Part shown: positions 1-64,000 of the stretch, piece by piece
Numbering within the stretch: the stretch's first letter is position 1
Layout of the letters: every line of letters starts with the position of its first letter
The notes under the pieces: model-generated
What the model was told of the DNA's origin: nothing
Databases searched by the model: none
What the model saw: the letters and a program-made list of their open reading frames with translations, nothing else
Source: Bacillus tuaregi
GTDB taxonomy: Bacteria > Bacillota > Bacilli > Bacillales > Cytobacillaceae
Length of the DNA: 64,000 nucleotides
Reading direction: 5' to 3'
Assembly: GCF_900104575.1 (NCBI RefSeq)
Contig: NZ_LT629731.1
Location: 4,164,712-4,228,711 of the forward strand
Made by a program: the position numbers and the translations under genes

Positions 1-108
1 TTTCTCTTGACTTCAACATGATATTAATTCACCACCATGGATTTATTAATATATCTAACTGAATTACATAAAATTAACGCGGTGAATAATTAAAGAAAGT
101 AAATAAAA

Positions 109-131
109 GCTGTCGAGGGTTTCTCGACAGC
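109..131 (-). terminator. Rho-independent terminator of the secreted-protein gene
   Basis: A perfect 9-bp stem (GCTGTCGAG / CTCGACAGC) with a 5-nt loop is followed on the minus strand by a T-rich run (TTTTATTT). It lies just past the stop codon of the gene at 162-836. Bases 1-108 hold no gene that I can support. Confidence 0.8.
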
Positions 132-161
132 CTGAGAGGATAAAAACCCTCATTTGGTTGT

Positions 162-836
162 TCAATTATAATAAACTGTTCCAGCATTAAGATAAATAGT
201 CGCTCCATTTGTATTAGCATTTACCAGCTGGATCTTATAATTACCAGCATATTGATATAAATTGCTAAGAGGAACAGCGACACCGCCTATGAATCCACCA
301 ATTTTTACATTACCTGCTGGAGTAGAACTTGTATCCTTTTGAACTTTAATGTTTAATCCTTCAAATTTACTGCGTGGATTGATTGTGATAGTTGTCGGGT
401 TAGGAAAATAGTTTCCGCCTTTAACCCAAATATTATTAATAATTGAAGTTGTGCCATAATTATAAGTAAGCCTTTGAGCTTGAAAATCGTCTAAAACAGA
501 TTTTTGTTTTTGAACAGCTCCCTCTACTGAGGAATCAATTAAATGGTTATTCTCATCGAAAATATGTACATACGGTGAATTTACAGGAGCTTCTGCTGCT
601 TCGTGTACTTTATTAAATTGTTCCGCCTGTACCATAAGCTCTTGAATTTCTTCGTCTGAATATTCTTTAACTAGTTTTCCTTTTGCATCGTAAACTTCGA
701 TATAAGGTTTTAAGTTTTCAACTTCGTCCTGAACGCTAGTTTTCACTTTAGCTTCTGGTGTTCCTTGTGCGAAACTTGATGGAGCTACTAACAAAAAGGA
801 TGTGGCAACTGCTAGTGAAGCAATTTTTAATATCAT
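162..836 (-). CDS. Secreted protein of unknown function, 224 aa
   Basis: The protein opens with a clear signal peptide: a hydrophobic stretch from about residue 3 to 21 ending in SSFAQG, a likely signal peptidase I site. The first half after it is charged and rich in Glu and Lys with 'YIEVYD' and 'YVHIFDENN' type strands; the second half is rich in Asn, Gly and Thr and probably forms beta structure. No catalytic motif is visible. The ATG follows AAGGGAG at a usual distance and a terminator follows the stop, so it looks like a single-gene unit. I do not recognise the family. Confidence 0.65.
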   Translation of the reverse strand: MILKIASLAVATSFLLVAPSSFAQGTPEAKVKTSVQDEVENLKPYIEVYDAKGKLVKEYSDEEIQELMVQAEQFNKVHEAAEAPVNSPYVHIFDENNHLIDSSVEGAVQKQKSVLDDFQAQRLTYNYGTTSIINNIWVKGGNYFPNPTTITINPRSKFEGLNIKVQKDTSSTPAGNVKIGGFIGGVAVPLSNLYQYAGNYKIQLVNANTNGATIYLNAGTVYYN

Positions 837-1063
837 TATGATAATCTCCCTTTTTGAATTTTCTTTACAAATCTATAATAACATTAAAAATAGTAAAGTA
901 GAGTATATGTTTCCAATATTTAACAAAGTGGTAAAAAGGTCACCAAAAACTCTCTTTCTTATATATACATCCAGAAGTCTTTTTCGACATACTATGGATT
1001 TAAAATATCCTCCCCTTTTGGAATCTGGATATGAACGTAGTCTTTATAATCTAGTGTATCTTT

Positions 1064-1843
1064 ATGGATATCATAGCAAGGTTCCAACCCATACTTTTCA
1101 CGGGATTTAATGATGTGTCAGATGGATATACATTTTATAATGAGGTGGGGTATCTCTCATCTGAACAGATTATTACAGGCTTTAAAGATGGAACCTTCAA
1201 ACCTGATAATACAGTTACACGTTCTCATGCTGCTATTATGATTGGCCGTTCTTTAGGACTGAATGGAGACCCTATTAACACAAAATTTAATGATGTTACT
1301 GCAAATGTAACTGGATCAGGCTATATTGCCTCAGCTGTTAGAAAAGGAATCATTACCGGATTTCCAGATAACACATATCGACCTAATGAGCTGGTCGCCC
1401 GAGGACAAATGGCGATTTTCCTAAACAGAGCCTTCACATTAACGACAGGACAAGCCAATAGTTTTCACGATGTTTCTTCCAATACGGCAGCCTATCAATC
1501 CATTTTGGATGCAGTAGCAACTGGAATTGCGGATGGCTATCCTGATGGATCCTATCGACCAGATACATCTGTAACACGTGGACAATTCTCTGCATTTATG
1601 GCACGCGCATTAAATCCTGTGTATCGTGAAAAAGGAAGAATAGTCATTCGTGTGGATAAAAACAGTTTCTTGGTAGTTGATACTTATCCTCTTCATTTAC
1701 AGGCTGGAAATAAATACGGTGCAACATCATTTGAATATCCTAATGCTTCTGAAACATTGAAAATAGGACAAAGAGTAGAAGTTGAATCTACTGGCCCTGT
1801 CTTAGATTCATATCCAAAACAAGGAGTAGCAAAAACTATTTAA
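1064..1843 (+). pseudogene. SLH-domain surface protein, 5'-truncated
   Basis: Three S-layer homology domains follow one another at about residues 15-58, 65-125 and 128-185 ('GFKDGTFKPDNTVTR', 'GFPDNTYRPNELVAR', 'GYPDGSYRPDTSVTR'). SLH triplets anchor proteins to pyruvylated cell-wall polymers. A further 70 residues follow. The frame has no signal peptide: the first SLH repeat begins almost at once after the ATG, and no convincing ribosome binding site precedes that ATG. Exported SLH proteins need a signal peptide, so I read this as the 3' part of a larger gene that lost its start. The SLH assignment is firm; whether it is still expressed is not known. Confidence 0.75.
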
Positions 1844-1854
1844 ATACTGCCAGA

Positions 1855-2034
1855 TTATAAACCTGCGGACGCAACGTTAACTGAGTCTATTCCGATGATT
1901 GCTAACAGTAGATTTTGCCAATATTTCTTCACCACACCAAAAGAATGAGCTAAAGCTAATATCCATAAAACAAAAGGGAAAACAAGCAAGTAAAGACCTA
2001 CTGACCAACTTCCCAAAAAACTAACAATATACAT
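1855..2034 (-). CDS. Small membrane protein, about 59 aa
   Basis: A hydrophobic protein with one long or two short membrane segments ('IVSFLGSWSVGLYLLVFPFVLWILALAHSF') and a short tail. I place the start at the ATG of MYIVSF rather than at an upstream TTG, because that ATG follows the stop of the small gene before it by only two bases, which fits translational coupling. No known family is recognised. The pair may be one functional unit. Confidence 0.45.
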   Translation of the reverse strand: MYIVSFLGSWSVGLYLLVFPFVLWILALAHSFGVVKKYWQNLLLAIIGIDSVNVASAGL

Positions 2035-2036
2035 AA

Positions 2037-2138
2037 TCAATCCCGCCAACCAAAACCTTCTTGCTCTATTTTAACAACCGCTAAAATCATTAGGACTGTT
2101 CCTATTAGAAATAATCCATAAAATATAAATGTTAACAT
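2037..2138 (-). CDS. Tiny membrane protein, 33 aa
   Basis: A 33-codon frame encoding one membrane helix ('FIFYGLFLIGTVLMILAVV') and a short charged tail ending EGFGWRD. A purine-rich site (AGGGGTGGTG) precedes the ATG. Its first 22 codons lie within the 313-bp repeat and recur at 18333-18407, where the copy is cut after codon 22. The intact version here suggests that this copy is the original one. Confidence 0.45.
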   Translation of the reverse strand: MLTFIFYGLFLIGTVLMILAVVKIEQEGFGWRD

Positions 2139-2386
2139 AGAGACACCACCCCTATTCAAATCTAATAATGGTAAAATAATTTGGTTTAATCCTCTTAATA
2201 TCATACCATGGTATTTGGAATATTTTTGTAATTTCCTACCTTAATTCTCTAAATACAAAAAAGACTCAATCCAATTTTAGGATTGAGTCTTACTTGATTC
2301 ATTTCTTTACATATTTGTAAAAATGCAATTAGGCAGTTCCCAACTTTGTTGGCGAGTTCCCGACTTTGTTGTCAAATAACAAGGGT
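2074..2386. repeat. 313-bp direct repeat, copy 1
   Basis: By eye these 313 bases are identical to 18343-18655 in the same orientation. The repeat starts inside the 33-aa membrane protein gene and ends in AACAAGGGT. It carries a terminator hairpin (2261-2291) and, near its right edge, two copies of GTTCCC(A/G)ACTTTGTTG spaced 20 bp (from 2336 and 2356). Together the two copies flank the whole copper island. Confidence 0.9.
2261..2291. terminator. Hairpin terminator inside the 313-bp repeat
   Basis: A perfect 12-bp stem, AAGACTCAATCC / GGATTGAGTCTT, with a 7-nt loop; an A-run precedes it, so it can end transcription coming from the right. The same hairpin recurs in the second copy of the repeat near 18530. 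Confidence 0.7.
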
Positions 2387-2389
2387 ATT

Positions 2390-2950
2390 CCCCTGCTAAA
2401 AAGTCCTTCCCCGCCTTCCTCTCCCCCTCATTCCCCTCAAACCCTTGCGTCTCTAAGCCCTGCCCCTCTTATCTCGCCTTTTTTCTTCATTCCATTATGT
2501 TATATTGTTCTTCCCCAAAACCCCCATTTTCGCCCTCTTTTTTCCGTTCTGGCTTGTATCGAATATTCGGACAATGTTATTAAGTTCGTACCGAACTGAG
2601 AGAAGAATCAAGAGAAAAGAATGAAAAAAATGCAAAGAAACTGCCGAAAAAGTATTGAAACCCTACGGGTTTATATAGTGAGGAAAACAACATATTAGAA
2701 GAGAGAAAAGAATGAGCAAGGATGATTGAACCCCTATTGGAAAAGGGATTGAGGAGATATTGGACAAAACAAAAAGACTGGACCACTATTGGATCCAGCC
2801 TGAAATATAATTGATTTTACGATTGAAAAATGATTGAGTACATATTGTTCGCCTGCTCTTTTTTCCTCACTCTTCCTTCCACTCTGGATACCAACTATTT
2901 AGCAGTAGGTACCGACTTTTTAGCGTGGGAACCAGCTTTTTAGCAGGGAA
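2390..2950. repeat. Non-coding ~0.56-kb element A with tandem end repeats
   Basis: The left arm is pyrimidine-rich and starts with an inverted site (GCTAAAAAGTCC); the right arm is purine-rich and ends with three tandem 21-bp repeats, roughly (G)TACCRACTWTTTAGCRG, at about 2888-2950. The outer ends form an inverted repeat (CCTGCTAAAAAG / CTTTTTAGCAGG). It is clearly homologous to 16449-16978 and more distantly to 17805-18340. No coding frame in it is convincing. The layout resembles the ends of a multi-site transposon of the Tn7/Tn402 type without genes between them. Confidence 0.55.
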
Positions 2951-3108
2951 ACATATTAGAAAAAAGAGAATGGAGATAAGAAAGTAATTTCAAACAGAAT
3001 AACATTTTAAGGACACTATAACCTATATTTAATAAATAGACGTTGAATATTCCTAGTCATCAATCACATATAGTTAATAATATCGGACAAGACAGAAAGG
3101 AGTAAAAA

Positions 3109-3675
3109 ATGGGAGTATCACTTTTTCTAATTCTTATATCAATTTTCTCGCTCTCAGTTCTTGTTATTTATAAGGTAACTTACCATAGAAAGAAATTCAC
3201 TAATATGACTGGCATGATGATAGCTATGTCAATTGGTATGAGTGTCGGTCTCACTGTAGGAGTTATTGTAGGAATTGTAATTTCGGACAACTTTTTTATT
3301 GCTACCATTTTAGGAATGGCTGCAGGTTTTCTGATTGGATTTTTGACTGGTTTACCAGTAAGCATTATAGCTGTTCTTGACGGGATGCTATCCGGGATTA
3401 TGGGAGGCATGATGGGAGCCATGCTTGGGGAAATGATCACGGTAGAGTATCGTGATGCAATTGTTAAGATCATGATTTTTCTATTTCTATCTACTTTACT
3501 AATTCTCCTTCATTTGATACAAAAAGAGGTCAGTAATAAAGAAGCGACTTTCTATAATCATCCACTGTTTATCATTATTCTATATAGTTTTATTTTTATT
3601 TTACTTAACCAATTAGACCCGATTTTTAGCGATATTGAAGCCCCTAATGAACAAAATCATATAGAACATCATTAA
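3109..3675 (+). CDS. Multi-spanning membrane protein, 188 aa
   Basis: About five or six membrane segments; the middle (residues 30-110) is a run of Gly- and Met-rich helices ('MMIAMSIGMSVGLTVGVIVG', 'GMLSGIMGGMMGAMLGEM'). The Met-rich helices could touch copper, but this is inference from composition and context. The ATG follows GAAAGGAG. It lies at the start of the metal island, upstream of the two-component system on the same strand. No family is recognised. Confidence 0.6.
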   Translation: MGVSLFLILISIFSLSVLVIYKVTYHRKKFTNMTGMMIAMSIGMSVGLTVGVIVGIVISDNFFIATILGMAAGFLIGFLTGLPVSIIAVLDGMLSGIMGGMMGAMLGEMITVEYRDAIVKIMIFLFLSTLLILLHLIQKEVSNKEATFYNHPLFIIILYSFIFILLNQLDPIFSDIEAPNEQNHIEHH

Positions 3676-3798
3676 ATTGAGTAGATACTTTTTATAAAAG
3701 GCAACTATTATAAAGAAGACTAATATTAGAACTGCTGATGCTTCAGCGGTTTTTTTATCTTTCTGGTGTAAAATAATAATGTACCGACCTTTACACAA

Positions 3799-3816
3799 TT
3801 TCTGCACAAAATCTTC
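3799..3816 (+). promoter_or_regulatory. Putative operator, TTTCTGCACAAAATCTTC
   Basis: One of about six related sites (TTTCTGCATAAAATCTC-like) found upstream of genes in the metal island. This one lies about 55 bp before the kinase start, as expected for autoregulation by the neighbouring response regulator. Confidence 0.4.
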
Positions 3817-3868
3817 AAAATTTTATCGTAGGCTAAGCATACATGGAAATAGGAGAATGATCATCGTA

Positions 3869-5242
3869 ATGAAGAAACTTTCAGTAAAACTAGGCATCTT
3901 ATTTTTTGTTGTAATTTTTGGTTTAATTACATTTATGTTTTTCTTTTTGCATGCCGAAATTGTGGACTCGAGAATAGAACAAGAGCTACAAACATTAAAA
4001 TCGAGGGGGAATTCTCACAAGGCTATTCTTGAAAAGCAATTCGATGATGAAATGGTTGATCATGTCGTTTTGATGGAATCTGAATCCAATACAGACGTAA
4101 TCATAACAAATGAGTCAGGGGAGATACTAGATTCTTCGGCCCCGGTTGAAAACTTTAGAAGGTATATAGAAGCCCCTTTAACCCCTATTCCAAATGATGG
4201 ACAGGTTTTAGAAGAAAAATGGGAGCAGGAACCATATATTGCGACAGTTAGTCCCATTCAAATTGATCAAAAAGTTTCCGGGTATGTTTATATGTTTCAA
4301 GATACTGCGTTGGTACGTATTTTAATTCATTCCTTGAATGAACACTTTTTGATTGCAGGCTTGATTTCAGTTATTTTTACGATTATTATCATTTGTTTCT
4401 TATCGAGGGGGATTACTAGACCTCTTATTAAAATGAAAGAAGCAACATCACAAATTAGTAAAGGTAATTTTTCCGTTCCTCTCCCTCATACATCAGAAGA
4501 TGAATTAGGGGATCTAGCAAAATCAATCAAGTTATTAGCGACAGATTTAAACTATCTTAAAAAAGAACGGAGTCAATTTTTAGCTAGTATTTCACATGAA
4601 CTTCGGACTCCTCTTACTTATATAAAGGGCTATGCTGATATTGTAAAAAAAAGGAATTTATCCAAAGAAGAACAGGGTAAATATTTATCTATTATTGTGG
4701 AAGAATCAGATCGTTTAGCCAAATTAATCAAAGAGCTATTTGAACTTGCAAAAATAGATCAAAATACGTTTATCATTGAAAAAGAGTTAATCAACTTAAA
4801 CGAATTTTTCACTAAAATGGATCAAAAGTTCTCTCCTATTTTTCATGAGAATGAAATGAAATTTACTATAAACTGCCAACCGAATCTGTTATTAAAAGCT
4901 GATTCATTAAGACTTGAACAAATTTTTATGAATCTATTAGATAATGCCATGAAATACTCAAACAGAGGTTCGACCGTTTCTTTAACAGCTTGGAAACAAA
5001 AAAAGGAAATTTATATTTCCATTAAAGATAATGGAAGGGGAATTCCAGAGGAGGATCTTCCCTATATTTTTCACCGTTTTTATCGAGTGGATAAATCCCG
5101 AACACGTTCTCTCGGAGGTACAGGGCTTGGTCTTGCAATAATCAAAGAACTTATCCTTGCCCATGGAGGCGATATTCAAGTGAGAAGTAAAGAGAATGTT
5201 GGGACAACATTCGAATTAATTTTCAAGGAGGATCAAAATTGA
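3869..5242 (+). CDS. Sensor histidine kinase of the metal island
   Basis: A membrane-bound kinase of about 457 aa. The first membrane segment is 'LGILFFVVIFGLITFMFFFL', then an extracellular sensor of about 135 residues, a second segment near 'AGLISVIFTIIIICFL', a HAMP domain ('SRGITRPLIKMKEAT'), a HisKA box with the phosphorylated His ('SISHELRTPLTYIKGYADI') and an ATPase domain with N box ('DNAMKYS'), G1 ('DNGRGIPEEDL') and G2 ('GGTGLGLAI'). I chose the ATG of MKKLSVKLG; an ATG four codons upstream is also possible. It overlaps the response regulator gene by four bases. Signal: probably copper or related envelope stress, from context only. Confidence 0.85.
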   Translation: MKKLSVKLGILFFVVIFGLITFMFFFLHAEIVDSRIEQELQTLKSRGNSHKAILEKQFDDEMVDHVVLMESESNTDVIITNESGEILDSSAPVENFRRYIEAPLTPIPNDGQVLEEKWEQEPYIATVSPIQIDQKVSGYVYMFQDTALVRILIHSLNEHFLIAGLISVIFTIIIICFLSRGITRPLIKMKEATSQISKGNFSVPLPHTSEDELGDLAKSIKLLATDLNYLKKERSQFLASISHELRTPLTYIKGYADIVKKRNLSKEEQGKYLSIIVEESDRLAKLIKELFELAKIDQNTFIIEKELINLNEFFTKMDQKFSPIFHENEMKFTINCQPNLLLKADSLRLEQIFMNLLDNAMKYSNRGSTVSLTAWKQKKEIYISIKDNGRGIPEEDLPYIFHRFYRVDKSRTRSLGGTGLGLAIIKELILAHGGDIQVRSKENVGTTFELIFKEDQN

Positions 5243-5910
5243 AAACCATTTTACTTGTAGATGATGAACCAATGATGCTTGATTTATTATCGTTGTACTT
5301 ATCCCCTCTGGGCTATCAGTGTATTAAAAAAGAATCTGCACGAGAAGCTCTAAAATTTTTGGAGTCCAATACGGTTGATCTTATTTTATTAGATATTATG
5401 ATGCCTGATATGAGTGGGTTAGAAGCATGTCAGGAAGTACGGAAAAATTGGGATATTCCAATTATTATGCTCACAGCGTTAGGCGACAAAGCAGACATTA
5501 TAAGAGGTCTTAATATAGGTGCGGATGATTACATATCTAAACCTTTTGATGAAGAAGAGTTAGTAGCTAGAATTGAAGCTGTCCTAAGAAGAAGTACAAA
5601 ACAACCAGAGCAAATCTCATTTAAAGGACTTACCCTAATTCAAGATTCTCATCAGCTTTTTTATAAAAATCAAGAAATCTCTTTAACTCCGAAAGAATTT
5701 GGGATGTTGAACCTCTTTTTAACCAACACAAATCGGGTTTTTTCTAGGGATCATCTGATTGAATCGGTATGGGGATATAATGTTTCAACCGAGGATCGCA
5801 CGATTGACTCTCATGTCCGAAATTTACGTGAAAAACTAAGAAAAGCAGGTTTTCCAGCAGATGACTATTTACAAACCGTCTGGGGTGTCGGATATAAGTG
5901 GAAGTCTTAG
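5239..5910 (+). CDS. OmpR/PhoB-family response regulator
   Basis: A 223-aa regulator. The receiver domain (1-120) has the acidic pair ('VDDEP'), the phosphorylated Asp in 'LILLDIMMPD' and the Lys in 'DYISKPFDEEE'; the winged-helix DNA-binding domain follows from about 130 ('SLTPKEFGMLNLFL', 'TIDSHVRNLREKLRK', 'TVWGVGYKW'). Translation starts at a TTG overlapping the kinase stop and preceded by AAGGAGG. The partner is the kinase just upstream. The recurring TTTCTGCATAAAATCTC motif in this island is the likely target. Confidence 0.9.
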   Translation: MKTILLVDDEPMMLDLLSLYLSPLGYQCIKKESAREALKFLESNTVDLILLDIMMPDMSGLEACQEVRKNWDIPIIMLTALGDKADIIRGLNIGADDYISKPFDEEELVARIEAVLRRSTKQPEQISFKGLTLIQDSHQLFYKNQEISLTPKEFGMLNLFLTNTNRVFSRDHLIESVWGYNVSTEDRTIDSHVRNLREKLRKAGFPADDYLQTVWGVGYKWKS

Positions 5911-5946
5911 GCCTATCCATATTTGAATTGCAAGGAGATGAACCCT

Positions 5947-6375
5947 TTGAAAAACGCACTTCAAATGATTAAAAGATGGGACATTATTATTACTGTTTTA
6001 TTATTAGTCATTTCATTTATCCCCGTTTCTATTTTTAGCTATCAGCAGGCTAAAGTAGAGGCAACAACTGAAAATCCAGAATATGTCGCTGTTATTTCCA
6101 GTAGAAATGAGGAAGTGAAACGGGTCACATTAACTGGACATAAAGGTACTGAAAGGTTAAACATACCTGAGATTGAATGTAATCCAAATACCGTGGAGTT
6201 GCATAACGAGGAGATTCGGATTGAATCTTCTACATGTCCTGAACAAATCTGTGTAAATACAGGCTATATTTCAAAACCAGGTCCTGCTATTGTATGCTTA
6301 CCCCATCAAGTAGTAATCACAATTGAAACAGTCGGTGGAGGCGAAGATGTGGATCCGCTTATTATTAGTTCATGA
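5947..6375 (+). CDS. NusG domain II-containing membrane-anchored protein
   Basis: One N-terminal membrane segment ('IIITVLLLVISFIPVSIF') followed by an extracellular NusG-II type domain. The diagnostic part is 'STCPEQICVNTGYISKPGPAIVCLPHQVVI', which has the conserved CP-x4-C and CLP motifs of this family. Members are common in Gram-positive bacteria next to electron-transfer or metal genes, with no settled function. I prefer the TTG start of LKNALQ, eight bases after AAGGAG; the ATG three codons earlier sits too close to that site. It follows the response regulator in the same direction. Confidence 0.75.
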   Translation: MKNALQMIKRWDIIITVLLLVISFIPVSIFSYQQAKVEATTENPEYVAVISSRNEEVKRVTLTGHKGTERLNIPEIECNPNTVELHNEEIRIESSTCPEQICVNTGYISKPGPAIVCLPHQVVITIETVGGGEDVDPLIISS

Positions 6376-6425
6376 TAAATATGTATCCAATAAATTCATG
6401 TACAATCTTAACAAGTTCCACAAAG

Positions 6426-6454
6426 TTTCTGCATAATCTCTGCAAACTTTTACG
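6426..6454 (+). promoter_or_regulatory. Putative operator with direct TCTGCA repeats
   Basis: The site reads TTTCTGCATAATCTCTGCAA and runs on into ACTTTTACG, giving two TCTGCA half-sites 11 bp apart. It lies about 40 bp before the small secreted-protein gene at 6492 and matches the island-wide motif. Confidence 0.4.
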
Positions 6455-6491
6455 TTAATATAAAAATATAATTAAGAAGGAGATGAAACAA

Positions 6492-6719
6492 ATGAAAAAG
6501 AAATTAGCTATCGGGCTATTAACAGGAGCCATTCTGCTAGGCGGGGCAGGATTTGCCTATGCTCAAACGGATGGCTTCCAAGAAATGAAACCATTTATGG
6601 AAAAAATGCACCCAGAATTATCAACAAATGAATTAGAGCAAATGTATAATGATTGTCATGGGGATGGGGGCATGATGCAGGATACTGAGAAGGCAAAAAA
6701 TATGATGAATAGTTTATAA
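6492..6719 (+). CDS. Small secreted protein with His/Cys/Met-rich tail, 75 aa
   Basis: A signal peptide ('KKLAIGLLTGAILLGGAGFAYAQ') precedes a short mature part ending around 'YNDCHGDGGMMQD', whose Cys, His and Met residues could bind copper. GAAGGAG stands nine bases before the chosen ATG. A terminator follows. The metal link is inferred from composition and neighbours; no named family is recognised. Confidence 0.6.
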   Translation: MKKKLAIGLLTGAILLGGAGFAYAQTDGFQEMKPFMEKMHPELSTNELEQMYNDCHGDGGMMQDTEKAKNMMNSL

Positions 6720-6731
6720 TCGTGACAAATA

Positions 6732-6758
6732 AAAGGATTGGAATACCACCAATCCTTT
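6732..6758. terminator. Terminator between convergent genes
   Basis: A 10-bp stem, AAAGGATTGG / CCAATCCTTT, lies between the rightward gene ending at 6719 and the leftward gene ending at 6778. It is preceded by an A-run and followed by CGTTTTG, so it can serve both. Confidence 0.75.
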
Positions 6759-6777
6759 CGTTTTGAACAATGAAATG

Positions 6778-7107
6778 TTAAGAAGCCATTTGACGGCAAA
6801 TTTCTGCACATCTAAAGCAAGATTCTGCACATTTACGACAATGTTCATGATGTTCATGATTTTTACACGCATTGCCACATGCCTCACAAATTTCTGCACA
6901 AAGTTGACAAATTTGTTTTGCAAATGGGCTGTTTGATTGCATTGCCTTTGCAGCAAATGCACACATATCCGCACATTCTCTATCCAAACGGATACATTCT
7001 GCCATCATTTTTACATCCTCTTCTTTTAAACAGGCATCATAACATCCGTTACATGCCTCCATACATTCCAAACATGCTTTTATACATTCTTCATAGGTCA
7101 CAGGCAT
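6778..7107 (-). CDS. Cys-rich four-helix copper-storage protein (Csp-like)
   Basis: 109 aa with many Cys residues spaced three or four apart along helices ('CIKACLECMEACNGCYDACL', 'CQLCAEICEACGNACKNHEHHEHCRKC', 'CFRCAEICRQ'). This is the pattern of Csp copper-storage proteins (DUF326), in which Cys side chains line the inside of a four-helix bundle and hold many Cu(I) ions. There is no signal peptide, so it is cytosolic like Csp3. AAAGGAGG precedes the ATG. It fits the surrounding copper-resistance genes. Confidence 0.85.
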   Translation of the reverse strand: MPVTYEECIKACLECMEACNGCYDACLKEEDVKMMAECIRLDRECADMCAFAAKAMQSNSPFAKQICQLCAEICEACGNACKNHEHHEHCRKCAESCFRCAEICRQMAS

Positions 7108-7225
7108 TTTCCAAAATCCTCCTTTTGATTTTTACAGAAAATATCATCCCCTTTTGAAGATTAATTATCCTATCAAAGTCGTAAATCGTTTATAATTATT
7201 AAACATAATATGGCTCTTCCAAACG

Positions 7226-7840
7226 TCATTTATTGGGACTAACCGATAACTCTCTAAAAATAGACCCCATTAAATTTTTATTCATTTCAACTTTGAGACC
7301 TGATCGTTCGATCGTGTTGATCGTTTCCCGGTTAATATTGGCTCCCCATAATCTTACCGTTAAAGGATTTAACAAATCCATTACAATACCAACCCACATT
7401 TGATCACTTCTCACATGCTCCAACAGCAGTATTTGTCCATTTGGTTTACAAACTCTTTTCAACTCTTTTAAACCCAAAAGAGGATCCGGAACGGAACAAA
7501 ATACACAAGTAGAGACCACTGTATCGAACATATCGTCTGGAAACGGCAATTCCTGTATATCTGCTTCCATTAATCGAATCGGAAATGGATACCTACCTTT
7601 TACTAATTTCTCCTGGGCCTGTTTTAGCATCCCTTTACTAAAGTCAACACCTGTTAGTGATTTTGTATAGGTTGGATAAAAGGGGAAATTAGCCCCCGTC
7701 CCGACTCCCACTTCAAGAACATTTCCAGATATATTAGATAGTAAATTCAATCTCCACTCTGCTTTAATCATCTTATCCATAACTTCATATATACTTGAAA
7801 TTCTATTATATCTTCTTTTAATTTTTTCATTCGTATTCAA
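7226..7840 (-). CDS. Class I SAM-dependent methyltransferase (UbiE-like)
   Basis: 204 aa with the SAM-binding glycine loop 'LEVGVGTGANFPFY' at about residues 41-54, an acidic residue at the end of the next strand ('TGVDFS'), and later motifs 'VVSTCVFCSVPDP' and 'GQILLLEHVRS'. It resembles small UbiE/COQ5-type methyltransferases; such genes often travel with metal-resistance clusters. The substrate cannot be told. A start-proximal purine-rich stretch (GGTGGAACG) lies upstream of the ATG. Confidence 0.75.
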   Translation of the reverse strand: MNTNEKIKRRYNRISSIYEVMDKMIKAEWRLNLLSNISGNVLEVGVGTGANFPFYPTYTKSLTGVDFSKGMLKQAQEKLVKGRYPFPIRLMEADIQELPFPDDMFDTVVSTCVFCSVPDPLLGLKELKRVCKPNGQILLLEHVRSDQMWVGIVMDLLNPLTVRLWGANINRETINTIERSGLKVEMNKNLMGSIFRELSVSPNK

Positions 7841-7961
7841 TTCGTTCCACCTACCTCATAAACATCCTTTTTAGTGTCTCATTTATTTATGAAAAAACTT
7901 TGCATTTTTTATAACAAGAATGGCCTCTATCCAAATAGGGGCCATTCTTAAAATCAGTTAA

Positions 7962-8090
7962 CTATTCATTATGTTGTTCTATATTTGTGTGTTCTTGATC
8001 CTCTACAGGAGGACTTACAATTGAATAAGCATAATAAGCACCCACAACGACTATTAAATAAGCCAGGGCAGATAATACCCATTTTTTCAT
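7962..8090 (-). CDS. Small membrane protein downstream of copA, 42 aa
   Basis: A 42-codon frame with one membrane helix ('VLSALAYLIVVVGAYYAYSIV') and a short tail ending EHTNIEQHNE. GGAGTG precedes the ATG, which lies 11 bases after the copA stop, so it is probably co-transcribed with copA. A hairpin at about 7919-7947 (GAATGGCC / GGCCATTC arms) follows. Confidence 0.6.
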   Translation of the reverse strand: MKKWVLSALAYLIVVVGAYYAYSIVSPPVEDQEHTNIEQHNE

Positions 8091-8101
8091 ATACGACACT
8101 C

Positions 8102-10516
8102 CTATAGTTTGACCTTTTGTAATCGTAGAGCATTGAGTACAACCGAAACAGAGCTAAATGCCATTGCAGCACCGGCAAGCCATGGAGCTAAGAATCCAAA
8201 CGCCGCAATTGGAATGCCAATTGAATTATAAGCTAAGGCCCAGAAAAGGTTTTGCTTAATATTTCGCATTGTTTTATGGCTCATTAAGATGGAGTCTGGA
8301 ATACTGTTCAAATCCCCACGGATCAAGGTAATATCGGCTGCTTCCATCGCTACATCTGTACCCGTACCAATAGCCATACCAATATCAGCAGTAGCAAGTG
8401 CTGGGGCATCATTAATTCCATCCCCGACCATGGCCACTTTTTTATCTTGAGCTTGAAGTTTCTTCACTTCTTCTGCTTTCCCTTCTGGGAGAACTTCGGC
8501 AATTACATGATCAACTCCAGCTTGTTTTGCAATTGCATTTGCCGTATCTTTGTTGTCACCCGTAATCATAATCACTTCAAGTCCCATGTCTTTCATCCGT
8601 TTAATGGCGGAAGTAGATGTTTCTTTAATTGTATCTGCTACTGCAACAATCCCTGCATATCTTCCATCAACGGCTGCTAACATAGCTGTTTTCCCTTGTT
8701 TCTCAAGATCTTCCATCTTATCTAATACATTATCAATCTCGACATTGTATTTTTTCATAAGACGACGAGTTCCTACAAGAACCACTTTTCCATCCACTAC
8801 CGTTTTGATTCCATATCCAGGTATATTTTCAAAATCAGAAACATCTTTGAACTGGATGGATTTCTCTACGATTCCTTCAACAATTGCTTGTGCAAGAGGA
8901 TGCTCTGATTGTTTTTCAGCCGAACCAACAAGAGATAAGAACTCTGTCTCATCTTGCTCCGTTATCACATCTGTTAAAACAGGTTCACCATTTGTGATCG
9001 TTCCTGTTTTGTCTAAAATGACTGTATTGACTTTATGAGTCATTTCAAGGTGTTCTCCACCTTTAAATAGAATCCCATATTCGGCAGCTCGACCGGTTCC
9101 TGCCATAATGGAGGTTGGTGTTGCTAGACCTAAAGCACATGGACATGCAATGACAAGAACGGCAATTAGGTTTACTAGGGCTGCAGTAAAGTTTCCTGGA
9201 TCAGCCCAGAAATACCAGATGATAAATGTAATAACCGCTATTCCCACCACAATTGGAACAAAGATACCGGAAATTTGATCAGCCATCCGTTGAATTGGAG
9301 CTTTTGATCCTTGTGCTTCCTCTACAATTTTAATGATTTGCGATAGGGCTGTTTCCTTTCCTACTTTTGTCGCTTTAATTTTCAAAAATCCATTTTTATT
9401 AATAGTTGCCCCTATTACACTATCTCCAACTGTTTTATCTACGGGGACACTTTCACCAGTGAGCATTGATTCATCCAGTGCTGAGGTCCCTTCCAAAACT
9501 TCTCCATCAACAGGAACTTTCTCACCAGGCTTTACTAATAAAATATCGCCAGCCACAACATCTTCTAAAGGAATAGTGGTTTCGATTCCATTTCGAATGA
9601 CTGTTGCTGTTTTTGCTTGTAGTCCCATTAATTTCTTAATCGCTTCTGATGAACGTCCTTTTGCTTTTGCTTCAAATAGGTTTCCAAGAATAATTAATGT
9701 GATTAAGACAGCACTTGTTTCAAAATAAAGTCCAACTGAATGTGCATTACTTCCAAGCGATTCTATTGCTAAATAAACACTATAAAAATAAGCAGCCGAT
9801 GTACCAAGAGCTACGAGTACATCCATATTGGCACTCTTATTTTTCAATGACTTATAGGCTCCAACATAAAATTGTTTTCCAATAAAGAATTGTACAGGTG
9901 TTGCCAAGGCCATTTGTACCCATGGCTTCATAAATGCATCTGGCACCCAAAGGAAAGAAGTAAAACTAAAATGTCCTACCATAGACCACAGTAACGGAAG
10001 TGATAAAATAGCTGCGAATATAAACTTCCCTGTCTGTTTTTCAATCTCTTTTTGACGATAATCTACGGCCTCTTTTTCATTTTCATCGCTTTTTACCATC
10101 GCTCCGTAGCCGAGATTTTCAACCTTTTGAACTAACTCTTTTGTTGTAACTGCTGATGGATTATATTCTACAGATGCCTTTTCTAAAGCCAAATTAACAG
10201 TTGCTTGCAGAACACCATCGACTTTATTAAGACCTTTTTCAATTCTTGTTGCACAGGCTGCACAAGTCATACCAGTTAGTACCAATTCCCTTTTTTCTGT
10301 TACAACATCATATCCAAGATCTCTTACCTTTTTCGTTATATCTGAAGGACTCATCATAACAGGGTCAAACTGGACCATGGCTTTTTCTAAAGCAAGGTTT
10401 ACATTGGCATCCTTGACTCCATCCATTTTTTTCAGCCCTTTTTCAATTCTTGTTGCACAGGCTGCACAGGTCATGCCAGTTACTTGGAATTGATTTTCAA
10501 TAACTTTTTCGCTCAT
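8102..10516 (-). CDS. copA: Copper-exporting P1B-type ATPase CopA
   Basis: About 804 aa. Two N-terminal heavy-metal-binding domains each have GMTCAACA (CxxC). Then come the membrane region, the actuator loop with TGES, the CPC ion-binding motif ('[14 protein letters not shown]'), the phosphorylated Asp in DKTGT, the HP motif ('SEHPLAQAI') and '[12 protein letters not shown]'. The CPC motif, with the N, Y and MxxxS-type residues of the last helices ('[14 protein letters not shown]'), is typical of Cu(I) exporters. I start at MSEKV, preceded by GGTGATGGGG; a GTG three codons upstream is also open. A CsoR-type operator lies just upstream. Confidence 0.95.
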
Positions 10517-10527
10517 CCCCATCACCT

Positions 10528-10545
10528 CATACCTACCTAGGGTAT
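10528..10545 (-). promoter_or_regulatory. CsoR-type operator upstream of copA
   Basis: On the minus strand the site reads ATACCCTAGGTAGGTATG, a GC-rich centre between ATAC and GTAT as in Bacillus CsoR operators. It lies between copZ and copA, just before the copA ribosome binding site. Confidence 0.6.
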
Positions 10546-10592
10546 ATTTTTTTGAAAAAGAGAGCGTGCTTTAAGCACAGCCCATCTTCAAT

Positions 10593-10799
10593 TTACTTTA
10601 CTTCGTATCCTTGATCATCAATGGTTTCCTTGATTTTATCTAATGTTACCTCAGCTTGATTAAATTCAACGTCTACTTTTTTATTCTCCAGATCGACTTT
10701 TACACTTGAAACTCCATTAAGTGCTCCAACGCTTCCTTCTACTGATTTCACGCAATGTCCACAAGACATACCTTCTACATTTAAAGTTACTTTTTCCAT
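10593..10799 (-). CDS. copZ: Copper chaperone CopZ
   Basis: 68 aa, a single heavy-metal-associated domain with 'GMSCGHC' near residue 10 and the fold-typical ending 'IKETIDDQGYEV'. CopZ carries Cu(I) in the cytosol to CopA and gives or takes copper from CsoR. It sits between csoR and copA in one leftward group, with a GGGGACG site upstream of the ATG. A small hairpin (GTGCTTTAAGCAC, near 10566) lies after the stop and may weaken read-through. Confidence 0.95.
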   Translation of the reverse strand: MEKVTLNVEGMSCGHCVKSVEGSVGALNGVSSVKVDLENKKVDVEFNQAEVTLDKIKETIDDQGYEVK

Positions 10800-10814
10800 A
10801 TTTAACGTCCCCTT

Positions 10815-11156
10815 TTACTTTTTCATTAATTTTTGTATGGTCACTAATACTTCATCTAAAACTTCCATGTCACCTTCTTGAATTCGATTGACTACACATT
10901 CTTTCATATGTGCTTCAAGAAGAATTTTAGCAACACCATTAAGAGCTGCTTGTGAAGCTGAGATTTGAGTAATCACATCATCACAGTAAGTATCCGTTTC
11001 GATTAATCTTTTTATGCCCCGAATCTGACCTTCAATCCTGTTCAATCGGGTCACAAGGTTCTTTTTCGTTTTTTCTGAGTGATGACTCATTCTCCCATGT
11101 GAAGGTGTACAGCAACTATCCTCTGAAATCATCTCATTTTCTAATTCGGGATCCAT
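10815..11156 (-). CDS. csoR: Copper-sensing repressor CsoR
   Basis: 113 aa with the all-helical CsoR/RcnR (DUF156) core: 'LVTRLNRIEGQIRGIKRLIE' and the copper ligands Cys-His-Cys in 'DTYCDDVITQ' and 'EAHMKECVVNRI'. An extra N-terminal tail carries Cys and His ('DSCCTPSHGRMSHH'). CsoR binds operator DNA without copper and lets go when Cu(I) binds. It opens the csoR-copZ-copA group and has an operator in its own promoter. Confidence 0.95.
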   Translation of the reverse strand: MDPELENEMISEDSCCTPSHGRMSHHSEKTKKNLVTRLNRIEGQIRGIKRLIETDTYCDDVITQISASQAALNGVAKILLEAHMKECVVNRIQEGDMEVLDEVLVTIQKLMKK

Positions 11157-11178
11157 CTCACTCCTCCTCCTCGATTAC

Positions 11179-11208
11179 ATTATAGTATACCCCCGTACCC
11201 TATGTAAA
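11179..11208 (-). promoter_or_regulatory. csoR promoter with CsoR operator in the spacer
   Basis: On the minus strand TTTACA and TATAAT are separated by 18 bp, and the spacer contains TAGGGTACGGGGGTATAC, a close match to known CsoR operators (GGGTA-CGGGGGTAT type). Binding there would block RNA polymerase. An AGGAGGAGGAG-like ribosome binding site follows. Confidence 0.85.
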
Positions 11209-11309
11209 GTGACTGATTTGTGAAAAGTAAAATAAAATTAATTATATTACCCAATTTTTATGGAATATAGATTTAATTTGTTCTAACTTCGTATTTTAAT
11301 ACAAAACGT

Positions 11310-11354
11310 GAGGCGGTTCTCTTGTTTTGCGTATATAAACAAGAGAACCGCCTC
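11310..11354. terminator. Strong terminator after the DUF1541 lipoprotein gene
   Basis: An 18-bp stem, GAGGCGGTTCTCTTGTTT paired with its complement ending at 11354, with a loop of about 9 nt. It lies between the end of the lipoprotein gene and the csoR promoter and insulates the two units. Confidence 0.85.
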
Positions 11355-11361
11355 CTCGTTT

Positions 11362-12006
11362 TTATTCTACTGGAGATAATTCACTTTCTGTTACCCATTT
11401 GTGATACGTTACCTTTTCCCCTGTTTCAGTATCCGTGTAATCTACCATATAGACTGTTGTTTGTTCAGCAGAATCAATTGTTGCAGTTGCACCTTTCATA
11501 CCTTCCATATGTTCTGCATTTAATACCACTTCATCACCTGTTTGAAACGATTCATCACCCGCATTTTCAAGTTCCTCATGAATGACCCATTTATGATCCT
11601 CGACTGGTTCTCCGCCAGTTGTAGGCGTATATGTAACTGTATAAACCGTCGTGTCAAAGGCTCCAGAGATTGTGGCTTCAGCTCCATCCATTCCTGGCAT
11701 ATGATTTGCGTGAATAATTGCCTTGCTTCCAACCGGATACGTTGGATTCTCTGCTTCCTCTAAGCCTTCAGGTACCTCACTTGAACCAGAGTGATTCATT
11801 CCAGCATGATCCATTCCCTCCATTTCTTCTTCTCCATTACTTGATTCCTCATTTTCCTCTTCGTTTGTTGTTGTTCCCTGGTTTGTATTTTCTGTTTTTC
11901 CGTTAGTATCTTGTTCTTCGTCGGTTGCGTTTGAACATGCACCAAGCACTAGCAATAGTGAAGCTAACAAAATAAATAAAATTGATCGTTTACCTTTTTT
12001 CTGCAT
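11362..12006 (-). CDS. DUF1541 (YdhK-like) metal-associated lipoprotein
   Basis: A lipoprotein signal ('FILLASLLLVLGAC', lipobox LGAC) is followed by an acidic, low-complexity linker with 'MEGMDHAGMNHSG', then two tandem DUF1541 domains, each with a Met/His cluster ('HANHMPGMDGAEATI', 'NAEHMEGMKGATATI') and a conserved 'HKWV' end. Such proteins lie next to copper genes in Bacillus and are thought to bind copper outside the membrane. I start at MQKKGKR, right after AAGGAGGG; an upstream ATG lacks a site. The extra Lgt gene in this island could modify it. Confidence 0.85.
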   Translation of the reverse strand: MQKKGKRSILFILLASLLLVLGACSNATDEEQDTNGKTENTNQGTTTNEEENEESSNGEEEMEGMDHAGMNHSGSSEVPEGLEEAENPTYPVGSKAIIHANHMPGMDGAEATISGAFDTTVYTVTYTPTTGGEPVEDHKWVIHEELENAGDESFQTGDEVVLNAEHMEGMKGATATIDSAEQTTVYMVDYTDTETGEKVTYHKWVTESELSPVE

Positions 12007-12046
12007 TTCTTTATTCCCTCCTTCTTTTATTAAATATAGAGTATCC

Positions 12047-12062
12047 AAAAAGTTTGCAGAAT
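12047..12062 (-). promoter_or_regulatory. Putative operator, ATTCTGCAAACTTTTT
   Basis: This site upstream of the DUF1541 lipoprotein gene shares TTCTGCAAACTTTT with the site at 6426-6454. It is probably a target of the island's response regulator. Confidence 0.35.
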
Positions 12063-12406
12063 TTGTGCATTTACATAGTTTACACCTTAAAAAGGTTATA
12101 AATTATGTGTGTTCATATGATTCACATTAGTTGTTCAATATTTTTCTTTGAGAAGTTATTAATTTACTTATAAGAATGACCTCAAAAAATTGCTGATGCT
12201 ATATCAATTTAATCATTAGTTTTCATTTTAAAAACCGATGTAAGTACAATTTGCCAAGTTAAATTTGATTTAAGTACCAAAGGATTTTTTTTTGAACAAT
12301 TTGTGAATTCATCATTTATCCATTTAGAATCCACAAATTCTCCACATCCTTAATTAATACTAGACATCATAAAAATAAATTTTGAAAAAAGAAAGGAGTT
12401 TATAAA
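12063..12406. other. Divergent intergenic region, no gene
   Basis: About 340 bp between the leftward lipoprotein gene and the rightward small gene at 12407. It is AT-rich and should hold two promoters. A possible degenerate copy of the island motif (ATTCTCCACATCCTTAAT) lies near 12337-12354. I see no further coding frame. Confidence 0.4.
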
Positions 12407-12535
12407 ATGGGTTGTTGTGGTGGTCATCACTCTAATCAAGATAATCATTCTCAAAATACTTCCATTAAGTCAACGTTTTGGACCTTGTTAATTGGGATCG
12501 GTGTAATTGCGGTACTAATATATTTATTAAATTAA
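12407..12535 (+). CDS. Small CC/HH membrane protein, 42 aa
   Basis: A 42-codon frame that begins MGCCGGHHSNQDNHSQ, a likely metal-binding head, followed by one membrane helix ('FWTLLIGIGVIAVLIYLL'). GAAAGGAG stands at the right distance before the ATG. Small proteins of this layout are common in metal-resistance loci; no named family is claimed. Confidence 0.6.
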   Translation: MGCCGGHHSNQDNHSQNTSIKSTFWTLLIGIGVIAVLIYLLN

Positions 12536-12682
12536 AAAAGAAGAGGGATAGGCCCAATTAGTCTCATGCCAATCGTCCCCATTGTTTTTGTTTGTATCAT
12601 TCGTATAAATTGATGGAGGGAGTACATTATCAAAGATCATAACTATTCAAAGAATAAAAAGGAAAGACCCCTCTTAAAAGCT

Positions 12683-13045
12683 GTGGGATCAGTATTGTTT
12701 GCCATTATAGCCTCTTCTCACCACTGGCTACATACGCTTTTAATTGCACTCGGCCTTACTACACTAGGAACAGGTTTGTTGTCTTTACCACCAAGTATAA
12801 GATTAATATTATTAGTAATATCATTGATTTTGTCTGTATGGTTTTTAAGAGTTGCCAAAGTGAAATGGTCACGAAATCGTCCTGCGGCATGGGTTTATCT
12901 TATCTCATCCCTTATCTCAATTATTCTAGTTATTACAGCAATACCTGATACACTCACAAGTGTATATCCCAAAAATGAGCCAGTACAGCAACAAGAACAA
13001 CAACAAAATACAGAACAGCAACACAATCATGATGAGCATAATTAA
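12683..13045 (+). CDS. Membrane protein with His-rich tail, about 120 aa or more
   Basis: Three membrane segments and a Gln/His-rich tail ('QQQEQQQNTEQQHNHDEHN') that could bind metal. The GTG used here has no good site and falls in the middle of a conserved-looking reading frame: upstream codons continue back to an ATT at 12626 that stands 5 bases after GGAGGG. Translation may therefore start at that ATT, adding about 19 residues (IKDHNYSKNKKERPLLKA). A bidirectional terminator follows. Confidence 0.55.
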   Translation: MGSVLFAIIASSHHWLHTLLIALGLTTLGTGLLSLPPSIRLILLVISLILSVWFLRVAKVKWSRNRPAAWVYLISSLISIILVITAIPDTLTSVYPKNEPVQQQEQQQNTEQQHNHDEHN

Positions 13046-13050
13046 TCTGA

Positions 13051-13086
13051 ACAGGGATATTTAAAATAGATTTTAAATATCCCTGT
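13051..13086. terminator. Bidirectional terminator
   Basis: A 16-bp stem, ACAGGGATATTTAAAA paired with TTTTAAATATCCCTGT, lies between convergent genes ending at 13045 and 13120. Confidence 0.8.
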
Positions 13087-13119
13087 TAATGCGAATCAAT
13101 AAATTTTATAAATAGCTTT

Positions 13120-13485
13120 TTAAGTTACAAACTTCATCAATATGAACATCATCAACATAAAAGAGCCGATAATGCCAGAGAAATACCAAACTCCTTTTAC
13201 ATCCTCTTTTTTCTGCATTTTATTGTATTCATTATAAGTTATTTCCCCTTTAGCAAACCTCAAACCACTATAATCAGGTTTTACGGAAAATAAAGCACCT
13301 TTCTTATCCTCTAGGATTATTTTCGTAATAAAATCCTTCCCATTCCATTGTTCATCTTGTTGCGAGAACTCAAAACTTTTACCTCCAAACACTTCTACCT
13401 TTACCACTTTATATAACGACTGTTTTCGTATTTCTTCACTTATTTTATAAGCCTGGTGTTCCATAAAATTATTAGTTATACACAC
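13120..13485 (-). CDS. C-terminally anchored protein of unknown function, 121 aa
   Basis: A soluble N-terminal part of about 95 residues with alternating strands ends in one membrane helix ('WYFSGIIGSFMLMMFILMKF'). It starts with GTG, eight bases after a GAGG site. No family is recognised. A site of the island motif lies about 75 bp upstream. Confidence 0.5.
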   Translation of the reverse strand: MCITNNFMEHQAYKISEEIRKQSLYKVVKVEVFGGKSFEFSQQDEQWNGKDFITKIILEDKKGALFSVKPDYSGLRFAKGEITYNEYNKMQKKEDVKGVWYFSGIIGSFMLMMFILMKFVT

Positions 13486-13554
13486 TTTAATCGCCTCACT
13501 GACATCATAATTTAGAACATTAATCTAAATTCATGAAAAAACTTCTAATGAAAT

Positions 13555-13567
13555 ATTTTATGCAGAA
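13555..13567 (-). promoter_or_regulatory. Putative operator, TTCTGCATAAAAT
   Basis: A match to the island motif on the minus strand, upstream of the gene at 13120-13485. Confidence 0.35.
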
Positions 13568-13641
13568 CACTTCCCAAAAGCCTTTCTTTAATACTACCAA
13601 TTAACCTCCCTGCATTCATTAACTGTAAGATTTTTTCAAGA

Positions 13642-14373
13642 TTACCAATAAGTCAATGTGTCTAAAACACCTAAAATTAGCAGGGTTATTCCTGCTAATT
13701 TTTGAACGATTACACCAATCTTTCTACCTTTTTTCTTAACCAACTTCCCACTTAACTCAAAATACCAAATGAGGAATAGGGTTATTAAAAGTGGTAATGA
13801 TGTTCCTATTGCAAAAATGGCAGGAAGAATGACTCCATATGATACAGATATTGTAGCAGGCATTAATGTTACAAAAAATAAAACAAACATAGTCGGACAG
13901 AATCCAAGGGTAAAACTCACTCCCATTAGAAAAGCACCAAAGTTGCCCTTTTTTATAAATTTCTCTGGTATTGATCCTAAAACGAAAGATTTATAGAATC
14001 GAATAACATCGAGCATAAAAAGACCAATCAGGATTAATATAGGTCCAACAACTTTTCTAAACCATGGAAAGTATAGGGCTAAGATGGATTTAAACTCATT
14101 TCCGAGCATCCACACAGTAATACCTAGAATAGTAAAAACAAAGATTTTACCAAGAATAAAAAATATAATTTCTTTCCAAGCTATTTGTTTCTGTACTGAT
14201 TTATTTCCGTATAATGTAATAGCACCTAGGTTCCCAGTAAATTGACAGGGTGTTAAGGCCCCCACAATCCCTAAAACGAAAGCAAATAAAATAGGAATTC
14301 CTTCTGTTGTATTGACCATATTATAAAATGGTTGACTGAGCATATAGCTTATTTTGCTAAAGAATTCATACAT
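13642..14373 (-). CDS. CcdA/DsbD-like thiol electron-transfer membrane protein
   Basis: 243 aa, six or more membrane helices. Two helices carry a conserved Cys-Pro or Pro-Cys turn: 'GALTPCQFTGNLGAITLYG' near residue 42 and 'TLGFCPTMFVLFF' near 157. That is the signature of the DsbD transmembrane family (CcdA, ScsB-like and UreH-type proteins), which pass reducing power from thioredoxin across the membrane. In a copper island such a protein could keep extracellular Cys ligands, for instance those of CueP, reduced. The pairing with CueP is inference from neighbourhood. Confidence 0.75.
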   Translation of the reverse strand: MYEFFSKISYMLSQPFYNMVNTTEGIPILFAFVLGIVGALTPCQFTGNLGAITLYGNKSVQKQIAWKEIIFFILGKIFVFTILGITVWMLGNEFKSILALYFPWFRKVVGPILILIGLFMLDVIRFYKSFVLGSIPEKFIKKGNFGAFLMGVSFTLGFCPTMFVLFFVTLMPATISVSYGVILPAIFAIGTSLPLLITLFLIWYFELSGKLVKKKGRKIGVIVQKLAGITLLILGVLDTLTYW

Positions 14374-14523
14374 TTCCTATCCTCCTGTAATTTAAAACCT
14401 CTAACTCCCCTCTATCAATTGGGAATATTCCGGATCATGTGTAAATAGCTATTTTGATTTAGCTTAAATATTATTATCTGAAGGATATATTTAAAAATTC
14501 ACATAATTTATATCAAAATTAAA

Positions 14524-14548
14524 GGAAACCTCTCAAACGAGGCTTCCA
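14524..14548 (-). terminator. Terminator after the CueP-like gene
   Basis: On the minus strand GGAAGCCTC and GAGGTTTCC form a stem with one G-T pair, followed by TTTAATTTTG, shortly after the stop at 14562. Confidence 0.6.
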
Positions 14549-14561
14549 ACTTATTGCTTTA

Positions 14562-15089
14562 CTACATTAGTTGCATGGTTGTAATACAAGTATTATCATT
14601 TTCAAAAGTGGAGAATTCTGATTCTACTTTCTTATCGTCATACTTAATTTCTATACGATACTCCTTGTCCCGTGGTAGCCATATATCAATAAAGCCATTT
14701 GACTGGGACTTTAATTTTTCATCTACTAATACATTCCCTTCGATGTCTTCAATATAAACATCAAACTCTTTATTTACCAACTCACCTTGACAACCTGTCA
14801 AGTTATGAATTTGTCAAGGATGGGTTTGCTCAATATAAGGAGCAATGGAAACGAAAAATTCCTCCTTCGGCAAATCATAGCTTGCTTTATTTCCATTACG
14901 ATCAGTTGCAATGAGTTCATGTGATGTAATAGATGCTGACTGATCTTTAATGTTTCGTAGACTATAATCGTTCACTAACTCCTTAATATTTTTTTCTTCG
15001 TTTTCTTCGAAAGCGTTGTCTTCATTTGCACTACAAGCAACTAATGCTAAAAAAGTTAAAGCAATAACAATAAAATGCTTTAATTTCAC
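14562..15089 (-). pseudogene. CueP-like copper-binding lipoprotein with in-frame TGA at a conserved Cys
   Basis: Two frames (14814-15089 and 14562-14801) are one gene: they share a reading frame and are separated by a single TGA (14814-14816) and a few sense codons. The first half has a lipobox ('LALVAC') and 'ELVNDYSLRNIKD...FFVSIAPYIEQTHP'; the second continues 'QIHNLTGCQGELVNKEFDVY' to 'NDNTCITTMQL'. The joined product, about 175 aa, has the length of CueP. In CueP two Cys lie eight residues apart at this point, and the TGA stands exactly at the first. It is either a nonsense mutation or a UGA-coded selenocysteine; a hairpin lies 3' of the UGA. Confidence 0.8.
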
Positions 15090-15120
15090 TTAACATTACC
15101 TCCAATCCCTTATGTGGAAA

Positions 15121-15936
15121 TTAATTTGACCTTTTTCCGTACTGTAACTTTGCATATCCTTTCCAACGTCTAAACCAAATTAAGATTACTGCTATTCCAA
15201 TTAATGATAATGAGACGACTTGAGCGATTCTCAAAGAGTCTGTTAACATCAAACTATCAGTTCTCAAACCTTCTACAAAGAATCTCCCTATCGAATACCA
15301 AATAACATAGATAAGAAAAAGTTCACCACGCTTTATATTAAGTCTTCTTACAATTAGTAATAGAACAAACCCCAATAAATTCCATAATGACTCATACAAG
15401 AATGTTGGATGATAATAAGAACCATTTATATACATCTGATTAATAATAAAATCTGGCAGATTTATACCTTCTAAAAAGCCCCTCGTTACTTCAGTTCCGT
15501 GTGCTTCTTGATTCATGAAGTTTCCCCAACGTCCTATTGCCTGCCCAAGAATAATACTCGGTGCGGAAATATCAGCCAATTTCCAAAATGAAATTCCCTT
15601 TTTATTGGCAAAAACAACGGCTGTTACAACACCACCAATTAAAGCTCCATGTATGGCAATGCCACCTTCCCAAATCGCAAATATTTGCCCAGGATTTTGA
15701 GAATAATAGTCCCATTTAAAAAGAACATAGTAAATCCTAGCACTTACTATTGAGATTGGAATAACCCAAAGCAATAAATCAGAAAATGTATCTTTAGAAA
15801 GCCCTAATTTTTTTGCTTCCCTTGTTGCAAATACCCAACCTAATAATATACCTATTCCGATGATAATACCGTACCAGTATATTGTAAATGGTCCAAATTC
15901 AATTGCTACTCTATCTAGTGGCTGTAAATAATCCAT
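15121..15936 (-). CDS. lgt: Prolipoprotein diacylglyceryl transferase (accessory copy)
   Basis: About 271 aa. Lgt moves diacylglycerol from phosphatidylglycerol to the lipobox Cys. Seven membrane helices and the family signature '[14 protein letters not shown]' are present, as are 'HPTFLYES' and '[10 protein letters not shown]'. I start at MDYLQPLDR, close behind AGGTGAGG. The chromosome must have its own lgt, so this is probably an extra copy serving the two lipoproteins of the island (DUF1541 and CueP-like). The island motif lies upstream. Confidence 0.92.
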
Positions 15937-15999
15937 CTTGTCCTCACCTCTAAGTTTGCCTAACAAATCGTTCAACCATAAAATTACGACAAATCTGTC

Positions 16000-16016
16000 G
16001 AGATTTTATGCAGAAA
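16000..16016 (-). promoter_or_regulatory. Putative operator, TTTCTGCATAAAATCTC
   Basis: The clearest copy of the island motif, about 65 bp before the lgt start; it runs on into CGACAGATTTGTCG, itself a palindrome (CGACA / TGTCG). Confidence 0.45.
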
Positions 16017-16058
16017 ATTATAATTGATACTTAAATTATTAGAAATGATAAGTAAAAA

Positions 16059-16079
16059 GCTGCTACTTTAAGTAACAGC
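16059..16079 (-). terminator. Terminator of the DUF2933-like gene
   Basis: On the minus strand GCTGTTACTT and AAGTAGCAGC form a nearly perfect stem followed by TTTTTACTT. Confidence 0.65.
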
Positions 16080-16086
16080 CTTTTAC

Positions 16087-16293
16087 TCATGATTCCTTTT
16101 TCACCATTGCAGAAAGAGCTTCAATTTCTTCTCTTAACTTTTTATTCTCCAACTCAAGATTTAGCATTTTATCATTCAAATTGTTTGAAGAATGTGAATG
16201 ATGGTCATGATTTTTGTGACCAAACATCCCTTTCATACAAAAAATCATCATCAAGGGACAAATTAATAAGATCAATAATTGTAGCCATTCCAT
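16087..16293 (-). CDS. Small His-rich membrane protein (DUF2933-like), 68 aa
   Basis: One membrane helix ('LQLLILLICPLMMIFCMKGMFG') followed by 'HKNHDHHSHSS' and a coiled-coil tail ('KMLNLELENKKLREEIEALSAMVKK'). 'PLMMIFCMKGMFG' is the pattern of small DUF2933-type proteins found with copper and other metal genes. GAGGTG precedes the ATG. The His-rich stretch may bind copper. Confidence 0.65.
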   Translation of the reverse strand: MEWLQLLILLICPLMMIFCMKGMFGHKNHDHHSHSSNNLNDKMLNLELENKKLREEIEALSAMVKKES

Positions 16294-16332
16294 AAAATCA
16301 CCTCATTTTTTATTATCCTACTAAGAAAATAT

Positions 16333-16350
16333 CGAGATTTTATGGAGAAT
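16333..16350 (-). promoter_or_regulatory. Putative operator, ATTCTCCATAAAATCTCG
   Basis: A match to the island motif just upstream of the DUF2933-like gene, with CTCC in place of CTGC. Confidence 0.35.
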
Positions 16351-16448
16351 CTTTATGATCAAACAGCGATTCTTTGCATCTCCACATACCATTACTGATA
16401 TAGTCAAATTGATTAGAAATAATAATTCTAACTTCATCATTTATTGTC

Positions 16449-16978
16449 CTGCAAAAAAGTCCTTCCCCGCCTTCCTCTCACTCTCCTCAATCCCTTGCGG
16501 CTTTAAGCCAAGACCCTCTTATCTCGCCTTTTTTCTTCCTTCCAATATGTTATATAGTTCTTCCCGAAAATGACCCTCCTTTTTCTGTTCTGGCTTGTAT
16601 CGAATATTCGGACAATGTTAAAGAGTTGGTACCGATAATGGAGGAAAGAATCAGGAGAAAAGACTGAAAAAAATGATTGAAAAAGACATGGAAATCCGTT
16701 GGATTTACACTGAATACGTCGTGAACTTTTGCTCTTTATTCGTTACTCTCTTCCCTCTGCTATCCTTATTGGACAAGGGATTGGACAGATCTTGAGCAAA
16801 ACAAAAAGACTGGATCATATTGAATCCGGCCCCGAATTGATATTGATTTTACGATTGATTATTGATTGATTACATATTGTCGCCTGCTCTTTTTTTCCTC
16901 ACTCTTCCTTCCGCTATGGACACCAACTATTTAGCAGTAGGGACCGACTTTTTAGCATGGGGACCAACTATTTAGCAG
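16449..16978. repeat. Non-coding ~0.53-kb element A', homologous to element A
   Basis: It has the same layout as 2390-2950 in the same orientation: pyrimidine-rich left arm starting CCTGCAAAAAAGTCC, an inner site GTTAAAGAGTTGGTACC, a purine-rich right arm with TTGGACAAGGGATTGGA, and three tandem 21-bp repeats at the right end (about 16918-16978) closing in TTTAGCAGG. Sequence likeness to A stops soon after GGGAAACAT. No gene lies inside. Its right end supplies the last codons and stop of the leftward gene at 16968-17714. Confidence 0.55.
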
Positions 16979-17714
16979 GGAAACATCTGATAAATGGTTT
17001 ACTGGAAATTTTTCTATGTAATGAATTTATATTGAATAAATTATTTTTTTGTTTGTAGTCATACTCATATTTTCGCCAACTATCCTTACTTCTGATTCTA
17101 TGCTTTACGTCCCAAGTTTCCTCATTGTTAAAAAAGCGAGACACATAATCTGATGCAAAAGTAAGCAAATTCACTTGATATTTGTCCCATGTCTTTTTAA
17201 TCCACTCTTCTACTTCCTCTGAGATATAGATATTTTCGAAATCCATTCTTGGATTACTTTGAATTCGATGATGGTCTTTGATAAAAAGGAAAAGCATTTC
17301 AGTCTGTTCTTTCAGAAAATGATTTTTCTTTATAAGGTGAGCGTAACAATCATACGAAGCACTGCGAAACTCTCTATCAGTGTTGTATAGATAGAATAAA
17401 TCATCTTTTTTAAGGTAACTAACAATGGAACGATTCAGTTGCTTTTCATAATCGTCATAAATTCCAACTAACCATTCTTGAATATCAGATTCATATTGCC
17501 GAAGGGAATTTTTATACTTTTCAAGACGTTCTTCGTTTAACACTGTTTTTTCATCCAATTTTGAATCATCAAGGTATTGATTGAAATACTCAAATATATA
17601 GTTCATACACGTTTGCATGTTTTGAACTTTTGACTCAATATCAAATTCATTAATTCGATCTTCTTTTTTTCTTTTTGAAATGTATTCTTCAAGAGATAGC
17701 ATCCATATACACAT
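16968..17714 (-). CDS. Unknown soluble protein, about 248 aa, C-terminus altered
   Basis: A charged, helix-rich protein with no signal peptide, membrane segment or motif that I recognise ('EEYISKRKKEDRINEFDIE', 'YDDYEKQLNRSIVSYLKKDD', 'WDVKHRIRSKDSWRKYEYDY'). The last codons (KPFIRCFPAK) run into the terminal repeat of element A', so insertion of that element probably replaced the native end. It sits alone between elements A' and B, like a cassette; a defence or toxin role is only a guess. The start could also be the Met at residue 5. Confidence 0.5.
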   Translation of the reverse strand: MCIWMLSLEEYISKRKKEDRINEFDIESKVQNMQTCMNYIFEYFNQYLDDSKLDEKTVLNEERLEKYKNSLRQYESDIQEWLVGIYDDYEKQLNRSIVSYLKKDDLFYLYNTDREFRSASYDCYAHLIKKNHFLKEQTEMLFLFIKDHHRIQSNPRMDFENIYISEEVEEWIKKTWDKYQVNLLTFASDYVSRFFNNEETWDVKHRIRSKDSWRKYEYDYKQKNNLFNINSLHRKISSKPFIRCFPAK

Positions 17715-17804
17715 CCTAATTTATCTTCTTTTACCATTTCTCTATTTATTATACTAAATTCCCTTTCAAACCTTTATACCTAACCCATACACATCTACTA
17801 TGTC

Positions 17805-18340
17805 CCCATCGAATAATAACGTTCCACCGCCCCTCCCCCTTCTCACTCTCCTCAACCCCTTCTCTCCCAAGGGCTCACGCCCCTTTCTCTACCCATTCCA
17901 TTTTCTCTTATAAAAAATTACGTTCCCGCCTTTTTGCCAATTTTCGCATGAAATTGTACCGATTTTACAATGATTTTGATAAAAAAATTACGTTCCATAA
18001 TAGACGAATAGGGAGTATGTGATTGATGACTTTCTGATTCTAATGAGTGAGGAAAAACACTGGAAAGGATGCTGATTCAATACTGTGTGGGAAACTAACC
18101 GAAAGAGGCTAGGAGCCTTACTGGACAAGGGATTGGAGGAATACGGAATTGAAAAAACGATTGGATTCGGATTGAATTTTGATTGAAAATGGGATTGGAT
18201 TGCGATTGGATTCCCGCTGAATTTTATACAAAAAAAACCGAAGGTCTACCGGGAAAAATACCGGAAAAACCTTCGGATTGGGAACATTAATTTTATTTAA
18301 GGAACGCTTTTTTTATTTAAGGAACCTTAATTTTATATGG
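17805..18340. repeat. Non-coding ~0.54-kb element B with tandem 20-bp end repeats
   Basis: The left side has three inverted sites (AATAACGTTCC, AAAATTACGTTCC twice) and a C-rich arm; the right end has three exact-period 20-bp repeats starting GGAAC at 18281, 18301 and 18321 (GGAACRTTAATTTTATTTAA type). The stretch GGACAAGGGATTGGA links it to element A'. A hairpin with CCGAAGGT / ACCTTCGG lies before the repeats. It abuts the second 313-bp repeat. No gene is seen in it. Confidence 0.55.
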
Positions 18341-18407
18341 AGACAACCGCTAAAATCATTAGGACTGTTCCTATTAGAAATAATCCATAAAATATAAATG
18401 TTAACAT
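18333..18407 (-). pseudogene. Truncated copy of the 33-aa membrane protein gene
   Basis: The first 22 codons match the gene at 2037-2138 exactly; after that the sequence switches to element B and stops within two codons (TCC ATA TAA). It marks the left break of the second 313-bp repeat. Confidence 0.6.
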
Positions 18408-18655
18408 AGAGACACCACCCCTATTCAAATCTAATAATGGTAAAATAATTTGGTTTAATCCTCTTAATATCATACCATGGTATTTGGAATATTTTTGTAA
18501 TTTCCTACCTTAATTCTCTAAATACAAAAAAGACTCAATCCAATTTTAGGATTGAGTCTTACTTGATTCATTTCTTTACATATTTGTAAAAATGCAATTA
18601 GGCAGTTCCCAACTTTGTTGGCGAGTTCCCGACTTTGTTGTCAAATAACAAGGGT
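18343..18655. repeat. 313-bp direct repeat, copy 2
   Basis: By eye identical to 2074-2386, including the terminator hairpin and the two GTTCCC(A/G)ACTTTGTTG repeats spaced 20 bp. It follows the right end of element B directly. Sequence to the right (18656 on) is unrelated to what follows copy 1. Confidence 0.9.
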
Positions 18656-18717
18656 GTAGCTTTGAAATAAAGTTTGATCAAAAGCATCTAGGCAAACCCA
18701 TATTTTGCGTTAAATTA

Positions 18718-18758
18718 AATGAACCTGTTTTGAAAAAGATTGATCAAAACGGGTTCAT
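18718..18758. terminator. Terminator at the end of the ABC-transporter operon
   Basis: AATGAACCTGTTTTGA pairs with TCAAAACGGGTTCATT around a short A-rich loop. Reading leftward it follows the last gene remnant of the operon. Confidence 0.65.
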
Positions 18759-19066
18759 TCTTTGTGAAGCATTATACAATTTTTATAAAAAAGTTTGATC
18801 GCTTTCTATCTATAATCTTCAACAATTGCACCTTATTTTGGAGTAGAAAAATAGTATACCGTAGTGAAGATTGGAAGATTCGACATACTGATTGGAGTTT
18901 TTATGATGAAATTTTTGTCATCTCTTTATTTGCATTTTTTTTATTTCTTTATTATGTCTTAAAGCATCGGATGGAGCCTATATTATTTGGTTCTGTTATT
19001 ATTGTGATTACTGCCAGCGTTTTTTACCACCTAAGCCTCCTTTTGTACCAGCATTTGATACTGTAA
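18740..19066 (+). pseudogene. Possible membrane-protein fragment
   Basis: The end of this frame looks like real protein ('SEDWKIRHTDWSFYDEIFVISLFAFFLFLYYVLKHR' with two hydrophobic stretches), but its start overlaps the terminator hairpin and there is no ribosome binding site. It converges on, and slightly overlaps, the comQ fragment. I read it as the 3' remnant of a small two-helix membrane protein; the family is not identified. Confidence 0.25.
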
Positions 19067-19252
19067 AATAGTAAGTTCCGCAAAGGAGAAACCTTTTCTT
19101 TGATCATCAATATATTTTTGAATTGTGTCTTTTAAATTTTCTTGCTGTATATCTTTCCTTACGAGAATATCCAACGACTTAAGTATTCTACTAGTAATTT
19201 CGGACAATAGAACATCCTCCAAAGGTAGAAAAATATTGGTTGCTAATAACAA
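19031..19252 (-). pseudogene. comQ fragment (N-terminal part only)
   Basis: The 73-codon frame matches the N-terminus of ComQ at 28641-29552: 'DIQQENLKDTIQKYIDDQRK' and 'FAELTILQYQML' against 'EIQQENLKETIQKYINAQTK' and 'FAKLTILHYQML'. Likeness stops right after QML, before either Asp-rich catalytic motif, so it cannot be an active prenyltransferase. It suggests a second, now deleted, comQXPA-like cassette or a partial duplication at the other end of this block. Confidence 0.75.
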
Positions 19253-19273
19253 ATAAGCATTCCATTTTACTTA

Positions 19274-19864
19274 TTACAAGCTCTTTTTTATTTTGTTCAA
19301 AAAAATAGATTTTTTCTCAGGGTATAAAGATAATACAAGCTCAAATTCTCTACGGGTTACATTAGCCCAATCCTGTTTAGTAAACTGTTTTTCTATTAAT
19401 GTGAACGGGAGTTGTAGTTTGATTTCCTCTCCTGCATTTAATTCAGGGGTCATTGTTTTATTAGTGTTAAGGGCCATAAATAAATCTAAATTAACACCAT
19501 TTGAAAATCCCTTAGATTCGAGGATAAAAGGATAGACCTCTAGTATCATTTTTTTATTACTTGTATTCTTAATATTAATAGTTGTTACTATAGATTTTAT
19601 ATCCTTAATCTCATTGGTAAATAATTTTCCGTAAACAGCGCTAAAGTTTTGAAGTTCTGTTTTATCCATCATTTTATGTTCAAGCATGGTAATTTCAAAT
19701 GAACCATATCTTACGGGTTCATTTATCTGGTATGCTTCAATTGTTGGTGGTGGAAATTTGTTGTTTAGGCTATTAAACCTGGCCATAAATAGTATAGATA
19801 AAATTAATAATAAAGAAGCAATTGAAATACCTACTAATTTTTTTCTATTTAGAATCATATGCAA
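19274..19864 (-). CDS. Membrane-anchored extracellular protein, 196 aa
   Basis: One N-terminal membrane segment ('LVGISIASLLLILSILFMARF') followed by a beta-rich extracellular domain ('VRYGSFEITMLEHKMMDKTEL', 'VTTINIKNTSNKKMILEVYPF') of the DUF4352/telomeric-repeat-like immunoglobulin type. It overlaps the ATPase gene by ten bases and is the last intact gene of the operon. A protein of similar build (23029-23700) lies at the front of the same operon. Both may be accessory or immunity proteins of the transporter; that is inference. Confidence 0.6.
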   Translation of the reverse strand: MHMILNRKKLVGISIASLLLILSILFMARFNSLNNKFPPPTIEAYQINEPVRYGSFEITMLEHKMMDKTELQNFSAVYGKLFTNEIKDIKSIVTTINIKNTSNKKMILEVYPFILESKGFSNGVNLDLFMALNTNKTMTPELNAGEEIKLQLPFTLIEKQFTKQDWANVTRREFELVLSLYPEKKSIFLNKIKKSL

Positions 19865-20532
19865 TCGTCCTTAGTCTTTCTTGGTATTTTATTTAGAATT
19901 TGATGGTCGATAATACGTCCATTCTCAATAATGAATATTTCATCAGACAAAAATTCTAACTCCTCTTTATCATGACAAGAAACGATTATTAATGCTCCCT
20001 CTTTTCGTCTTCTCTGCAAAATATCACGTACCTTATTTGTGCTTTGTTCATCCAAAGCATTAATAGGTTCATCTAATATTATGAGCTCTGGATTTTCCAT
20101 AATGGCAGCTGCTATTCCTAGTTTTTGTCTCATTCCCAAGGAATACTTTTTATATTTCTTTTTATCACCCGGATCTAAACCTACTTCGAGAAGAACATCA
20201 TTAATTGTATTATTATCTATCTCTCCTTTTATATCAGCTAATATTTTTAAATTTTTGAATCCGGTATAACTTCCGATAAATCCAGGATTCTCAATTAATG
20301 CACCTACACTTTTAGGAAATGAAATATCCTTCCCTAAAATATCACCATTTATATTAATTCTTCCTTCACTAGGGACAATCAGTCCACAAATTGCACGCAT
20401 TAGCATAGTTTTTCCAGAACCATTTTTCCCTTTTAATCCGTAGATTTTCCCCTTTTCCATACTAAGACTGATATTATCTAAAACAGTTGTTTTAGATATT
20501 TTTTTAGTTAGTCCTTTTAACTCTATATACAT
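19855..20532 (-). CDS. ABC transporter ATP-binding protein
   Basis: 225 aa with Walker A 'GLKGKNGSGKTMLMRAI', Q-loop region, signature 'YSLGMRQKLGIA', Walker B 'PELIILDEPINALDE' and switch His ('VSCHDKEEL'). It is the BcrA/CcmA-like type that usually works with separate permeases in bacteriocin or antibiotic export and self-protection. Three permease genes precede it in the operon. Confidence 0.9.
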   Translation of the reverse strand: MYIELKGLTKKISKTTVLDNISLSMEKGKIYGLKGKNGSGKTMLMRAICGLIVPSEGRININGDILGKDISFPKSVGALIENPGFIGSYTGFKNLKILADIKGEIDNNTINDVLLEVGLDPGDKKKYKKYSLGMRQKLGIAAAIMENPELIILDEPINALDEQSTNKVRDILQRRRKEGALIIVSCHDKEELEFLSDEIFIIENGRIIDHQILNKIPRKTKDDCI

Positions 20533-20556
20533 GTGATCACTCCTTTTTAAATAAGT

Positions 20557-21423
20557 TTAATCTTTATATAGAATATCTAAATTCCTAAATCTTACGAACC
20601 CAATCAAAATTGAAAATATAGAAAGAGAAATAGATAGCAATATGCCTATTGTTGCATAAACTCCTTCACCAAGAGATATCATGTTATTACGAAGAATCAT
20701 TAAATAATTTCCTATTAACAATGGAAAAGAACTATATGCTGACGCGACCAATAGGGTAATAACGATAATACAACTAAATATAGGTCTGCAAAATAAAGTA
20801 AGCGTCATTTGAAATAATGAAATTGCAATAGATGTGATAATGGGTAGAATAAAACCAATTATTAATAGACTTTCTGGTTGAAAGTTTGCAGTATTAACCC
20901 TTGAAACTAATAGATTAATATCTTCATTTCTTTGGAATGCTATATCTCCCGAAAGTAATGTAAATAAAAAGACAACTATATATCCTATTAAATAAAAGGT
21001 AAGTACCGTACTAATATTCCATATGCATTTACTTAACCACCATTGTTTACGATTTTTTGAGTGAAGTATTATTAGTTGACCATAACCATTTAGATCTTGA
21101 AAAGGATAATAACTAACTAAATAAACAATATAGATATTTATCAATAACCACGTTACAGGGATTTCAAAGGGTCTGTTCTCTTGATAAATCTCCATTCCTT
21201 TAAATATTTGAATAATGTAATCTGAATAAGATGGAATACTACTTGTTATTTCGTGTGATGCACCTCTATCAACCATGTTTTGAAAGTAAACACATGAAAA
21301 AATAAATATTAGAAATACAGGTACATATCTTAACTTTTCATGTAGAATTCCAATTAAAAGATCATGCTTTATTTGTGTATAAAAACTACCTCTCCTTTTA
21401 CACATAGAGCTACCCCACTTCAT
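20557..21423 (-). CDS. ABC transporter permease 3 of the peptide operon
   Basis: 288 aa, about six membrane helices ('VPVFLIFIFSCVYFQ', 'TVLTFYLIGYIVVFLFTLL', 'GVYATIGILLSISLSIFSILIGF') and a large extracellular loop after the first helix ('GASHEITSSIPSYSDYI'). The start overlaps the previous permease stop by 14 bases; a later ATG (MCKRRGSF) is also possible. It has the form of the membrane proteins that accompany single ATPases in bacteriocin-type transporters. Confidence 0.65.
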   Translation of the reverse strand: MKWGSSMCKRRGSFYTQIKHDLLIGILHEKLRYVPVFLIFIFSCVYFQNMVDRGASHEITSSIPSYSDYIIQIFKGMEIYQENRPFEIPVTWLLINIYIVYLVSYYPFQDLNGYGQLIILHSKNRKQWWLSKCIWNISTVLTFYLIGYIVVFLFTLLSGDIAFQRNEDINLLVSRVNTANFQPESLLIIGFILPIITSIAISLFQMTLTLFCRPIFSCIIVITLLVASAYSSFPLLIGNYLMILRNNMISLGEGVYATIGILLSISLSIFSILIGFVRFRNLDILYKD

Positions 21424-22204
21424 TTAAGAAGTCCTTCCTTTTTACTGCCACTATACCTATTATAAAAATAACTAGCCCGACGAAAATACCATACATTATA
21501 GATATATTCATATAACCGGAACGTTCCCAAATCGAATGACTTATTGTAAGTTTTCCATACATAACAGCATATGTTCGTTGGAACATATCCCATATTCCAA
21601 TTGATAAAATCACCAACCAACCAAATAAATATCCGTTTGTAATCCATTGAAGAAGTTGAAATAACATATTCAATATAGTCAATAAAAGAATACAAAATAT
21701 TAAAAACATAACTAGTACATTCAGAATTGAAACATTATCAGTTACTTTATTATTCGCAAGGTAATATATGCTACTGATACTATTCCAATTAATATAACTA
21801 GTAGAAAAAAAACCACCAATGATAAAAGTACAAATTGTAAAGTATGTTGTTACTAATGATGAAAAGATAAATGTTCTGAACATATGTTTCGTCCATAATA
21901 TCTTTCTACTTTTTTGTCTTAGAATAAACAAAATATTAAAATCGTTTTTATTTAGATACTGTAATAAATAAACTGACATTGGTACGATTAAGAGAGCAAA
22001 GAAAAATTTATCTGTAACGAATACAAAACAATCTGCTAAGCTAGCACCTACTCCATATGGCAGAATTGTATTTGTAATTCTCCACATTAAATATAGGAAG
22101 ATGAGAACAGGGAAAAGAAATATAAATACCAACAGAATGGTCACATTATCCCGAAAATTATACAATAGCTCTTTTATCCACTGACCAAAATTAATATGTA
22201 TCAT
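21410..22204 (-). CDS. ABC transporter permease 2 of the peptide operon
   Basis: 264 aa with about six membrane helices; an internal pattern 'FNILFILRQKSRKILWTKHMFRTFIFSSL' looks like the coupling region used by this kind of permease. It overlaps its neighbours on both sides by 14 bases, so the three permeases are translated as a set. Confidence 0.65.
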   Translation of the reverse strand: MIHINFGQWIKELLYNFRDNVTILLVFIFLFPVLIFLYLMWRITNTILPYGVGASLADCFVFVTDKFFFALLIVPMSVYLLQYLNKNDFNILFILRQKSRKILWTKHMFRTFIFSSLVTTYFTICTFIIGGFFSTSYINWNSISSIYYLANNKVTDNVSILNVLVMFLIFCILLLTILNMLFQLLQWITNGYLFGWLVILSIGIWDMFQRTYAVMYGKLTISHSIWERSGYMNISIMYGIFVGLVIFIIGIVAVKRKDFLNEVG

Positions 22205-23015
22205 CTTTTATCCCCTTTAGTATAAATACCAATGAAGTAGTAAGTCCTAATATTACAGCCTCAATTATAATAATGGTAAAACTGCTATATCCAAAACTTG
22301 GTTGAAGAAAATTAATTGGTTCATAAGCTATCGCATCAAACAGGTTAAATACTGAAAAAGTAAAAATATAAACTAAAAGCGGTGAAATCAATACTATAAA
22401 GCGATGCTCAACAAAGTGACCAACAACAACTGCGATTGTTGCTATTAAACCTCCAAAGACGAAATCGATAAACATATAACAAATAACATAACCAAAAGGA
22501 TGATTATAATATAATTCACTCCACATACTAGCAGCATTTACATAATCAAAAGAGGCCGATGCTTGAGGTAGCATAGACGGGAGTAGCAAGGCTGAAATAC
22601 AAAAATTAATTAAAAGTGGAATGATAACTGCGGTGCCCCCCGCAATAAAAGTAGCTACAAACTTAGAAAGATAATAGTTAATTTTCTTTGTTCTAATAAA
22701 CACATTTTTTATAAATCCATTTTTACGATCAAGGAAAAATGAGTCAGCAAATGGGATTGTTGAAATAATAGGAATCAGAAGGTAATAAAGATAACCTTGC
22801 ATATTATATTGATTCCCACCCATCCATGAAGCGAAGAGCCAACCAGGATACATCATTGGTTTATTAAAGGATAAATATTCATCGAGGGTACTGGATAAAG
22901 GTATTACGTACTGAAACAAATGGGAGATTGTAATAACTGAACCTATTAAGATGGAAAAAAACAAATATTTATTATTGAAAGCTCGCGAAAATTCAATTCT
23001 TAACATTTTAAACAC
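22191..23015 (-). CDS. ABC transporter permease 1 of the peptide operon
   Basis: 274 aa, about six membrane helices, with 'FFLDRKNGFIKNVFIRTKKINYYLSKFVATFIAG', the coupling-helix pattern seen in ABC-2 type permeases, at about residues 93-126. The long first extracellular loop contains 'YPGWLFASWMGGNQYNMQG'. It begins the run of three overlapping permease genes. Confidence 0.65.
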   Translation of the reverse strand: MFKMLRIEFSRAFNNKYLFFSILIGSVITISHLFQYVIPLSSTLDEYLSFNKPMMYPGWLFASWMGGNQYNMQGYLYYLLIPIISTIPFADSFFLDRKNGFIKNVFIRTKKINYYLSKFVATFIAGGTAVIIPLLINFCISALLLPSMLPQASASFDYVNAASMWSELYYNHPFGYVICYMFIDFVFGGLIATIAVVVGHFVEHRFIVLISPLLVYIFTFSVFNLFDAIAYEPINFLQPSFGYSSFTIIIIEAVILGLTTSLVFILKGIKDDTY

Positions 23016-23028
23016 TTTTATTACCCCG

Positions 23029-23700
23029 CTAGTACTTGATTTTTATTATTCTAACGTTCTTATCTACTAATATTTCGTTTGTATATCCATTGTTAATAAC
23101 AAAATTAAGTTGTTCTTTATATTTGTCTAAAATTGCATCCTTTTTAATAAACCCTAAATTAAAGGTTACTTTTTCATTTGGTTGTAAAATGTAATGAAAG
23201 TAATCCCTTTTCTCTACATCAGCTCGTTTATCAAACAGCATCGGTTCAAAGAGTTCTGCACGTCCACCTTCCATGTTACCTCCAACAATGTAATATGAAT
23301 TCAGTGAAATTTCCTTTACTTGTTCTAAGTTGTTTTGAATAGATAAATTAACAATTAAATAAGAATATTCATTTAAGATAGTACCTTTGTTATCTAAGTC
23401 TAAAATATCATTATAAAAACTTGTAAGAGGAAGTAGACCTTTGTCCTTTGTCCTAGTTATACTATTTATTTTATAGGTCATCCCATCTGTAGAAATTTCA
23501 TTATTCATATCTAAGGGTTTATTTTTTATGCTGCTACTTTCCTTCTTTACTTGTTCATTTGATTCACCCGTGACATTGGATTTGCTCCAAATATTATTAA
23601 TCGGTAGAGAATCATTATTCCTTGTAAAGCTATAAACAATAATGGCAATCATAAAAATACCAATTATACTCACTATAATTTTCGTGCCCTTTTTATCCAT
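23029..23700 (-). CDS. Membrane-anchored extracellular protein, 223 aa
   Basis: One N-terminal membrane segment ('KIIVSIIGIFMIAIIVYSF') and an extracellular beta-rich domain ('MTYKINSITRTKDKGLLPLTSF', 'EYSYLIVNLSIQNNLEQVKE'). In build it resembles the protein at 19274-19864, so the two frame the transporter genes. GGAGG precedes the ATG and a terminator separates it from the peptide gene upstream. No enzyme motif is seen. Confidence 0.6.
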   Translation of the reverse strand: MDKKGTKIIVSIIGIFMIAIIVYSFTRNNDSLPINNIWSKSNVTGESNEQVKKESSSIKNKPLDMNNEISTDGMTYKINSITRTKDKGLLPLTSFYNDILDLDNKGTILNEYSYLIVNLSIQNNLEQVKEISLNSYYIVGGNMEGGRAELFEPMLFDKRADVEKRDYFHYILQPNEKVTFNLGFIKKDAILDKYKEQLNFVINNGYTNEILVDKNVRIIKIKY

Positions 23701-23720
23701 TTAAAAACCTCCGGTTGAAA

Positions 23721-23760
23721 AACCAGCGTAATATAGCCGGATAACTATATTACGCTGGTT
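23721..23760 (-). terminator. Terminator between the peptide gene and the transporter genes
   Basis: A perfect 16-bp stem, AACCAGCGTAATATAG paired with its complement, followed on the minus strand by TTTTT. Partial read-through would give much peptide mRNA and less transporter mRNA, a usual layout for secreted peptide operons. Confidence 0.8.
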
Positions 23761-23777
23761 TTATATTTCAAGCAATT

Positions 23778-24215
23778 TTAGATACTATCTGGACTCCATT
23801 CACCTGCCATAACACTTGCAGAATGCGAGTCTGACATTAATCCTAGTTGTGCGTAATTATAACCCCGTTCTTTAACATAATTAGGTAAATACTTCGCCTC
23901 ACCTACACCAACATGAGGGATTGGCCCCGCTGTAGCATAAGTACCTATACCACTACTAGAGTAATTTTTTGAACCATACACTATTACAGAATATCCATAA
24001 TTAGAACCATAGTTATGCACATAGCTAGAAGTATAATCTCTTTTTTCTCTCATGTCTGTGAATCTATCGCTACCATCACCGTTGTAATAAAATTTAAATG
24101 GTGTATCTTTATAATTTCCTGCTGCGCTAGCAGAGGACATACCTATAGAACTTGCCATTAAGCAAGTTAGACCCGCAACGGCTAATTTCATTTTTAAAGA
24201 TTTGATTTTCTTCAT
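23778..24215 (-). CDS. Secreted DUF2712-like polypeptide, 145 aa
   Basis: A signal peptide ('KLAVAGLTCLMASSIGMSSASAAG') is followed by a mature part of about 115 residues without Cys, rich in Tyr, Ser, Gly and Asn ('YTSSYVHNYGSNYGYSVIVYG'), ending 'YNYAQLGLMSDSHSASVMAGEWSPDSI'. The ending and size match my memory of DUF2712 proteins, small exported Bacillus products near ABC transporters; the activity is not established. It is the promoter-proximal gene of the operon, with the ComA-like array upstream and a terminator just after it, as a bacteriocin-like effector would be. Confidence 0.65.
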   Translation of the reverse strand: MKKIKSLKMKLAVAGLTCLMASSIGMSSASAAGNYKDTPFKFYYNGDGSDRFTDMREKRDYTSSYVHNYGSNYGYSVIVYGSKNYSSSGIGTYATAGPIPHVGVGEAKYLPNYVKERGYNYAQLGLMSDSHSASVMAGEWSPDSI

Positions 24216-24383
24216 GATTATTCCCCCTAATATTTATCTTCATTTGTTATACGGAATACATATCAATGATTTATTTCTAAAATGATTTTTTTAAACATTC
24301 CCTTCTTATTAAATAAGCGCTTATTCAAATATTTGAAATTTACAATACAAATATTATTCTAGCATTTAATGTAAAAAAAAGAA

Positions 24384-24423
24384 CCGCAATAATATTTGCG
24401 GTTTTCCGTATGTTATGTTGCGG
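24384..24423 (-). promoter_or_regulatory. ComA-like operator array upstream of the peptide gene
   Basis: In plus-strand reading: CCGCAA, 7 bp, TGCGG, 4 bp, CCGTA, 6 bp, GTTGCGG. The centre TTGCGGTTTTCCGTAT resembles the known ComA box (TTGCGG-N4-CCGCAA). The same elements with the same spacings occur at 29622-29661 before comQ. The outer parts can also pair (AACCGCAA / TTGCGGTT). Confidence 0.7.
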
Positions 24424-25391
24424 AATCCTATTAAAAATTCGATATATCATAAAAATTTGTTACTCGTTTAACTATAATAACCACTTTTAAATCTATAAGA
24501 AAAGAACTGCATCAGCAAGTTCTCTTTTACAGCCTATAAAGTTTCCTTTTATATTAAATATCATTCAGTTATATCCACATGGCAAACCAATATGAAGCAG
24601 GAATAAATGCCCTAATAAAGAGCGCTAATCCTGTTTGATGTAAGTTGGCAATAGGTAAGCATTTGATGTTATCTTATCTCCAGCTTTTGTCGGGTAGTTC
24701 AGGAGCTGTACCACTCCCTTCCCCCTAAGAACAGTACGTTTAGGGCAACATAATTACTTTAACAGAGCGACACATGCCAACTTAGCGTTCTCACGCCTTG
24801 CCTATGATATTGGTGCAATGATGTACAACATCATAATAATTAATCCAGCCTCTAATTTCTTATCTAAGTTCTCGGATAAGGCCAATGCTCGGCGTTATTG
24901 ACTAAAAGCTGATAACAAAAATGGTAGAATAGGTGTGAACTACTGTGATGAGTTATATCGGCTGGAAAGACAATTTAAGCATTTGACTCCGAGTAAGCGT
25001 AGAAAAAACGCAATAGTACTCGAAGCCAATCGTGAAGAAATCCAAAAAACACCTGTTAACCATGAAAGCAAAAATGAGAAACGCATGGCCTGGAGTGGAG
25101 AAAGGTAATGAATGGTATTGGAAGTGATGCTGTTTTTAATCCTACAACAACAGAAGTATTTGTATTTGCAAGTGTTCCAGGAACCTTTCCTATTCCCCAT
25201 TCCGTTGTAAACTGAATACTCGGAAGATTGATAATAATCGTAAGGAACATCAAAAAGATAAAATAAACAGCTGTAGTAATGAAAAGGAAATTTACCAAAA
25301 TCCTTTTTTTAAGGCTGCTATTTTCTGAATAGGAATTTTTTTAAAAAAAGGCAAATTAAAAAGAGCTGATAAATAGAATCAGCTCCTAAAT
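24424..25391. other. Gene-poor region with decayed mobile-element sequence
   Basis: No intact gene is seen over nearly 1 kb. On the plus strand about 24941-25108 encodes a peptide ('YCDELYRLERQFKHLTPSK') that resembles the C-terminal part of IS66-type transposases, without the rest of the gene. On the minus strand about 25110-25298 encodes the start of a membrane protein ('VNFLFITTAVYFIFLMFLTIIINL'), cut off where the first sequence begins. The 24640-24780 part has short inverted repeats and may be the end of an insertion sequence. Family names here are tentative. Confidence 0.35.
25363..25385 (-). terminator. Terminator of the comQXPA cassette
   Basis: GAGCTGAT / ATCAGCTC stem with a 7-nt loop followed on the minus strand by TTTTTAATTTG, directly after the comA stop. 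Confidence 0.8.
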
Positions 25392-26066
25392 TTATTCATG
25401 ATTCACTGAATTTTTGGATAGTAATCCGAATTCTCTCGCCTTTATTAGTGCTTCAGTTCTTGAACCAACCCCTAGTTTAGAAAAAATTTTGGTTAAATTG
25501 TATTCAACAGTACGTTGGCTCATAGATAGTTCAATAGCAATCGCCTTATTTGTTAATCCTTTTGAAACCCTATCTAATATTTCCTGTTCTTTACTAGAGA
25601 GTATAATATCCCCTAGATTTCGTTGTTCTTCATAAGTTAATGGTCTAGTATCCACTCTTCTTAATTGTTTTAATAATTGAAGTGGAATAACAGCTTCTTC
25701 TCTCAAAGAACACTTGATAGCTGTAATTAATTGTTCCTTGGTAGCCGTTTTGCTTATAAATCCTGATACACCTGCTTCTATTAATAAATTATAATGAGAA
25801 ATCAAATCAAATCCTGTATAGATCAGGATTACCGCTTCAGGATCATATTGTAAGATAACTTTTGTTAATTCAATGCCATTTATCCTTGGCATATACAGAT
25901 CAATTAGATACACTTCATATTTCCCATTTTTTAGTACCCCTGTAATTTTATCACTTTCTGTTAACACATCAGCGGTCATATCATATTCAGATTCAATAAT
26001 AGCCCTAGTACCTTCTCCAACAGCAGGGTGATCGTCCACTATTAATATATTAATCAATCCCATCAT
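25392..26066 (-). CDS. comA: ComA-like response regulator (NarL/LuxR family)
   Basis: 224 aa. The receiver domain has 'VDDHPAV', the phosphorylated Asp in 'YLIDLYMPRINGIE' and Lys in 'SGFISKTATKEQL'; the LuxR-type helix-turn-helix is at about 152-215 ('LSSKEQEILDRVSKGLTNKAIAIELSMSQRTVEYNLTKIFSKL'). Its start overlaps the ComP gene by 17 bases, as in the known comP-comA pair. Expected role: once phosphorylated by ComP it binds TTGCGG-N4-CCGCAA-like boxes, two of which lie in this block. Confidence 0.85.
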   Translation of the reverse strand: MMGLINILIVDDHPAVGEGTRAIIESEYDMTADVLTESDKITGVLKNGKYEVYLIDLYMPRINGIELTKVILQYDPEAVILIYTGFDLISHYNLLIEAGVSGFISKTATKEQLITAIKCSLREEAVIPLQLLKQLRRVDTRPLTYEEQRNLGDIILSSKEQEILDRVSKGLTNKAIAIELSMSQRTVEYNLTKIFSKLGVGSRTEALIKAREFGLLSKNSVNHE

Positions 26067-28416
26067 TGCCTCCTGTCTTCAATTCTAATTCTATAATTAC
26101 CTTAAAACCGCTATTGGGATTAGACTCAATCTTAATCTTACCACCTATACATGTTACTCGTTCTTTAATACCCGAAATCCCCATTGTTTTAAAAGAATCG
26201 TTTAGTTTGCTCATGTCTATGCCAACCCCGTTATCCCAATAAGTAAGTATTAAAGCATGCTTTCTTTTCCTTAATGATATGCTAACCTCAGAGGCTTCCG
26301 AATGCTTCATTGCGTTATTTAAAAGTTCCTGTATCACACGATATAAAGCTAATTCATATTCCGGATCTAATTGCTGAATGGATTGATCCAATTCTGTATA
26401 CAAAATAAAATTGGAGCGTAGTTTAACCTGGTCAATTAAATTTTGAATCGATTGAATAATTCCCAACTCGCTAAGAAAGGGAGGCCTTAATTCGTTACAC
26501 GTTTCCCTTACTAAATGGATATTATCAAGAAGTCTTTCTTTTATCATCAATAAATCATCTTTTAAGAAGGGATCTGTCATTTTATTTTTTATTGATTCAA
26601 TTTCTCTTAATAGCTGTAATTGATCCTGTAGGACTGTATCATGGAGATCAATTGATAAATTAGTTCGTTCTTTTTCTGACAAGGAAAATAACAGCCTTGA
26701 TAACCACGAGGGATAACTTTCCTTTGCCTCTTGTCCTTTTTCTTTATATTTTTCAATTCTTTGGAACAAACCCTCAATTAGCTGATAATTTTCAAGGAGA
26801 ATACTAGAAAAGTAGGCTATCGTTTCTAACCAAATTTTCTCTTGAATATTTAATTTCGTTTTATACTCTTTCAAACCACAAAAAATTATATCTTTTCGAT
26901 GATAGTCATCTCCAACAACGACGCAAAATCCATCTTGAAATTCAATGAGAATTCCGGCATTGAGGTTTTCCCAATTTATTTTTTCAATTTCATTAACAAG
27001 GTTGGAAGAAAAATCATCCTTGTTGTTCAATGTCCATATGCTCCCATCTTTACTCGCCTGGATTTCAACATATTGAACTTCTTTTACCTTTAATACTTCT
27101 TTTACTTCTTTCATAAGGCTCTCTATAAAGCTACTTACTTTTGTTTCCCTCCTAGTCCTTTGAAAGAATTTATAAAGGCTAGAATTAGTTTCCAAATTAT
27201 ACTTTTGTGAAAATAAATGGTGTCTAATTTTATAATCCAAATATTCCTTGATGTATAAGAATAATATAGATCCCGTAAATAATAAGGTAAAGGTAAGAAA
27301 AAAAGAACTGGAAATTAACCTTATTTTGAGAAACATAGCTATAAGTGTTGTAAAAAGTAAGGTAAAAGGGAAAGCCAATAGGGTAAAATAACGTAGCCTG
27401 CCAAGTAAGAATTCAATATCAAATAGCTTTGCTGCCAATAGTAAATAAACAAAAGCCAACGGTATGACTAGTAAAAATACAGCTGCTATTTCAGCAGAAA
27501 GTATTCCCTTCCCCCAAAAAATGTAAGGTACAGCATACAAAACCACAAAAGGACTAAATGCAGTAACTAATGTGACCCAAAGGATTTTTAAAACATTCTT
27601 TCCTTCAGAATGTTTATATCGATAATAGAATCTTACTAAGAAAAAAAACAACGAGCTTAATAATAAAAAGAAAAAACCTAATTCAACATTCTTCATTAAA
27701 GAGGAAAGGTTATGGAAGAAAAAGCTGCTCAATAATGTTGTAATTAAAAGAAGGTAAATAATATACAGAGTTTTCATACTGCTATCTTTAATAAACCCAA
27801 GATCAAATCTTGAAAAGTAGCTTTTTAAAAAATGAATAAGTAAAACAATAGAACCCGAAAAAGTAATAGTAGTAGTGATTCTACCAACTAAGTCTGCTCT
27901 CGCTGATGCTGAAGCACTTAAATAACACAGACCTAGTGATAATAAGAAAAAAATTAATATTAATGCTGATTTTTCCTCTTTTTTCTTATAATATAGAACT
28001 AAGCTTAAAAAGAAAGTAGAGAGGGCAAATAAAAAGGGCAGAAGCAAATGAACTAAAAGCTGAAAATCCAAATCATTATACGAAATAGCAAATGTATTAA
28101 TTTGGGACTCATTGTTAGAGATTGTAACAGACTCCGCCATCTCTACCATCCCAAACAGAACAACCGTATTATGCTTACCGGGATCAATGCCATTTATAAG
28201 ATTAACGATACTCCCTGTTTCTATGTTATTTTTGTAAGCCCAACCCTTGTCATAAACCTTTTCCACTATCCAAACGTCATTAACCTTCTCAACTTCAATT
28301 CCCACCAAAGGATATTTCAGGATTAGTAAAGTAAAATGCATGATCAGCCCCATTGTTATTAAGGCTAGCAGCGAAAAGGTTATAGTAGATTTCAAAAAAC
28401 GCTTCATTTCAATCAC
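26050..28416 (-). CDS. comP: ComP-like membrane sensor histidine kinase
   Basis: 788 aa. After a first membrane helix comes a PDZ-like extracellular part ('VGIEVEKVNDVWIVEKVYDKGWAYKNNIETG'), then about seven more helices, a cytoplasmic linker, the HisKA_3 box with the phosphorylated His ('NLSIDLHDTVLQDQLQLLREIE', near residue 590) and an HATPase domain ('YRVIQELLNNAMKHSEAS', 'DNGVGIDMS', 'MGISGIKERV'). This is the ComP layout: a polytopic receiver for the ComX pheromone. It lies between comX and comA in the canonical order. Confidence 0.88.
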   Translation of the reverse strand: MIEMKRFLKSTITFSLLALITMGLIMHFTLLILKYPLVGIEVEKVNDVWIVEKVYDKGWAYKNNIETGSIVNLINGIDPGKHNTVVLFGMVEMAESVTISNNESQINTFAISYNDLDFQLLVHLLLPFLFALSTFFLSLVLYYKKKEEKSALILIFFLLSLGLCYLSASASARADLVGRITTTITFSGSIVLLIHFLKSYFSRFDLGFIKDSSMKTLYIIYLLLITTLLSSFFFHNLSSLMKNVELGFFFLLLSSLFFFLVRFYYRYKHSEGKNVLKILWVTLVTAFSPFVVLYAVPYIFWGKGILSAEIAAVFLLVIPLAFVYLLLAAKLFDIEFLLGRLRYFTLLAFPFTLLFTTLIAMFLKIRLISSSFFLTFTLLFTGSILFLYIKEYLDYKIRHHLFSQKYNLETNSSLYKFFQRTRRETKVSSFIESLMKEVKEVLKVKEVQYVEIQASKDGSIWTLNNKDDFSSNLVNEIEKINWENLNAGILIEFQDGFCVVVGDDYHRKDIIFCGLKEYKTKLNIQEKIWLETIAYFSSILLENYQLIEGLFQRIEKYKEKGQEAKESYPSWLSRLLFSLSEKERTNLSIDLHDTVLQDQLQLLREIESIKNKMTDPFLKDDLLMIKERLLDNIHLVRETCNELRPPFLSELGIIQSIQNLIDQVKLRSNFILYTELDQSIQQLDPEYELALYRVIQELLNNAMKHSEASEVSISLRKRKHALILTYWDNGVGIDMSKLNDSFKTMGISGIKERVTCIGGKIKIESNPNSGFKVIIELELKTGGNDGID

Positions 28417-28424
28417 CTTAAAAG

Positions 28425-28450
28425 AAGCCGGAATGTGATTCCCCCGGCTT
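28425..28450 (-). terminator. Hairpin between comX and comP (possible leaky terminator)
   Basis: AAGCCGG / CCGGCTT with a 12-nt loop, followed on the minus strand by CTTTTAAGG. It sits just after the comX stop and before the comP ribosome binding site, so it could keep comX mRNA above comP-comA mRNA. Confidence 0.6.
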
Positions 28451-28456
28451 TAGAGA

Positions 28457-28618
28457 TTATTTCCAATATTCTACTTTTGGAACTATGCTACCCTCAACAA
28501 AAACTTCTAATATGGCTCTTAATTCCTCTGCATTAACTCCAATCAAACTTACGGTTCCTTCTTTCAACTTTTCTAAAATTTCTGCATTGCTTAATAGATA
28601 TTGTACCACCTCTTGCAC
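28457..28618 (-). CDS. comX: ComX pre-pheromone, 53 aa
   Basis: A GTG start, a few bases behind TAGGGGG, opens a 53-codon frame beginning MQEVVQYLLSNAEILEKLKE, then 'SLIGVNAEELRAI', and ending 'IVPKVEYWK'. The start MQ(E/D).VQYLL..(P/A)E.L.KLK and 'SLIG' are those of ComX precursors, and the Trp three residues from the C-terminal region is the residue that ComQ prenylates in this family. It lies between comQ and comP, exactly where comX belongs. The frame is short and easily missed. The mature pheromone would be the C-terminal few residues including Trp52. Confidence 0.9.
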   Translation of the reverse strand: MQEVVQYLLSNAEILEKLKEGTVSLIGVNAEELRAILEVFVEGSIVPKVEYWK

Positions 28619-28640
28619 TGTAAATCCCCCTATTTATAGT

Positions 28641-29552
28641 TTAATGTATATAGTCTAAAAGTTGTCCAATAAACTTCTTATCAACGTTCAGCTTTTGAAG
28701 TTCAGTTTTTACTTTATTTTGGTAAACTCTCTTGATAATTTCCGTATAAACTAATACACCACTATCCACTATCATCTTACTAATAAATTTTTGATTTTTT
28801 ACCATTTCATCCTTTTCAATAGCTCCATTATAATAACTGCTGATAATTTCAGCTCCATTCCCTTGATAACCCAATAGATAAATAACCGGAAGTGAAAGTT
28901 TCTTGTTCAACAAATCGTTTTTTCCTTCCCAATTCTGTAAGTCGTAGATGTCATTGTTTAGTTGCCCTATTAATCCTATAAATTGCGAATACCGATTTAT
29001 AATTTCTAAGTATTGGTCACTAGCTAAATTAGCTCCAACCAAACATGCAAGTGAAACTAAAGAACCTGATTTTTTGAGAGCCATTTCAATATATTCCTTC
29101 TCGGTCCGGCATTTACTTAAAAGATCAATCTGCTGGCCACTTATGGAAAGCAACGAATATTCAAGCAGAATTGAAATTGCCCTCTCTTTATACTTTAAAT
29201 CTGTTTTTCTTATTACATCAATACATATAAATATCATTGCAGTTGAAGCATTTAATGCAAAGCTTTGTTCATTCATCCATAGCTTTTGATTGTCATCATC
29301 ATCTTCTATATCATCAAGTATATCGAAAGACAAAATTAGAAGCTCGATTGCTGCAGCAACAGATATGACTTTGTCCAACTCTGTTCCATCCAGCATTTGA
29401 TAATGTAAGATGGTAAGCTTAGCAAAGGGAAAACCTTTTTTTGTTTGAGCATTAATATATTTTTGAATTGTTTCTTTTAAATTTTCCTGTTGTATTTCCT
29501 TCCCCAGAATGGTATTTATTTCCCCTATTATTCTATTAGTAACATCCGTCAA
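28641..29552 (-). CDS. comQ: ComQ isoprenyl transferase
   Basis: 303 aa of the polyprenyl synthetase fold. The first Asp-rich motif is in 'SFDILDDIEDDDDNQKLW' (DDxxD) near residue 75-85 and the second is 'GQLNNDIYDLQNWEGKNDLL' (NDxxD) near 200. ComQ attaches a prenyl group to the Trp of ComX and helps release it. It is the first gene of the cassette, downstream of a ComA-like array. Its N-terminus recurs as the remnant at 19031-19252. Confidence 0.9.
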   Translation of the reverse strand: MTDVTNRIIGEINTILGKEIQQENLKETIQKYINAQTKKGFPFAKLTILHYQMLDGTELDKVISVAAAIELLILSFDILDDIEDDDDNQKLWMNEQSFALNASTAMIFICIDVIRKTDLKYKERAISILLEYSLLSISGQQIDLLSKCRTEKEYIEMALKKSGSLVSLACLVGANLASDQYLEIINRYSQFIGLIGQLNNDIYDLQNWEGKNDLLNKKLSLPVIYLLGYQGNGAEIISSYYNGAIEKDEMVKNQKFISKMIVDSGVLVYTEIIKRVYQNKVKTELQKLNVDKKFIGQLLDYIH

Positions 29553-29621
29553 TCAGACTTCCTCCATATGGTTTTGATAGTTACTATTATTATATTTTAA
29601 CTTACTTAAATCTATATTTCA

Positions 29622-29661
29622 CCGCAAATAGAGATGCGGTTATCCGTAAGAATAGTTGCGG
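29622..29661 (-). promoter_or_regulatory. ComA-like operator array upstream of comQ
   Basis: CCGCAA, 7 bp, TGCGG, 4 bp, CCGTA, 6 bp, GTTGCGG in plus-strand reading. The centre ATGCGGTTATCCGTAA matches the ComA box (TTGCGG-N4-CCGCAA) at all but two of its defined bases. All spacings equal those of the array at 24384-24423. It lies 70-110 bp before the comQ start. Confidence 0.75.
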
Positions 29662-29713
29662 TGCAGTATTAAAAAATAGTTAATATTTTCTTGCGCCATC
29701 TAAAATATCTCTC

Positions 29714-31246
29714 TTAAAGTAACTTTTTTAATAACATTTCAGCTCGATGTTTCACGCCTTTTAAACTATGCTTCGATTTGATTGTTTTAACCCCCTGCCT
29801 TTTAATACTATTTAGAGATTGGCTTGTCCAAGTACCACAATCGTTTACAAGATTTTCGAGTAGGCGAATAAAAATAAAATCCCAATCCTTCACTTCAGCA
29901 GACGACAAAATAAGAGTAGATAAGGACTTACCTTCACGTTCTATCTCAACAATGTAAAAACTTATGCCCTGCATCATATATACTTTTGCAATCACATATC
30001 GTCTTCTAGTAACTCTATCACTTAATCTAGTAAATTTACGTTCCCCTAAACCTTCTGGCAATACATCCATGATGACACGAATAGCATTTATCTGCGGATA
30101 ATTCTCTAAAACCTTTAACACATTGATAAAGTCCTGTAATTCACCCTGCGCTTGAATTTCATGAAGCATTTTATGCTCCAGCCCTCGTGCTAACTGTTGG
30201 CCACCTATATCTGCTGTAGAACGGATGGCATCATCATTACCATAGTATTTTTTTGTGTTTTCATCTTCTCTTGTTCGCTGCTTAGCAGTTTTACCTTTTT
30301 CTCGAATGATTTTAGGTACTCTTATGTATTCATGTTGTTGCTGGTTCATTTGTACAAGTTCAAAATCCTCAGTGGAACCATCCATCTTCTCATCAAGTGT
30401 AAATCCTTCCGTATCACCTTTTTTGCTTACATTACGGTATGTATATTTTTTTGCCTCATCTGTCTTTTCCATCTCCTGTATTTCAGGATGTGAGATTGAA
30501 ATATGTTCAATTGGAATATGTTTATTTTTTACCTTTGCAATTTGTAATACGGTCCAAAAACCCTTATTTTCCTTTATACAAGCAGTTATTGTGATTGGCT
30601 GCGAGAAGTTCCAATCAAACTTAAAAGTTCCTTCTTGAAGCCATGTAAATGCAAGGCTCTCAAAGGTCTGTCGTATGTCACCGTTAGTTAATAACCACAC
30701 TAATTGATGGATGAATCCAGGGCTCGTGTACTTTAGTTTGTATTGTGCTGTAAAGCTAAGGTGAATTTGACTCTGCCCATATGTTTCTATAAAATATTGT
30801 GGAAATGAATTGGACTCAAACAATCGATATAATAGAAAACCATTTGGCGCTAAGATGCTGCGAATGACTTCGACTAATGGTAAAATTATTCTCCTTCCTT
30901 CAAAAAAGAAGTTAAAACTTCGAGAAGTTCCCAGATCAGTGTTGCCTTGAATTTTCCAAGGTTTATCGAAATATTTAACACTATTTGGTTCTATCGTAAT
31001 ATCCATTTCACTTATTCCTTCAGGTGGCTTACTAGTTGAAATAACACCGTTCCTATAGAAATGCTGAATAGCCAAACTGGGCAAGGTACCCCAGTCCAAC
31101 AGTATTTTCTTAGTAACCCCACTTGCGCGAAAATATGCATTAATCATCATCTTATTTTCAAACCGGAAAGGATCACCTATCCAAATCAATTGTGCTTCTT
31201 CATCCTGTTTGAAAGGCCAAGGAATTTTAACCTGTTGTTTACCCAT
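29714..31246 (-). CDS. tnsE: TnsE-like targeting protein of Tn7-like module I
   Basis: 510 aa. The C-terminal part ('FINVLKVLENYPQINAIRVIMDVLPEGLGERKFTRLSD', 'RRYVIAKVYMMQGISFYIVEIEREGKSLSTLIL') matches the TnsE C-terminal domain, which binds the sliding clamp and DNA to send Tn7 into replicating plasmids. The length is close to E. coli TnsE (538 aa). The start overlaps the tniQ stop by eight bases, so it is the last gene of the tnsABCDE order. Module II has no such gene. Confidence 0.75.
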   Translation of the reverse strand: MGKQQVKIPWPFKQDEEAQLIWIGDPFRFENKMMINAYFRASGVTKKILLDWGTLPSLAIQHFYRNGVISTSKPPEGISEMDITIEPNSVKYFDKPWKIQGNTDLGTSRSFNFFFEGRRIILPLVEVIRSILAPNGFLLYRLFESNSFPQYFIETYGQSQIHLSFTAQYKLKYTSPGFIHQLVWLLTNGDIRQTFESLAFTWLQEGTFKFDWNFSQPITITACIKENKGFWTVLQIAKVKNKHIPIEHISISHPEIQEMEKTDEAKKYTYRNVSKKGDTEGFTLDEKMDGSTEDFELVQMNQQQHEYIRVPKIIREKGKTAKQRTREDENTKKYYGNDDAIRSTADIGGQQLARGLEHKMLHEIQAQGELQDFINVLKVLENYPQINAIRVIMDVLPEGLGERKFTRLSDRVTRRRYVIAKVYMMQGISFYIVEIEREGKSLSTLILSSAEVKDWDFIFIRLLENLVNDCGTWTSQSLNSIKRQGVKTIKSKHSLKGVKHRAEMLLKKLL

Positions 31247-33095
31247 ATGCCTTCACCTCCTGTTTCACTCGTATATATGCCTCTAAATGCGGTTTTATTT
31301 CATGGAAATGATGCGATTTCACTGCACCAATACGTTGTACTTTCCACAATGCAATTGGTTCTTGCTTCTGCAGCATAGTGTCAATAATCTTACAGCAACG
31401 GCGAATTTGAAATTGCCTGGCGGATTCTGTGATGTCTTTTAAGAGCCTTTTAGTGCGAGGTAGTTTATCAAGATGCTTTTCTAAATGAGGTAATATTCCT
31501 AAAAGCTTCCCTATCAGTGAAGTCGTAATTCGAATGGGTTTCTCTAATCCCATTAACTCCTTATACAGCTGATTTATTTTTGCAAAATATCCTTCATCCC
31601 TGTCAGACCAATCCACTGTTACATTGCGGTTTGATTGTTTACGCTTCACAGGCAAGTGTTGAAAAAGCCATTCTTTATCATGGCGATACAAATACGTATA
31701 TTGTTTTGAAAAGCACGAACGAATTTGTGTTCTTGAATAGCCGGGGGATTGTTGTATTCCTTCAAGTAATTGTTTTCGATATTGCTCTATCATTGGAAAC
31801 TGTGCATGTTCTCCAACTTGTTCCTTTTGTTCATATTCAGATAAATACTTTTTTACGGTTTTAGAATCAACTCCTAGCATGTTCGCTAAGGATCTTGTGC
31901 TTTGATTCCCTTCGCTTGCCAAGGAATGTAATTTAGTTACCCAGATGTCTCCAAACGCTTTGATTCGACCAATACGGTATTTATCCTCATTGGATTTATC
32001 CGGACCTTTTCTAGAATAAATAAAGCCACATGAACACTCGAACGTACCGATAGGAGAGGCAGATTTAAAATCTCTAGTAATTATTACTTTAGGAATTACA
32101 AATTGACGATAGTGATCAGCAGCTTTGTTCAAGCATGGCCAAGGACCTTTCCCGAAAGGACCTGCATCTTCACCCAATAGCAAAAACCCCTCAACATCTT
32201 GGTCCAAAAAACAGAGGAATAGCAGGTGGCGAAATGGATGTACGTGACGTTTTATATTACGGGTCAAAACTCTCAACCAATTATATTCATCATCCTTGTT
32301 CAACCCAGAATTATACTTTTCTAGAAACCCATCTGGAAACTTGGCTTGAACTGCATCAAATAACTCTTTTTGTCTTACTCGGTTGGAGACAGTAATCAAA
32401 TTTCTTTCTCTTAGAAGTAATCTATACCTTTTTACAATCATTTCACGTGAGAATGCTGCTATATTAAGATTTAATAGCTGATACGCCATCGTTGCCAATT
32501 TTACTTGAATGTTAAAATAATCAGGAGGCTCCATTCCTTGTAAAATAGAAAAATCCATTCTTTTTGCATCAAAGCGAATAAATTCAATTCGACTGCATGT
32601 TGTAAAATCAACTGGATATTTCTTCAACTGCAAAAAATGGCGTGAACACAAGTCAACTCCTTGAAGCTGATGCTCCCGATGGATATACGGTTCACCATAT
32701 TTTTCAATATCTAACAAGGAACATTGTGGACAATAATACAGCCCTTCTTTTCTACAAATACTCCCTGCAACCATACCCAACCTTGCATAAAGCCCTTTTC
32801 CATCATCTTGAACATCTCGTAAGATATCCTGTTGTCGTTGTTTAGAAAGGAAAGGAGCATAAAATGGATAAACTGTATGATTTGCTAACAGTTTATCAAC
32901 TGAATAATGATTCCCCATTTGTTGAACCAAAGCATGAAAATGGCTGCCAATCTCTATACTTGGTATTACAGAACGGCTTTGGAAAACTTCCTCCAACGTA
33001 TCCTTATAATCGATATTTCCACTATAGAAGTGATACCGGGCAATCGCTGAATAGATCAACTCATCTGGATATGGCTCAGTAAAGAATGGCAGCAT
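31239..33095 (-). CDS. tnsD: TniQ/TnsD-family target selector of module I
   Basis: 618 aa. The N-terminal TniQ domain opens 'FTEPYPDELIYSAIARYHFYSGN', with a zinc-binding Cys set in 'YYCPQCSLLDIEKYGEPYIHREHQLQGVDLCSRH'; a second Cys pair lies in 'GTFECSCGFIYSRKGP', then a DNA-binding C-terminal part with 'STRSLANMLGVDSKTVKKYL'. TnsD proteins recognise a fixed chromosomal site and recruit TnsC. It is clearly paralogous to the gene at 50270-52144. Confidence 0.88.
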   Translation of the reverse strand: MLPFFTEPYPDELIYSAIARYHFYSGNIDYKDTLEEVFQSRSVIPSIEIGSHFHALVQQMGNHYSVDKLLANHTVYPFYAPFLSKQRQQDILRDVQDDGKGLYARLGMVAGSICRKEGLYYCPQCSLLDIEKYGEPYIHREHQLQGVDLCSRHFLQLKKYPVDFTTCSRIEFIRFDAKRMDFSILQGMEPPDYFNIQVKLATMAYQLLNLNIAAFSREMIVKRYRLLLRERNLITVSNRVRQKELFDAVQAKFPDGFLEKYNSGLNKDDEYNWLRVLTRNIKRHVHPFRHLLFLCFLDQDVEGFLLLGEDAGPFGKGPWPCLNKAADHYRQFVIPKVIITRDFKSASPIGTFECSCGFIYSRKGPDKSNEDKYRIGRIKAFGDIWVTKLHSLASEGNQSTRSLANMLGVDSKTVKKYLSEYEQKEQVGEHAQFPMIEQYRKQLLEGIQQSPGYSRTQIRSCFSKQYTYLYRHDKEWLFQHLPVKRKQSNRNVTVDWSDRDEGYFAKINQLYKELMGLEKPIRITTSLIGKLLGILPHLEKHLDKLPRTKRLLKDITESARQFQIRRCCKIIDTMLQKQEPIALWKVQRIGAVKSHHFHEIKPHLEAYIRVKQEVKAYG

Positions 33096-33107
33096 ATGAT
33101 TCCCTCC

Positions 33108-34775
33108 CTAGTAGAATTCCTCCAAAGGATTTTTAATGTATCCATTTGCTTTTATTAATTCATAGGGGTGTTGCTTTTTGTCTAACGCTTGCTTTCTTAG
33201 CTTTAGTAATGGTAGAATCTCTGCTTTTTTTTCTTTTGCCTTTGCTTTTTGATCTTTCTTTTGTTGATTTAATACAATAGCCTGCTGAATCACATCTGAT
33301 TTAAGATGATTAAATTCAGTATCAAGTGGATTTCCCTCAACTATATTTTGTACGAGCTTTTTAATATCGTTTTCTTTCAAACTATCAAAAATACCAAGGG
33401 CTGCCACTTCAACACTTAGGTTCCCAATCATGTCCTGACGTTTATACTCGATTGTATTTTGGCGCTCTTTAAATGCTTCTTGAATACGTCCCGTCATTTC
33501 AGTATTTCGCTTGTGATTTAGCATGACTTCATCCAAGTTAATCATAATATCTTCATATTTCATCATGTCGGCTAAATTGTTCGTCCGAATAGCTGTCATC
33601 ATTGGTTGAATCGTTTGCATATCTTCCCTAGCAGTCTTTTTTAATACTTGTGGTGTAATGATTTCAGCCGGGTTGTCCTCATCAAATAATACTCGTTCTT
33701 GCGCTAGAATAAATAGGTTCACAGCAACAGCAGTAATCCCTTGGCATTCATAATAAAATGCCTTCTTTGTCTCCTCCATAAGCTCAGAATGGGTTTTTAA
33801 ACACTGTAATTCCCAAAGTGTCTCTAGGAAAAACTCCCACTCTTCACTATTTTCGTCCATACGATCCCAAATAATAGCTCCATCACTTGCTGCACGTCTT
33901 GCCTGTCTGAAGTTTCCCTTGAATAGTTTTTGTGCTTTAGAAGTGCCGATTAAAACCGTAGGAATGCCAACTGTATTAGACAGTGTTACAAAAAAGTTCA
34001 ACATTTCTTCCTGTTCATTTTTGGAATGTAGTAAGTGCTGGATTTCATCAATTACTAGAACACCGATGCCGTACATACTTGCTAACGATGTCATGTGTAA
34101 TAACATTGTCGATGTCACACGGTTCAAATAACCGTACTTTTCTAAATATCGAGTGCCTAGTAAATCATCAATTGCTTTGAAAAAGCTTTTGCAAAGTGTA
34201 GATAAACTTCCATCATAGGGGCAGTCAATTTTAAGCCAAACAATTTGAGTTCGATTAAACGGTTGTCCTTTGTATTCTTCATGCTTGATTACTTGTGGAT
34301 ACATAAGCAAAAGACGTTCAATTGCTGTTGTTTTACCAATTCCAGAAATACCGATAATGGATAAGCTATCGGCAGTTGAACGAATATAATTTAGTCGTTC
34401 ATCTATATATCTATGAGCTGTTTCCTCTTCTTCACGCAATTCATGCAACACCCGAACACGCTCTAGAAATGTTCTATCTAATGGATTTCGCGCCAAGTAA
34501 CCTCTCCGAATCAATGTAGACAATCGGCGTTCTACCTCGAAATGAATCGGTAACGGCTGTATAAAATTCTTTACACGTTTTAAGATGTGATAACGAATAT
34601 TCGTTTCACTTAACTTATCTTGCTTGCTAATTCGTGGAGTCACCATAAATCGCTCGAGCACATCATCCTCATTAAATATAGGTGGAAGAGCTTCGATGAA
34701 AGGATTATTGGTATATTCATTTAAAAGTTGCTCCTTATAGACAGCTTTCTCAAATTCCCCTTTTAAGACAATCAT
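33108..34775 (-). CDS. tnsC: TnsC-like AAA+ regulator of module I
   Basis: About 555 aa. Walker A 'IIGISGIGKTTAIERLL' near residue 143 and Walker B 'GVLVIDEIQHLL' near 241, with sensor-like 'TVLIGTSKAQKLF'. TnsC links the target selector with the TnsAB transposase and gives target immunity. I start at MIVLKGEFEKAVYKEQ, because the module II protein begins at the matching place (MRSEFIKAVYHEQ); an ATG nine codons upstream, inside tnsB, is also open. Confidence 0.9.
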   Translation of the reverse strand: MIVLKGEFEKAVYKEQLLNEYTNNPFIEALPPIFNEDDVLERFMVTPRISKQDKLSETNIRYHILKRVKNFIQPLPIHFEVERRLSTLIRRGYLARNPLDRTFLERVRVLHELREEEETAHRYIDERLNYIRSTADSLSIIGISGIGKTTAIERLLLMYPQVIKHEEYKGQPFNRTQIVWLKIDCPYDGSLSTLCKSFFKAIDDLLGTRYLEKYGYLNRVTSTMLLHMTSLASMYGIGVLVIDEIQHLLHSKNEQEEMLNFFVTLSNTVGIPTVLIGTSKAQKLFKGNFRQARRAASDGAIIWDRMDENSEEWEFFLETLWELQCLKTHSELMEETKKAFYYECQGITAVAVNLFILAQERVLFDEDNPAEIITPQVLKKTAREDMQTIQPMMTAIRTNNLADMMKYEDIMINLDEVMLNHKRNTEMTGRIQEAFKERQNTIEYKRQDMIGNLSVEVAALGIFDSLKENDIKKLVQNIVEGNPLDTEFNHLKSDVIQQAIVLNQQKKDQKAKAKEKKAEILPLLKLRKQALDKKQHPYELIKANGYIKNPLEEFY

Positions 34776-34776
34776 G

Positions 34777-36933
34777 TCATTTGTCTTTCCCAAATTCCTC
34801 ATCTCGCTTCTTCTTTAGTTTTTCCATAAGACGTGAGTTTGATTTCTTAGGTGGTGTTTCATCAATCTTCTCTTTTGTAACAAAGTCGATTACATCAGCA
34901 GTTTCACTAACCTTATTAGGCGATAAATCGAACTTTTCAGCTTCACGATTTAACTGTTTTTCAACATCCTTGTTTTCACGAATAGCTGCAATTTTAGCTT
35001 TCTTACTTGTTGGCTGATTAAAAGATTGTTTTTTGTTCTTCGTAGCCTTTTTAATAATCTCTTCTAATGCAGCATCAGTATTCACTGTAAGCTGAATTTG
35101 ATTTGTTCGTTCCATTTCTTCTAGTTCATTCCGAAGTTGTTGCTGAAAGACAACTTCTTCCAAGAAGTCACCTTTATATTGCTGACTAGGCTCTAATAAA
35201 ATACACGTCTCAAAATCTATTCCGTTATCATGGGGAATATAGATTTTTTCAATATGTCGTGGATCGTAAACGATTTCTACACTTCTATTTTTCAACTTTA
35301 AAAACCATTGCTCTTCAATAGCTTGACGAGAACCATAAAGAAGATTTTTAAACTTAATTCCAGCTCTTGAAATTGTCGCTTTCCCACGTGGAAGCACGTT
35401 CAGACGAAGAATATTTCGATCAACTGTTCTTAACCTTCCTTTACGATTTTGAATACCCCAATTCCATAAGTTAATTGGCGTTGGCACTAGTCCATCAGCT
35501 ACCATTTCTTTTTCAACAGGATATTTATCAATGACCTTATGGTTATGATGAAGCACCATTGTGATAATTAGAGATGTAAATTCCTTTAAATTCAGCGTAG
35601 CATTTAAGCGATAATCTTGATCTCCACGTTCTCGATATTCCTTTTGAATTGCACCGGGAGCTTTTTGCTTTATCTTTCCGTTAAATGTCCGAAACTTCCT
35701 TTCGACAATTCCTTTTAAATCCCCTCGATAAGCTGTGGTATTCTCAATTTTAATATTAAGGTTGTTAATTAAATTCTCCACTGAATAACCTTCAAACTCG
35801 CCTCGGTCAGCTATAATGATTTCAGGAAGGTGATGTGTTGGCCATTGTTCAGGTGTAATATCAATTCCATATTGCTTACAAAATTCTACTTTATCTGCGA
35901 CCATATTATCTAAAGCCATCATTGCACCGATCCATGACGGGCCTTCTAGTCCAACATAAAGACCTGTAATAATACGTGAATACACATCAAGTACCGCATA
36001 AATAACTGGTCGACCGATTACTTTATTTACATCAAGTGAACTAACTAAATAAATATCCGCAATGGTTGCGTCAATTTGAAATCTAGTACCAGGACCATTC
36101 GTTTCTGATTTAGAATCACTTAAAATCGGACGATGCTTCAACTCATATTCTTTCGTGCTTTTACGGAACTGAATGTCTTTCTTCGGATCCTCAAATTTTT
36201 TAAACCAATAATAAAACTGATGATAGGATGGTATTCGATTTGCTTCCCACACTCGATATTTCATTTCGCTTTTTTCTTTATAACGGTCTGAATAGAAATC
36301 ACGCAGTATAAAATGATAGACTTCTTTTAATGAATAGTTATTTGTCTTGCGATAATATTTGTTAATGGAAAGCTCGAACTGTAGCTTTACTTCATCCGTT
36401 ATATTAATACCAGTTTGATAATCTCCATTAATATTTACTCTTCGTGGACGACCTACTTTAGCATTTGTTAAAACTTTGGATTTTCCTTTACCACCAGAGT
36501 TTGCATAATCTGGTAGCATAGCATTTTTAGTCATACCACGCTGCCAATATCGACTGAGGAGCTTTTTCACCTTCGTAGGAGTTACATTTAACCCTTCCGC
36601 AATTTCCTTTATCTTTGTTTCTCTACCTCGTTTTTGAAGAAGCTGGCCCATATGTTGCAAACAGTATTTTTGAATAGTCTCCCAATCATCTTCTCGCTTT
36701 TGAATTTGCACATCTGTCAAGTCACTATCAACTACAATTCTTGCAAAAGGATCTGCAATCACTAATAATTCTTTTTGTTCAATTTCTGTAGTCAACGTGG
36801 CATAAAGCTCTTTTTTAGGCATAGATGTGTGTGCATCTATATCTACAATAAAAACATGCGATTCTTCTATTTCAACAACACGAATCCGTATTGAATCCTT
36901 CACATATTGAAATACTTGATTAATATAAATCAT
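34777..36933 (-). CDS. tnsB: TnsB DDE transposase of module I
   Basis: 718 aa of the Mu/Tn7 transposase family (rve fold). The catalytic residues are D in 'FQIDATIADIYLVSS' (about 288), D in 'IIADRGEFEGYSVE' (about 376) and E in 'LKGIVERKFRTFN' (about 410). An N-terminal helix-turn-helix ('EIAEGLNVTPTKVKKLLSRYW') reads the end repeats. The long Lys-rich C-terminus would contact TnsC. It overlaps tnsA by four bases. Confidence 0.92.
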   Translation of the reverse strand: MIYINQVFQYVKDSIRIRVVEIEESHVFIVDIDAHTSMPKKELYATLTTEIEQKELLVIADPFARIVVDSDLTDVQIQKREDDWETIQKYCLQHMGQLLQKRGRETKIKEIAEGLNVTPTKVKKLLSRYWQRGMTKNAMLPDYANSGGKGKSKVLTNAKVGRPRRVNINGDYQTGINITDEVKLQFELSINKYYRKTNNYSLKEVYHFILRDFYSDRYKEKSEMKYRVWEANRIPSYHQFYYWFKKFEDPKKDIQFRKSTKEYELKHRPILSDSKSETNGPGTRFQIDATIADIYLVSSLDVNKVIGRPVIYAVLDVYSRIITGLYVGLEGPSWIGAMMALDNMVADKVEFCKQYGIDITPEQWPTHHLPEIIIADRGEFEGYSVENLINNLNIKIENTTAYRGDLKGIVERKFRTFNGKIKQKAPGAIQKEYRERGDQDYRLNATLNLKEFTSLIITMVLHHNHKVIDKYPVEKEMVADGLVPTPINLWNWGIQNRKGRLRTVDRNILRLNVLPRGKATISRAGIKFKNLLYGSRQAIEEQWFLKLKNRSVEIVYDPRHIEKIYIPHDNGIDFETCILLEPSQQYKGDFLEEVVFQQQLRNELEEMERTNQIQLTVNTDAALEEIIKKATKNKKQSFNQPTSKKAKIAAIRENKDVEKQLNREAEKFDLSPNKVSETADVIDFVTKEKIDETPPKKSNSRLMEKLKKKRDEEFGKDK

Positions 36934-37691
36934 CCGTATTTCACCTTCTTCAACTTGCTTTTATCAATGGACTTAATATCAATCTGTTGCTCTAAATTTA
37001 GTGGCTCAAGCATATCTATAACGATGATTTTTTGAGCAAGCAAATGATAGAACAGTGTTACACCACTACCAAAAGGTAAATGGGTATCAGTATCAAATTC
37101 ATTCGTAATTACACGGATACTATACTTGTTGTTTAGTAGCCTTTGCATTAAAGATAAGGATAAATCTTCAATATGCTGTGAGCTTAATTCCCCGAATACA
37201 TCATAGTCTAGAATGTCATAATAATCATGAATGTAGCTAATGTTTCGTGCCATTGTTTTGGGAATCCCTTCCTCGGTAACATTGCCCCAATCGATATCCT
37301 TCCGTTGCCAATACTCTCGTTCAATCTCAAACTTTTCGAGTACACGTTCATTTAGTAATTCGTCCTTCATTTTGATTGTACGGGCCACTTCAAAAACGCC
37401 TTGCCCTTTATTCACTGTTAATAAAAAATCAGTTGTCATTACAATCGGTTCACCAGTTTTAGGATCCGTCGGGTGCTTAATTCCAAGTTCATCAGCTATA
37501 ACAATCGTTTCTTCTGGTGGTAATAAAGGAAATTGTTCACGAATATCTACAATAAAATTAGAAAAATCTGTTAAATAAAAGTAGTTCCGTTCCAAATCTG
37601 ATAAAAACTCATGTTGTCTGCCGGTTTTTATGCCTTTTAATCTTGTTGACCGACCCAGTGAGGCTACATCTGTTCAGACATAAAAATCCAT
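36930..37691 (-). pseudogene. tnsA: TnsA endonuclease of module I, 5' end damaged
   Basis: The core is clear TnsA: 'SLGRSTRLKGIKTGRQHEFLSD', 'VDIREQFPLLPPEETIVIADELGIKHP', 'PIVMTTDFLLTV', 'ARTIKMKDE', containing the E, D and K of the type II nuclease fold. But the TnsA frame continues upstream of the TTG at 37595 for 26 sense codons, back to an in-frame TGA (37674-37676). An ATG with GGAGG stands just five codons before that TGA. The N-terminal ~38 residues present in E. coli TnsA and in the module II copy are missing. A shortened product from the TTG would still hold the catalytic core but lose conserved residues; I think it is damaged. Confidence 0.8.
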
Positions 37692-38100
37692 GGGTAATTT
37701 TCCTCCCCCTCTTTCCCCGCTCCATCCCTTCTCCCGCTTGCCCTCACGCTCCTTTTCCATAATTTGTAATTGAATATAGTTTGCCCAGCGTTTTTCCCCA
37801 CTTTTGCTCAATCTTGTATCGAATTTGCAATGCCCCAGAGAGAAAAAAGATTGTCCAGAATGGAGAGATAAGGGTTAAGGATTTAAGAGTTAATCAGCCA
37901 TTCTTTCCCCCTTCTTTTTCAAGCCTATTCAGGCTTCTCTTCAAGCTCCTCCTCCCGCTTTTACTCTTTCATCGCCCCATTTTGTGTATAACTTGTTGAT
38001 ATCTCACATTTTCTCATTCTCTTTTTCCCGCTTCATTTCCGTTATTCACAACTTATCCCCCATTCACCCCAAACCTTCCTATCACACTTTTTTTATCATG
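37692..38100. other. Pyrimidine-rich region adjoining the damaged tnsA
   Basis: About 400 bp with no gene that I can support. It is C/T-rich ('CTTTCCCCGCTCCATCCC') and contains CTTGTATCGAATTTGCAATG, which resembles the inner part of elements A and A' (CTTGTATCGAATATTCGGAC). It may be the arm of a further, larger member of that element family whose other arm is the purine-rich 39210-39500; the two genes between would be its cargo. Confidence 0.4.
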
Positions 38101-38118
38101 CAAAAAAAGAACCGAATG

Positions 38119-38135
38119 GCGTACCGTCGGTACGC
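38119..38135 (-). terminator. GTACC/GGTAC hairpin terminator, copy 1
   Basis: GCGTACC-GTC-GGTACGC core with an imperfect outer stem (GGATCGAG / CGGTTC side), then TTTTTTTG on the minus strand. It ends the gene at 38169-38609. Similar hairpins occur at 38800, 39540 and 45830. Confidence 0.75.
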
Positions 38136-38168
38136 TACTCGATCCTTTAATAAACATTCGTCTTTTCC

Positions 38169-38609
38169 TTATCCTATATTTTTCCTTGGCTTGGACATTT
38201 CAACTATTACTTTACGAATATCATCCAACATTCCTTCAAATTCCCCATCAAAGTCAGTATTGAGGTGAAGCAAGGCATTGTCATATTCTTTGTAAATTTG
38301 GAGTATCAATCGGATAATATGCCTTGCTTTTCCATCCACTGCTATTCTTGATCCTAATAAAGCAGTAACGTTAAGCTCTACTTCATCCATGTGAGAGATG
38401 GCATACAGATCCTTTACTATGCTTGATTTATCTTGAATTGGTACATGGTGGATAAGTGATTTCCTAATAAAACTAAGAAGGTGAGAGACTCTTTCCACAT
38501 AAGGATTATAAGCGGGGTGTGTAAACAGTTGTTTAATCTCACTTTCAAGCTGGTTGATATTAGATATTACCTTTTTGAACTTCTTTTGGTTTGATTTTAT
38601 TGTGGACAT
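38169..38609 (-). CDS. Unknown helical protein, about 146 aa
   Basis: A soluble, helix-rich protein ('VISNINQLESEIKQLFTHP', 'RLILQIYKEYDNALLHL', 'EGMLDDIRKVIVEM') with no motif I recognise. I start at MSTIKSNQKK, seven bases after AAAGGAG; the frame is open for 39 more codons upstream but they overlap the promoter and leader. That leader is homologous to the leader of the next gene (38846-39052), so the two are probably controlled alike. Confidence 0.55.
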   Translation of the reverse strand: MSTIKSNQKKFKKVISNINQLESEIKQLFTHPAYNPYVERVSHLLSFIRKSLIHHVPIQDKSSIVKDLYAISHMDEVELNVTALLGSRIAVDGKARHIIRLILQIYKEYDNALLHLNTDFDGEFEGMLDDIRKVIVEMSKPRKNIG

Positions 38610-38746
38610 TTTCGTGGTCTCCTTTGGGGGTATAGTTTGCGGGTAATCATCAGATGGGAGTGCCAGAGAAGTATTTGATGGCATCCTTTGAGGTGTACGT
38701 CGATTGCTTACATTTATATAATACATAGGATAAAAGAGCGGGACAA
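38610..38746 (-). promoter_or_regulatory. Promoter and conserved leader, copy 1
   Basis: On the minus strand TTGTCC, 17 bp, TATTAT, then a leader of about 105 nt containing CCTCAAAGG, CACTCCCATCT, TTACCCGCAAACTATACC and AAAGGAGACC. The same blocks in the same order precede the gene at 38846-39052. Confidence 0.6.
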
Positions 38747-38788
38747 TCCTTTATGTGTTCTATATTGTCGTAGCCCCTATCCCTTGAA

Positions 38789-38815
38789 ATTACAGTATTC
38801 GTACCGATGGTACGC
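38789..38815 (-). terminator. GTACC/GGTAC hairpin terminator, copy 2
   Basis: GCGTACCATCGGTACG core just after the gene at 38846-39052; relative of the hairpin at 38119. The T-run is weak (AATACTGTAATTTC), so termination strength is uncertain. Confidence 0.5.
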
Positions 38816-38845
38816 TACCCAATCCTTTGTACTTACTAACTCCTA

Positions 38846-39052
38846 TTAATCTTCTTGAAGAATCTTATCTATAATATGCATTTCAAAGATCGTAAGCGGT
38901 GCTTCCATTAGCTCTGTTAAATCAAAGCCATCTTTCTGCATCTGTCTTAAACAATCAATACACATCCCTGTATCTCTGCCGACTAATTCTCTAAAATACA
39001 AATAAAATTCTACTGCTTTTCCTTTTAAATCCATAGTTCCTGGTGTGTTCAT
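38846..39052 (-). CDS. Unknown small protein, 68 aa
   Basis: A compact soluble protein with two Cys ('DTGMCIDCLRQMQKDGFDL') in a CxxC pattern and a helical C-terminus ('PLTIFEMHIIDKILQED'). AAAGGAGACC precedes the ATG. It shares its leader type with the gene at 38169-38609 although the proteins are not alike. Function unknown. Confidence 0.55.
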   Translation of the reverse strand: MNTPGTMDLKGKAVEFYLYFRELVGRDTGMCIDCLRQMQKDGFDLTELMEAPLTIFEMHIIDKILQED

Positions 39053-39192
39053 ATTAGAGGTCTCCTTTGTATGAGGTATAGTTTGTGGTAAGCGTAAGAC
39101 GGGAGTGCTTGAAGGGAAGGATTAGCACACCTTTGAGGAAGTTCATCTACCGCTTATGTATTCATTTTATAACGGAGAGTAATGCAGGACAA
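39053..39192 (-). promoter_or_regulatory. Promoter and conserved leader, copy 2
   Basis: TTGTCC, 17 bp, TAAAAT on the minus strand, then CCTCAAAGG, GCACTCCCGTCT, TTACCACAAACTATACC and AAAGGAGACC, the same order of blocks as in 38610-38746. Confidence 0.6.
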
Positions 39193-39209
39193 TGGCTTGG
39201 ATGTTGGAG

Positions 39210-39737
39210 TTTGTTCTACCCCTTCAAGCCTTGATACCACTGGAAAAGACCATAGGTCTTTATAGTAAGAGCGAGAGAGAATGGCCGAGAATAACCGATT
39301 AAAGGATCGTTAAAATGCCAGAAAAGAAGGCCTGGCAAGGAAGTGAGAAGATAAGAACATAGGAAAAAGTTTGAATAAATGTTTGAAGAAAGGGAGCGGA
39401 ACAGAGTAGAGGCAAGGGTTAAAGGTATGAGATGAAGGAGCGGGAAAAAATGCCCAAAAAAAAGCACGAAGAAATGGAGCCAAAATTTTAGCTTTATCTG
39501 CTGTTCATGATTCGTTTGTTCAAATAAAAAAGAACCGAGACGTACCAACGGTACATTCCCGATTCTGATTTGGTTACAGTTGAGAATAAACTTACATACA
39601 TAATTGACCCTGTACCCCTCAGTCTTGACCAGACTTTTTTCTTTAAGCCTATGATTTTTTCATTAAGCCTAAAGAAAATTGGGTGGGAACAAAGAAGATA
39701 TAAGGGTTAAGGAAACAACCTATAGAACACCAAACTC
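39210..39737. other. Purine-rich region without a supported gene
   Basis: Bases 39210-39500 are purine-rich and look like the mirror of the pyrimidine-rich 37692-38100. From 39472 to 39570 there is a ~100-bp direct repeat shared with 45752-45853, ending in a GTACC-AAC-GGTAC hairpin (39531-39567). At about 39640-39680 TTAAGCCTA occurs twice, 20 bp apart, resembling the end repeats of elements A, B and the 313-bp repeat. A minus-strand frame at 39216-39548 has no site and biased composition, and I do not accept it. Confidence 0.45.
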
Positions 39738-40790
39738 CTAACTTATTATTTTTTTTATTATTTTTATTAATACCTCCTCATTAAAATATGACCTATAACA
39801 TTTCTTTTTCAACATATCATCCTCCCAAAATTTATATTCTTCACTTTCAAATCCATCATGCTCCTTGGGTTCATGATAAATATAACAATCCTTTTCCCCC
39901 AATATTTTCTTTGAAAGATCAATAACAAAATGAATCGGCCCATTCCTCAAACTCCCCGCAAAAAGTGTTGAATTAAACTTTGGTATATTAGCTGACCCTA
40001 TCTCTCTATATAAATTTTCCTGCTCATTGAATAAACTAAAAGAAATATTTGCAGAATGTGAGTATCTTCCTAACTCAATTTCATATATGTACCCTTTCTC
40101 TGATAAAGCTGTTCTAAATTCCTCATTTTCATCAAGAGAGTAAAAGATTGAGCGAATTTCTCGAAATTCATGTTCAAAGTATTCATTCCAGTATTCAAAC
40201 TCTTCAATTTCAGCAATTTCCATTAAATCTAAGATATCCCCATATACTGAATCTAATGGATGTTTAATATTAACAGTGGGTTTCAAATACTCATAATAAA
40301 AATCAATAATTAAAGCCAAAGCTCTGTTAATTGCAATCATCACCTCATGAAAGTCCATAGTTTTATCCAATCCAAAATGAGTAACCTTGTTTCTTAATTG
40401 CCCCATAGATTCTAAGGTTTGGACTTGACCTTTTGACAAATTAAATATTATTCCTACCCGTTTAATGCATTCAGTGTAATCAATAGTAAGTATATTAAAC
40501 TTATCAAAAATCATATAATCCTCAAGTGACATATCTGTACTTTTTTTATCCTTCAATAAGTTGAGTAACATAGTATTAGTTAATTCTTTGTAAATCAACA
40601 ATTCGTTTTCATTACTCAAAAGTTTCTTACTAAATAATTCCAAACAATTGTGAAAGCAGATTACGGCCATCTTTAAATAACCTGGATTTGTATAAGTATC
40701 ATATTTATCATTTATTCTTAAATATTTATCATAAAATTCTATACCAAATTTCAAAGAATCAATCCCATTTTCCAATAAATTCAGTTTCAT
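39738..40790 (-). CDS. HEPN-motif protein, possible RNase toxin or defence factor, 350 aa
   Basis: An N-terminal helical domain contains 'AVICFHNCLELFSKKLL', typical of HEPN helix 1-2, and 'GQLRNKVTHFGL' at about residues 128-139, an R-x4-H motif (R132, H137) as in HEPN ribonucleases, with polar N after R. The C-terminal half (from about 170) is acidic and of unknown fold. HEPN proteins of this kind cut RNA in anti-phage or toxin systems. No antitoxin is obvious; two further defence-like genes precede it on the same strand with a gap of about 160 bp. Confidence 0.55.
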   Translation of the reverse strand: MKLNLLENGIDSLKFGIEFYDKYLRINDKYDTYTNPGYLKMAVICFHNCLELFSKKLLSNENELLIYKELTNTMLLNLLKDKKSTDMSLEDYMIFDKFNILTIDYTECIKRVGIIFNLSKGQVQTLESMGQLRNKVTHFGLDKTMDFHEVMIAINRALALIIDFYYEYLKPTVNIKHPLDSVYGDILDLMEIAEIEEFEYWNEYFEHEFREIRSIFYSLDENEEFRTALSEKGYIYEIELGRYSHSANISFSLFNEQENLYREIGSANIPKFNSTLFAGSLRNGPIHFVIDLSKKILGEKDCYIYHEPKEHDGFESEEYKFWEDDMLKKKCYRSYFNEEVLIKIIKKIIS

Positions 40791-40948
40791 TCGTTTTCTC
40801 CTTTATCATTGAGGATATTGACATTTCAAGAAAAGCTATGCCGTTCTAAGTAGTAGCAAAAATGTTTATTCTTAGACTTTCATTTATAATGTTTACCGCT
40901 TAACAAACCAAGAAAAAGTAGGAAGAGTATGGGATAAATACGGTTTCC

Positions 40949-41764
40949 TTATTTTCTGTTAATAAGGAAACCCCAATCCGCATCTGGTTTAAACCACTCT
41001 GGATCATCGATTGGATTTATGAATTCAGAACTGCGAACTCCCAGCAATGAGTTCATATAACCTTCAATTCCCTTCATTCCATTAACAGTCAATTCATCTA
41101 AATTGAATTCATAGTAGATATTTGAAGAAGAAATTAAATTTTCCTTTGCTTCTATATTGATATTTTCCTTTATTTGTAGACTTTTCTTGGGAATCGGCGA
41201 AGACAGAATTATTTGGGCAAGATAATCAGAATATACATTTTTATGATAATGCAATTGAATATGACCTTCCGCTTCAATTAATTGCTGATACCCTACCATA
41301 TTAAATTCATTAGTTGAATAATTATAGAATAAAAAGTGAATACATTTTTGTTGTTCACTTGATACCTTAGCGAACTGATGAAGTGCTTCTGCATTAAAGG
41401 TAAATAAATTATTTGATCTCCTTGTTGTTTTAAGTTCAACAATATGCCAACAACCATTAATATTTAATATAAAGTCACCTAACTTATGAAGAAACAAGCT
41501 ATCTCGAACATAAAGAAAATCAATCCCCATAAATCTTTTGACAAATTCACAATAAAATGAATTTTGATCAACATTTTGCTTGTATTGATAATCAGCAACT
41601 TCGTCATTACGGTTTCCTAATTCATTACACAATTTTGCAAGAGGTTTAAAATAATCGTCGATATGATAAACAGGGAGACCTTTAAAATAGGTGTAACTCT
41701 GTCTAACCAACTCATTTAATTTTGAATCATGATCCTTTAAATTCTCACTGAATAATTTGCCCAT
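40949..41764 (-). CDS. PD-(D/E)xK-like nuclease-fold protein, 271 aa
   Basis: The stretch 'LHKLGDFILNINGCWHIVELKTTRR' near residues 92-115 has the D...(E)xK pattern of PD-(D/E)xK nucleases (D96, E107, K109), with a following helix ('NAEALHQFAKVSSEQQK') as in restriction-type folds. The C-terminus has no motif that I know. The ATG shares one base with the stop of the preceding gene (TAATG), so the two are tightly coupled. A restriction or abortive defence role is inferred. Confidence 0.5.
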   Translation of the reverse strand: MGKLFSENLKDHDSKLNELVRQSYTYFKGLPVYHIDDYFKPLAKLCNELGNRNDEVADYQYKQNVDQNSFYCEFVKRFMGIDFLYVRDSLFLHKLGDFILNINGCWHIVELKTTRRSNNLFTFNAEALHQFAKVSSEQQKCIHFLFYNYSTNEFNMVGYQQLIEAEGHIQLHYHKNVYSDYLAQIILSSPIPKKSLQIKENINIEAKENLISSSNIYYEFNLDELTVNGMKGIEGYMNSLLGVRSSEFINPIDDPEWFKPDADWGFLINRK

Positions 41765-42495
41765 TATATTTTCCCCCTTGACCTTTGTTTACGAATTCTT
41801 GCCTGTTTCCTTTTATAATCCTCTCTACAACCTTCATGTAAAGCTCCTTTACCTTGATAGTAGTTACTAACTTGAATCTTACTTGGATCAGCAATTACTT
41901 CATCGCAACTTTTACAAATTATGAATTCTTGTTGTTCATTCAAATGATCCATAAAATCTTTATAAATAAGTTGCTCAAAGTTTTGGATTTTCTGTTGAAT
42001 AACAGGCTTGATTCTAAATCCATTTTTCTTATCAATTGCATAAGTAAATTCAAACTTTATTTGGTTTATCTTTTCTAAAAGTTGACCTTGGCTATTGGTA
42101 TCCATTGGAATTCGAACAAGGTTAGCCCCAAATTCCCTTTTTTGCTGTTCAGTTTTCTTATATCCATCAAAAATTTCTTTGATAAACCTTCTAATATCTT
42201 GTTGAATTTTTTCAATATAGTGGATATTAGTGTTTAAAAAATCAAGGAATTTTGGTGCATATATTTGTGAACCTCTTAATGAATCATTAAAAGGTCGAAG
42301 AGCTTCAAAATAGGGTGTTTGTTCCTCTTCTGAATTCCAATCAATTGATTCACTAATTTGAGTGGATATCCACTCAGCTACCCAAAAAGCTACTAACTTC
42401 CCTCTTTCTTTCCTCTCCATAAAATTCAATAACTCTATGTTGTCATGGAGATTTATTTCGGCAAAATGAATGCTCAATCTTTTCTTATTCCCCAT
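41764..42495 (-). CDS. Zinc-finger protein coupled to the nuclease-like gene, 243 aa
   Basis: The first 190 residues are helical and unknown. The C-terminus has a likely zinc site, 'ICKSCDEVIADPSKIQ...ALHEGCREDYKRKQARIRKQRSRGK', with CxxC, HxxC and a basic tail; this recalls CGNR-type zinc fingers and suggests nucleic-acid binding. AAAGGAG precedes the ATG. It is the first gene of a two- or three-gene leftward unit with the nuclease-like and HEPN genes. Confidence 0.5.
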   Translation of the reverse strand: MGNKKRLSIHFAEINLHDNIELLNFMERKERGKLVAFWVAEWISTQISESIDWNSEEEQTPYFEALRPFNDSLRGSQIYAPKFLDFLNTNIHYIEKIQQDIRRFIKEIFDGYKKTEQQKREFGANLVRIPMDTNSQGQLLEKINQIKFEFTYAIDKKNGFRIKPVIQQKIQNFEQLIYKDFMDHLNEQQEFIICKSCDEVIADPSKIQVSNYYQGKGALHEGCREDYKRKQARIRKQRSRGKI

Positions 42496-42769
42496 TATAA
42501 ATATCTCCTTTATGTTTATATTGATAGTCTAATCCTTTTTCTCGTCACAATCGAGATAGGAAAATGTGTGCGACACAAAATTTTTTAATAAAATCGATAT
42601 AGCCAATATGGTAAAACTTCACTCCCCACAAAAGACAGAACACGTTTATTTACGCTTAATTACGGATTTAAAAGCATTTATCGGTTAAAATATACGAATT
42701 GACACGAATACATACGCTGTGTTACGATGTATTTAGAAATAATAAAACAACAAAAACGGAGGGGTACGA

Positions 42770-43501
42770 ATGAACATCTTCGACATTAATCTGTTTCAAT
42801 TTAAAACAAAGCCAGAGGGTAACGAAAAAGCATCTGAGTTTCTCAATGAAGGATACATCGCTATTGGTTGGAGCAAAGTATCAGATATGACCTCAATGTC
42901 TAAAGAAGATATTCGAGAAGCATTAGCATCTGAATACAATTATTCTGGTCGCTCATTATCAACAAACTTAGGAACAGTTAATACGTTTAGAAATGTTATG
43001 CGTGAAGGTGACGTTGTTTTAATTACCCAGGATGGATTTGTTCATATCGGTATAATTGGTGATTATGAATATCATCCAGATAAATTTAATGATGGAACTT
43101 GCCATCGTCGTTCTTGTGACTGGAAAAAAATGATTAACAAAGAAGAGTTAAAAGAAGAAGTTAAATCACTACTTAGAAATATGACTACTGTTACTAAGTA
43201 CCCTCACCCGTTTGTAACATCTGGTATTGGTGAAATATTAGGATTGGTAACTACACATGAAATTCCATCTTCTGAACACATTCATCCACACGATATTTGG
43301 GAAGGAGAAGAGGAACAGCAATCACCTAATAAAAAAGAACACGACAAGTTGTTAAGTCGCCTTGACTCATTAGGGACTACAGCATTAGAGATATTAGAAG
43401 AAGAAATGCAGTCAGAGGATCATGAACGGCGTAGAAAGGCGGCCGTTGATATTCTTAGCATAATAAAAGGTAATACAAAGAATCCTTTAGAGGGAGAGTA
43501 A
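42770..43501 (+). CDS. EVE-like modified-base-sensing protein, 243 aa
   Basis: Residues 1-150 have the pattern of the EVE/PUA-like module found in Mrr-type restriction proteins: 'FLNEGYIAIGWSKVSDM', 'NTFRNVMREGDVVLITQDGFVHIGIIGDYEYHP', 'CHRRSCDWKKMI', 'RNMTTVTKYPHPF'. Such modules read modified cytosines in DNA or RNA. The C-terminal 80 residues are helical and charged, with no visible nuclease motif, so it is either a reader without an effector or the effector is novel. ACGGAGGGG precedes the ATG; TTGACA lies about 65 bp upstream. Confidence 0.6.
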   Translation: MNIFDINLFQFKTKPEGNEKASEFLNEGYIAIGWSKVSDMTSMSKEDIREALASEYNYSGRSLSTNLGTVNTFRNVMREGDVVLITQDGFVHIGIIGDYEYHPDKFNDGTCHRRSCDWKKMINKEELKEEVKSLLRNMTTVTKYPHPFVTSGIGEILGLVTTHEIPSSEHIHPHDIWEGEEEQQSPNKKEHDKLLSRLDSLGTTALEILEEEMQSEDHERRRKAAVDILSIIKGNTKNPLEGE

Positions 43502-43514
43502 ATCACATATTATA

Positions 43515-43550
43515 AAAGGATGGAGCCTCCTAAATGATAGCCCATCCTTT
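43515..43550 (+). terminator. Terminator after the EVE-like gene
   Basis: AAAGGATGG / CCATCCTTT stem followed by CTTCTTTATC. Confidence 0.65.
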
Positions 43551-43714
43551 CTTCTTTATCATTTTATTAAAATTAAAAAGAAGAATTTACCATGATTTAC
43601 ACATGAATAACTCCAAAATGCTTTAGTTACGGTAACTTAACTGGTCTAATTTGCGGAAGAAATACATATGATTTACTGATGATGATAACGCAACAATCAC
43701 AAGGAGGAATTTTC

Positions 43715-43975
43715 ATGGCATCCCAACCCAAAGAGAATTGGTGGAGAAATATTCCTGATCTTACTAAGATAATGGATTTGGTTTTACCGAGTATTGCCCC
43801 CTTAGCCCAAAGCACTCAAACGAGGGTACAATTTAAGCAGGAATTAGAATCCTTTTGCGACTTTTTAGCTCAGCATCCTTTAGCCATTAAACATAATAAA
43901 AACAAGCGTGCCATTTTGGAACATATGAAACTCAATATCGATTTATATAATCAAAGCAAACCTCTTCACCATTGA
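43715..43975 (+). CDS. Unknown small protein, 86 aa
   Basis: The ATG of MASQPKENWWRN follows AAGGAGG by seven bases; an ATG 12 codons earlier lies upstream of that site, so I do not use it. The protein is soluble and helical ('FKQELESFCDFLAQHPLAIKHNKNKRAILEHMKLNI'). No family is recognised. A terminator follows. Confidence 0.55.
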   Translation: MASQPKENWWRNIPDLTKIMDLVLPSIAPLAQSTQTRVQFKQELESFCDFLAQHPLAIKHNKNKRAILEHMKLNIDLYNQSKPLHH

Positions 43976-43985
43976 ACGGACACTG

Positions 43986-44006
43986 GGGTAGCATATAAAG
44001 CTACCC
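43986..44006 (+). terminator. Terminator after the 86-aa gene
   Basis: GGGTAGC-N7-GCTACCC followed by TCCTTTTGTTT. Confidence 0.8.
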
Positions 44007-44040
44007 TCCTTTTGTTTAAGTAAATAAAATGAACAGAAAA

Positions 44041-44065
44041 AGACCTTCTACAGTATAGAAGACCT
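44041..44065 (-). terminator. Terminator after the GTPase gene
   Basis: AGGTCTTCTA / TAGAAGGTCT stem followed on the minus strand by TTTTCTG. Confidence 0.75.
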
Positions 44066-44076
44066 CTTTCTCATAT

Positions 44077-45342
44077 TTAGAGCATTACTTCTTCTTTTTC
44101 CTTTTTCTTTTTATCAAATACTTTCCTATACGTTTCTCTGACACTATCCGTAGACTTTTCTTCAATAAAATATGCTATGGCCGCTTCACACAAAGCATAT
44201 GTACCCGCTGTAGCTACAACACCTGAAATTACACTTCCCGCAACAGGAATAAATTTAACTAACTGACGAGCCACTTGTCTTAAAGCAAAACCTGCGGCCA
44301 CATTTAATCCTAATGCACTGAAAAATTCAATTACTCCCTTTTTGTCAATCTTCTTGCCACCTATCAATGCAATGGTTGTAACCATCACAGTCTGTAATCC
44401 AGTGATTATGGGTAAATCAGAACCAGGAATTGGATTAGCACCAATCAGCCCTGTAACTCCTGCAACACTTGCTCCAATTCTGCGGGCTACCTTTTTCTGA
44501 ACTGTTCTTATCTTTGCTAATCTCGCCATTATTACTTGGGCTTCATTGGGTAAATGTTCAATTAAATAATCTAATAAAGTATCGACATTCCATCTAATAT
44601 CATGAACAATTTTGCCATCCTTAAAATGGAGATAACAACAAACAGGTATTACTGTTACTGGGTTTGAAACTGTATCACGCAGTTTCACTGACAAAATCTC
44701 AACTGAGTCTGCTATATTTGCTTGCTTTTCTTCATCATCAAATGGTGGGGTGTTTATGTATATTGGACTTAATTCATCTATCTGTGTAACTACACCGATG
44801 ACAGGAACATCATATTCGTGTTCTGTTTTAATAGTATTTTTCAACTCTAATAATTGTTCCAAATCTTCATCAATTCTTGAACTAACCTCTTTAGCCTTAG
44901 CTAAAAACAATATAGCATCTGGACATTTATCTTTTATTGATGCTTTAACTTCTTCTATAGCTGAATCTTGTGAAATGTTTTCTTCTGGTTGATCAGCTTC
45001 ACCTAATCCTCTTGTATCCAAAATTTCAAGGTTTCCTGAAACGGACTTATAAGTATGCCATTTCCCCATACCTGTTCTTGCCTTTACATCACCAATCTCC
45101 GCACGCTTTTCACTAAAAATAGCATTGATCAGGCTTGATTTACCTGCACCCCTTCTGCCTACAATAGCTATACGTGCGGGTCTTGCATCTAACGTAAATG
45201 ACTTTAAATTATTTAGTTCTTCTTCTATTTTACCTTTTACCTTTTCTGGAATTTTTGAGTTTAACAATGCTTCATAAAGAGATTGCAATAAATCGCCAAT
45301 TTGTTGATTTTGATTACTTTGATCATCCTGATTATTACTCAT
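44077..45342 (-). CDS. Era-like GTPase with DUF697-type membrane domain, 421 aa
   Basis: G1 'IVGRRGAGKSSLINAIF' (about residues 57-73), G3 'DTRGLGEADQ' and G4-like 'VVTQIDEL' show a TRAFAC GTPase. The C-terminal half has the DUF697 pattern: 'GASVAGVTGLIGANPIPGSDLPIITGLQTVMVTTIALIGG' and more Gly/Ala-rich helices that can enter membranes. In defence islands such GTPases may act as membrane effectors; here that is inference. The gene stands alone with its own terminator. Confidence 0.75.
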   Translation of the reverse strand: MSNNQDDQSNQNQQIGDLLQSLYEALLNSKIPEKVKGKIEEELNNLKSFTLDARPARIAIVGRRGAGKSSLINAIFSEKRAEIGDVKARTGMGKWHTYKSVSGNLEILDTRGLGEADQPEENISQDSAIEEVKASIKDKCPDAILFLAKAKEVSSRIDEDLEQLLELKNTIKTEHEYDVPVIGVVTQIDELSPIYINTPPFDDEEKQANIADSVEILSVKLRDTVSNPVTVIPVCCYLHFKDGKIVHDIRWNVDTLLDYLIEHLPNEAQVIMARLAKIRTVQKKVARRIGASVAGVTGLIGANPIPGSDLPIITGLQTVMVTTIALIGGKKIDKKGVIEFFSALGLNVAAGFALRQVARQLVKFIPVAGSVISGVVATAGTYALCEAAIAYFIEEKSTDSVRETYRKVFDKKKKEKEEVML

Positions 45343-45440
45343 TTGATCGCCCCTCCACTAATTGGTAAATTTGTCCTACCCTTTGGTATTATTATTTCAT
45401 TATCAAATTATTTTGTCTACTAAACTTTCAAAATAAGAAA

Positions 45441-45720
45441 TTAATATATTATACCCTCTACTATACCTTTCCAATAATTATTTACTGGTAATCCCGATCT
45501 TCTTAGGATAACCCATGTAATTAATTCGTCACCACTATTCATCATTTGCTTAATTACATATGTGAGCCTCCTCCGCTGAAATGCTTCAACCGTTTCTAAA
45601 TGACTACTTAAAAACTCCTTTGTCTTTGGTAGATGCCCTTTGGTTAATATCCACTTAAATACTCTGACATTCGTTCCACCTTTGAACTGTAGCTCTCCTC
45701 ATATGGAGACAGACTTTCTT
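45441..45720 (-). pseudogene. 3' remnant of a third tniQ/tnsD gene
   Basis: The minus-strand frame ending at 45441 encodes 'LPKTKEFLSSHLETVEAFQR', then 'YVIKQMMNSGDELITWVILRRSG', close to the end of the TniQ at 50270 ('LPRTMKYLQEKAETVEQFTE', 'EELKTWIILRKSGIKDWN') and of the one at 31239. It stays open back to about 45700, where a frame change is needed to go on. No earlier TniQ part is found, so a third Tn7-like unit once extended here. Confidence 0.7.
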
Positions 45721-45751
45721 CTAAAAATTCTGCTAATCTATTTAGCACGAT

Positions 45752-45853
45752 AAAATGGAGCCAAAATATTTTAACTTTATCTGCCTCTATTTCAATCGTT
45801 TGTTCAATAAAAAAGAACCGAGGCGTACCAACGGTACGCTCCCGATTCTGATT
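45752..45853 (-). repeat. ~100-bp repeat with GTACC/GGTAC terminator (pair of 39472-39570)
   Basis: From AAATGGAGCCAAAAT to the GATTCTGATT end it matches 39472-39570 with few differences, in the same orientation. The core hairpin GCGTACC-AAC-GGTACGC, read on the minus strand, is followed by TTCTTTTTTATT and terminates the HNH-like gene. The two copies bracket the HEPN-to-GTPase gene block. Confidence 0.75.
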
Positions 45854-45875
45854 GATTTTACATAAAATATGGATT

Positions 45876-46739
45876 TTAAAAACTTTTCATATTTTCATCT
45901 GCTAACCAGGCCTCGAAGGATTTTGAATTTAACATCCTCTTTTCATTTTTCCTAACTTCTTCATTAATCTTCATAACCTGTTTCTCGCTGATTTTATAAT
46001 TTCTTGATTCTTCAATCCTATGATTTAAAAACTCTGCAAATCCGTCAACACTACAGGATTGGGGGATTTTCAAAGTTCCTCTTTTAACTATCTTTGTTTT
46101 TGACCATCCCGCCATATTAGTTGGGAAAATGTGCGTAACCATAATAATCCCTGGTAATTTTGTGTATATAAAAAGCGTATTGTTACCATTTGAGGCGATT
46201 GTACTATCAATAGATCTTAAAAAATACATATTAGGCTTGTCTTGTAGTTGCAATTCACCACTTACTGATTCAATAGTATCTAAAAAGAAAATATGATGTG
46301 CGTACGACCCATGTTTATTAATTTTTCCAAGGAGAAAGTCCCTCCATAATACAAACGCATCATCTAAGTGATTCATTAGAAATCCTGGAATTCCTTCGGC
46401 AGTGTGCTTTTGAGTTGCAATTATCCTCCATTGCACAGATATTACAAATTTTAGTAACCATATATCATAGTTAAAATTTTTACCTCCGTCTTGAAACGGC
46501 TTAAATATTTTCTCTGAAAACATTTTCTCATATTTAGAAAATAACTGTTCACATTCATTGCATAATAAAGGGAGTTTGGAAATATCCTGTTGTCTTTTAT
46601 CAGCATTTGAGGTTTGACGCAAATAGCCTGTTGCCGAAGTATTCTTTAACCACTTCCCAATAAATTTTGGAATAATGTGACTACCCTTTAATTCCTTTTG
46701 TTCTTCACAAAGCAAACATCTACCAATAGCAGTTGTCAT
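45876..46739 (-). CDS. HNH-like zinc-binding protein, 287 aa
   Basis: The N-terminus has 'GRCLLCEEQKELKGSHIIPKF' and, 50 residues later, 'LPLLCNECEQLFSKYE': two CxxC pairs around an SHIIP motif, a treble-clef HNH-type layout. The rest is unknown. It follows the subtilase gene by 16 bases in the same direction and may be a third member of that unit or a separate nuclease-type defence gene. Catalysis is not proven by sequence. Confidence 0.55.
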   Translation of the reverse strand: MTTAIGRCLLCEEQKELKGSHIIPKFIGKWLKNTSATGYLRQTSNADKRQQDISKLPLLCNECEQLFSKYEKMFSEKIFKPFQDGGKNFNYDIWLLKFVISVQWRIIATQKHTAEGIPGFLMNHLDDAFVLWRDFLLGKINKHGSYAHHIFFLDTIESVSGELQLQDKPNMYFLRSIDSTIASNGNNTLFIYTKLPGIIMVTHIFPTNMAGWSKTKIVKRGTLKIPQSCSVDGFAEFLNHRIEESRNYKISEKQVMKINEEVRKNEKRMLNSKSFEAWLADENMKSF

Positions 46740-46755
46740 TACTACACAACCTTTT

Positions 46756-49161
46756 TTATCTTATTCTTACCCTTTGTTTTATTGCTGTTCTTATTTCAGT
46801 ATATAGCTTAATATCCTGAGTATGTTCAACCATAACTGATACACAGTAGTTCTGCATATGGTTTTCGTCGGTTACCCATTTATTGGAATTTATAACCACT
46901 AACGTAAAAGGTGAATTTGGTAATGCCTTTGGCTCCCTTTTAAACTCTCTAATCCCTTTTTGGTGACATCCGCTATTCCTTTTATTAGGGCCTGGTGTTA
47001 ATTTAATCTCATAGTCATCCAATTCTTCCAAGGTAGCCATGTCATCAGAAAAATCATATTCAGCAAATTTTTCAGCGACAATATATGGATTTATAGTATG
47101 ATAAAGTTTGAACTGCATACGATTTCCTAAATAGCTGTCTCCCCTTGTCATTCTTGTTACTGGATCAAAAGTTAATGCCACAGATATTTTTTTATACCCT
47201 TTTGTTTCAAAGAACAATGATGGGCAATCAAAAGAATAAACTTGTACTTTATTTAATCCAATTACTCCTTCATCAAGAAGCACAACCCTGTTATCAAACG
47301 AAGATATTGCCCTTTCATAGTTTGGTAATCCATATCCCTGCACTTTCAACAATGAAGTTTGTTTTTGACTATCGCTTCCATTAAATCCGTCTATTTTTAC
47401 TGTTTCTGTTGATTGTAACAAAAGATTCTTTAGAAAGTTCGCTGACTTATCTGGATACTTATTGGCTATCTCTCCCAATACATGCGTAACCATTGGTGCA
47501 GAAAAACTTGTCCCATAGTTAAAATTAAAAAGTTTTTCCGTTGGGCTATTTGATAACAAAGGAAGTTTTCCACCAACGTTTTCAATTATTCTTCCAAATT
47601 CTTTTCTCAAAATTAAATTTCCACCATAATGAACAACTTCTGGCTTTAACATCCCATTAATTCCAAAACCTGTACGAGTAAATGGAGAAGGCTCCTTATG
47701 TTGAGCAACCGCTGTATATATATCCATTTTATGTCTTTCTCCTTGCTCTAAGATAGAAAATTCCTGAGCAATTGACCCAACTGTAATTGATAGTGCAGAT
47801 GTAGCAGGATTAATAATTCTAAAATATTCATTTTCCACTAAGTAATTTGGATAATTTTCAATAATTTCTTCAAGTTCATCGTAAATATTTCTTGGATCAG
47901 AGTTTCCAGCGGAAACAACAAAGGCAACGTCTCTATATTCATATGCTAATTCATCCAATAAGGCCGCTAAAGGAAATTGACGATTATTCTTATCTTTTAA
48001 AGATTCGTTTGCGTTTCCGAAAGAAATATTTACAATTTTGATCCTATAACCATCCTGATCAAGAAAGCTACGAATTGCTGTATTTAATTGATTCTCGAAT
48101 AACCTTTCTTCATCATATACAGGAGAAAAATTACCTTGTGCATCCTCTTGTCCATACATAACTTTTGCAGAAAATAACCAATTAGAAGGCAAGAAACTCT
48201 TATCATTCATTTTTTGTTTGATATCACCATATAAAGAAACTCCTGCAACGGCAGTACCATGACCTACTTTATCTTGCAATTCCTTTTCAACCTCTTGAAA
48301 GTTCTCTTCATCACCAACTGCCTTTTCCAATAAAGGGTGGTTAGAGGTTATCCCCGAATCTATGACTAACACCCCTACAGAGTCTTCATCGGGTGCTGAA
48401 ATTTCTAAATCCTCTACATCTTGTCCATAATAGTCACTTAATTTAAAGGTTGGAATAAACGGTCGATCGACTCTTGCAACTTCTTTAAGTTCGATTATTT
48501 CAGCCAGAACCTCGTATGATATTTTTACTCTAAACAAAGCAAATGAATTGGTAATTAACCTATCACAAATGCGAAACTTATTCCAATCATTATATGTATT
48601 ACTTAATTCCTTTATAAAAGTCTGGATATACTCGTCATCCATTCTCCAAAGTTCTATATCTAAATAATCAACTTCTTCTTTTTTTAATGGGTTCAATGTA
48701 AGGTTTGTCCCTATCTTTTCTTCAATAGGTATATCATCAATTGAGTCGATTGCATTAAAGAAATCGTATTTTCTCCCATCCTTGATTCCTGAATACTGGG
48801 ATAATTTATCTTTGAATGATATTAACTCCGTATCACTTGAAAAAACAACCCAATAACCTTGCTTATTCTCTGCAACCGATAATACGGTGATCCCGCCCAT
48901 TGAATGCAGAATCTTAACAAATGAATTGTAATCAACACTTTGATTAACAGAAATTCGATAGACTAAGTGTGGATTTACCTTACCGTTATATTTTTCTTTG
49001 AGTTCAGTATAAGACCTTGTAATTTGTTCTGCCTTATCACTAACATCTTTGTAATAATCTTTCTTGACTCTTCCCTGTGGTAATGAAAAGCCTCCACCAC
49101 CTCTCGGCTTCCGTTTTTCAAGTCCTCCAACGATCTGTGGTAATGAAAGATGTTCATACAT
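46756..49161 (-). CDS. ietS: S8 subtilisin-like protease of an ietAS-like pair, 801 aa
   Basis: The catalytic triad is visible: Asp in 'VGVLVIDSGITSNHP' (about 266), His in 'VGHGTAVAGVSLYG' (about 300) and Ser in 'YGTSFSAPMVTHVL' (about 551). There is no signal peptide, so it acts in the cytosol. The pairing with an AAA ATPase just upstream is that of the IetAS systems known from plasmid incompatibility and anti-phage screens; the protease is thought to be the effector. The N-terminal 250 residues may keep it inactive. Symbol given by analogy. Confidence 0.8.
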   Translation of the reverse strand: MYEHLSLPQIVGGLEKRKPRGGGGFSLPQGRVKKDYYKDVSDKAEQITRSYTELKEKYNGKVNPHLVYRISVNQSVDYNSFVKILHSMGGITVLSVAENKQGYWVVFSSDTELISFKDKLSQYSGIKDGRKYDFFNAIDSIDDIPIEEKIGTNLTLNPLKKEEVDYLDIELWRMDDEYIQTFIKELSNTYNDWNKFRICDRLITNSFALFRVKISYEVLAEIIELKEVARVDRPFIPTFKLSDYYGQDVEDLEISAPDEDSVGVLVIDSGITSNHPLLEKAVGDEENFQEVEKELQDKVGHGTAVAGVSLYGDIKQKMNDKSFLPSNWLFSAKVMYGQEDAQGNFSPVYDEERLFENQLNTAIRSFLDQDGYRIKIVNISFGNANESLKDKNNRQFPLAALLDELAYEYRDVAFVVSAGNSDPRNIYDELEEIIENYPNYLVENEYFRIINPATSALSITVGSIAQEFSILEQGERHKMDIYTAVAQHKEPSPFTRTGFGINGMLKPEVVHYGGNLILRKEFGRIIENVGGKLPLLSNSPTEKLFNFNYGTSFSAPMVTHVLGEIANKYPDKSANFLKNLLLQSTETVKIDGFNGSDSQKQTSLLKVQGYGLPNYERAISSFDNRVVLLDEGVIGLNKVQVYSFDCPSLFFETKGYKKISVALTFDPVTRMTRGDSYLGNRMQFKLYHTINPYIVAEKFAEYDFSDDMATLEELDDYEIKLTPGPNKRNSGCHQKGIREFKREPKALPNSPFTLVVINSNKWVTDENHMQNYCVSVMVEHTQDIKLYTEIRTAIKQRVRIR

Positions 49162-49174
49162 TATTATCCCCCCT

Positions 49175-50179
49175 TTATCTATTACTTGTTCTTATATCCA
49201 TTCTCTCCTTGTACCTTTCTAATGAATATAATAAATCCCTATTAGTTAAAGTGTCTCTTTCATTTATTATTGCATGTGTAATTGCATCTCTACACATTGA
49301 CTTTAAATCAGAAGGTGAAAAACCTTCTGTCTCTTCACTTACAAAGCTAACATTGATTTCTGTCTCTTTTTTTATTGGTTTTAAATAAAGATTTATTAGA
49401 CTCATTCTTTCTTCTTGGGCAGGTAATTCAAAATTAATCACTTCATCAAATCTCCGCCAAATTGCAGGATCGAGGATATGTGGGTGATTAGTAGATGCAA
49501 TAATCAAACTATCACCTTCAAAATTATCTATCATTTGAAGAAAGTTGTTCACCACTCTTTTTATTTCACCCGTCTCATGTTGATCGTCACGATTTTTGCC
49601 AATAATGTCGACTTCATCAAATAGTACAACCCAGAATCCATTAGAAATAAAATCAAATACTTTTCTTAGGTTCGATGCGGTCTCCCCAAGATACGAAGAA
49701 ATAATTGCATCAAAGTTGATGTAAACAAGTGGAAGCCCTAAATATGAACTTATAACTTGGGCAGAAAATGTTTTACCCGTACCAGGCATACCGCAAAATA
49801 AGACCTTATTTTTGGGCTTTAGATTAAAAGTAGCAAGAACTTCATACGACTTAAACCCCAATACAATTTGCTTCAAAGCATAATTTGTCTTTTCTGAGAG
49901 AATCAGTTGTTCCCATTCAAGTTCATATTGTTTTATTTCTAATAAAGGGAAACCAGAATCATTATCTCTTGGAATTGGCATATCTGTTCTAAATCGCTTT
50001 TCAGAAGTATTCCTACTATAATTTTTAGAATACAAGGCCTCTTTTAGCTCTTTAGCAACTATATTGTGCTTCTTACGTTTCTCTAAATTAATTATTTCTT
50101 CCCCAAGTCTATAGAACTCTTCTTCGTCTTTTTTTGAGAACGCTATAAACAATTTTTTTATTAGCTCATTTGTGGTCAT
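49175..50179 (-). CDS. ietA: AAA ATPase of an ietAS-like pair, 334 aa
   Basis: Walker A 'LFCGMPGTGKTFSAQVI' near residue 135, Walker B 'GFWVVLFDEVDIIGKNRDD' near 186, sensor 'LIIASTNHPHILDPAIWRRFDEVINF' and a C-terminal lid ('GFSPSDLKSMCRDAITHAI'). This is the spastin/FtsH-like AAA type. It lies 13 bases before the subtilase gene; together they match the IetA-IetS layout. An upstream GGAGGTG site precedes the ATG. Confidence 0.8.
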   Translation of the reverse strand: MTTNELIKKLFIAFSKKDEEEFYRLGEEIINLEKRKKHNIVAKELKEALYSKNYSRNTSEKRFRTDMPIPRDNDSGFPLLEIKQYELEWEQLILSEKTNYALKQIVLGFKSYEVLATFNLKPKNKVLFCGMPGTGKTFSAQVISSYLGLPLVYINFDAIISSYLGETASNLRKVFDFISNGFWVVLFDEVDIIGKNRDDQHETGEIKRVVNNFLQMIDNFEGDSLIIASTNHPHILDPAIWRRFDEVINFELPAQEERMSLINLYLKPIKKETEINVSFVSEETEGFSPSDLKSMCRDAITHAIINERDTLTNRDLLYSLERYKERMDIRTSNR

Positions 50180-50269
50180 AAATGTTCACCTCCATATCCT
50201 TTTAGTGTATAATTAAATTTTCACTTTTTTTCCATTATACTATTTGGCCGTCTAATTGTTAATCTTAAT

Positions 50270-52144
50270 CTATTCTATAGAGAACAAATATTCTCTTGAC
50301 TTTATTTTTTCCTCTACAGTTTTTTTCCATAAATTCCAGTCCTTAATGCCCGACTTCCTTAGAATAATCCATGTTTTAAGCTCCTCATTATTTTTGTACA
50401 TTTCATTAATCACATGTTCAATTCGCCTTTCGGTAAATTGTTCAACCGTTTCAGCCTTTTCCTGTAAATACTTCATTGTCCTTGGAAGTTTATCAAACTT
50501 TTTCTCTAATATTGCCCTCTCTCCGATCAAATTTCCAACCTTTCCAATCGTAATCCGAACTGGCCTATCTTCTGAATTAAGGAGGTTTTTAACCGCTTCA
50601 CTTACTCTCTCCAATATTTCTTCATCCCGCTTATTCCAATCAATCCTTTCAGGTGATGTTCTTTTTATTGGTTTAGGACTGTTTGCCTTTAACCATTCCC
50701 TATTATTTCTGTAGAGCCTCATATAAAGGGCCTTTTCTGCTTCTCTTAATTGTTTAATAGATTTTTGAGGATACTTTCTTTGCAATGACATCCAATTTTG
50801 ACAATCTTCCTTTACAGAATTTGTTTTTTGTTCAATATTCCAGTTACTTTCCTTTTCGTCATTTAAGAAACGCTTAATTGTATTCGGATCTGCTCCCATT
50901 CTTCGGGATAGTTCTCGTAAACTAAGATCGAGCTTTGACAGTTCCCTTAACTTTGTTTTCCATACTTCCCCATATGATTTAACCCTCGTTTTACGTAAAC
51001 GATCCTGTTGTGTCCTATCTGGCCCTCTCCTCGTATATGTATATCCACAATTAGGACACTTGAAAGTCCCAACTGGATCTTTTGTTTTATCACTAAGGGT
51101 TAATTCGATATCCTTTATTACTGGTTGTCTATAATAATCACAAACTGGATTTAAACAAAACCAAGGGGATGATCCAAATGGAGATTTTAAACCTGTACCA
51201 AACATATCGTTTAATGATATACCCAAAGCATTCATAACAAGTATGTGACGTAATGGATGAAATGACTTCCGATGTTTCTGAACGATCATGGATAACCAAT
51301 CGCCTTTACTACTCAATGAACTATAAAACAAATCTAATACCGATTGATCATACCGTTTTTCAAAAAAAGCTCTCCAATCCTCTTGCTTTACCCTCCCGCT
51401 ATAATAAGCAATTCCTTTTGCAATTAATGCTTGTTTATATTTCTGCTCAAACCAATTTAATTCTTTATGATCAAACCTTTTATTTAAAAGCCCTTTTAAG
51501 TAAGGAGCTAATTGTATAACATGATTGATGTACTTTTCTTTAGTGGAGACGGATAGATGCCCTAACGTATTATGGTCTTCATTTATTATGCAGTTGTCCT
51601 TTGAGGCGAATTCAAAACGATGTTTACTGCCTCCACTTGCTAATATGGTACTACTATATAAAGGCATAAAATGTTCTAAACAGCAATGGATACCACTTAA
51701 TTGATGTGTCCTGTGGAAATAAGGTTCTCCGTATTTCTTTTCATCCTCTTCAAAACATAAAGGACAAAACCTTATGAACTTATTCTGAGGGACACCGCTT
51801 GCAACAACACCTGCTCTAACGTAGATATCTTTACCATCATTACTCAACATAGATTGATAGACCTTATTAGCTTGATTTGCAGGTAAAAAGGCAGAATTAT
51901 AGGGATAAAGTGTATTTTCGAATACGAATTGTTCCTCACTATACCCAGAGAATGGAGGCATATTGGAAACTAATGCACTGATTCCAGAAGGTAAAAAAAC
52001 CGAAGTGGTTAAACCTCGGTTCGAAAATAAATCATGTAGAGTTGCCTTTTCATGTACATTACCACTTCTCTTATGATATCTTGCACAAATACTATAAAGA
52101 AGTTCATCGTCTGAATAAGGTGAAGGAAAAAACACTAAACTCAC
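50270..52144 (-). CDS. tnsD: TniQ/TnsD-family target selector of module II
   Basis: 624 aa. N-terminal TniQ domain 'FFPSPYSDDELLYSICARYHKRSGN', zinc Cys set 'IRFCPLCFEEDEKKYGEPYFHRTHQLSGIHCCLEHF', second Cys pair 'GTFKCPNCGYTYTRRGPD' and a helix-turn-helix ('SLRELSRRMGADPNTIKRFL'). It is the last tns gene of this module; no tnsE follows. The C-terminal end resembles the remnant at 45441. The stop of tnsC and this start are adjacent. Confidence 0.88.
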   Translation of the reverse strand: MSLVFFPSPYSDDELLYSICARYHKRSGNVHEKATLHDLFSNRGLTTSVFLPSGISALVSNMPPFSGYSEEQFVFENTLYPYNSAFLPANQANKVYQSMLSNDGKDIYVRAGVVASGVPQNKFIRFCPLCFEEDEKKYGEPYFHRTHQLSGIHCCLEHFMPLYSSTILASGGSKHRFEFASKDNCIINEDHNTLGHLSVSTKEKYINHVIQLAPYLKGLLNKRFDHKELNWFEQKYKQALIAKGIAYYSGRVKQEDWRAFFEKRYDQSVLDLFYSSLSSKGDWLSMIVQKHRKSFHPLRHILVMNALGISLNDMFGTGLKSPFGSSPWFCLNPVCDYYRQPVIKDIELTLSDKTKDPVGTFKCPNCGYTYTRRGPDRTQQDRLRKTRVKSYGEVWKTKLRELSKLDLSLRELSRRMGADPNTIKRFLNDEKESNWNIEQKTNSVKEDCQNWMSLQRKYPQKSIKQLREAEKALYMRLYRNNREWLKANSPKPIKRTSPERIDWNKRDEEILERVSEAVKNLLNSEDRPVRITIGKVGNLIGERAILEKKFDKLPRTMKYLQEKAETVEQFTERRIEHVINEMYKNNEELKTWIILRKSGIKDWNLWKKTVEEKIKSREYLFSIE

Positions 52145-53722
52145 TCACACAACCCCCTCCAATGTTTTTATAACACCAGCTTGCTTTAACGACTGATAAG
52201 CTGACAAACCTTGCTCTTTACCTTCTTTTACAATCACTCGCAAATCAGACTTTGCTTCTTCCTTAACATCTTCTCTTGATTCGTGAGATGGATTCAAGGA
52301 ATATTGATACGCTAATCTTACCAAATCATTTACATCTTGAACTTTTTTATCTTTTAACACAGCTTTTACAGCCATTAATGCCCTTTCCTTTGATAATCCT
52401 AATAGATTCAAGCGAAACACCGCCTCTTCCTTTAACTGTTCGGTTGATACAGTTTTATTCACAGCTTTTGTTGCTTGTATAAAACTGTTCTTTTCTAAAA
52501 CGATTCTTTCCTTTTCAACTGCATTATCAAATGGAAAATAAATATCTTCATACTTTGCAATTTCGTGGATATCCCCTTTACGTAAAGCCTTTAACATTGG
52601 CTGTACAAGTTTTAAATTTTCTTTAGCAACCTGTGATATCAGTCTTGGTGAAAGCTCCTCTCTACCCGTTGAGATTGCTCTGATTTGTGAGAGAGCGAAT
52701 ACTTTTATCGCTATATCGAGGATTCCCTGACTCTCCTCGTACAAGATATCTACGTATTCATCTGTAAGTTCCACAGGTTTCCTAACCCACTGATAGTTCC
52801 AAATTGATTCAATAAATAAACGCCAATATGGATCATTTTCCAATCTATTAATGACCATGTCGCCTTGACCACTTCCTCGCCTTGCTTGGCGGAACTCACT
52901 TTGTAAAACATTTATTGCAGAAGGCGTTCCTATAAGACAAATAGGGATAAGTTGATTGGTTAATCCAACAAAGAAGTTCAACATCAATTTGGCTCCAATC
53001 CCCTTTAATGAGAGGTTCTGCACTTCATCGATTACGACAGCACCTAAACCAATTCCCTTGCACACCTGAGTCATTATAGGCATAAGTGTATTAACAGACA
53101 ACTTGTTTGACCTACCAAACTTATCAAAGTAATTAGTACCTAATAAGTTATCCACAGTTATAAAGAATTGATTCACCAAACCCTTAACGGAGCTATCGTG
53201 AGGCAAACCCAATTGAACATATACTAATTGCGTGAACGAGAATGGTCTACCCCTATGGTTCGAATGTACGACGATTTGAGGGTAGGTGTTGAGAATTCGG
53301 GATAGTGATGATGATTTTCCCGTACCACTTGGGCCAATAATAGTCATACTTCTTGGGATTGAATCATTTACCCAATTAAGATGTTGTTGCTGTATATTTT
53401 CATATCCTTCTGAAAACCCCTTTGCAAACCCTGGGCTGAATGGATTCCTTCCTACATATCCTTGGCGAATTAATCGGGATATTCGGCTTTCAAGATCCAG
53501 ATGTTGCGGAAACACCTGGAACAAATTGAACAAACGTTGGGTAAGATGAAATCTATAATGACCTTCCATCTCCCGCTCCTTTGGATCAAACAAAGGATAA
53601 TAACTTAATTTTTGAATTATCTCTTCCTTTGAATAGATTGGTGGTAATGCCTCTATGAATGGATTCTCATATTCTTTTATCGCCTGTTCATGATAAACAG
53701 CCTTAATAAACTCACTTCTCAC
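52145..53722 (-). CDS. tnsC: TnsC-like AAA+ regulator of module II
   Basis: 525 aa with Walker A 'TIIGPSGTGKSSSLSRIL' (about 132) and Walker B 'GAVVIDEVQNLS' (about 230). It starts MRSEFIKAVYHEQA, overlapping tnsB by ten bases. Its likeness to the module I protein is clear but far from identical, so the two modules came from different Tn7-like elements rather than from a recent duplication. Confidence 0.9.
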   Translation of the reverse strand: MRSEFIKAVYHEQAIKEYENPFIEALPPIYSKEEIIQKLSYYPLFDPKEREMEGHYRFHLTQRLFNLFQVFPQHLDLESRISRLIRQGYVGRNPFSPGFAKGFSEGYENIQQQHLNWVNDSIPRSMTIIGPSGTGKSSSLSRILNTYPQIVVHSNHRGRPFSFTQLVYVQLGLPHDSSVKGLVNQFFITVDNLLGTNYFDKFGRSNKLSVNTLMPIMTQVCKGIGLGAVVIDEVQNLSLKGIGAKLMLNFFVGLTNQLIPICLIGTPSAINVLQSEFRQARRGSGQGDMVINRLENDPYWRLFIESIWNYQWVRKPVELTDEYVDILYEESQGILDIAIKVFALSQIRAISTGREELSPRLISQVAKENLKLVQPMLKALRKGDIHEIAKYEDIYFPFDNAVEKERIVLEKNSFIQATKAVNKTVSTEQLKEEAVFRLNLLGLSKERALMAVKAVLKDKKVQDVNDLVRLAYQYSLNPSHESREDVKEEAKSDLRVIVKEGKEQGLSAYQSLKQAGVIKTLEGVV

Positions 53723-55847
53723 CTTTGTTCCCCAATCCTTTCCGCTGATATTTCTTAATTAATAATAAGTCATCTGAAAGTTCTATTATCTTCTTGGATT
53801 CGTCTCGCTTTTCTTGTTCATGCTTCGACATTAACGGAGCATGATCTTCTTGAACTTGTTCGTTTCGAACCCTCTCAATCTCTTTTTCCCTATTATCCTT
53901 TATACCTTTGATTCGTTTATTCTTGCTGACATTTGTTCTATCCTTTTTACTTTGTTTCTCAGCTTCCTTAACAATTGTCTCCACTTCTTCCATAAGGTTA
54001 ATTTTTTCTTTAAGTCCCGACGTTTTATTTTGTTGTTTAATTCGCTGTTCTAATTCTTGCAAATGCTGGACATCTTCAATAGTTTTATCCTTATAGCGAG
54101 ACTGATGTTCTAATAAATAACACCGTTCGAATGTGTGAGTATCTTTATCATGCAGATATATAAAACTAACGTCTCTTGGATCGTAAGTGATAGTTACCTT
54201 ATAGCTTCCAGACATCCTGGCTTTAACAAACCATTGCTCTTTTAATGCTTTAGCTGAACTGTAGAACATCCCCTTCCATTTTATACCATGGCCTGAAATA
54301 GTTGCTTTTGAGGTGGGCAAGAGCGTAAGCATAAGTTGCTCTTTACTTATGGTTCGTAATTTTCCCGCCCTATTTTTCATTCCCCATTCCCACAGCTTTA
54401 CTGGTATTGGTTCAACACCCGCTTCAATCATTTCTTCATCACGAACGTAGTTTTCTATAATGAAATTATTGTTATAGTATATAGCAGATAAAATTACAAT
54501 TTTTTCCAAATCCTTAATTGTTAGCACAGAGGACAATCGATAGTCTTTTGCCCCTCTTTCCCGAAAATCAGACTGAATAGCTCCACTAAGTAAAGGCTTT
54601 ACTTGTCGGTTTAATATTGCGAATTGTTGCTCAACTAATTGTTTAAAGTCTCCACGATACGGGGCTGAATTTTCAATTTTTATATTCAATTGATCCGTCA
54701 GTATTGTAGAGGCATTAGATAACAACTCTGCTCTATCAGCGACTATACATTCTGGTAAATAGGTATTTGGCCATTCATCTTCTGTTATATCAATACCAAA
54801 CCGTTTACAAAATTCCACCTTATTCTCGACCATATTCATAAGGGCAATTCTTGCCTGCTCAAAATTTGGGCCTTCAAGGCACACATGTACGGATAAGATC
54901 ATCCTCGAAAATACATCTTTTACAAAATACAACGTGCCTCGCCCGATAATAGCCTGCCTATCGAACTCACTTACAAGGTAAAGATCCGTCGTTGTAGAAT
55001 CAATTTGAACCTTTTGCCCAGGTGAACGTACCTCTTGCTGAACACTCCCCAGTACAGGTCGATACTGTAATTCATAACGTCTTTTCCCCCGCCTCTTTAT
55101 AATTCGTTCTGATACTTTTTCATTTTTTCGAACCCAATAAAGAAATTGATTATAACTTGGCAGTTTATCAGGACTGTTTTCCAATTCATCCTTGAAAAAT
55201 TCTTTAATCATTTGTTCATAAGCGAAACGGACTGTAACATTGTTTTGGCGATAATAATATTTCGTAACTGCCAACTGAAATTTTTGTTTGGTTTCTTCAT
55301 CAATATTCGTACCTTCTCCAACAATATCACTCATTTTTCGAGGGCGGCCCCTTTTTTTATCACCACTTTTTTTCTCAACTCCAAGGCCTCCGCACTTGTA
55401 AAAATCAGGCAGTAATGAATTTTTGTGACTTTTTCCTCCCCGCTTCCAATATCGTTTTAAATTTCTTAGGATTTTCTTTGGGCTTACCTTTAAATCCTCA
55501 GCGACTTTTCTTATTATTTGATTTCTGGTTTTCGAGTATAGTAGTTTTTCAACCCCCTGCTCTAAAACATGATTTACCAATTTCCATGCTTCATCACGTA
55601 TTCTTTTAGCTTTTTCAGAAATCTCGTCTTCACTAATAAGAATACTAAAAGGATCAGCTTCAACAATTAAGGCATCTCCTATAGATAATGCATCCCTAAT
55701 CTCCTCCACATTTCCCAACCTTGGTAAAGCATCATCAAATACATTTATTAGAAAGCATGAAGAATAGGCTTCATCTATCCAGATAATTCTTTCAATGCTG
55801 TTCGGATCGTCTTTATACTTGATTAGCATGTTTGTAGTAAGTATCAT
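53712..55847 (-). CDS. tnsB: TnsB DDE transposase of module II
   Basis: 711 aa. Catalytic D in 'VQIDSTTTDLYLVSE' (about 281), D in 'IVADRAELLSNAS' (about 370) and E in 'FKQLVEQQFAIL' (about 403). The helix-turn-helix 'KVAEDLKVSPKKILRNLKRYWKRGGKSH' precedes. The Lys/Glu-rich C-terminus is typical. It overlaps tnsA by 35 bases. Confidence 0.92.
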   Translation of the reverse strand: MILTTNMLIKYKDDPNSIERIIWIDEAYSSCFLINVFDDALPRLGNVEEIRDALSIGDALIVEADPFSILISEDEISEKAKRIRDEAWKLVNHVLEQGVEKLLYSKTRNQIIRKVAEDLKVSPKKILRNLKRYWKRGGKSHKNSLLPDFYKCGGLGVEKKSGDKKRGRPRKMSDIVGEGTNIDEETKQKFQLAVTKYYYRQNNVTVRFAYEQMIKEFFKDELENSPDKLPSYNQFLYWVRKNEKVSERIIKRRGKRRYELQYRPVLGSVQQEVRSPGQKVQIDSTTTDLYLVSEFDRQAIIGRGTLYFVKDVFSRMILSVHVCLEGPNFEQARIALMNMVENKVEFCKRFGIDITEDEWPNTYLPECIVADRAELLSNASTILTDQLNIKIENSAPYRGDFKQLVEQQFAILNRQVKPLLSGAIQSDFRERGAKDYRLSSVLTIKDLEKIVILSAIYYNNNFIIENYVRDEEMIEAGVEPIPVKLWEWGMKNRAGKLRTISKEQLMLTLLPTSKATISGHGIKWKGMFYSSAKALKEQWFVKARMSGSYKVTITYDPRDVSFIYLHDKDTHTFERCYLLEHQSRYKDKTIEDVQHLQELEQRIKQQNKTSGLKEKINLMEEVETIVKEAEKQSKKDRTNVSKNKRIKGIKDNREKEIERVRNEQVQEDHAPLMSKHEQEKRDESKKIIELSDDLLLIKKYQRKGLGNKGEK

Positions 55848-56709
55848 AGCTATCCACCTTACCCTTGCTTAAAATCTTGACTGTATGGCATGGTTGCTTA
55901 AAAGAAATTGACTTGTTCATGTCTACACCAACAATTTTTCTGGCTAACATATGCTTATAAATTGTAATCGCTGTTCCTTGGTCAAGTTTATATTCAATAT
56001 CAAGACTGTTTAAAATTTCATTTAACTGTTTACCCTCACCATTACCTATCATGTCTACCAATCGTTCTTTGAGAAATGATTGCATTTCATCCTCTATACC
56101 GTATTCCTCCAAATTGTAAAAGGGATGAATAAATTCAACGTTCTTTGCAACAACCAAAGGAATTTCCTTATTAGTTACGATGCCATAATCAATGTTTTTA
56201 CTATTCCAATATTCTTGCATAATTTGATATCGCTCAATCACTTGTTTATTCTCTAATTGTCGGTGATCCTTTACAGACCTGGCAAAATGACAAATATCTC
56301 CGTCATCGGTTTGTAATGATATAAAAAAGGTCGTAGTGAGTATAATCGGTTCACCACTTTTTTGATTGGTCAAACGTTTGATTAAATCCCCGTCTAAATT
56401 AGGAATAATCTTATCTAAACCATCTATCAATGGGTAGTGTTCTTTGATATCCAACGTTCGTGAATTCAGCCCACCTATTCTCCTACTACCAAAAAATTCA
56501 TATAGATAAAACAGCCTTGTCTCAGAATCAGACAAAAAATGATGTACCCTGTTTGTTATCCATCCTTTTACTCTACTTACTCTCCCGCTACTCGAAACTC
56601 GTATTGTATCAATAAAAGGCTTATAGTTTTCCTTTTCCCCTTGCCCGTATCCATCTGCTATCAATTTTGCAATTTTCTTTGTTGTCTGTTCATGTTTTAT
56701 AACTGGCAT
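55813..56709 (-). CDS. tnsA: TnsA endonuclease of module II
   Basis: About 298 aa. The N-terminal part 'KIAKLIADGYGQGEKENYKPF' is the conserved TnsA start that module I lacks. Then come 'VHHFLSDSETRLFYLYEF', 'LTTTFFISLQTDDG', 'HFARSVKDHRQLENK' with the E-D-(Q/K) type nuclease positions, and a winged-helix C-terminus. TnsA cuts the 5' ends of the element while TnsB cuts the 3' ends. I start at MPVIKHEQ, behind AAGAAGGG; a TTG eight codons earlier is open. Confidence 0.88.
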   Translation of the reverse strand: MPVIKHEQTTKKIAKLIADGYGQGEKENYKPFIDTIRVSSSGRVSRVKGWITNRVHHFLSDSETRLFYLYEFFGSRRIGGLNSRTLDIKEHYPLIDGLDKIIPNLDGDLIKRLTNQKSGEPIILTTTFFISLQTDDGDICHFARSVKDHRQLENKQVIERYQIMQEYWNSKNIDYGIVTNKEIPLVVAKNVEFIHPFYNLEEYGIEDEMQSFLKERLVDMIGNGEGKQLNEILNSLDIEYKLDQGTAITIYKHMLARKIVGVDMNKSISFKQPCHTVKILSKGKVDSYDTYYKHANQV

Positions 56710-56773
56710 GTCCCTCAATCCCTTCTTGTGCAATGATTACAGATATACATTTACCTTTTTTAGTCCACAAAAA

Positions 56774-56839
56774 AAATGCATCTGCCCAAAGTCAACACCT
56801 CCGTTTTTTTTTACGGAATGACTTAGTACAAATGCATTT
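56774..56839. repeat. Nested three-stem inverted repeat between tnsA and the recombinase
   Basis: AAATGCAT, 7 bp, AAGTCA, 6 bp, CCGT, 8 bp of T, ACGG, 2 bp, TGACTT, 7 bp, ATGCATTT. The three stems are nested and nearly symmetric. It lies just after the recombinase stop (reading leftward) and 65 bp before tnsA. It may be a terminator or a part of a mobile-element end. Confidence 0.6.
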
Positions 56840-56890
56840 GATTTATTTTAGTATTTATATAATAGAAGAAACTCGGTACAGAGATGAAAA

Positions 56891-57748
56891 TTAAAGTAAT
56901 TCAGCCTTTCTTTTCATCTCTTCCCTACTTGGATTCGTGTAGATCAAACTTGTTTTTAAATCCCTATGTCCCGCTTGATTAGCAACTTCATGGATTGAAT
57001 AGCCCGATTCTAAGGCCGCAGTACAGTAATAATGTCTTAGCATATGGGGAGTAATCTTACTACTATACTTTTTAAAGTGCTTATTAATAACACTTCTGTC
57101 TACCTTGTCACTTTCTCTCGATGCAAATAAGTATTCACTATCGTAATCTCGTACTTTGAGATACTCCTTGAAGGCATTTATGATCTTGCTGTTTAAATAG
57201 ACAATTCGTTGCTTACCGCCTTTACCCTTCACCATTAACTCTTTGCCCTCAAAACTGTAATCATTCAACTTTATATTTAATGCTTCCGAGATTCTTAAAC
57301 CACCGTAAGCCAATAAAGTAACCAGAGCATATAACCGCTTGTCGCCTTTTTCAAGTATCAGTTGCCTAAAATGCTCAACATCCTTTTTTGTAATTTCACA
57401 TGGGTTTGCATAATCTACTTGAACCCTTACAAAATCTGCTTTAGAAATCACGTCTTCCTCTTGAATGTTTACCTTTATCAAGAATTTATTAAAGCTATGT
57501 AATGAACTTAACTTGCTATTTACGGTTTTACCATTTAAGTTCTTGCCTTGATGTTTTTTGACATTCAATAAATAGGACTTGTAGTCCAAAATGTTTTCTC
57601 TAAAGAATTTCTTACAGGAAATTCCATATGATTCTTGAAACCATGAACAGTATTCATTTACATGAGCAACATAAGATTTTATTGTATTTTCAGATTTGGC
57701 CTCGTCTTTTAGATAATTCACAAATTGATTCATGATATGTAGTTCCAT
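56891..57748 (-). CDS. XerC/D-type tyrosine recombinase, 285 aa
   Basis: N-terminal SAM-like core-binding domain ('FVNYLKDEAKSENTIKSYVAHVNEYCSWF') and a catalytic domain with R in 'LAYGGLRISEALNIK', K in 'VKGKGGKQRIVYL', H-x-x-R in 'ITPHMLRHYYCTAAL', H in 'VANQAGHRDLKTSLIYT' and the Tyr nucleophile in 'IYTNPSREE'. All catalytic residues are present. Repeats of TTATGTNGCA lie upstream and may be its binding sites. It probably moves or resolves the element at this edge. Confidence 0.88.
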   Translation of the reverse strand: MELHIMNQFVNYLKDEAKSENTIKSYVAHVNEYCSWFQESYGISCKKFFRENILDYKSYLLNVKKHQGKNLNGKTVNSKLSSLHSFNKFLIKVNIQEEDVISKADFVRVQVDYANPCEITKKDVEHFRQLILEKGDKRLYALVTLLAYGGLRISEALNIKLNDYSFEGKELMVKGKGGKQRIVYLNSKIINAFKEYLKVRDYDSEYLFASRESDKVDRSVINKHFKKYSSKITPHMLRHYYCTAALESGYSIHEVANQAGHRDLKTSLIYTNPSREEMKRKAELL

Positions 57749-57769
57749 TCGCCAATCTCCTTATTGCGA

Positions 57770-57905
57770 GAGAATTATGTTGCACTGGAAATTCACCTTA
57801 CCACAAGGAATTATGTGGCATTCATATACCATATTTTACTTCAAACAATCTTTCAGTGCAACATAAATCCTCTTATGTCGCATTATAATTTTATGTGCAA
57901 AGTCA
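57770..57905. repeat. TTATGTNGCA repeat cluster upstream of the recombinase
   Basis: TTATGTTGCACTG, TTATGTGGCATTC, TTATGTCGCATTA and TTATGTGCAAAG occur in one direction and CAGTGCAACATAA in the other; the first and the inverted copy form a perfect 13-bp inverted repeat. Clustered arm- or core-type sites like these are usual near recombinase genes (attachment site or autoregulation). Confidence 0.55.
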
Positions 57906-57926
57906 CCCCTTTAATTTACATATAAA

Positions 57927-57952
57927 AAATAGCAGACCTTTTATGATCTGCC
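57927..57952 (-). terminator. Terminator after the 123-aa gene
   Basis: GGCAGATC / GGTCTGC stem followed on the minus strand by TATTTTTTATATG. Confidence 0.65.
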
Positions 57953-58016
57953 TTAAATTAATTTCGATGATTATGAGTTTGAATTCCTCTAATTACACAT
58001 ATAAGAATAATTTTTA

Positions 58017-58388
58017 TCAAAACCCAAGTTTTTTCAATTCCTTTAAAACCTTTTTGTCTACTTTATTATTCGATTTGTATTTCATCATGTTATCCCAATC
58101 AAAAAGATCAGTCGGTATGTCCTCACTATATGTTTTTACCGTTATTCCCTTAAAACGCTCAGGATCATGGTCTATTCCATCTTCAATTTTAGATTGATCT
58201 AATTTCAAAGCATTAATACGGAAACAAACAATATCTTCCCCTTCATAATTTCTAAGATCAATCCAACCAACACTATGAGATTCCTGAGTTGTAAAATATA
58301 TGAGTCCCTCTGCATTTGTTTTAAGTTTACCATCCAAACAAATCTTTCTGTAGTTACTCATTTTTGTAGCGTGATATAAGAATAGCAT
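58017..58388 (-). CDS. Unknown protein with an ART/KptA-like start, 123 aa
   Basis: The opening 'LFLYHATKMSNYRKICLDGKLKTNAEGLIYFTT' has the 'YHAT...I...G(L/K)' pattern of small ADP-ribosyltransferase-like folds (DarT, KptA or DUF4433 type), and 'SVGWIDLRNYEGEDIVCFRI' continues such a beta-rich core. A catalytic Glu cannot be assigned with confidence. The rest is charged. It is alone between two terminators. The family suggestion is weak. Confidence 0.4.
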   Translation of the reverse strand: MLFLYHATKMSNYRKICLDGKLKTNAEGLIYFTTQESHSVGWIDLRNYEGEDIVCFRINALKLDQSKIEDGIDHDPERFKGITVKTYSEDIPTDLFDWDNMMKYKSNNKVDKKVLKELKKLGF

Positions 58389-58532
58389 TACTGTCTCTCC
58401 CTTGGTGTCAACTTATTAAAAACGCTCTCGTACATATTTATCGACAAATTGATAAAACAGTTTAAAGTAGAATAAAAACCAAATGTTACAGATTCCTGAC
58501 AGTTTTCTCAGAGATACCTTCGAATTAACTCA

Positions 58533-58934
58533 TTAATCATCATTATCATTTCCTCCTCCATCACTTGTAATTGCTTGCCCTTTTTTTATCATTCCTGAAA
58601 TCATCTTGCATACTTCTACAACCTTTTCAGTCAATTGTTGAGAATCCTTTCGATCTATGACTCCTTCATTTGTAGCCAATCTTAGCAACTCATTAACTTG
58701 CCTTGCTGAGTTCAATGCCATTTTCATAGAATAATTTTTCTGATTTTCATACAACTGACTATTCCCATAGGCAATTCTTATGGGAATTGATGTCGCTAAT
58801 TTCCAAAGTCTTTGTTGCTCTATTAGCGGTTGCTTTTCTCTCAGCACTTTAATTGAATCAACTAAATTCATTGCCTTCTGATAAACTATCAAATTATGAT
58901 AATCTGGCAAATATAACTTATCATTCATTTGCAT
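58533..58934 (-). CDS. Four-helix-bundle protein (S23/Avd family) 1, 133 aa
   Basis: 'LIVYQKAMNLVDSIKVLRE', 'LWKLATSIPIRIAYGNSQLYE', 'MALNSARQVNELLRLATNEGVI' and 'EVCKMISGMIKK' give the pattern of the 23S-rRNA intervening-sequence/Avd four-helix-bundle family. Such proteins are best known as accessory factors of diversity-generating retroelements or as rRNA insert products. No reverse transcriptase is seen in this window. A second member lies just upstream. Confidence 0.65.
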   Translation of the reverse strand: MQMNDKLYLPDYHNLIVYQKAMNLVDSIKVLREKQPLIEQQRLWKLATSIPIRIAYGNSQLYENQKNYSMKMALNSARQVNELLRLATNEGVIDRKDSQQLTEKVVEVCKMISGMIKKGQAITSDGGGNDNDD

Positions 58935-59023
58935 GCTATTCCTCCAGACTGTGAGTTTTAATATTGTCGTGAAATTACGTTTGATAGAGAGGTCATTAAT
59001 TGAAGAACTTCATTGGGGAAACT

Positions 59024-59413
59024 TTAGGAGTTTATTACTTTTTTCATCATTCCAATAATCATTCTACGGATTTCAACAAGCCTTTCGTCAAAGTTTTTAA
59101 ATGCCAATTCATCTAAATATCCGCATCTATAGCTTATTTCAAACCAAGTTTGCGTCTCGGCCGCTGACCCAAGAGCAATATTTAAAAACTGTAGGTCTTT
59201 TTTAGAATACATCTGCCCATTTCCTTCACTCAAATTAGCCAACACAGATGTTATTGATTTCCATATCTGATTCTTAATTACATCCTTTTCCTCCCATGGT
59301 AGTGTCTTAGTAAACTCCTTAACCTCTACCACCAATTGCAATGCTTTCTCATAAACAGTAGTTCTCCTTACATCTCGCAAGTATAAGTCTTTCAGTTGTT
59401 CCATTATAGTCAT
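59024..59413 (-). CDS. Four-helix-bundle protein (S23/Avd family) 2, 129 aa
   Basis: 'VYEKALQLVVEVKEFTKTLPWEEKDVIKNQIWKSITSVLANLSEGNGQ' is the usual S23/Avd start (xxEKA..L...V...T..lP..E......Q..rA..S...NIAEG), followed by 'FLNIALGSAAETQTWFEISYRCGYL'. It is closer to the family pattern than its neighbour. GAGGATG precedes the start. The two are probably co-transcribed. Confidence 0.75.
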   Translation of the reverse strand: MTIMEQLKDLYLRDVRRTTVYEKALQLVVEVKEFTKTLPWEEKDVIKNQIWKSITSVLANLSEGNGQMYSKKDLQFLNIALGSAAETQTWFEISYRCGYLDELAFKNFDERLVEIRRMIIGMMKKVINS

Positions 59414-59435
59414 CCTCCTAATCGGTTATGTGTTA

Positions 59436-59657
59436 TTAAGAAGCATTATCATATACTTGAACTTCCCTATACTTTAATAGGTAATGGTCAATTAAAACTT
59501 TTTCTGCTTCTGTTAAATCGAATATGCCTTGAAGACACCAGATCAATCCTTCACAGGCTAATGTCTTTAATAGGTATTCAATATCAAGAATGTTGTAGCA
59601 GGATTTTTCTCTTGCATCTCTATACTTTGTTTGTGTTCTGTCTACTAAGATGTTCAT
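59436..59657 (-). CDS. Unknown small protein, 73 aa
   Basis: A soluble helical protein ('YNILDIEYLLKTLACEGLIWCLQGIFDLTEAEKVLIDHYL') preceded by GAAAGGGG. It lies 22 bases before the four-helix-bundle gene 2 in the same direction. No family is recognised. Confidence 0.45.
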   Translation of the reverse strand: MNILVDRTQTKYRDAREKSCYNILDIEYLLKTLACEGLIWCLQGIFDLTEAEKVLIDHYLLKYREVQVYDNAS

Positions 59658-59687
59658 ACATATTTCACCCCTTTCAATTCATGGTTA

Positions 59688-59855
59688 TTATTTTATTTCT
59701 AAGGGATAAGGCATGGCTCCTACTTTGTCATTGAGTATAGGAGCCAATTCTTCCTTAACACACCACTCTACAAGATGCTGAGTGGTGCTTCTCATACGCT
59801 TCGATGTTCCTTTAGTGACTTTTTGGAGGAAATCCAGATAAGCCCCTTTTATCAT
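59688..59855 (-). CDS. Unknown small protein coupled to the 182-aa gene, 55 aa
   Basis: A 55-codon frame starting MIKGAYLDFLQKVTKGTSKR and running through 'TTQHLVEWCVKEELAPILND'. Its ATG overlaps the TGA of the upstream gene (ATGA), which favours translational coupling. The part 'GAYLDF...TKGTSKR' recurs in decayed form at 60454-60555 ('GEYLELVKGTSR'). Confidence 0.5.
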   Translation of the reverse strand: MIKGAYLDFLQKVTKGTSKRMRSTTQHLVEWCVKEELAPILNDKVGAMPYPLEIK

Positions 59856-60400
59856 TGGGCCATTTTTAGATTTTCCAATTTCGACATCCGCTCATTTTTC
59901 CTTTCTTCTAAAAATGAAGCTCTTTTTTTCAACATATTAACAATGTTGTGAATTACACTACCAATATTATTTCTGTTGATTAACTGTTCATCTGAAATCA
60001 CCCGATGGGAATGACAATGCATTGAATCGCAGTCTTCACAATAATATGATTCATAAGTTGTATGATAGGCTTTAAAACTACCATCTTCTAATAGAAATAA
60101 TTCTGTGTTTAATTCTCGGACAACCTCTTCCGTTTCCTCGTAAAATTCTTCTATTTTAAAAACACTTATTCCTTTAAGAATTGCCCCACTTTCTCTGACG
60201 AAGTATTCCTCCTCGAATAAATATCCATCTTTTTCAAACGAATCCTCGTAAATGGGTACGAAAGGCAATCCCTGCTTGGCATACTCGATTACTTCCTTCA
60301 AGTTTTCTTTTTCAATCTCGAATATCTCTTGATCCATTATTGCAAGCTCTTTTTCGTTAGACTGAATCTTCGATACTAATTCTCTTGTAATATTTAACAT
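59852..60400 (-). CDS. Unknown protein with a Cys/His cluster, 182 aa
   Basis: N-terminal coiled coil ('SKIQSNEKELAIMDQEIFEIEKENLKEVIEY'), an acidic middle, a probable metal site 'YYCEDCDSMHCHSHRVIS' (CxxC, CxHxH) near residue 119-136 and a C-terminal coiled coil ('NMLKKRASFLEERKNERMSKLENLK'). GGAG lies before the ATG. It could bind nucleic acid or a partner through zinc; no family is recognised. Confidence 0.5.
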   Translation of the reverse strand: MLNITRELVSKIQSNEKELAIMDQEIFEIEKENLKEVIEYAKQGLPFVPIYEDSFEKDGYLFEEEYFVRESGAILKGISVFKIEEFYEETEEVVRELNTELFLLEDGSFKAYHTTYESYYCEDCDSMHCHSHRVISDEQLINRNNIGSVIHNIVNMLKKRASFLEERKNERMSKLENLKMAQ

Positions 60401-60778
60401 TTCAATTCTCCTTTTTACTGATGATAGTTTTTTAGTATGGCATTGATATGGCTTACCTCGATGTTCCTTTCACTAATTCCAGATATTCACCTTTAGCAAC
60501 GCCTAAATCCAAACAGGCAATAATGCCACTTTTAGCAGTTACACTAACCTGAATAAGAATGGACTTTTTTAGTTAATAATCGGCTGTTTAACACTTATGA
60601 GAGTTGTTTTGTAGCCTTTGTTTTAATTGATCATTGGAATTTGTAGGGAGTAAAATAGAGATATGCTTGCGGTTTAATTATTTTGTAGATGTTTTTCGTA
60701 GTAATTGTTTTAGGATACAGATGGATTACATGTTATTGGGGGATCTTTATACACTGTAGATGAATCTTTCTTTTCACT
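60401..60778. other. Intergenic region with a decayed coding remnant
   Basis: On the minus strand 60454-60555 encodes 'TAKSGIIACLDLGVAKGEYL' and on to TSR before a stop, without a start codon; the last part resembles the 55-aa protein at 59688. The rest is AT-rich with no gene that I can support and should contain the promoter of the 182-aa gene. Confidence 0.4.
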
Positions 60779-61486
60779 CTAATAAATCTGACCAATTAAT
60801 AGAGCAACTGTTGACTCTATAGGAAATCCAAGTAACAATCCCGTTAATACATGCTCCCAATTCTTCTTTTGGGAACTGGCATAATCAAAGCCTTTTATGA
60901 AATAGGCTAATTCTAATTCATTGATTTCCAGTAGACTTTCTTCATCCTTTGGCGTAAGAAGATCATAGCCTATTCGGTCACTGTATAAACGATAGGAACT
61001 GACCAATTTGTTAAGATCAAAATATTTTTTAACTTCCCCTTGATTTGCCAATCCAATCTCGTAATCACCTGTCCAAATCTTACTTATTTCATAGCGAAGA
61101 CCGCTTTGCTTAACTTTATCAATCATCTCTTCAAGATCATTGATTTTAACGATAATAAAGCCTATCGGTTTTAATCCATTAGCAACTGTCTCAAAGAGTC
61201 GCATATTACTTCCTGCATATTCTCCATTTTCTAATAGAACGCCATATCCTCCACAGAACGTCAAGTTCATCCAGCTCACCATCGGCGAATGAAAAGGAAT
61301 GTTAATTCCCCTTGGATATTTATATCTGCATAACGAGTGGCCATTGCTCATAACTACCATTTCATGATTTTCCTTATAGTCTCTTCTGTAAAATCCCGAA
61401 AGTCCAAATCCTTGTTCATTTCGATACTTCCCTTTATAAGACTCCTTAGTTGTTGCCCATCCTTCTACTAAAATTAAACTTTTCAT
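60779..61486 (-). CDS. Unknown protein, 235 aa
   Basis: A soluble protein ('MKSLILVEGWATTKESYKGKY', 'HSLCRYKYPRGINIPFHSPMVSW', 'NELELAYFIKGFDYASSQKKNWEHVLTGLLLGFPIESTVALLIGQIY'). The C-terminal end is hydrophobic but too polar for a clear membrane helix. GGAGG precedes the ATG. No domain is recognised. Confidence 0.55.
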   Translation of the reverse strand: MKSLILVEGWATTKESYKGKYRNEQGFGLSGFYRRDYKENHEMVVMSNGHSLCRYKYPRGINIPFHSPMVSWMNLTFCGGYGVLLENGEYAGSNMRLFETVANGLKPIGFIIVKINDLEEMIDKVKQSGLRYEISKIWTGDYEIGLANQGEVKKYFDLNKLVSSYRLYSDRIGYDLLTPKDEESLLEINELELAYFIKGFDYASSQKKNWEHVLTGLLLGFPIESTVALLIGQIY

Positions 61487-61649
61487 ATTTTAGTTCCTCC
61501 TGCCTTTTCGAGTTGTTGTTTACATGTATTATATTAATATATTTATTTCATTTGGTCAATGAAATATTTTTTATTGCCTAAATAATATTAATGGAGTTTC
61601 CCTAACAACCACATTAAAAAGTTTTCTCACTATAAAATGCCATAAAAAA

Positions 61650-61671
61650 AGAACTGAGGATCACTCAGTTC
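61650..61671 (-). terminator. Terminator after the XRE regulator gene
   Basis: AGAACTGAG / CTCAGTTCT stem followed on the minus strand by TTTTTTTATGG. Confidence 0.8.
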
Positions 61672-61682
61672 TAAAGACATTC

Positions 61683-62441
61683 TTATAACGAGATTATATC
61701 TGATTTCTTAAATAGGACTGTTATGACATTTTTATTTTTCTGAACAATCCAATCTTGGTAATCAATAGGTAATGTTAAAATACCGCTTGGAAGGTCACGT
61801 AGCATTCCACCATAATTATAAATCGCATCCATTAATGCTTCTTCCCAATCTTTCAGATTAGAAATATGCTTCTTTACACTCTGATCAAATTCAATTGTAT
61901 ATGTTATATCCATTTCCTGGACATCGAACGTATTAACTCGAAATTGACTTTTTTGTTGCATTTCCCGAAACACATATAATTGTTTGAATATGGAAACCAG
62001 CTTATCCATACAGTCCGTTTCCTTTGCCAAACCATATTCAAAAATTCCATAGATCATTTTGATTAATTGTTCTTGCTCTTCCTTATTTATAAGTCTTTCA
62101 TTTTCCGAAAACTCACCTTGACACTCTGAGTCAATTGGAAGTTTAATCTTATGTAAATGTATCACATCATCAATGGAAAATACTGCATCCTGATCGTAGT
62201 CCCTAATAAGCGAACTATAGCCAAATGATTTAAAGACTTCATTTATATTAAGATTTAGGGCTTCACATAATTCACACACTATTTCAAAGCTCGGATTACT
62301 TTGCTTATTACCTTCAATTCGATTGATATACGAAGGGTTAATTTTACCATCCGTTTTTTCTGATAGCTCTTTTAATGTTAATTGTTGCCTATTTCGCTCT
62401 CGTTTAACAATATCGCTAAACATTCCATCTTGTTCAATCAT
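61683..62441 (-). CDS. XRE-family transcriptional regulator, 252 aa
   Basis: An N-terminal Cro/CI helix-turn-helix at about residues 10-66 ('RERNRQQLTLKELSEKTDG', 'INPSYINRIEGNKQSNPSFEIVCELCEALNLNINEVF'). The C-terminal 180 residues are not a known sensor and have no peptidase motif. It faces away from the primase-like gene across a 1.1-kb spacer. It could control the genes at this edge of the element. Confidence 0.8.
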   Translation of the reverse strand: MIEQDGMFSDIVKRERNRQQLTLKELSEKTDGKINPSYINRIEGNKQSNPSFEIVCELCEALNLNINEVFKSFGYSSLIRDYDQDAVFSIDDVIHLHKIKLPIDSECQGEFSENERLINKEEQEQLIKMIYGIFEYGLAKETDCMDKLVSIFKQLYVFREMQQKSQFRVNTFDVQEMDITYTIEFDQSVKKHISNLKDWEEALMDAIYNYGGMLRDLPSGILTLPIDYQDWIVQKNKNVITVLFKKSDIISL

Positions 62442-63491
62442 GCTGATGCTCCCTTCTTACATTAATAAGCACCATGAAAATGCCATGTCATAACTATAGA
62501 ATAACAAAACTAACCTTGAAACGTAACTGCAACATATACATTCAAATACATTGATGCAATTAAATTTTTCCAATGCCCGCAAATGATAACCTTTATGGAG
62601 TATCCTGGTCTTTTAAAAATAATAGTGCTTTGTTGAGTAAAAATTCAACTTGGTCAAAACATAAACCTATATATGCAACGCAAAAAAATTGATTGTTGCT
62701 GTCAAGCAATATTATCAAGGGTTTTGCGAGTAATTTCCTTGCAAACTCTATAAGGAACTATGCAATTTCGTTTGCGGCCGCAAAAGGTATTAAGTAGAAC
62801 CCTTCATAGTAGTTTCTATAGGTAACTGTCTTCAACCCTACAAGAATAAATTTTAATCATCGCTAACGCTCTGTGAAGCAATCTCTATGGGTGGTATGCG
62901 TACATTCATGTAAAACATAACACTGGGGTTAGCAAGCATCATGCTTATTATATAAGGGATTTTATGGAAATTTCATTACTGGCACTGTTGTAAATCTCCA
63001 CACCGTACTTCAAAAGCCCTTAAATGACAATGGTAATCACAAAGCGTTGCTTTGGTGTGAACTCTCCCTGTTCTTCCCAATATCCCCTTGGAAAACCATA
63101 TTCCGTAATGCATACAGGGGTATATTAAACAGCACAAACTACAAAGGGGAGGTAGTTTAAAATTTCTCTACAATATAAAACAATAATACAAATAACATTT
63201 GAAATAAGTTAATTTACCCCCTCCCCTCAGTCATTTGCAAAAGCCAAAATAGCATACTATCCTTCGAACTTTACATATTGCTGGTGATTTCAAAAGCGTC
63301 AGCTTTCCATTAAAATTTGCTTTACTGAAAGTGCAATCCATCCACATGAATACAACAAAATTCAATATACATTGATGAACTTACATTTATCCAAAATTCA
63401 CAAAGGGGAAGTTCTCTCTTTACAAATTTATAAGTAAAACCACAAATCGTTGCTCGAACACGATAGAGCAGGTTTGCTATATAGTTTCCTC
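62442..63491. other. 1.05-kb region without genes; possible control or origin region
   Basis: I found no supported coding frame on either strand. It holds a perfect 14-bp palindrome TTTGCGGCCGCAAA (62771-62784), many short AT-rich runs, and repeated TTGCAAA- or TGCAA-like words. It lies between divergent genes for an XRE regulator and a primase-like protein, a place where replication or copy-control sequences may lie, but no iteron set is obvious. Confidence 0.35.
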
Positions 63492-63519
63492 TTGACCTCT
63501 TGTATGATTAGGTTGTAAT
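63492..63519 (+). promoter_or_regulatory. Promoter of the primase-like gene
   Basis: TTGACC, 16 bp, TGTAAT, with AAGGAGG (63529) and the ATG at 63546 downstream. Confidence 0.65.
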
Positions 63520-63545
63520 CATTAATACAAGGAGGAGAATACAAA

Positions 63546-64000
63546 ATGCAACAGGAATTACGCAAATATATTCCAGATCAATTAAAAAAAAGGAACCAAT
63601 GGATTATCCTTAATGGGGAGAACGATTTACTTTCCAATCAAAAATCCCAAGAATCCTTGCAAAACAACACTCAATTAGAATTATTATCATTCGAAAAGGC
63701 CTGTAAAATTGCAGATTCAAACTCTTTAGATGTATTGGGGTTTGTTATGACAAAAGATGATCCATTTGTAGCTGTAATCATAAAAGATTGCCTAAATTAC
63801 CAAGGTGAATTAAACCAACTTGGTATGGAGATTACAAATCAGATTAACAGTTATACAGAATACGATAATGATAATCTTCAAATCATTTGTGAAGGAATAC
63901 TTCCGTCTGGCAATCAAAATAAGCCACTATATGGCATTGAACTCTTAGATAATGGAATCCTTTCACTAACAGGTGACGCTATGTATGGAAATTTACAAAT
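63546..64000 (+). CDS. Primase-like protein, N-terminal part (cut by window edge)
   Basis: The frame starts 'MQQELRKYIPDQLKKRNQWI' and continues with 'LLSFEKACKIADSNSLDVLG', 'FVMTKDDPFVAVIIKDC', 'INSYTEYDNDNLQIICEG' and 'LLDNGILSLTGDAMYGN', the order of blocks seen at the N-terminus of phage and plasmid primase-polymerases (NrS-1 type: '(N)QWV', 'GFVFTEDDPFVGIDLDDC', 'SYTEYSPSG.G.HI', 'F.TGN'). The usual DxD in the 'IDLDDC' block is replaced by 'VIIKDC', so this copy may lack primase activity. The 3' end lies outside the window. Confidence 0.7.
   Translation, partial: MQQELRKYIPDQLKKRNQWIILNGENDLLSNQKSQESLQNNTQLELLSFEKACKIADSNSLDVLGFVMTKDDPFVAVIIKDCLNYQGELNQLGMEITNQINSYTEYDNDNLQIICEGILPSGNQNKPLYGIELLDNGILSLTGDAMYGNLQ

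Follow-up and report, generated by a model that had tools for sequence, protein, structure and literature searches.

The ComQXPA system of Bacillus subtilis is a model Gram-positive quorum sensor. The window analysed here, a 64-kb stretch of DNA, carries a comQXPA cassette of its own, and this cassette sits between two copies of a 40-bp array, one upstream of comQ and the other upstream of an operon that encodes a DUF2712 protein and an ABC transporter (Table 1). This raises the question of what the arrays do and whether they place the operon under the control of the cassette. Our preferred reading, to which we assign a probability of roughly 0.86, is that each 40-bp site would be a ComA-dependent operator-promoter, feeding back on comQ at one place and switching on the DUF2712-ABC operon at the other.

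Wolf et al. (PMC4797271) describe B. subtilis ComA sites as an inverted repeat, RE1-N4-RE2, with downstream RE3/RE4 elements near the -35; the ComA element measured there is the TTGCGG-type half-site, and the inverted repeat with an N4 spacer is the known ComA site. The B. subtilis system is reported to work without signal feedback (PMC7794433), and ComQXPA quorum sensing has been the subject of a census (PMC4008528). Among the titles and openings of abstracts listed by our literature searches, which make no claim of absence from print, none dealt with ComA operators at comQ in species other than B. subtilis, and the papers covered included none on DUF2712.

Table 1 Features of the window, with the evidence for each assignment.
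Feature	Position	Strand	Evidence
196-aa protein, N-terminal hydrophobic segment, last gene of presumed operon	19274..19864	-	position; no family match
ABC transporter ATPase	19855..20532	-	ABC_tran, E 1.4e-28
Hydrophobic membrane protein, permease-like 3	20557..21423	-	no family match; position and sequence only
Hydrophobic membrane protein, permease-like 2	21410..22204	-	no family match; position and sequence only
ABC-2-like permease 1	22191..23015	-	ABC2_membrane_4, E 1.5e-4, below its cut-off
223-aa protein, N-terminal hydrophobic segment, gene 2 of presumed operon	23029..23700	-	no family match
DUF2712 protein, 145 aa, hydrophobic N-terminal signal-like segment	23778..24215	-	PF10916, E 1.6e-13; hydrophobicity
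Predicted -10 TAGAAT (TGC before it), DUF2712 promoter	24356..24361	-	22 nt from array; 5/6
Predicted ComA-type operator, DUF2712 operon side (half-sites 24384-24389, 24396-24401, 24406-24411, 24418-24423)	24384..24423	-	exact pattern; 22/24 half-site bases agree with idealised tetrad
comA, response regulator, proposed binder of both arrays	25392..26066	-	Response_reg and GerE
comP, sensor histidine kinase	26050..28416	-	HisKA_3 and HATPase_c
comX, signal pre-peptide, 53 aa, Trp next to last	28457..28618	-	PF05952, E 3e-15
comQ, isoprenyl transferase for ComX signal	28641..29552	-	PF00348, E 2.9e-20; up to 64% identical to comQ of named genomes
Predicted -10 TAAAAT, comQ promoter	29594..29599	-	22 nt from array
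Predicted ComA-type operator, comQ side (half-sites 29622-29627, 29634-29639, 29644-29649, 29656-29661)	29622..29661	-	exact pattern; 22/24 half-site bases agree with idealised tetrad
comQ fragment, 73 aa, remnant of second, different comQ	19031..19252	-	58-60% identical over ~60 aa to window comQ and B. norwichensis comQ

The two arrays share half-sites and spacing

The cassette is intact: comQ, comX, comP and comA are adjacent on one strand, with open frames from 29552 to 25392 and Pfam matches. The sequence-only reading had proposed that the same operator array precedes comQ and the DUF2712 operon, and a pattern scan of the window found that both sites match CCGCAA-N7-TGCGG-N4-CCGTA-N6-GTTGCGG exactly, each upstream of minus-strand genes. 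These are the only two exact matches in the 4.86-Mb genome (16 contigs), where two additional places differ from the pattern by 3 mismatches and the reversed pattern is absent; 100 dinucleotide shuffles of the window also gave none. The arrays are better described as four half-sites of 6 bp whose orientation alternates, CCGCAA-N6-TTGCGG-N4-CCGCAA-N6-TTGCGG. From array to start codon the distance is 70 bp at comQ (29552) and 169 bp at DUF2712 (24215).

The suggestion that the core matches the ComA box agrees with what is described for B. subtilis, in that the half-site and the N4 inverted repeat would both correspond to the ComA element. Each array contains the TTGCGG inverted repeat with a 4-bp spacer (the central pair of the DUF2712 array scores 10/12) and a further half-site near the -35, the proximal half-site being exact in both. 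A direct repeat with a 5-bp spacer (RE3-N5-RE4) is absent, the half-sites alternating with gaps of N6/N4/N6. The hexamer, the N4 inverted repeat and the further half-site close to the -35 are thus shared with B. subtilis ComA operators, and where relatives of B. subtilis have ComA-type sites upstream of comQ, the distance from proximal half-site to -10 hexamer is 22 nt, as in the window. However, the inverted repeat is separated from the proximal half-site by 16–18 bp in these relatives and by 6 bp in the window, placing theirs about one helical turn further away, and the window has in addition a mirror half-site 6 bp out on the far side, which makes its operator symmetric.

The arrays agree with each other at 22/24 half-site bases and 7/16 spacer bases, and their flanks at 19/60 positions per side (12 of the nearest 20 on the right), which rules out a simple duplication. 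An older duplication, for example through movement of the cassette, would leave a working copy at comQ and a decaying remnant at DUF2712. The comQ fragment beside the last gene of the DUF2712 operon does indicate that pieces of a second cassette were once here, and the DUF2712 site lacks a TGA after its array. Against this, the similarity of the half-sites beside the diverged spacers points to selection having kept the half-sites, the DUF2712 array retains a 5/6 hexamer at 22 nt, and an array also follows comA in several near relatives (see below). We consider the remnant explanation improbable.

A third array-like place in the genome, C16:3836506, also scores 22/24; its neighbours, named by eye, are a xylose-isomerase remnant on one side and a HesB-like gene on the other. 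In neither direction does a -10-like hexamer lie 22 nt away, and 16 kb of sequence gave no com gene match; we did not count the place as a ComA target.

A -10 hexamer lies at a preferred distance from the arrays

Both arrays have a predicted -10 on the gene side at the same distance. A consensus promoter scan also picks the comQ -10, with GTGAAA as the first hexamer, where such matches are not above those in shuffles. We scored every offset, in the better of two orientations, for all 37 arrays of at least 18/24 in the window and 80 comQ loci of relatives; this repeats an earlier test on 35 hand-chosen arrays, and the 37 include three that pair with others in a shifted register. At offset 22, a -10 of at least 4/6 was present in 28/37 arrays (other offsets: mean 7.4, maximum 18) and one of at least 5/6 in 17/37 (mean 1.5, maximum 6). 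Among arrays of at least 19/24 the counts were 18/26 and 11/26, respectively. The array is continued on one side by TGA in 13/37 cases and by TG in 21/37, whereas the DUF2712 array is followed by TTCTTT, not TGAAA. The DUF2712 promoter matches the composite operator-promoter pattern only at the maximum allowed 3 mismatches and is the weaker of the two predicted promoters.

The palindromic half-sites could instead pair in the transcript, which would make the arrays rho-independent terminators or RNA hairpins and not protein-binding sites. The proximal half of the DUF2712 site has an 8-pair stem followed by the T run CTTTTTTTT and scored as terminator-like, and both sites form more stable folds than shuffled sequences do (z about -3.6). 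However, good folding is expected of any set of palindromic half-sites, the comQ-side array has no T run, and TGA or TG follows many of the 37 arrays on one side. A hairpin also leaves unexplained both the preference for a -10 at 22 nt and the absence of arrays from the tested slots of loci with distant ComA proteins (see below), and comA has a separate terminator-like stem of its own at 25361-25387. We regard a function purely as terminator or RNA hairpin as very unlikely, although a double role of the 24.4-kb site, as operator and terminator, is possible.

The concern that such a pattern might occur at random is met by the exact scan above and by the composite pattern, which in its own genome matches only the two window sites. 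Across 12 genomes the composite pattern gave 10 matches, compared with 0 in the control and none in the 4 comQ-less genomes; one genome, G022, has comQ and an array yet no composite match. In 397 genomes of the order there were 15 matches in 12 genomes, including the window's 2. Only two of these 12 genomes have a comQ match, and 62 of the 64 comQ genomes are without a composite match. The two matches in G229 and the one in G268 follow comA or precede a lipoprotein gene, two in G213 (3 mismatches) have no com gene match within 17 kb, and the remaining eight, all with 3 mismatches, may be due to chance.

The spacing recurs in comQXPA loci of relatives

The relatives examined were 80 named comQ loci, the best 80 of 166. 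These include sister species and two loci of one genome (L062 and L069) and are not independent, and 7/80 appear to be genomes of another comQ-locus set also scanned here. The N6-N4-N6 tetrad had 24 matches of at least 19/24 in the 80 loci and none in three rounds of shuffles of them. Among the other arrangements tested, covering four half-site orders and symmetric gaps, the best two gave 10 matches and, with the N5-N4-N5 spacing, 9; because 9 of the 10 matches of the best alternative lie upstream of comQ, they are probably the same arrays in a shifted register. At the level of half-site pairs, <N6> was found 90 times against a base of 34 and >N4< 63 times against 35, and no same-orientation pair at N5 was flagged in the 80 loci. 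The proposal that the spacing is under selection is therefore strengthened, since it recurs in other comQXPA loci with diverged fillers and with the -10 at its preferred distance.

Arrays in relatives occupy one of three slots: ahead of comQ, in the comQ-comX interval, or behind comA. At a threshold of at least 17/24, loci with the nearest ComA (at least 58% identical) have an array upstream of comQ in 9/14 cases, after comA in 6/14 and in either slot in 12/14; of the two without one in the tested slots, L044 has an array ~430 bp upstream of comQ. Where ComA is 42–57% identical, an array lies between comQ and comX in 20/38 loci and 18/38 are without one, and where it is below 42% identical none of 22 loci has an array in those slots. 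Shuffled slots gave 0/400 of each kind. The slots were scored by a simple consensus, so that variant sites (Paenibacillus ACGCAA/TTTCGG) score low, and 19/22 of the distant loci do have a ComA-type site ~450–550 bp upstream of comQ, with TTTCGG-TGA and a 4–5/6 hexamer at 22 nt. The arrays likely represent a compact, symmetric variant of the ComA operator-promoter. Those at L036, L038 and L151 stand in front of ABC genes and of genes for small proteins whose N-termini are signal-like, those at L041, L043 and L047 precede genes other than small secreted proteins, and the one at L035 precedes no clear secreted gene.

NarL-family proteins can share related sites, and the arrays might be bound by a different GerE/NarL-type regulator. 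We find this scarcely credible, given that the presence of arrays tracks ComA divergence and that most arrays were found in comQXPA loci, which is also where most searching was done. The half-site is, moreover, the ComA element measured in PMC4797271. Beside the arrays in comQXPA loci stand the two 3-mismatch composite sites of G213, with no com gene nearby.

The full array goes with the comQXPA cassette

The operon presumed from the gene layout consists of a DUF2712 gene adjoining permease-like genes and an ATPase. The best NCBIfam match of the ATPase is the lantibiotic-protection type TIGR03740, at 176.5 bits and thus below the cut-off of 309.75, and in 15 other DUF2712 regions the best ATPase match of each is 44–50% identical to the protein. 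A structure model of the DUF2712 protein from its single sequence was too poor for fold comparison (mean pLDDT 38.4, pTM 0.28).

DUF2712-ABC operons of Bacillales share the DUF2712 protein, three permease-like genes, the ATPase and a ~200-aa protein, and the layout of the window was found in 11/12 other loci with a called DUF2712 frame, one with a shortened first permease. In contrast to these, the window copy has an extra 223-aa gene after DUF2712, its DUF2712 protein is 13–27% identical to 11 others, and it alone carries a full array. At all 15 other DUF2712 genes the full array is absent (top scores 12–15 of 24 within ~1.5 kb per side), and the 15 larger regions (218,091 bases) hold no match of at least 17/24. 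We rejected DUF2712 as the carrier of the full array; judged by these loci, what the full array accompanies is the comQXPA cassette, not DUF2712 itself.

In G337 (locus L129) a DUF2712 operon lies back-to-back with a ComQ-like cassette, with an exact CCGCAA-N6-TTGCGG, half an array, between them. This pair has no -10 at 22 nt in either direction, and it occurs in none of the other 14 of the 15 regions. Three scans of viral contigs, two with DUF2712 and one with comQ, found no relative, and the ends of a tns element adjoining comQ show short repeats only, with no clear pair.

Discussion

We propose that phosphorylated ComA, made by the cassette between the arrays, would bind the four half-sites of each. 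The binding unit would be the central inverted repeat, of the TTGCGG-N4-CCGCAA type, plus an additional half-site at 6 bp on either side, and the proximal half-site would abut a poor -35, 22 nt from the -10. At comQ this would put the genes for signal and sensor under positive feedback, and at the 24.4-kb site high cell density would turn on the operon for the putatively secreted DUF2712 protein and the ABC transporter. The link first drawn between the peptide/ABC operon and the cassette is supported by sequence evidence.

The four genes have the same order and strand as in other ComQXPA systems. Unlike in B. subtilis, the cassette's own promoter carries an operator, and an operator before comQ predicts positive feedback on comQXPA. 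A further difference from B. subtilis is that the only composite sites of the window genome are local, and the DUF2712-ABC operon is the one predicted ComA target detected in the genome besides the cassette.

What the operon makes is a more tentative matter. The signal-like N-terminus, the operon layout and the relatives hint at a density-controlled secreted product with its own exporter or immunity; the DUF2712 product might act on neighbouring cells, with the ABC proteins serving for export or self-protection. Lactococcin 972-type bacteriocin operons likewise encode a small secreted protein and then an ABC transporter. The DUF2712-ABC operon resembles them in how it might work, and the DUF2712 protein has no lactococcin 972 family match in Pfam or NCBIfam.

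We give even odds to a broader picture, in which comQXPA outside the B. subtilis/Metabacillus branch is a self-contained signalling cassette that amplifies its own signal. A compact, symmetric ComA promoter would stand at comQ or comX, and a second ComA promoter, lying behind comA or pointing upstream, would often drive an exchangeable operon for a secreted protein and ABC proteins. On this view the B. subtilis system, which lacks feedback, is wired to competence and has its inverted repeat a helical turn farther out, would be the derived exception. The arrays predict feedback in many relatives of B. subtilis, and N6-N4-N6 with 22 nt to the -10 provides a searchable rule for candidate ComA-controlled products in unstudied species. 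The uncharacterised DUF2712-ABC operon would thereby be placed in a regulatory setting for the first time, and this in two lineages whose ComQ-type cassettes differ.

The spaced array before comQ and the DUF2712 operon

The sequence-only reading held that one spaced pattern precedes both comQ and the DUF2712 operon. This holds: the pattern is exact at both places, absent from shuffled windows and without a third exact match in the B. tuaregi genome. Expressed as half-sites, the array reads CCGCAA-N6-TTGCGG-N4-CCGCAA-N6-TTGCGG, which both copies match at 22 of 24 half-site bases (22/24). Compared with each other, they are identical at 22/24 half-site, 7/16 spacer and 19/60 flank positions on each side, and half-sites kept amid diverged spacers and flanks suggest selection on a spaced binding site rather than a fresh duplication. 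A second cassette once contributed to this region, as the comQ fragment at 19.0-19.3 kb shows and as expected if the arrays were a remnant duplication; however, the conserved half-sites, diverged spacers and a hexamer at 22 nt favour function over a remnant. The DUF2712 array also has a stem and a T run, its proximal half (24382-24403) resembling a terminator, and this half may additionally block read-through into the operon. Reading the arrays as terminators or RNA hairpins nevertheless leaves the comQ array and those of relatives unexplained.

Both Tn7-like gene sets of the window, 31-37% identical, stand upstream of the comQXPA cassette, which begins directly after tnsE and may be transposon cargo. 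In Cytobacillus citreus (L040), comQ adjoins a tnsA piece. Two plasmid records labelled Stenotrophomonas rhizophila (CP065518.1, CP031730.1) have a comQ match over the same residues, and at near-equal identity, as a Lysinibacillus fusiformis plasmid; that host label may be wrong. The top score of the DUF2712 operon ATPase was to the lantibiotic-protection type, under that model's cut-off.

Features of the window, and arrays and operons found elsewhere (L, fetched locus; G, genome)
Feature	Position	Strand	Remarks
Second Tn7-like set, tnsABCD	50270-56733		
Tn7-like element, tnsA, B, C, D, E	37595 to 29714	minus	upstream of comQ array
comQ array	29622-29661		hexamer TAAAAT
comQ, comX, comP, comA	29552 to 25392	minus	frames all open
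Gap without clear genes	between comA and DUF2712-side array		~1 kb
DUF2712-side array	24384-24423		hexamer TAGAAT
DUF2712 operon	after array	minus	DUF2712, 223-aa protein, three permease-like genes, ABC ATPase, 196-aa protein
comQ fragment, 73 aa	19031-19252	minus	ends DUF2712 operon region; derives from a different comQ
Third own-genome array	L034:8007-8046 (genome position 3836506)		22/24
G066, six half-sites	L032:370-431		before truncated comQ
G066, six half-sites	L028:7190-7251		before comQ
G213 modules	L196:7546-7601, 9294-9349		1.75 kb apart
G337 DUF2712-ABC operon and ComQ-like cassette	L129:7621-11494		
G249 cassette and peptide/ABC genes	L202:2223-9410		
L036, behind array			135-aa protein, two permease-like genes, ATPase (41% identical to window ATPase), lipoprotein-like gene
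L038, behind array			127-aa protein, then ABC genes
L040/L022, behind array			147-aa protein; array 17/24
L151, behind array			125-aa protein, then permease-like gene; ~45 kb from cassette
G066, near arrays			152-aa (with ABC genes) and 187-aa genes, signal-like N-termini; transcribed away from comQ/comQ fragment

The third own-genome array has a xylose-isomerase remnant on one side and a HesB-like gene on the other; no com genes lie around it, and neither side carries a -10-like hexamer at 22 nt.

Recurrence of the array in comQXPA loci

Allowing at most 3 mismatches, the idealised array occurred in 3 of 193 family genomes (B. tuaregi, G015 and G066; control matches, 0), and comQ was detected in 10. 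A scan of 14 sequences (the window, comQ regions and related stretches; 250,696 bases) placed it 5' of comQ in several and 3' of comA in others; five shuffle rounds gave one score of 17/24 and none above. We then scanned named comQ loci, found with a comQ alignment (the best 80 of 166; 1.56 Mb). Arrays scored at least 17/24 at 59 places and at least 19/24 at 24, compared with 12 and 0 in three rounds of shuffling. The two best of the other tested half-site orders and symmetric gaps reached 10 and 9 matches; nine of those 10 stand 5' of comQ and probably re-detect, in shifted register, arrays already counted. Siminovitchia thermophila (L035) and Sporosarcina limicola (L042) each have a perfect array (24/24) 5' of comQ. 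G066 carries two runs of six consecutive half-sites with a 22-bp period.

Array position (at least 17/24) followed ComA identity to the window protein. Of the 14 loci with ComA at least 58% identical, 9 had the array upstream of comQ, 6 had it after comA and 12 had it in at least one of these slots. At 42-57% identity it lay between comQ and comX in 20 of 38 loci, Paenibacillus and Desulfosporosinus included, and below 42% it was found in no slot of the 22 loci, among them B. subtilis, B. licheniformis, B. pumilus and Metabacillus relatives. Six of the 80 loci had no ComA match in place, and three of these six carried an array; shuffled slots gave 0/400 of each kind. Several Paenibacillus loci (L065, L069, L073, L079 and others) carry variant arrays, ACGCAA-N6-TTTCGG-N4-TACGAA-N6-TTGCGT, at ~10.9-11.0 kb in the comQ-comX gap. 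Among 24 aligned ComA proteins, the recognition-helix region reads SKR in the five sampled from the <42% group and SQR in the other 19. This residue was rejected as sole explanation of array presence, SQR occurring also in the array-less L048, L049 and L053.

Geometry of the proposed promoters

We examined all 37 arrays scoring at least 18/24, taking the better of two orientations and counting offsets from the proximal half-site. At exactly 22 nt, a -10-like hexamer with at least 4/6 matches followed 28 of the 37 (other offsets: mean 7.4, maximum 18), and one with at least 5/6 followed 17 (mean 1.5, maximum 6); for the 26 arrays of at least 19/24 the counts were 18 and 11. Both window hexamers match at 5/6. 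Recurrence in comQXPA loci and this preferred distance support and sharpen the earlier interpretation of the pair as a multi-dimer ComA site tying the peptide/ABC operon to the quorum-sensing cassette.

In 19 of the 22 distant-ComA loci, a ComA-type site lies ~450-550 bp 5' of comQ, with TTTCGG-TGA 22 nt from a 4-5/6 hexamer; one other has a variant site and two gave none by the same search. This site is probably the promoter of degQ, a known target of ComA. The distance to the hexamer is the same as in the window arrays, whereas TTTCGG-TGA stands 16-18 bp from the inverted repeat rather than 6 bp. Wolf et al. (PMC4797271) describe the ComA site as an inverted repeat spaced by N4, together with an element farther downstream that adjoins the -35. 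By sequence, the window array resembles this arrangement, except that its inverted repeat lies closer by one helical turn and a mirror half-site is present in addition; its reading as a previously unseen form of this operator-promoter is supported.

Reach of the proposed regulon

A composite pattern (inverted repeat, proximal half-site, TGA, -10; at most 3 mismatches) found only the two window sites in the B. tuaregi genome. Weaker ComA targets could be missed, because the DUF2712-side site is already at the 3-mismatch limit. Twelve genomes (8 with comQ, 4 without) gave 10 matches in 7 genomes and 0 in the control; none fell in the four comQ-less genomes or in comQ-carrying G022. Across 397 genomes of the order there were 15 matches in 12 genomes, and just two of the 64 genomes with comQ had one. 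One-mismatch sites lie directly 3' of comA in G229 and G268, another in G229 before a lipoprotein gene. G213 has two near-identical operator-promoter-like modules, and the 17 kb around them gave no match to a com gene.

Apart from comQ and comX, the genes behind arrays include several for small proteins whose N-termini look signal-like. After the L036 array, which scores only 17/24, comes TGAAA, and a hexamer matching at 3/6 stands at 22 nt, preceded by TATGT. Against this pattern, arrays precede proteins of 92 aa in L043 and 156 aa in L041, a 351-aa lipoprotein in L047, and in L035 an ABC operon with no clear secreted gene. A family scan of array-linked products of 127, 147, 152, 187, 351 and 175 aa (the last from L041) gave none above cut-off.

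DUF2712 has matches in 2 genomes of the family (193 scanned) and 15 of the order (397 scanned); the B. subtilis control genome matched too. A frame was called in 12 of the 14 regions fetched, and in 11 of those 12 it is accompanied by an ATPase, a ~200-aa protein and three permease-like genes, the first permease being shortened in one region. No full array was found at 15 other DUF2712 genes. In G337, a 65-aa frame ending QWL begins 160 bp from the DUF2712 gene on the opposite strand, and behind it lie genes for a prenyl synthetase resembling ComQ (26% identical; PF00348), a histidine kinase and a GerE-domain response regulator (LuxR-type). The frame matched no ComX model; its size, place and Trp suggest a signal precursor. 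The intergenic gap holds an exact CCGCAA-N6-TTGCGG within a longer palindrome, the sole such pair among 15 DUF2712 regions, with no -10 at 22 nt. Divergent ComQ-like cassettes of this layout also occur in G550, G249 and G339; that of G249 lies back-to-back with genes for a 67-aa hydrophobic peptide and an ABC transporter, possibly a bacteriocin-like neighbour. With the window, G337 suggests that a common Bacillales DUF2712 operon was placed beside ComQ-type cassettes at least twice; from this layout, a bacteriocin-like role for DUF2712 is a guess. A relative of DUF2712, sharing 48% identity with the L129 protein, is encoded in two unannotated Listeria phage records (OR848112.1, OR846763.1).

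Predicted regulation

By analogy with established ComA work, a phosphorylated ComA dimer would bind the central repeat, the outer half-sites would position additional ComA on both flanks, and the proximal half-site, adjoining a poor -35, would make RNA polymerase dependent on ComA. From their positions, the comQ array would give positive feedback on the cassette and the other array density-dependent expression of the DUF2712 operon. B. subtilis ComQXPA reportedly has no positive feedback (PMC7794433), whereas the array before comQ predicts feedback here. The variant predicts feedback for comQXPA systems beyond the B. subtilis branch and points to a secreted target, which makes it of fairly high interest.
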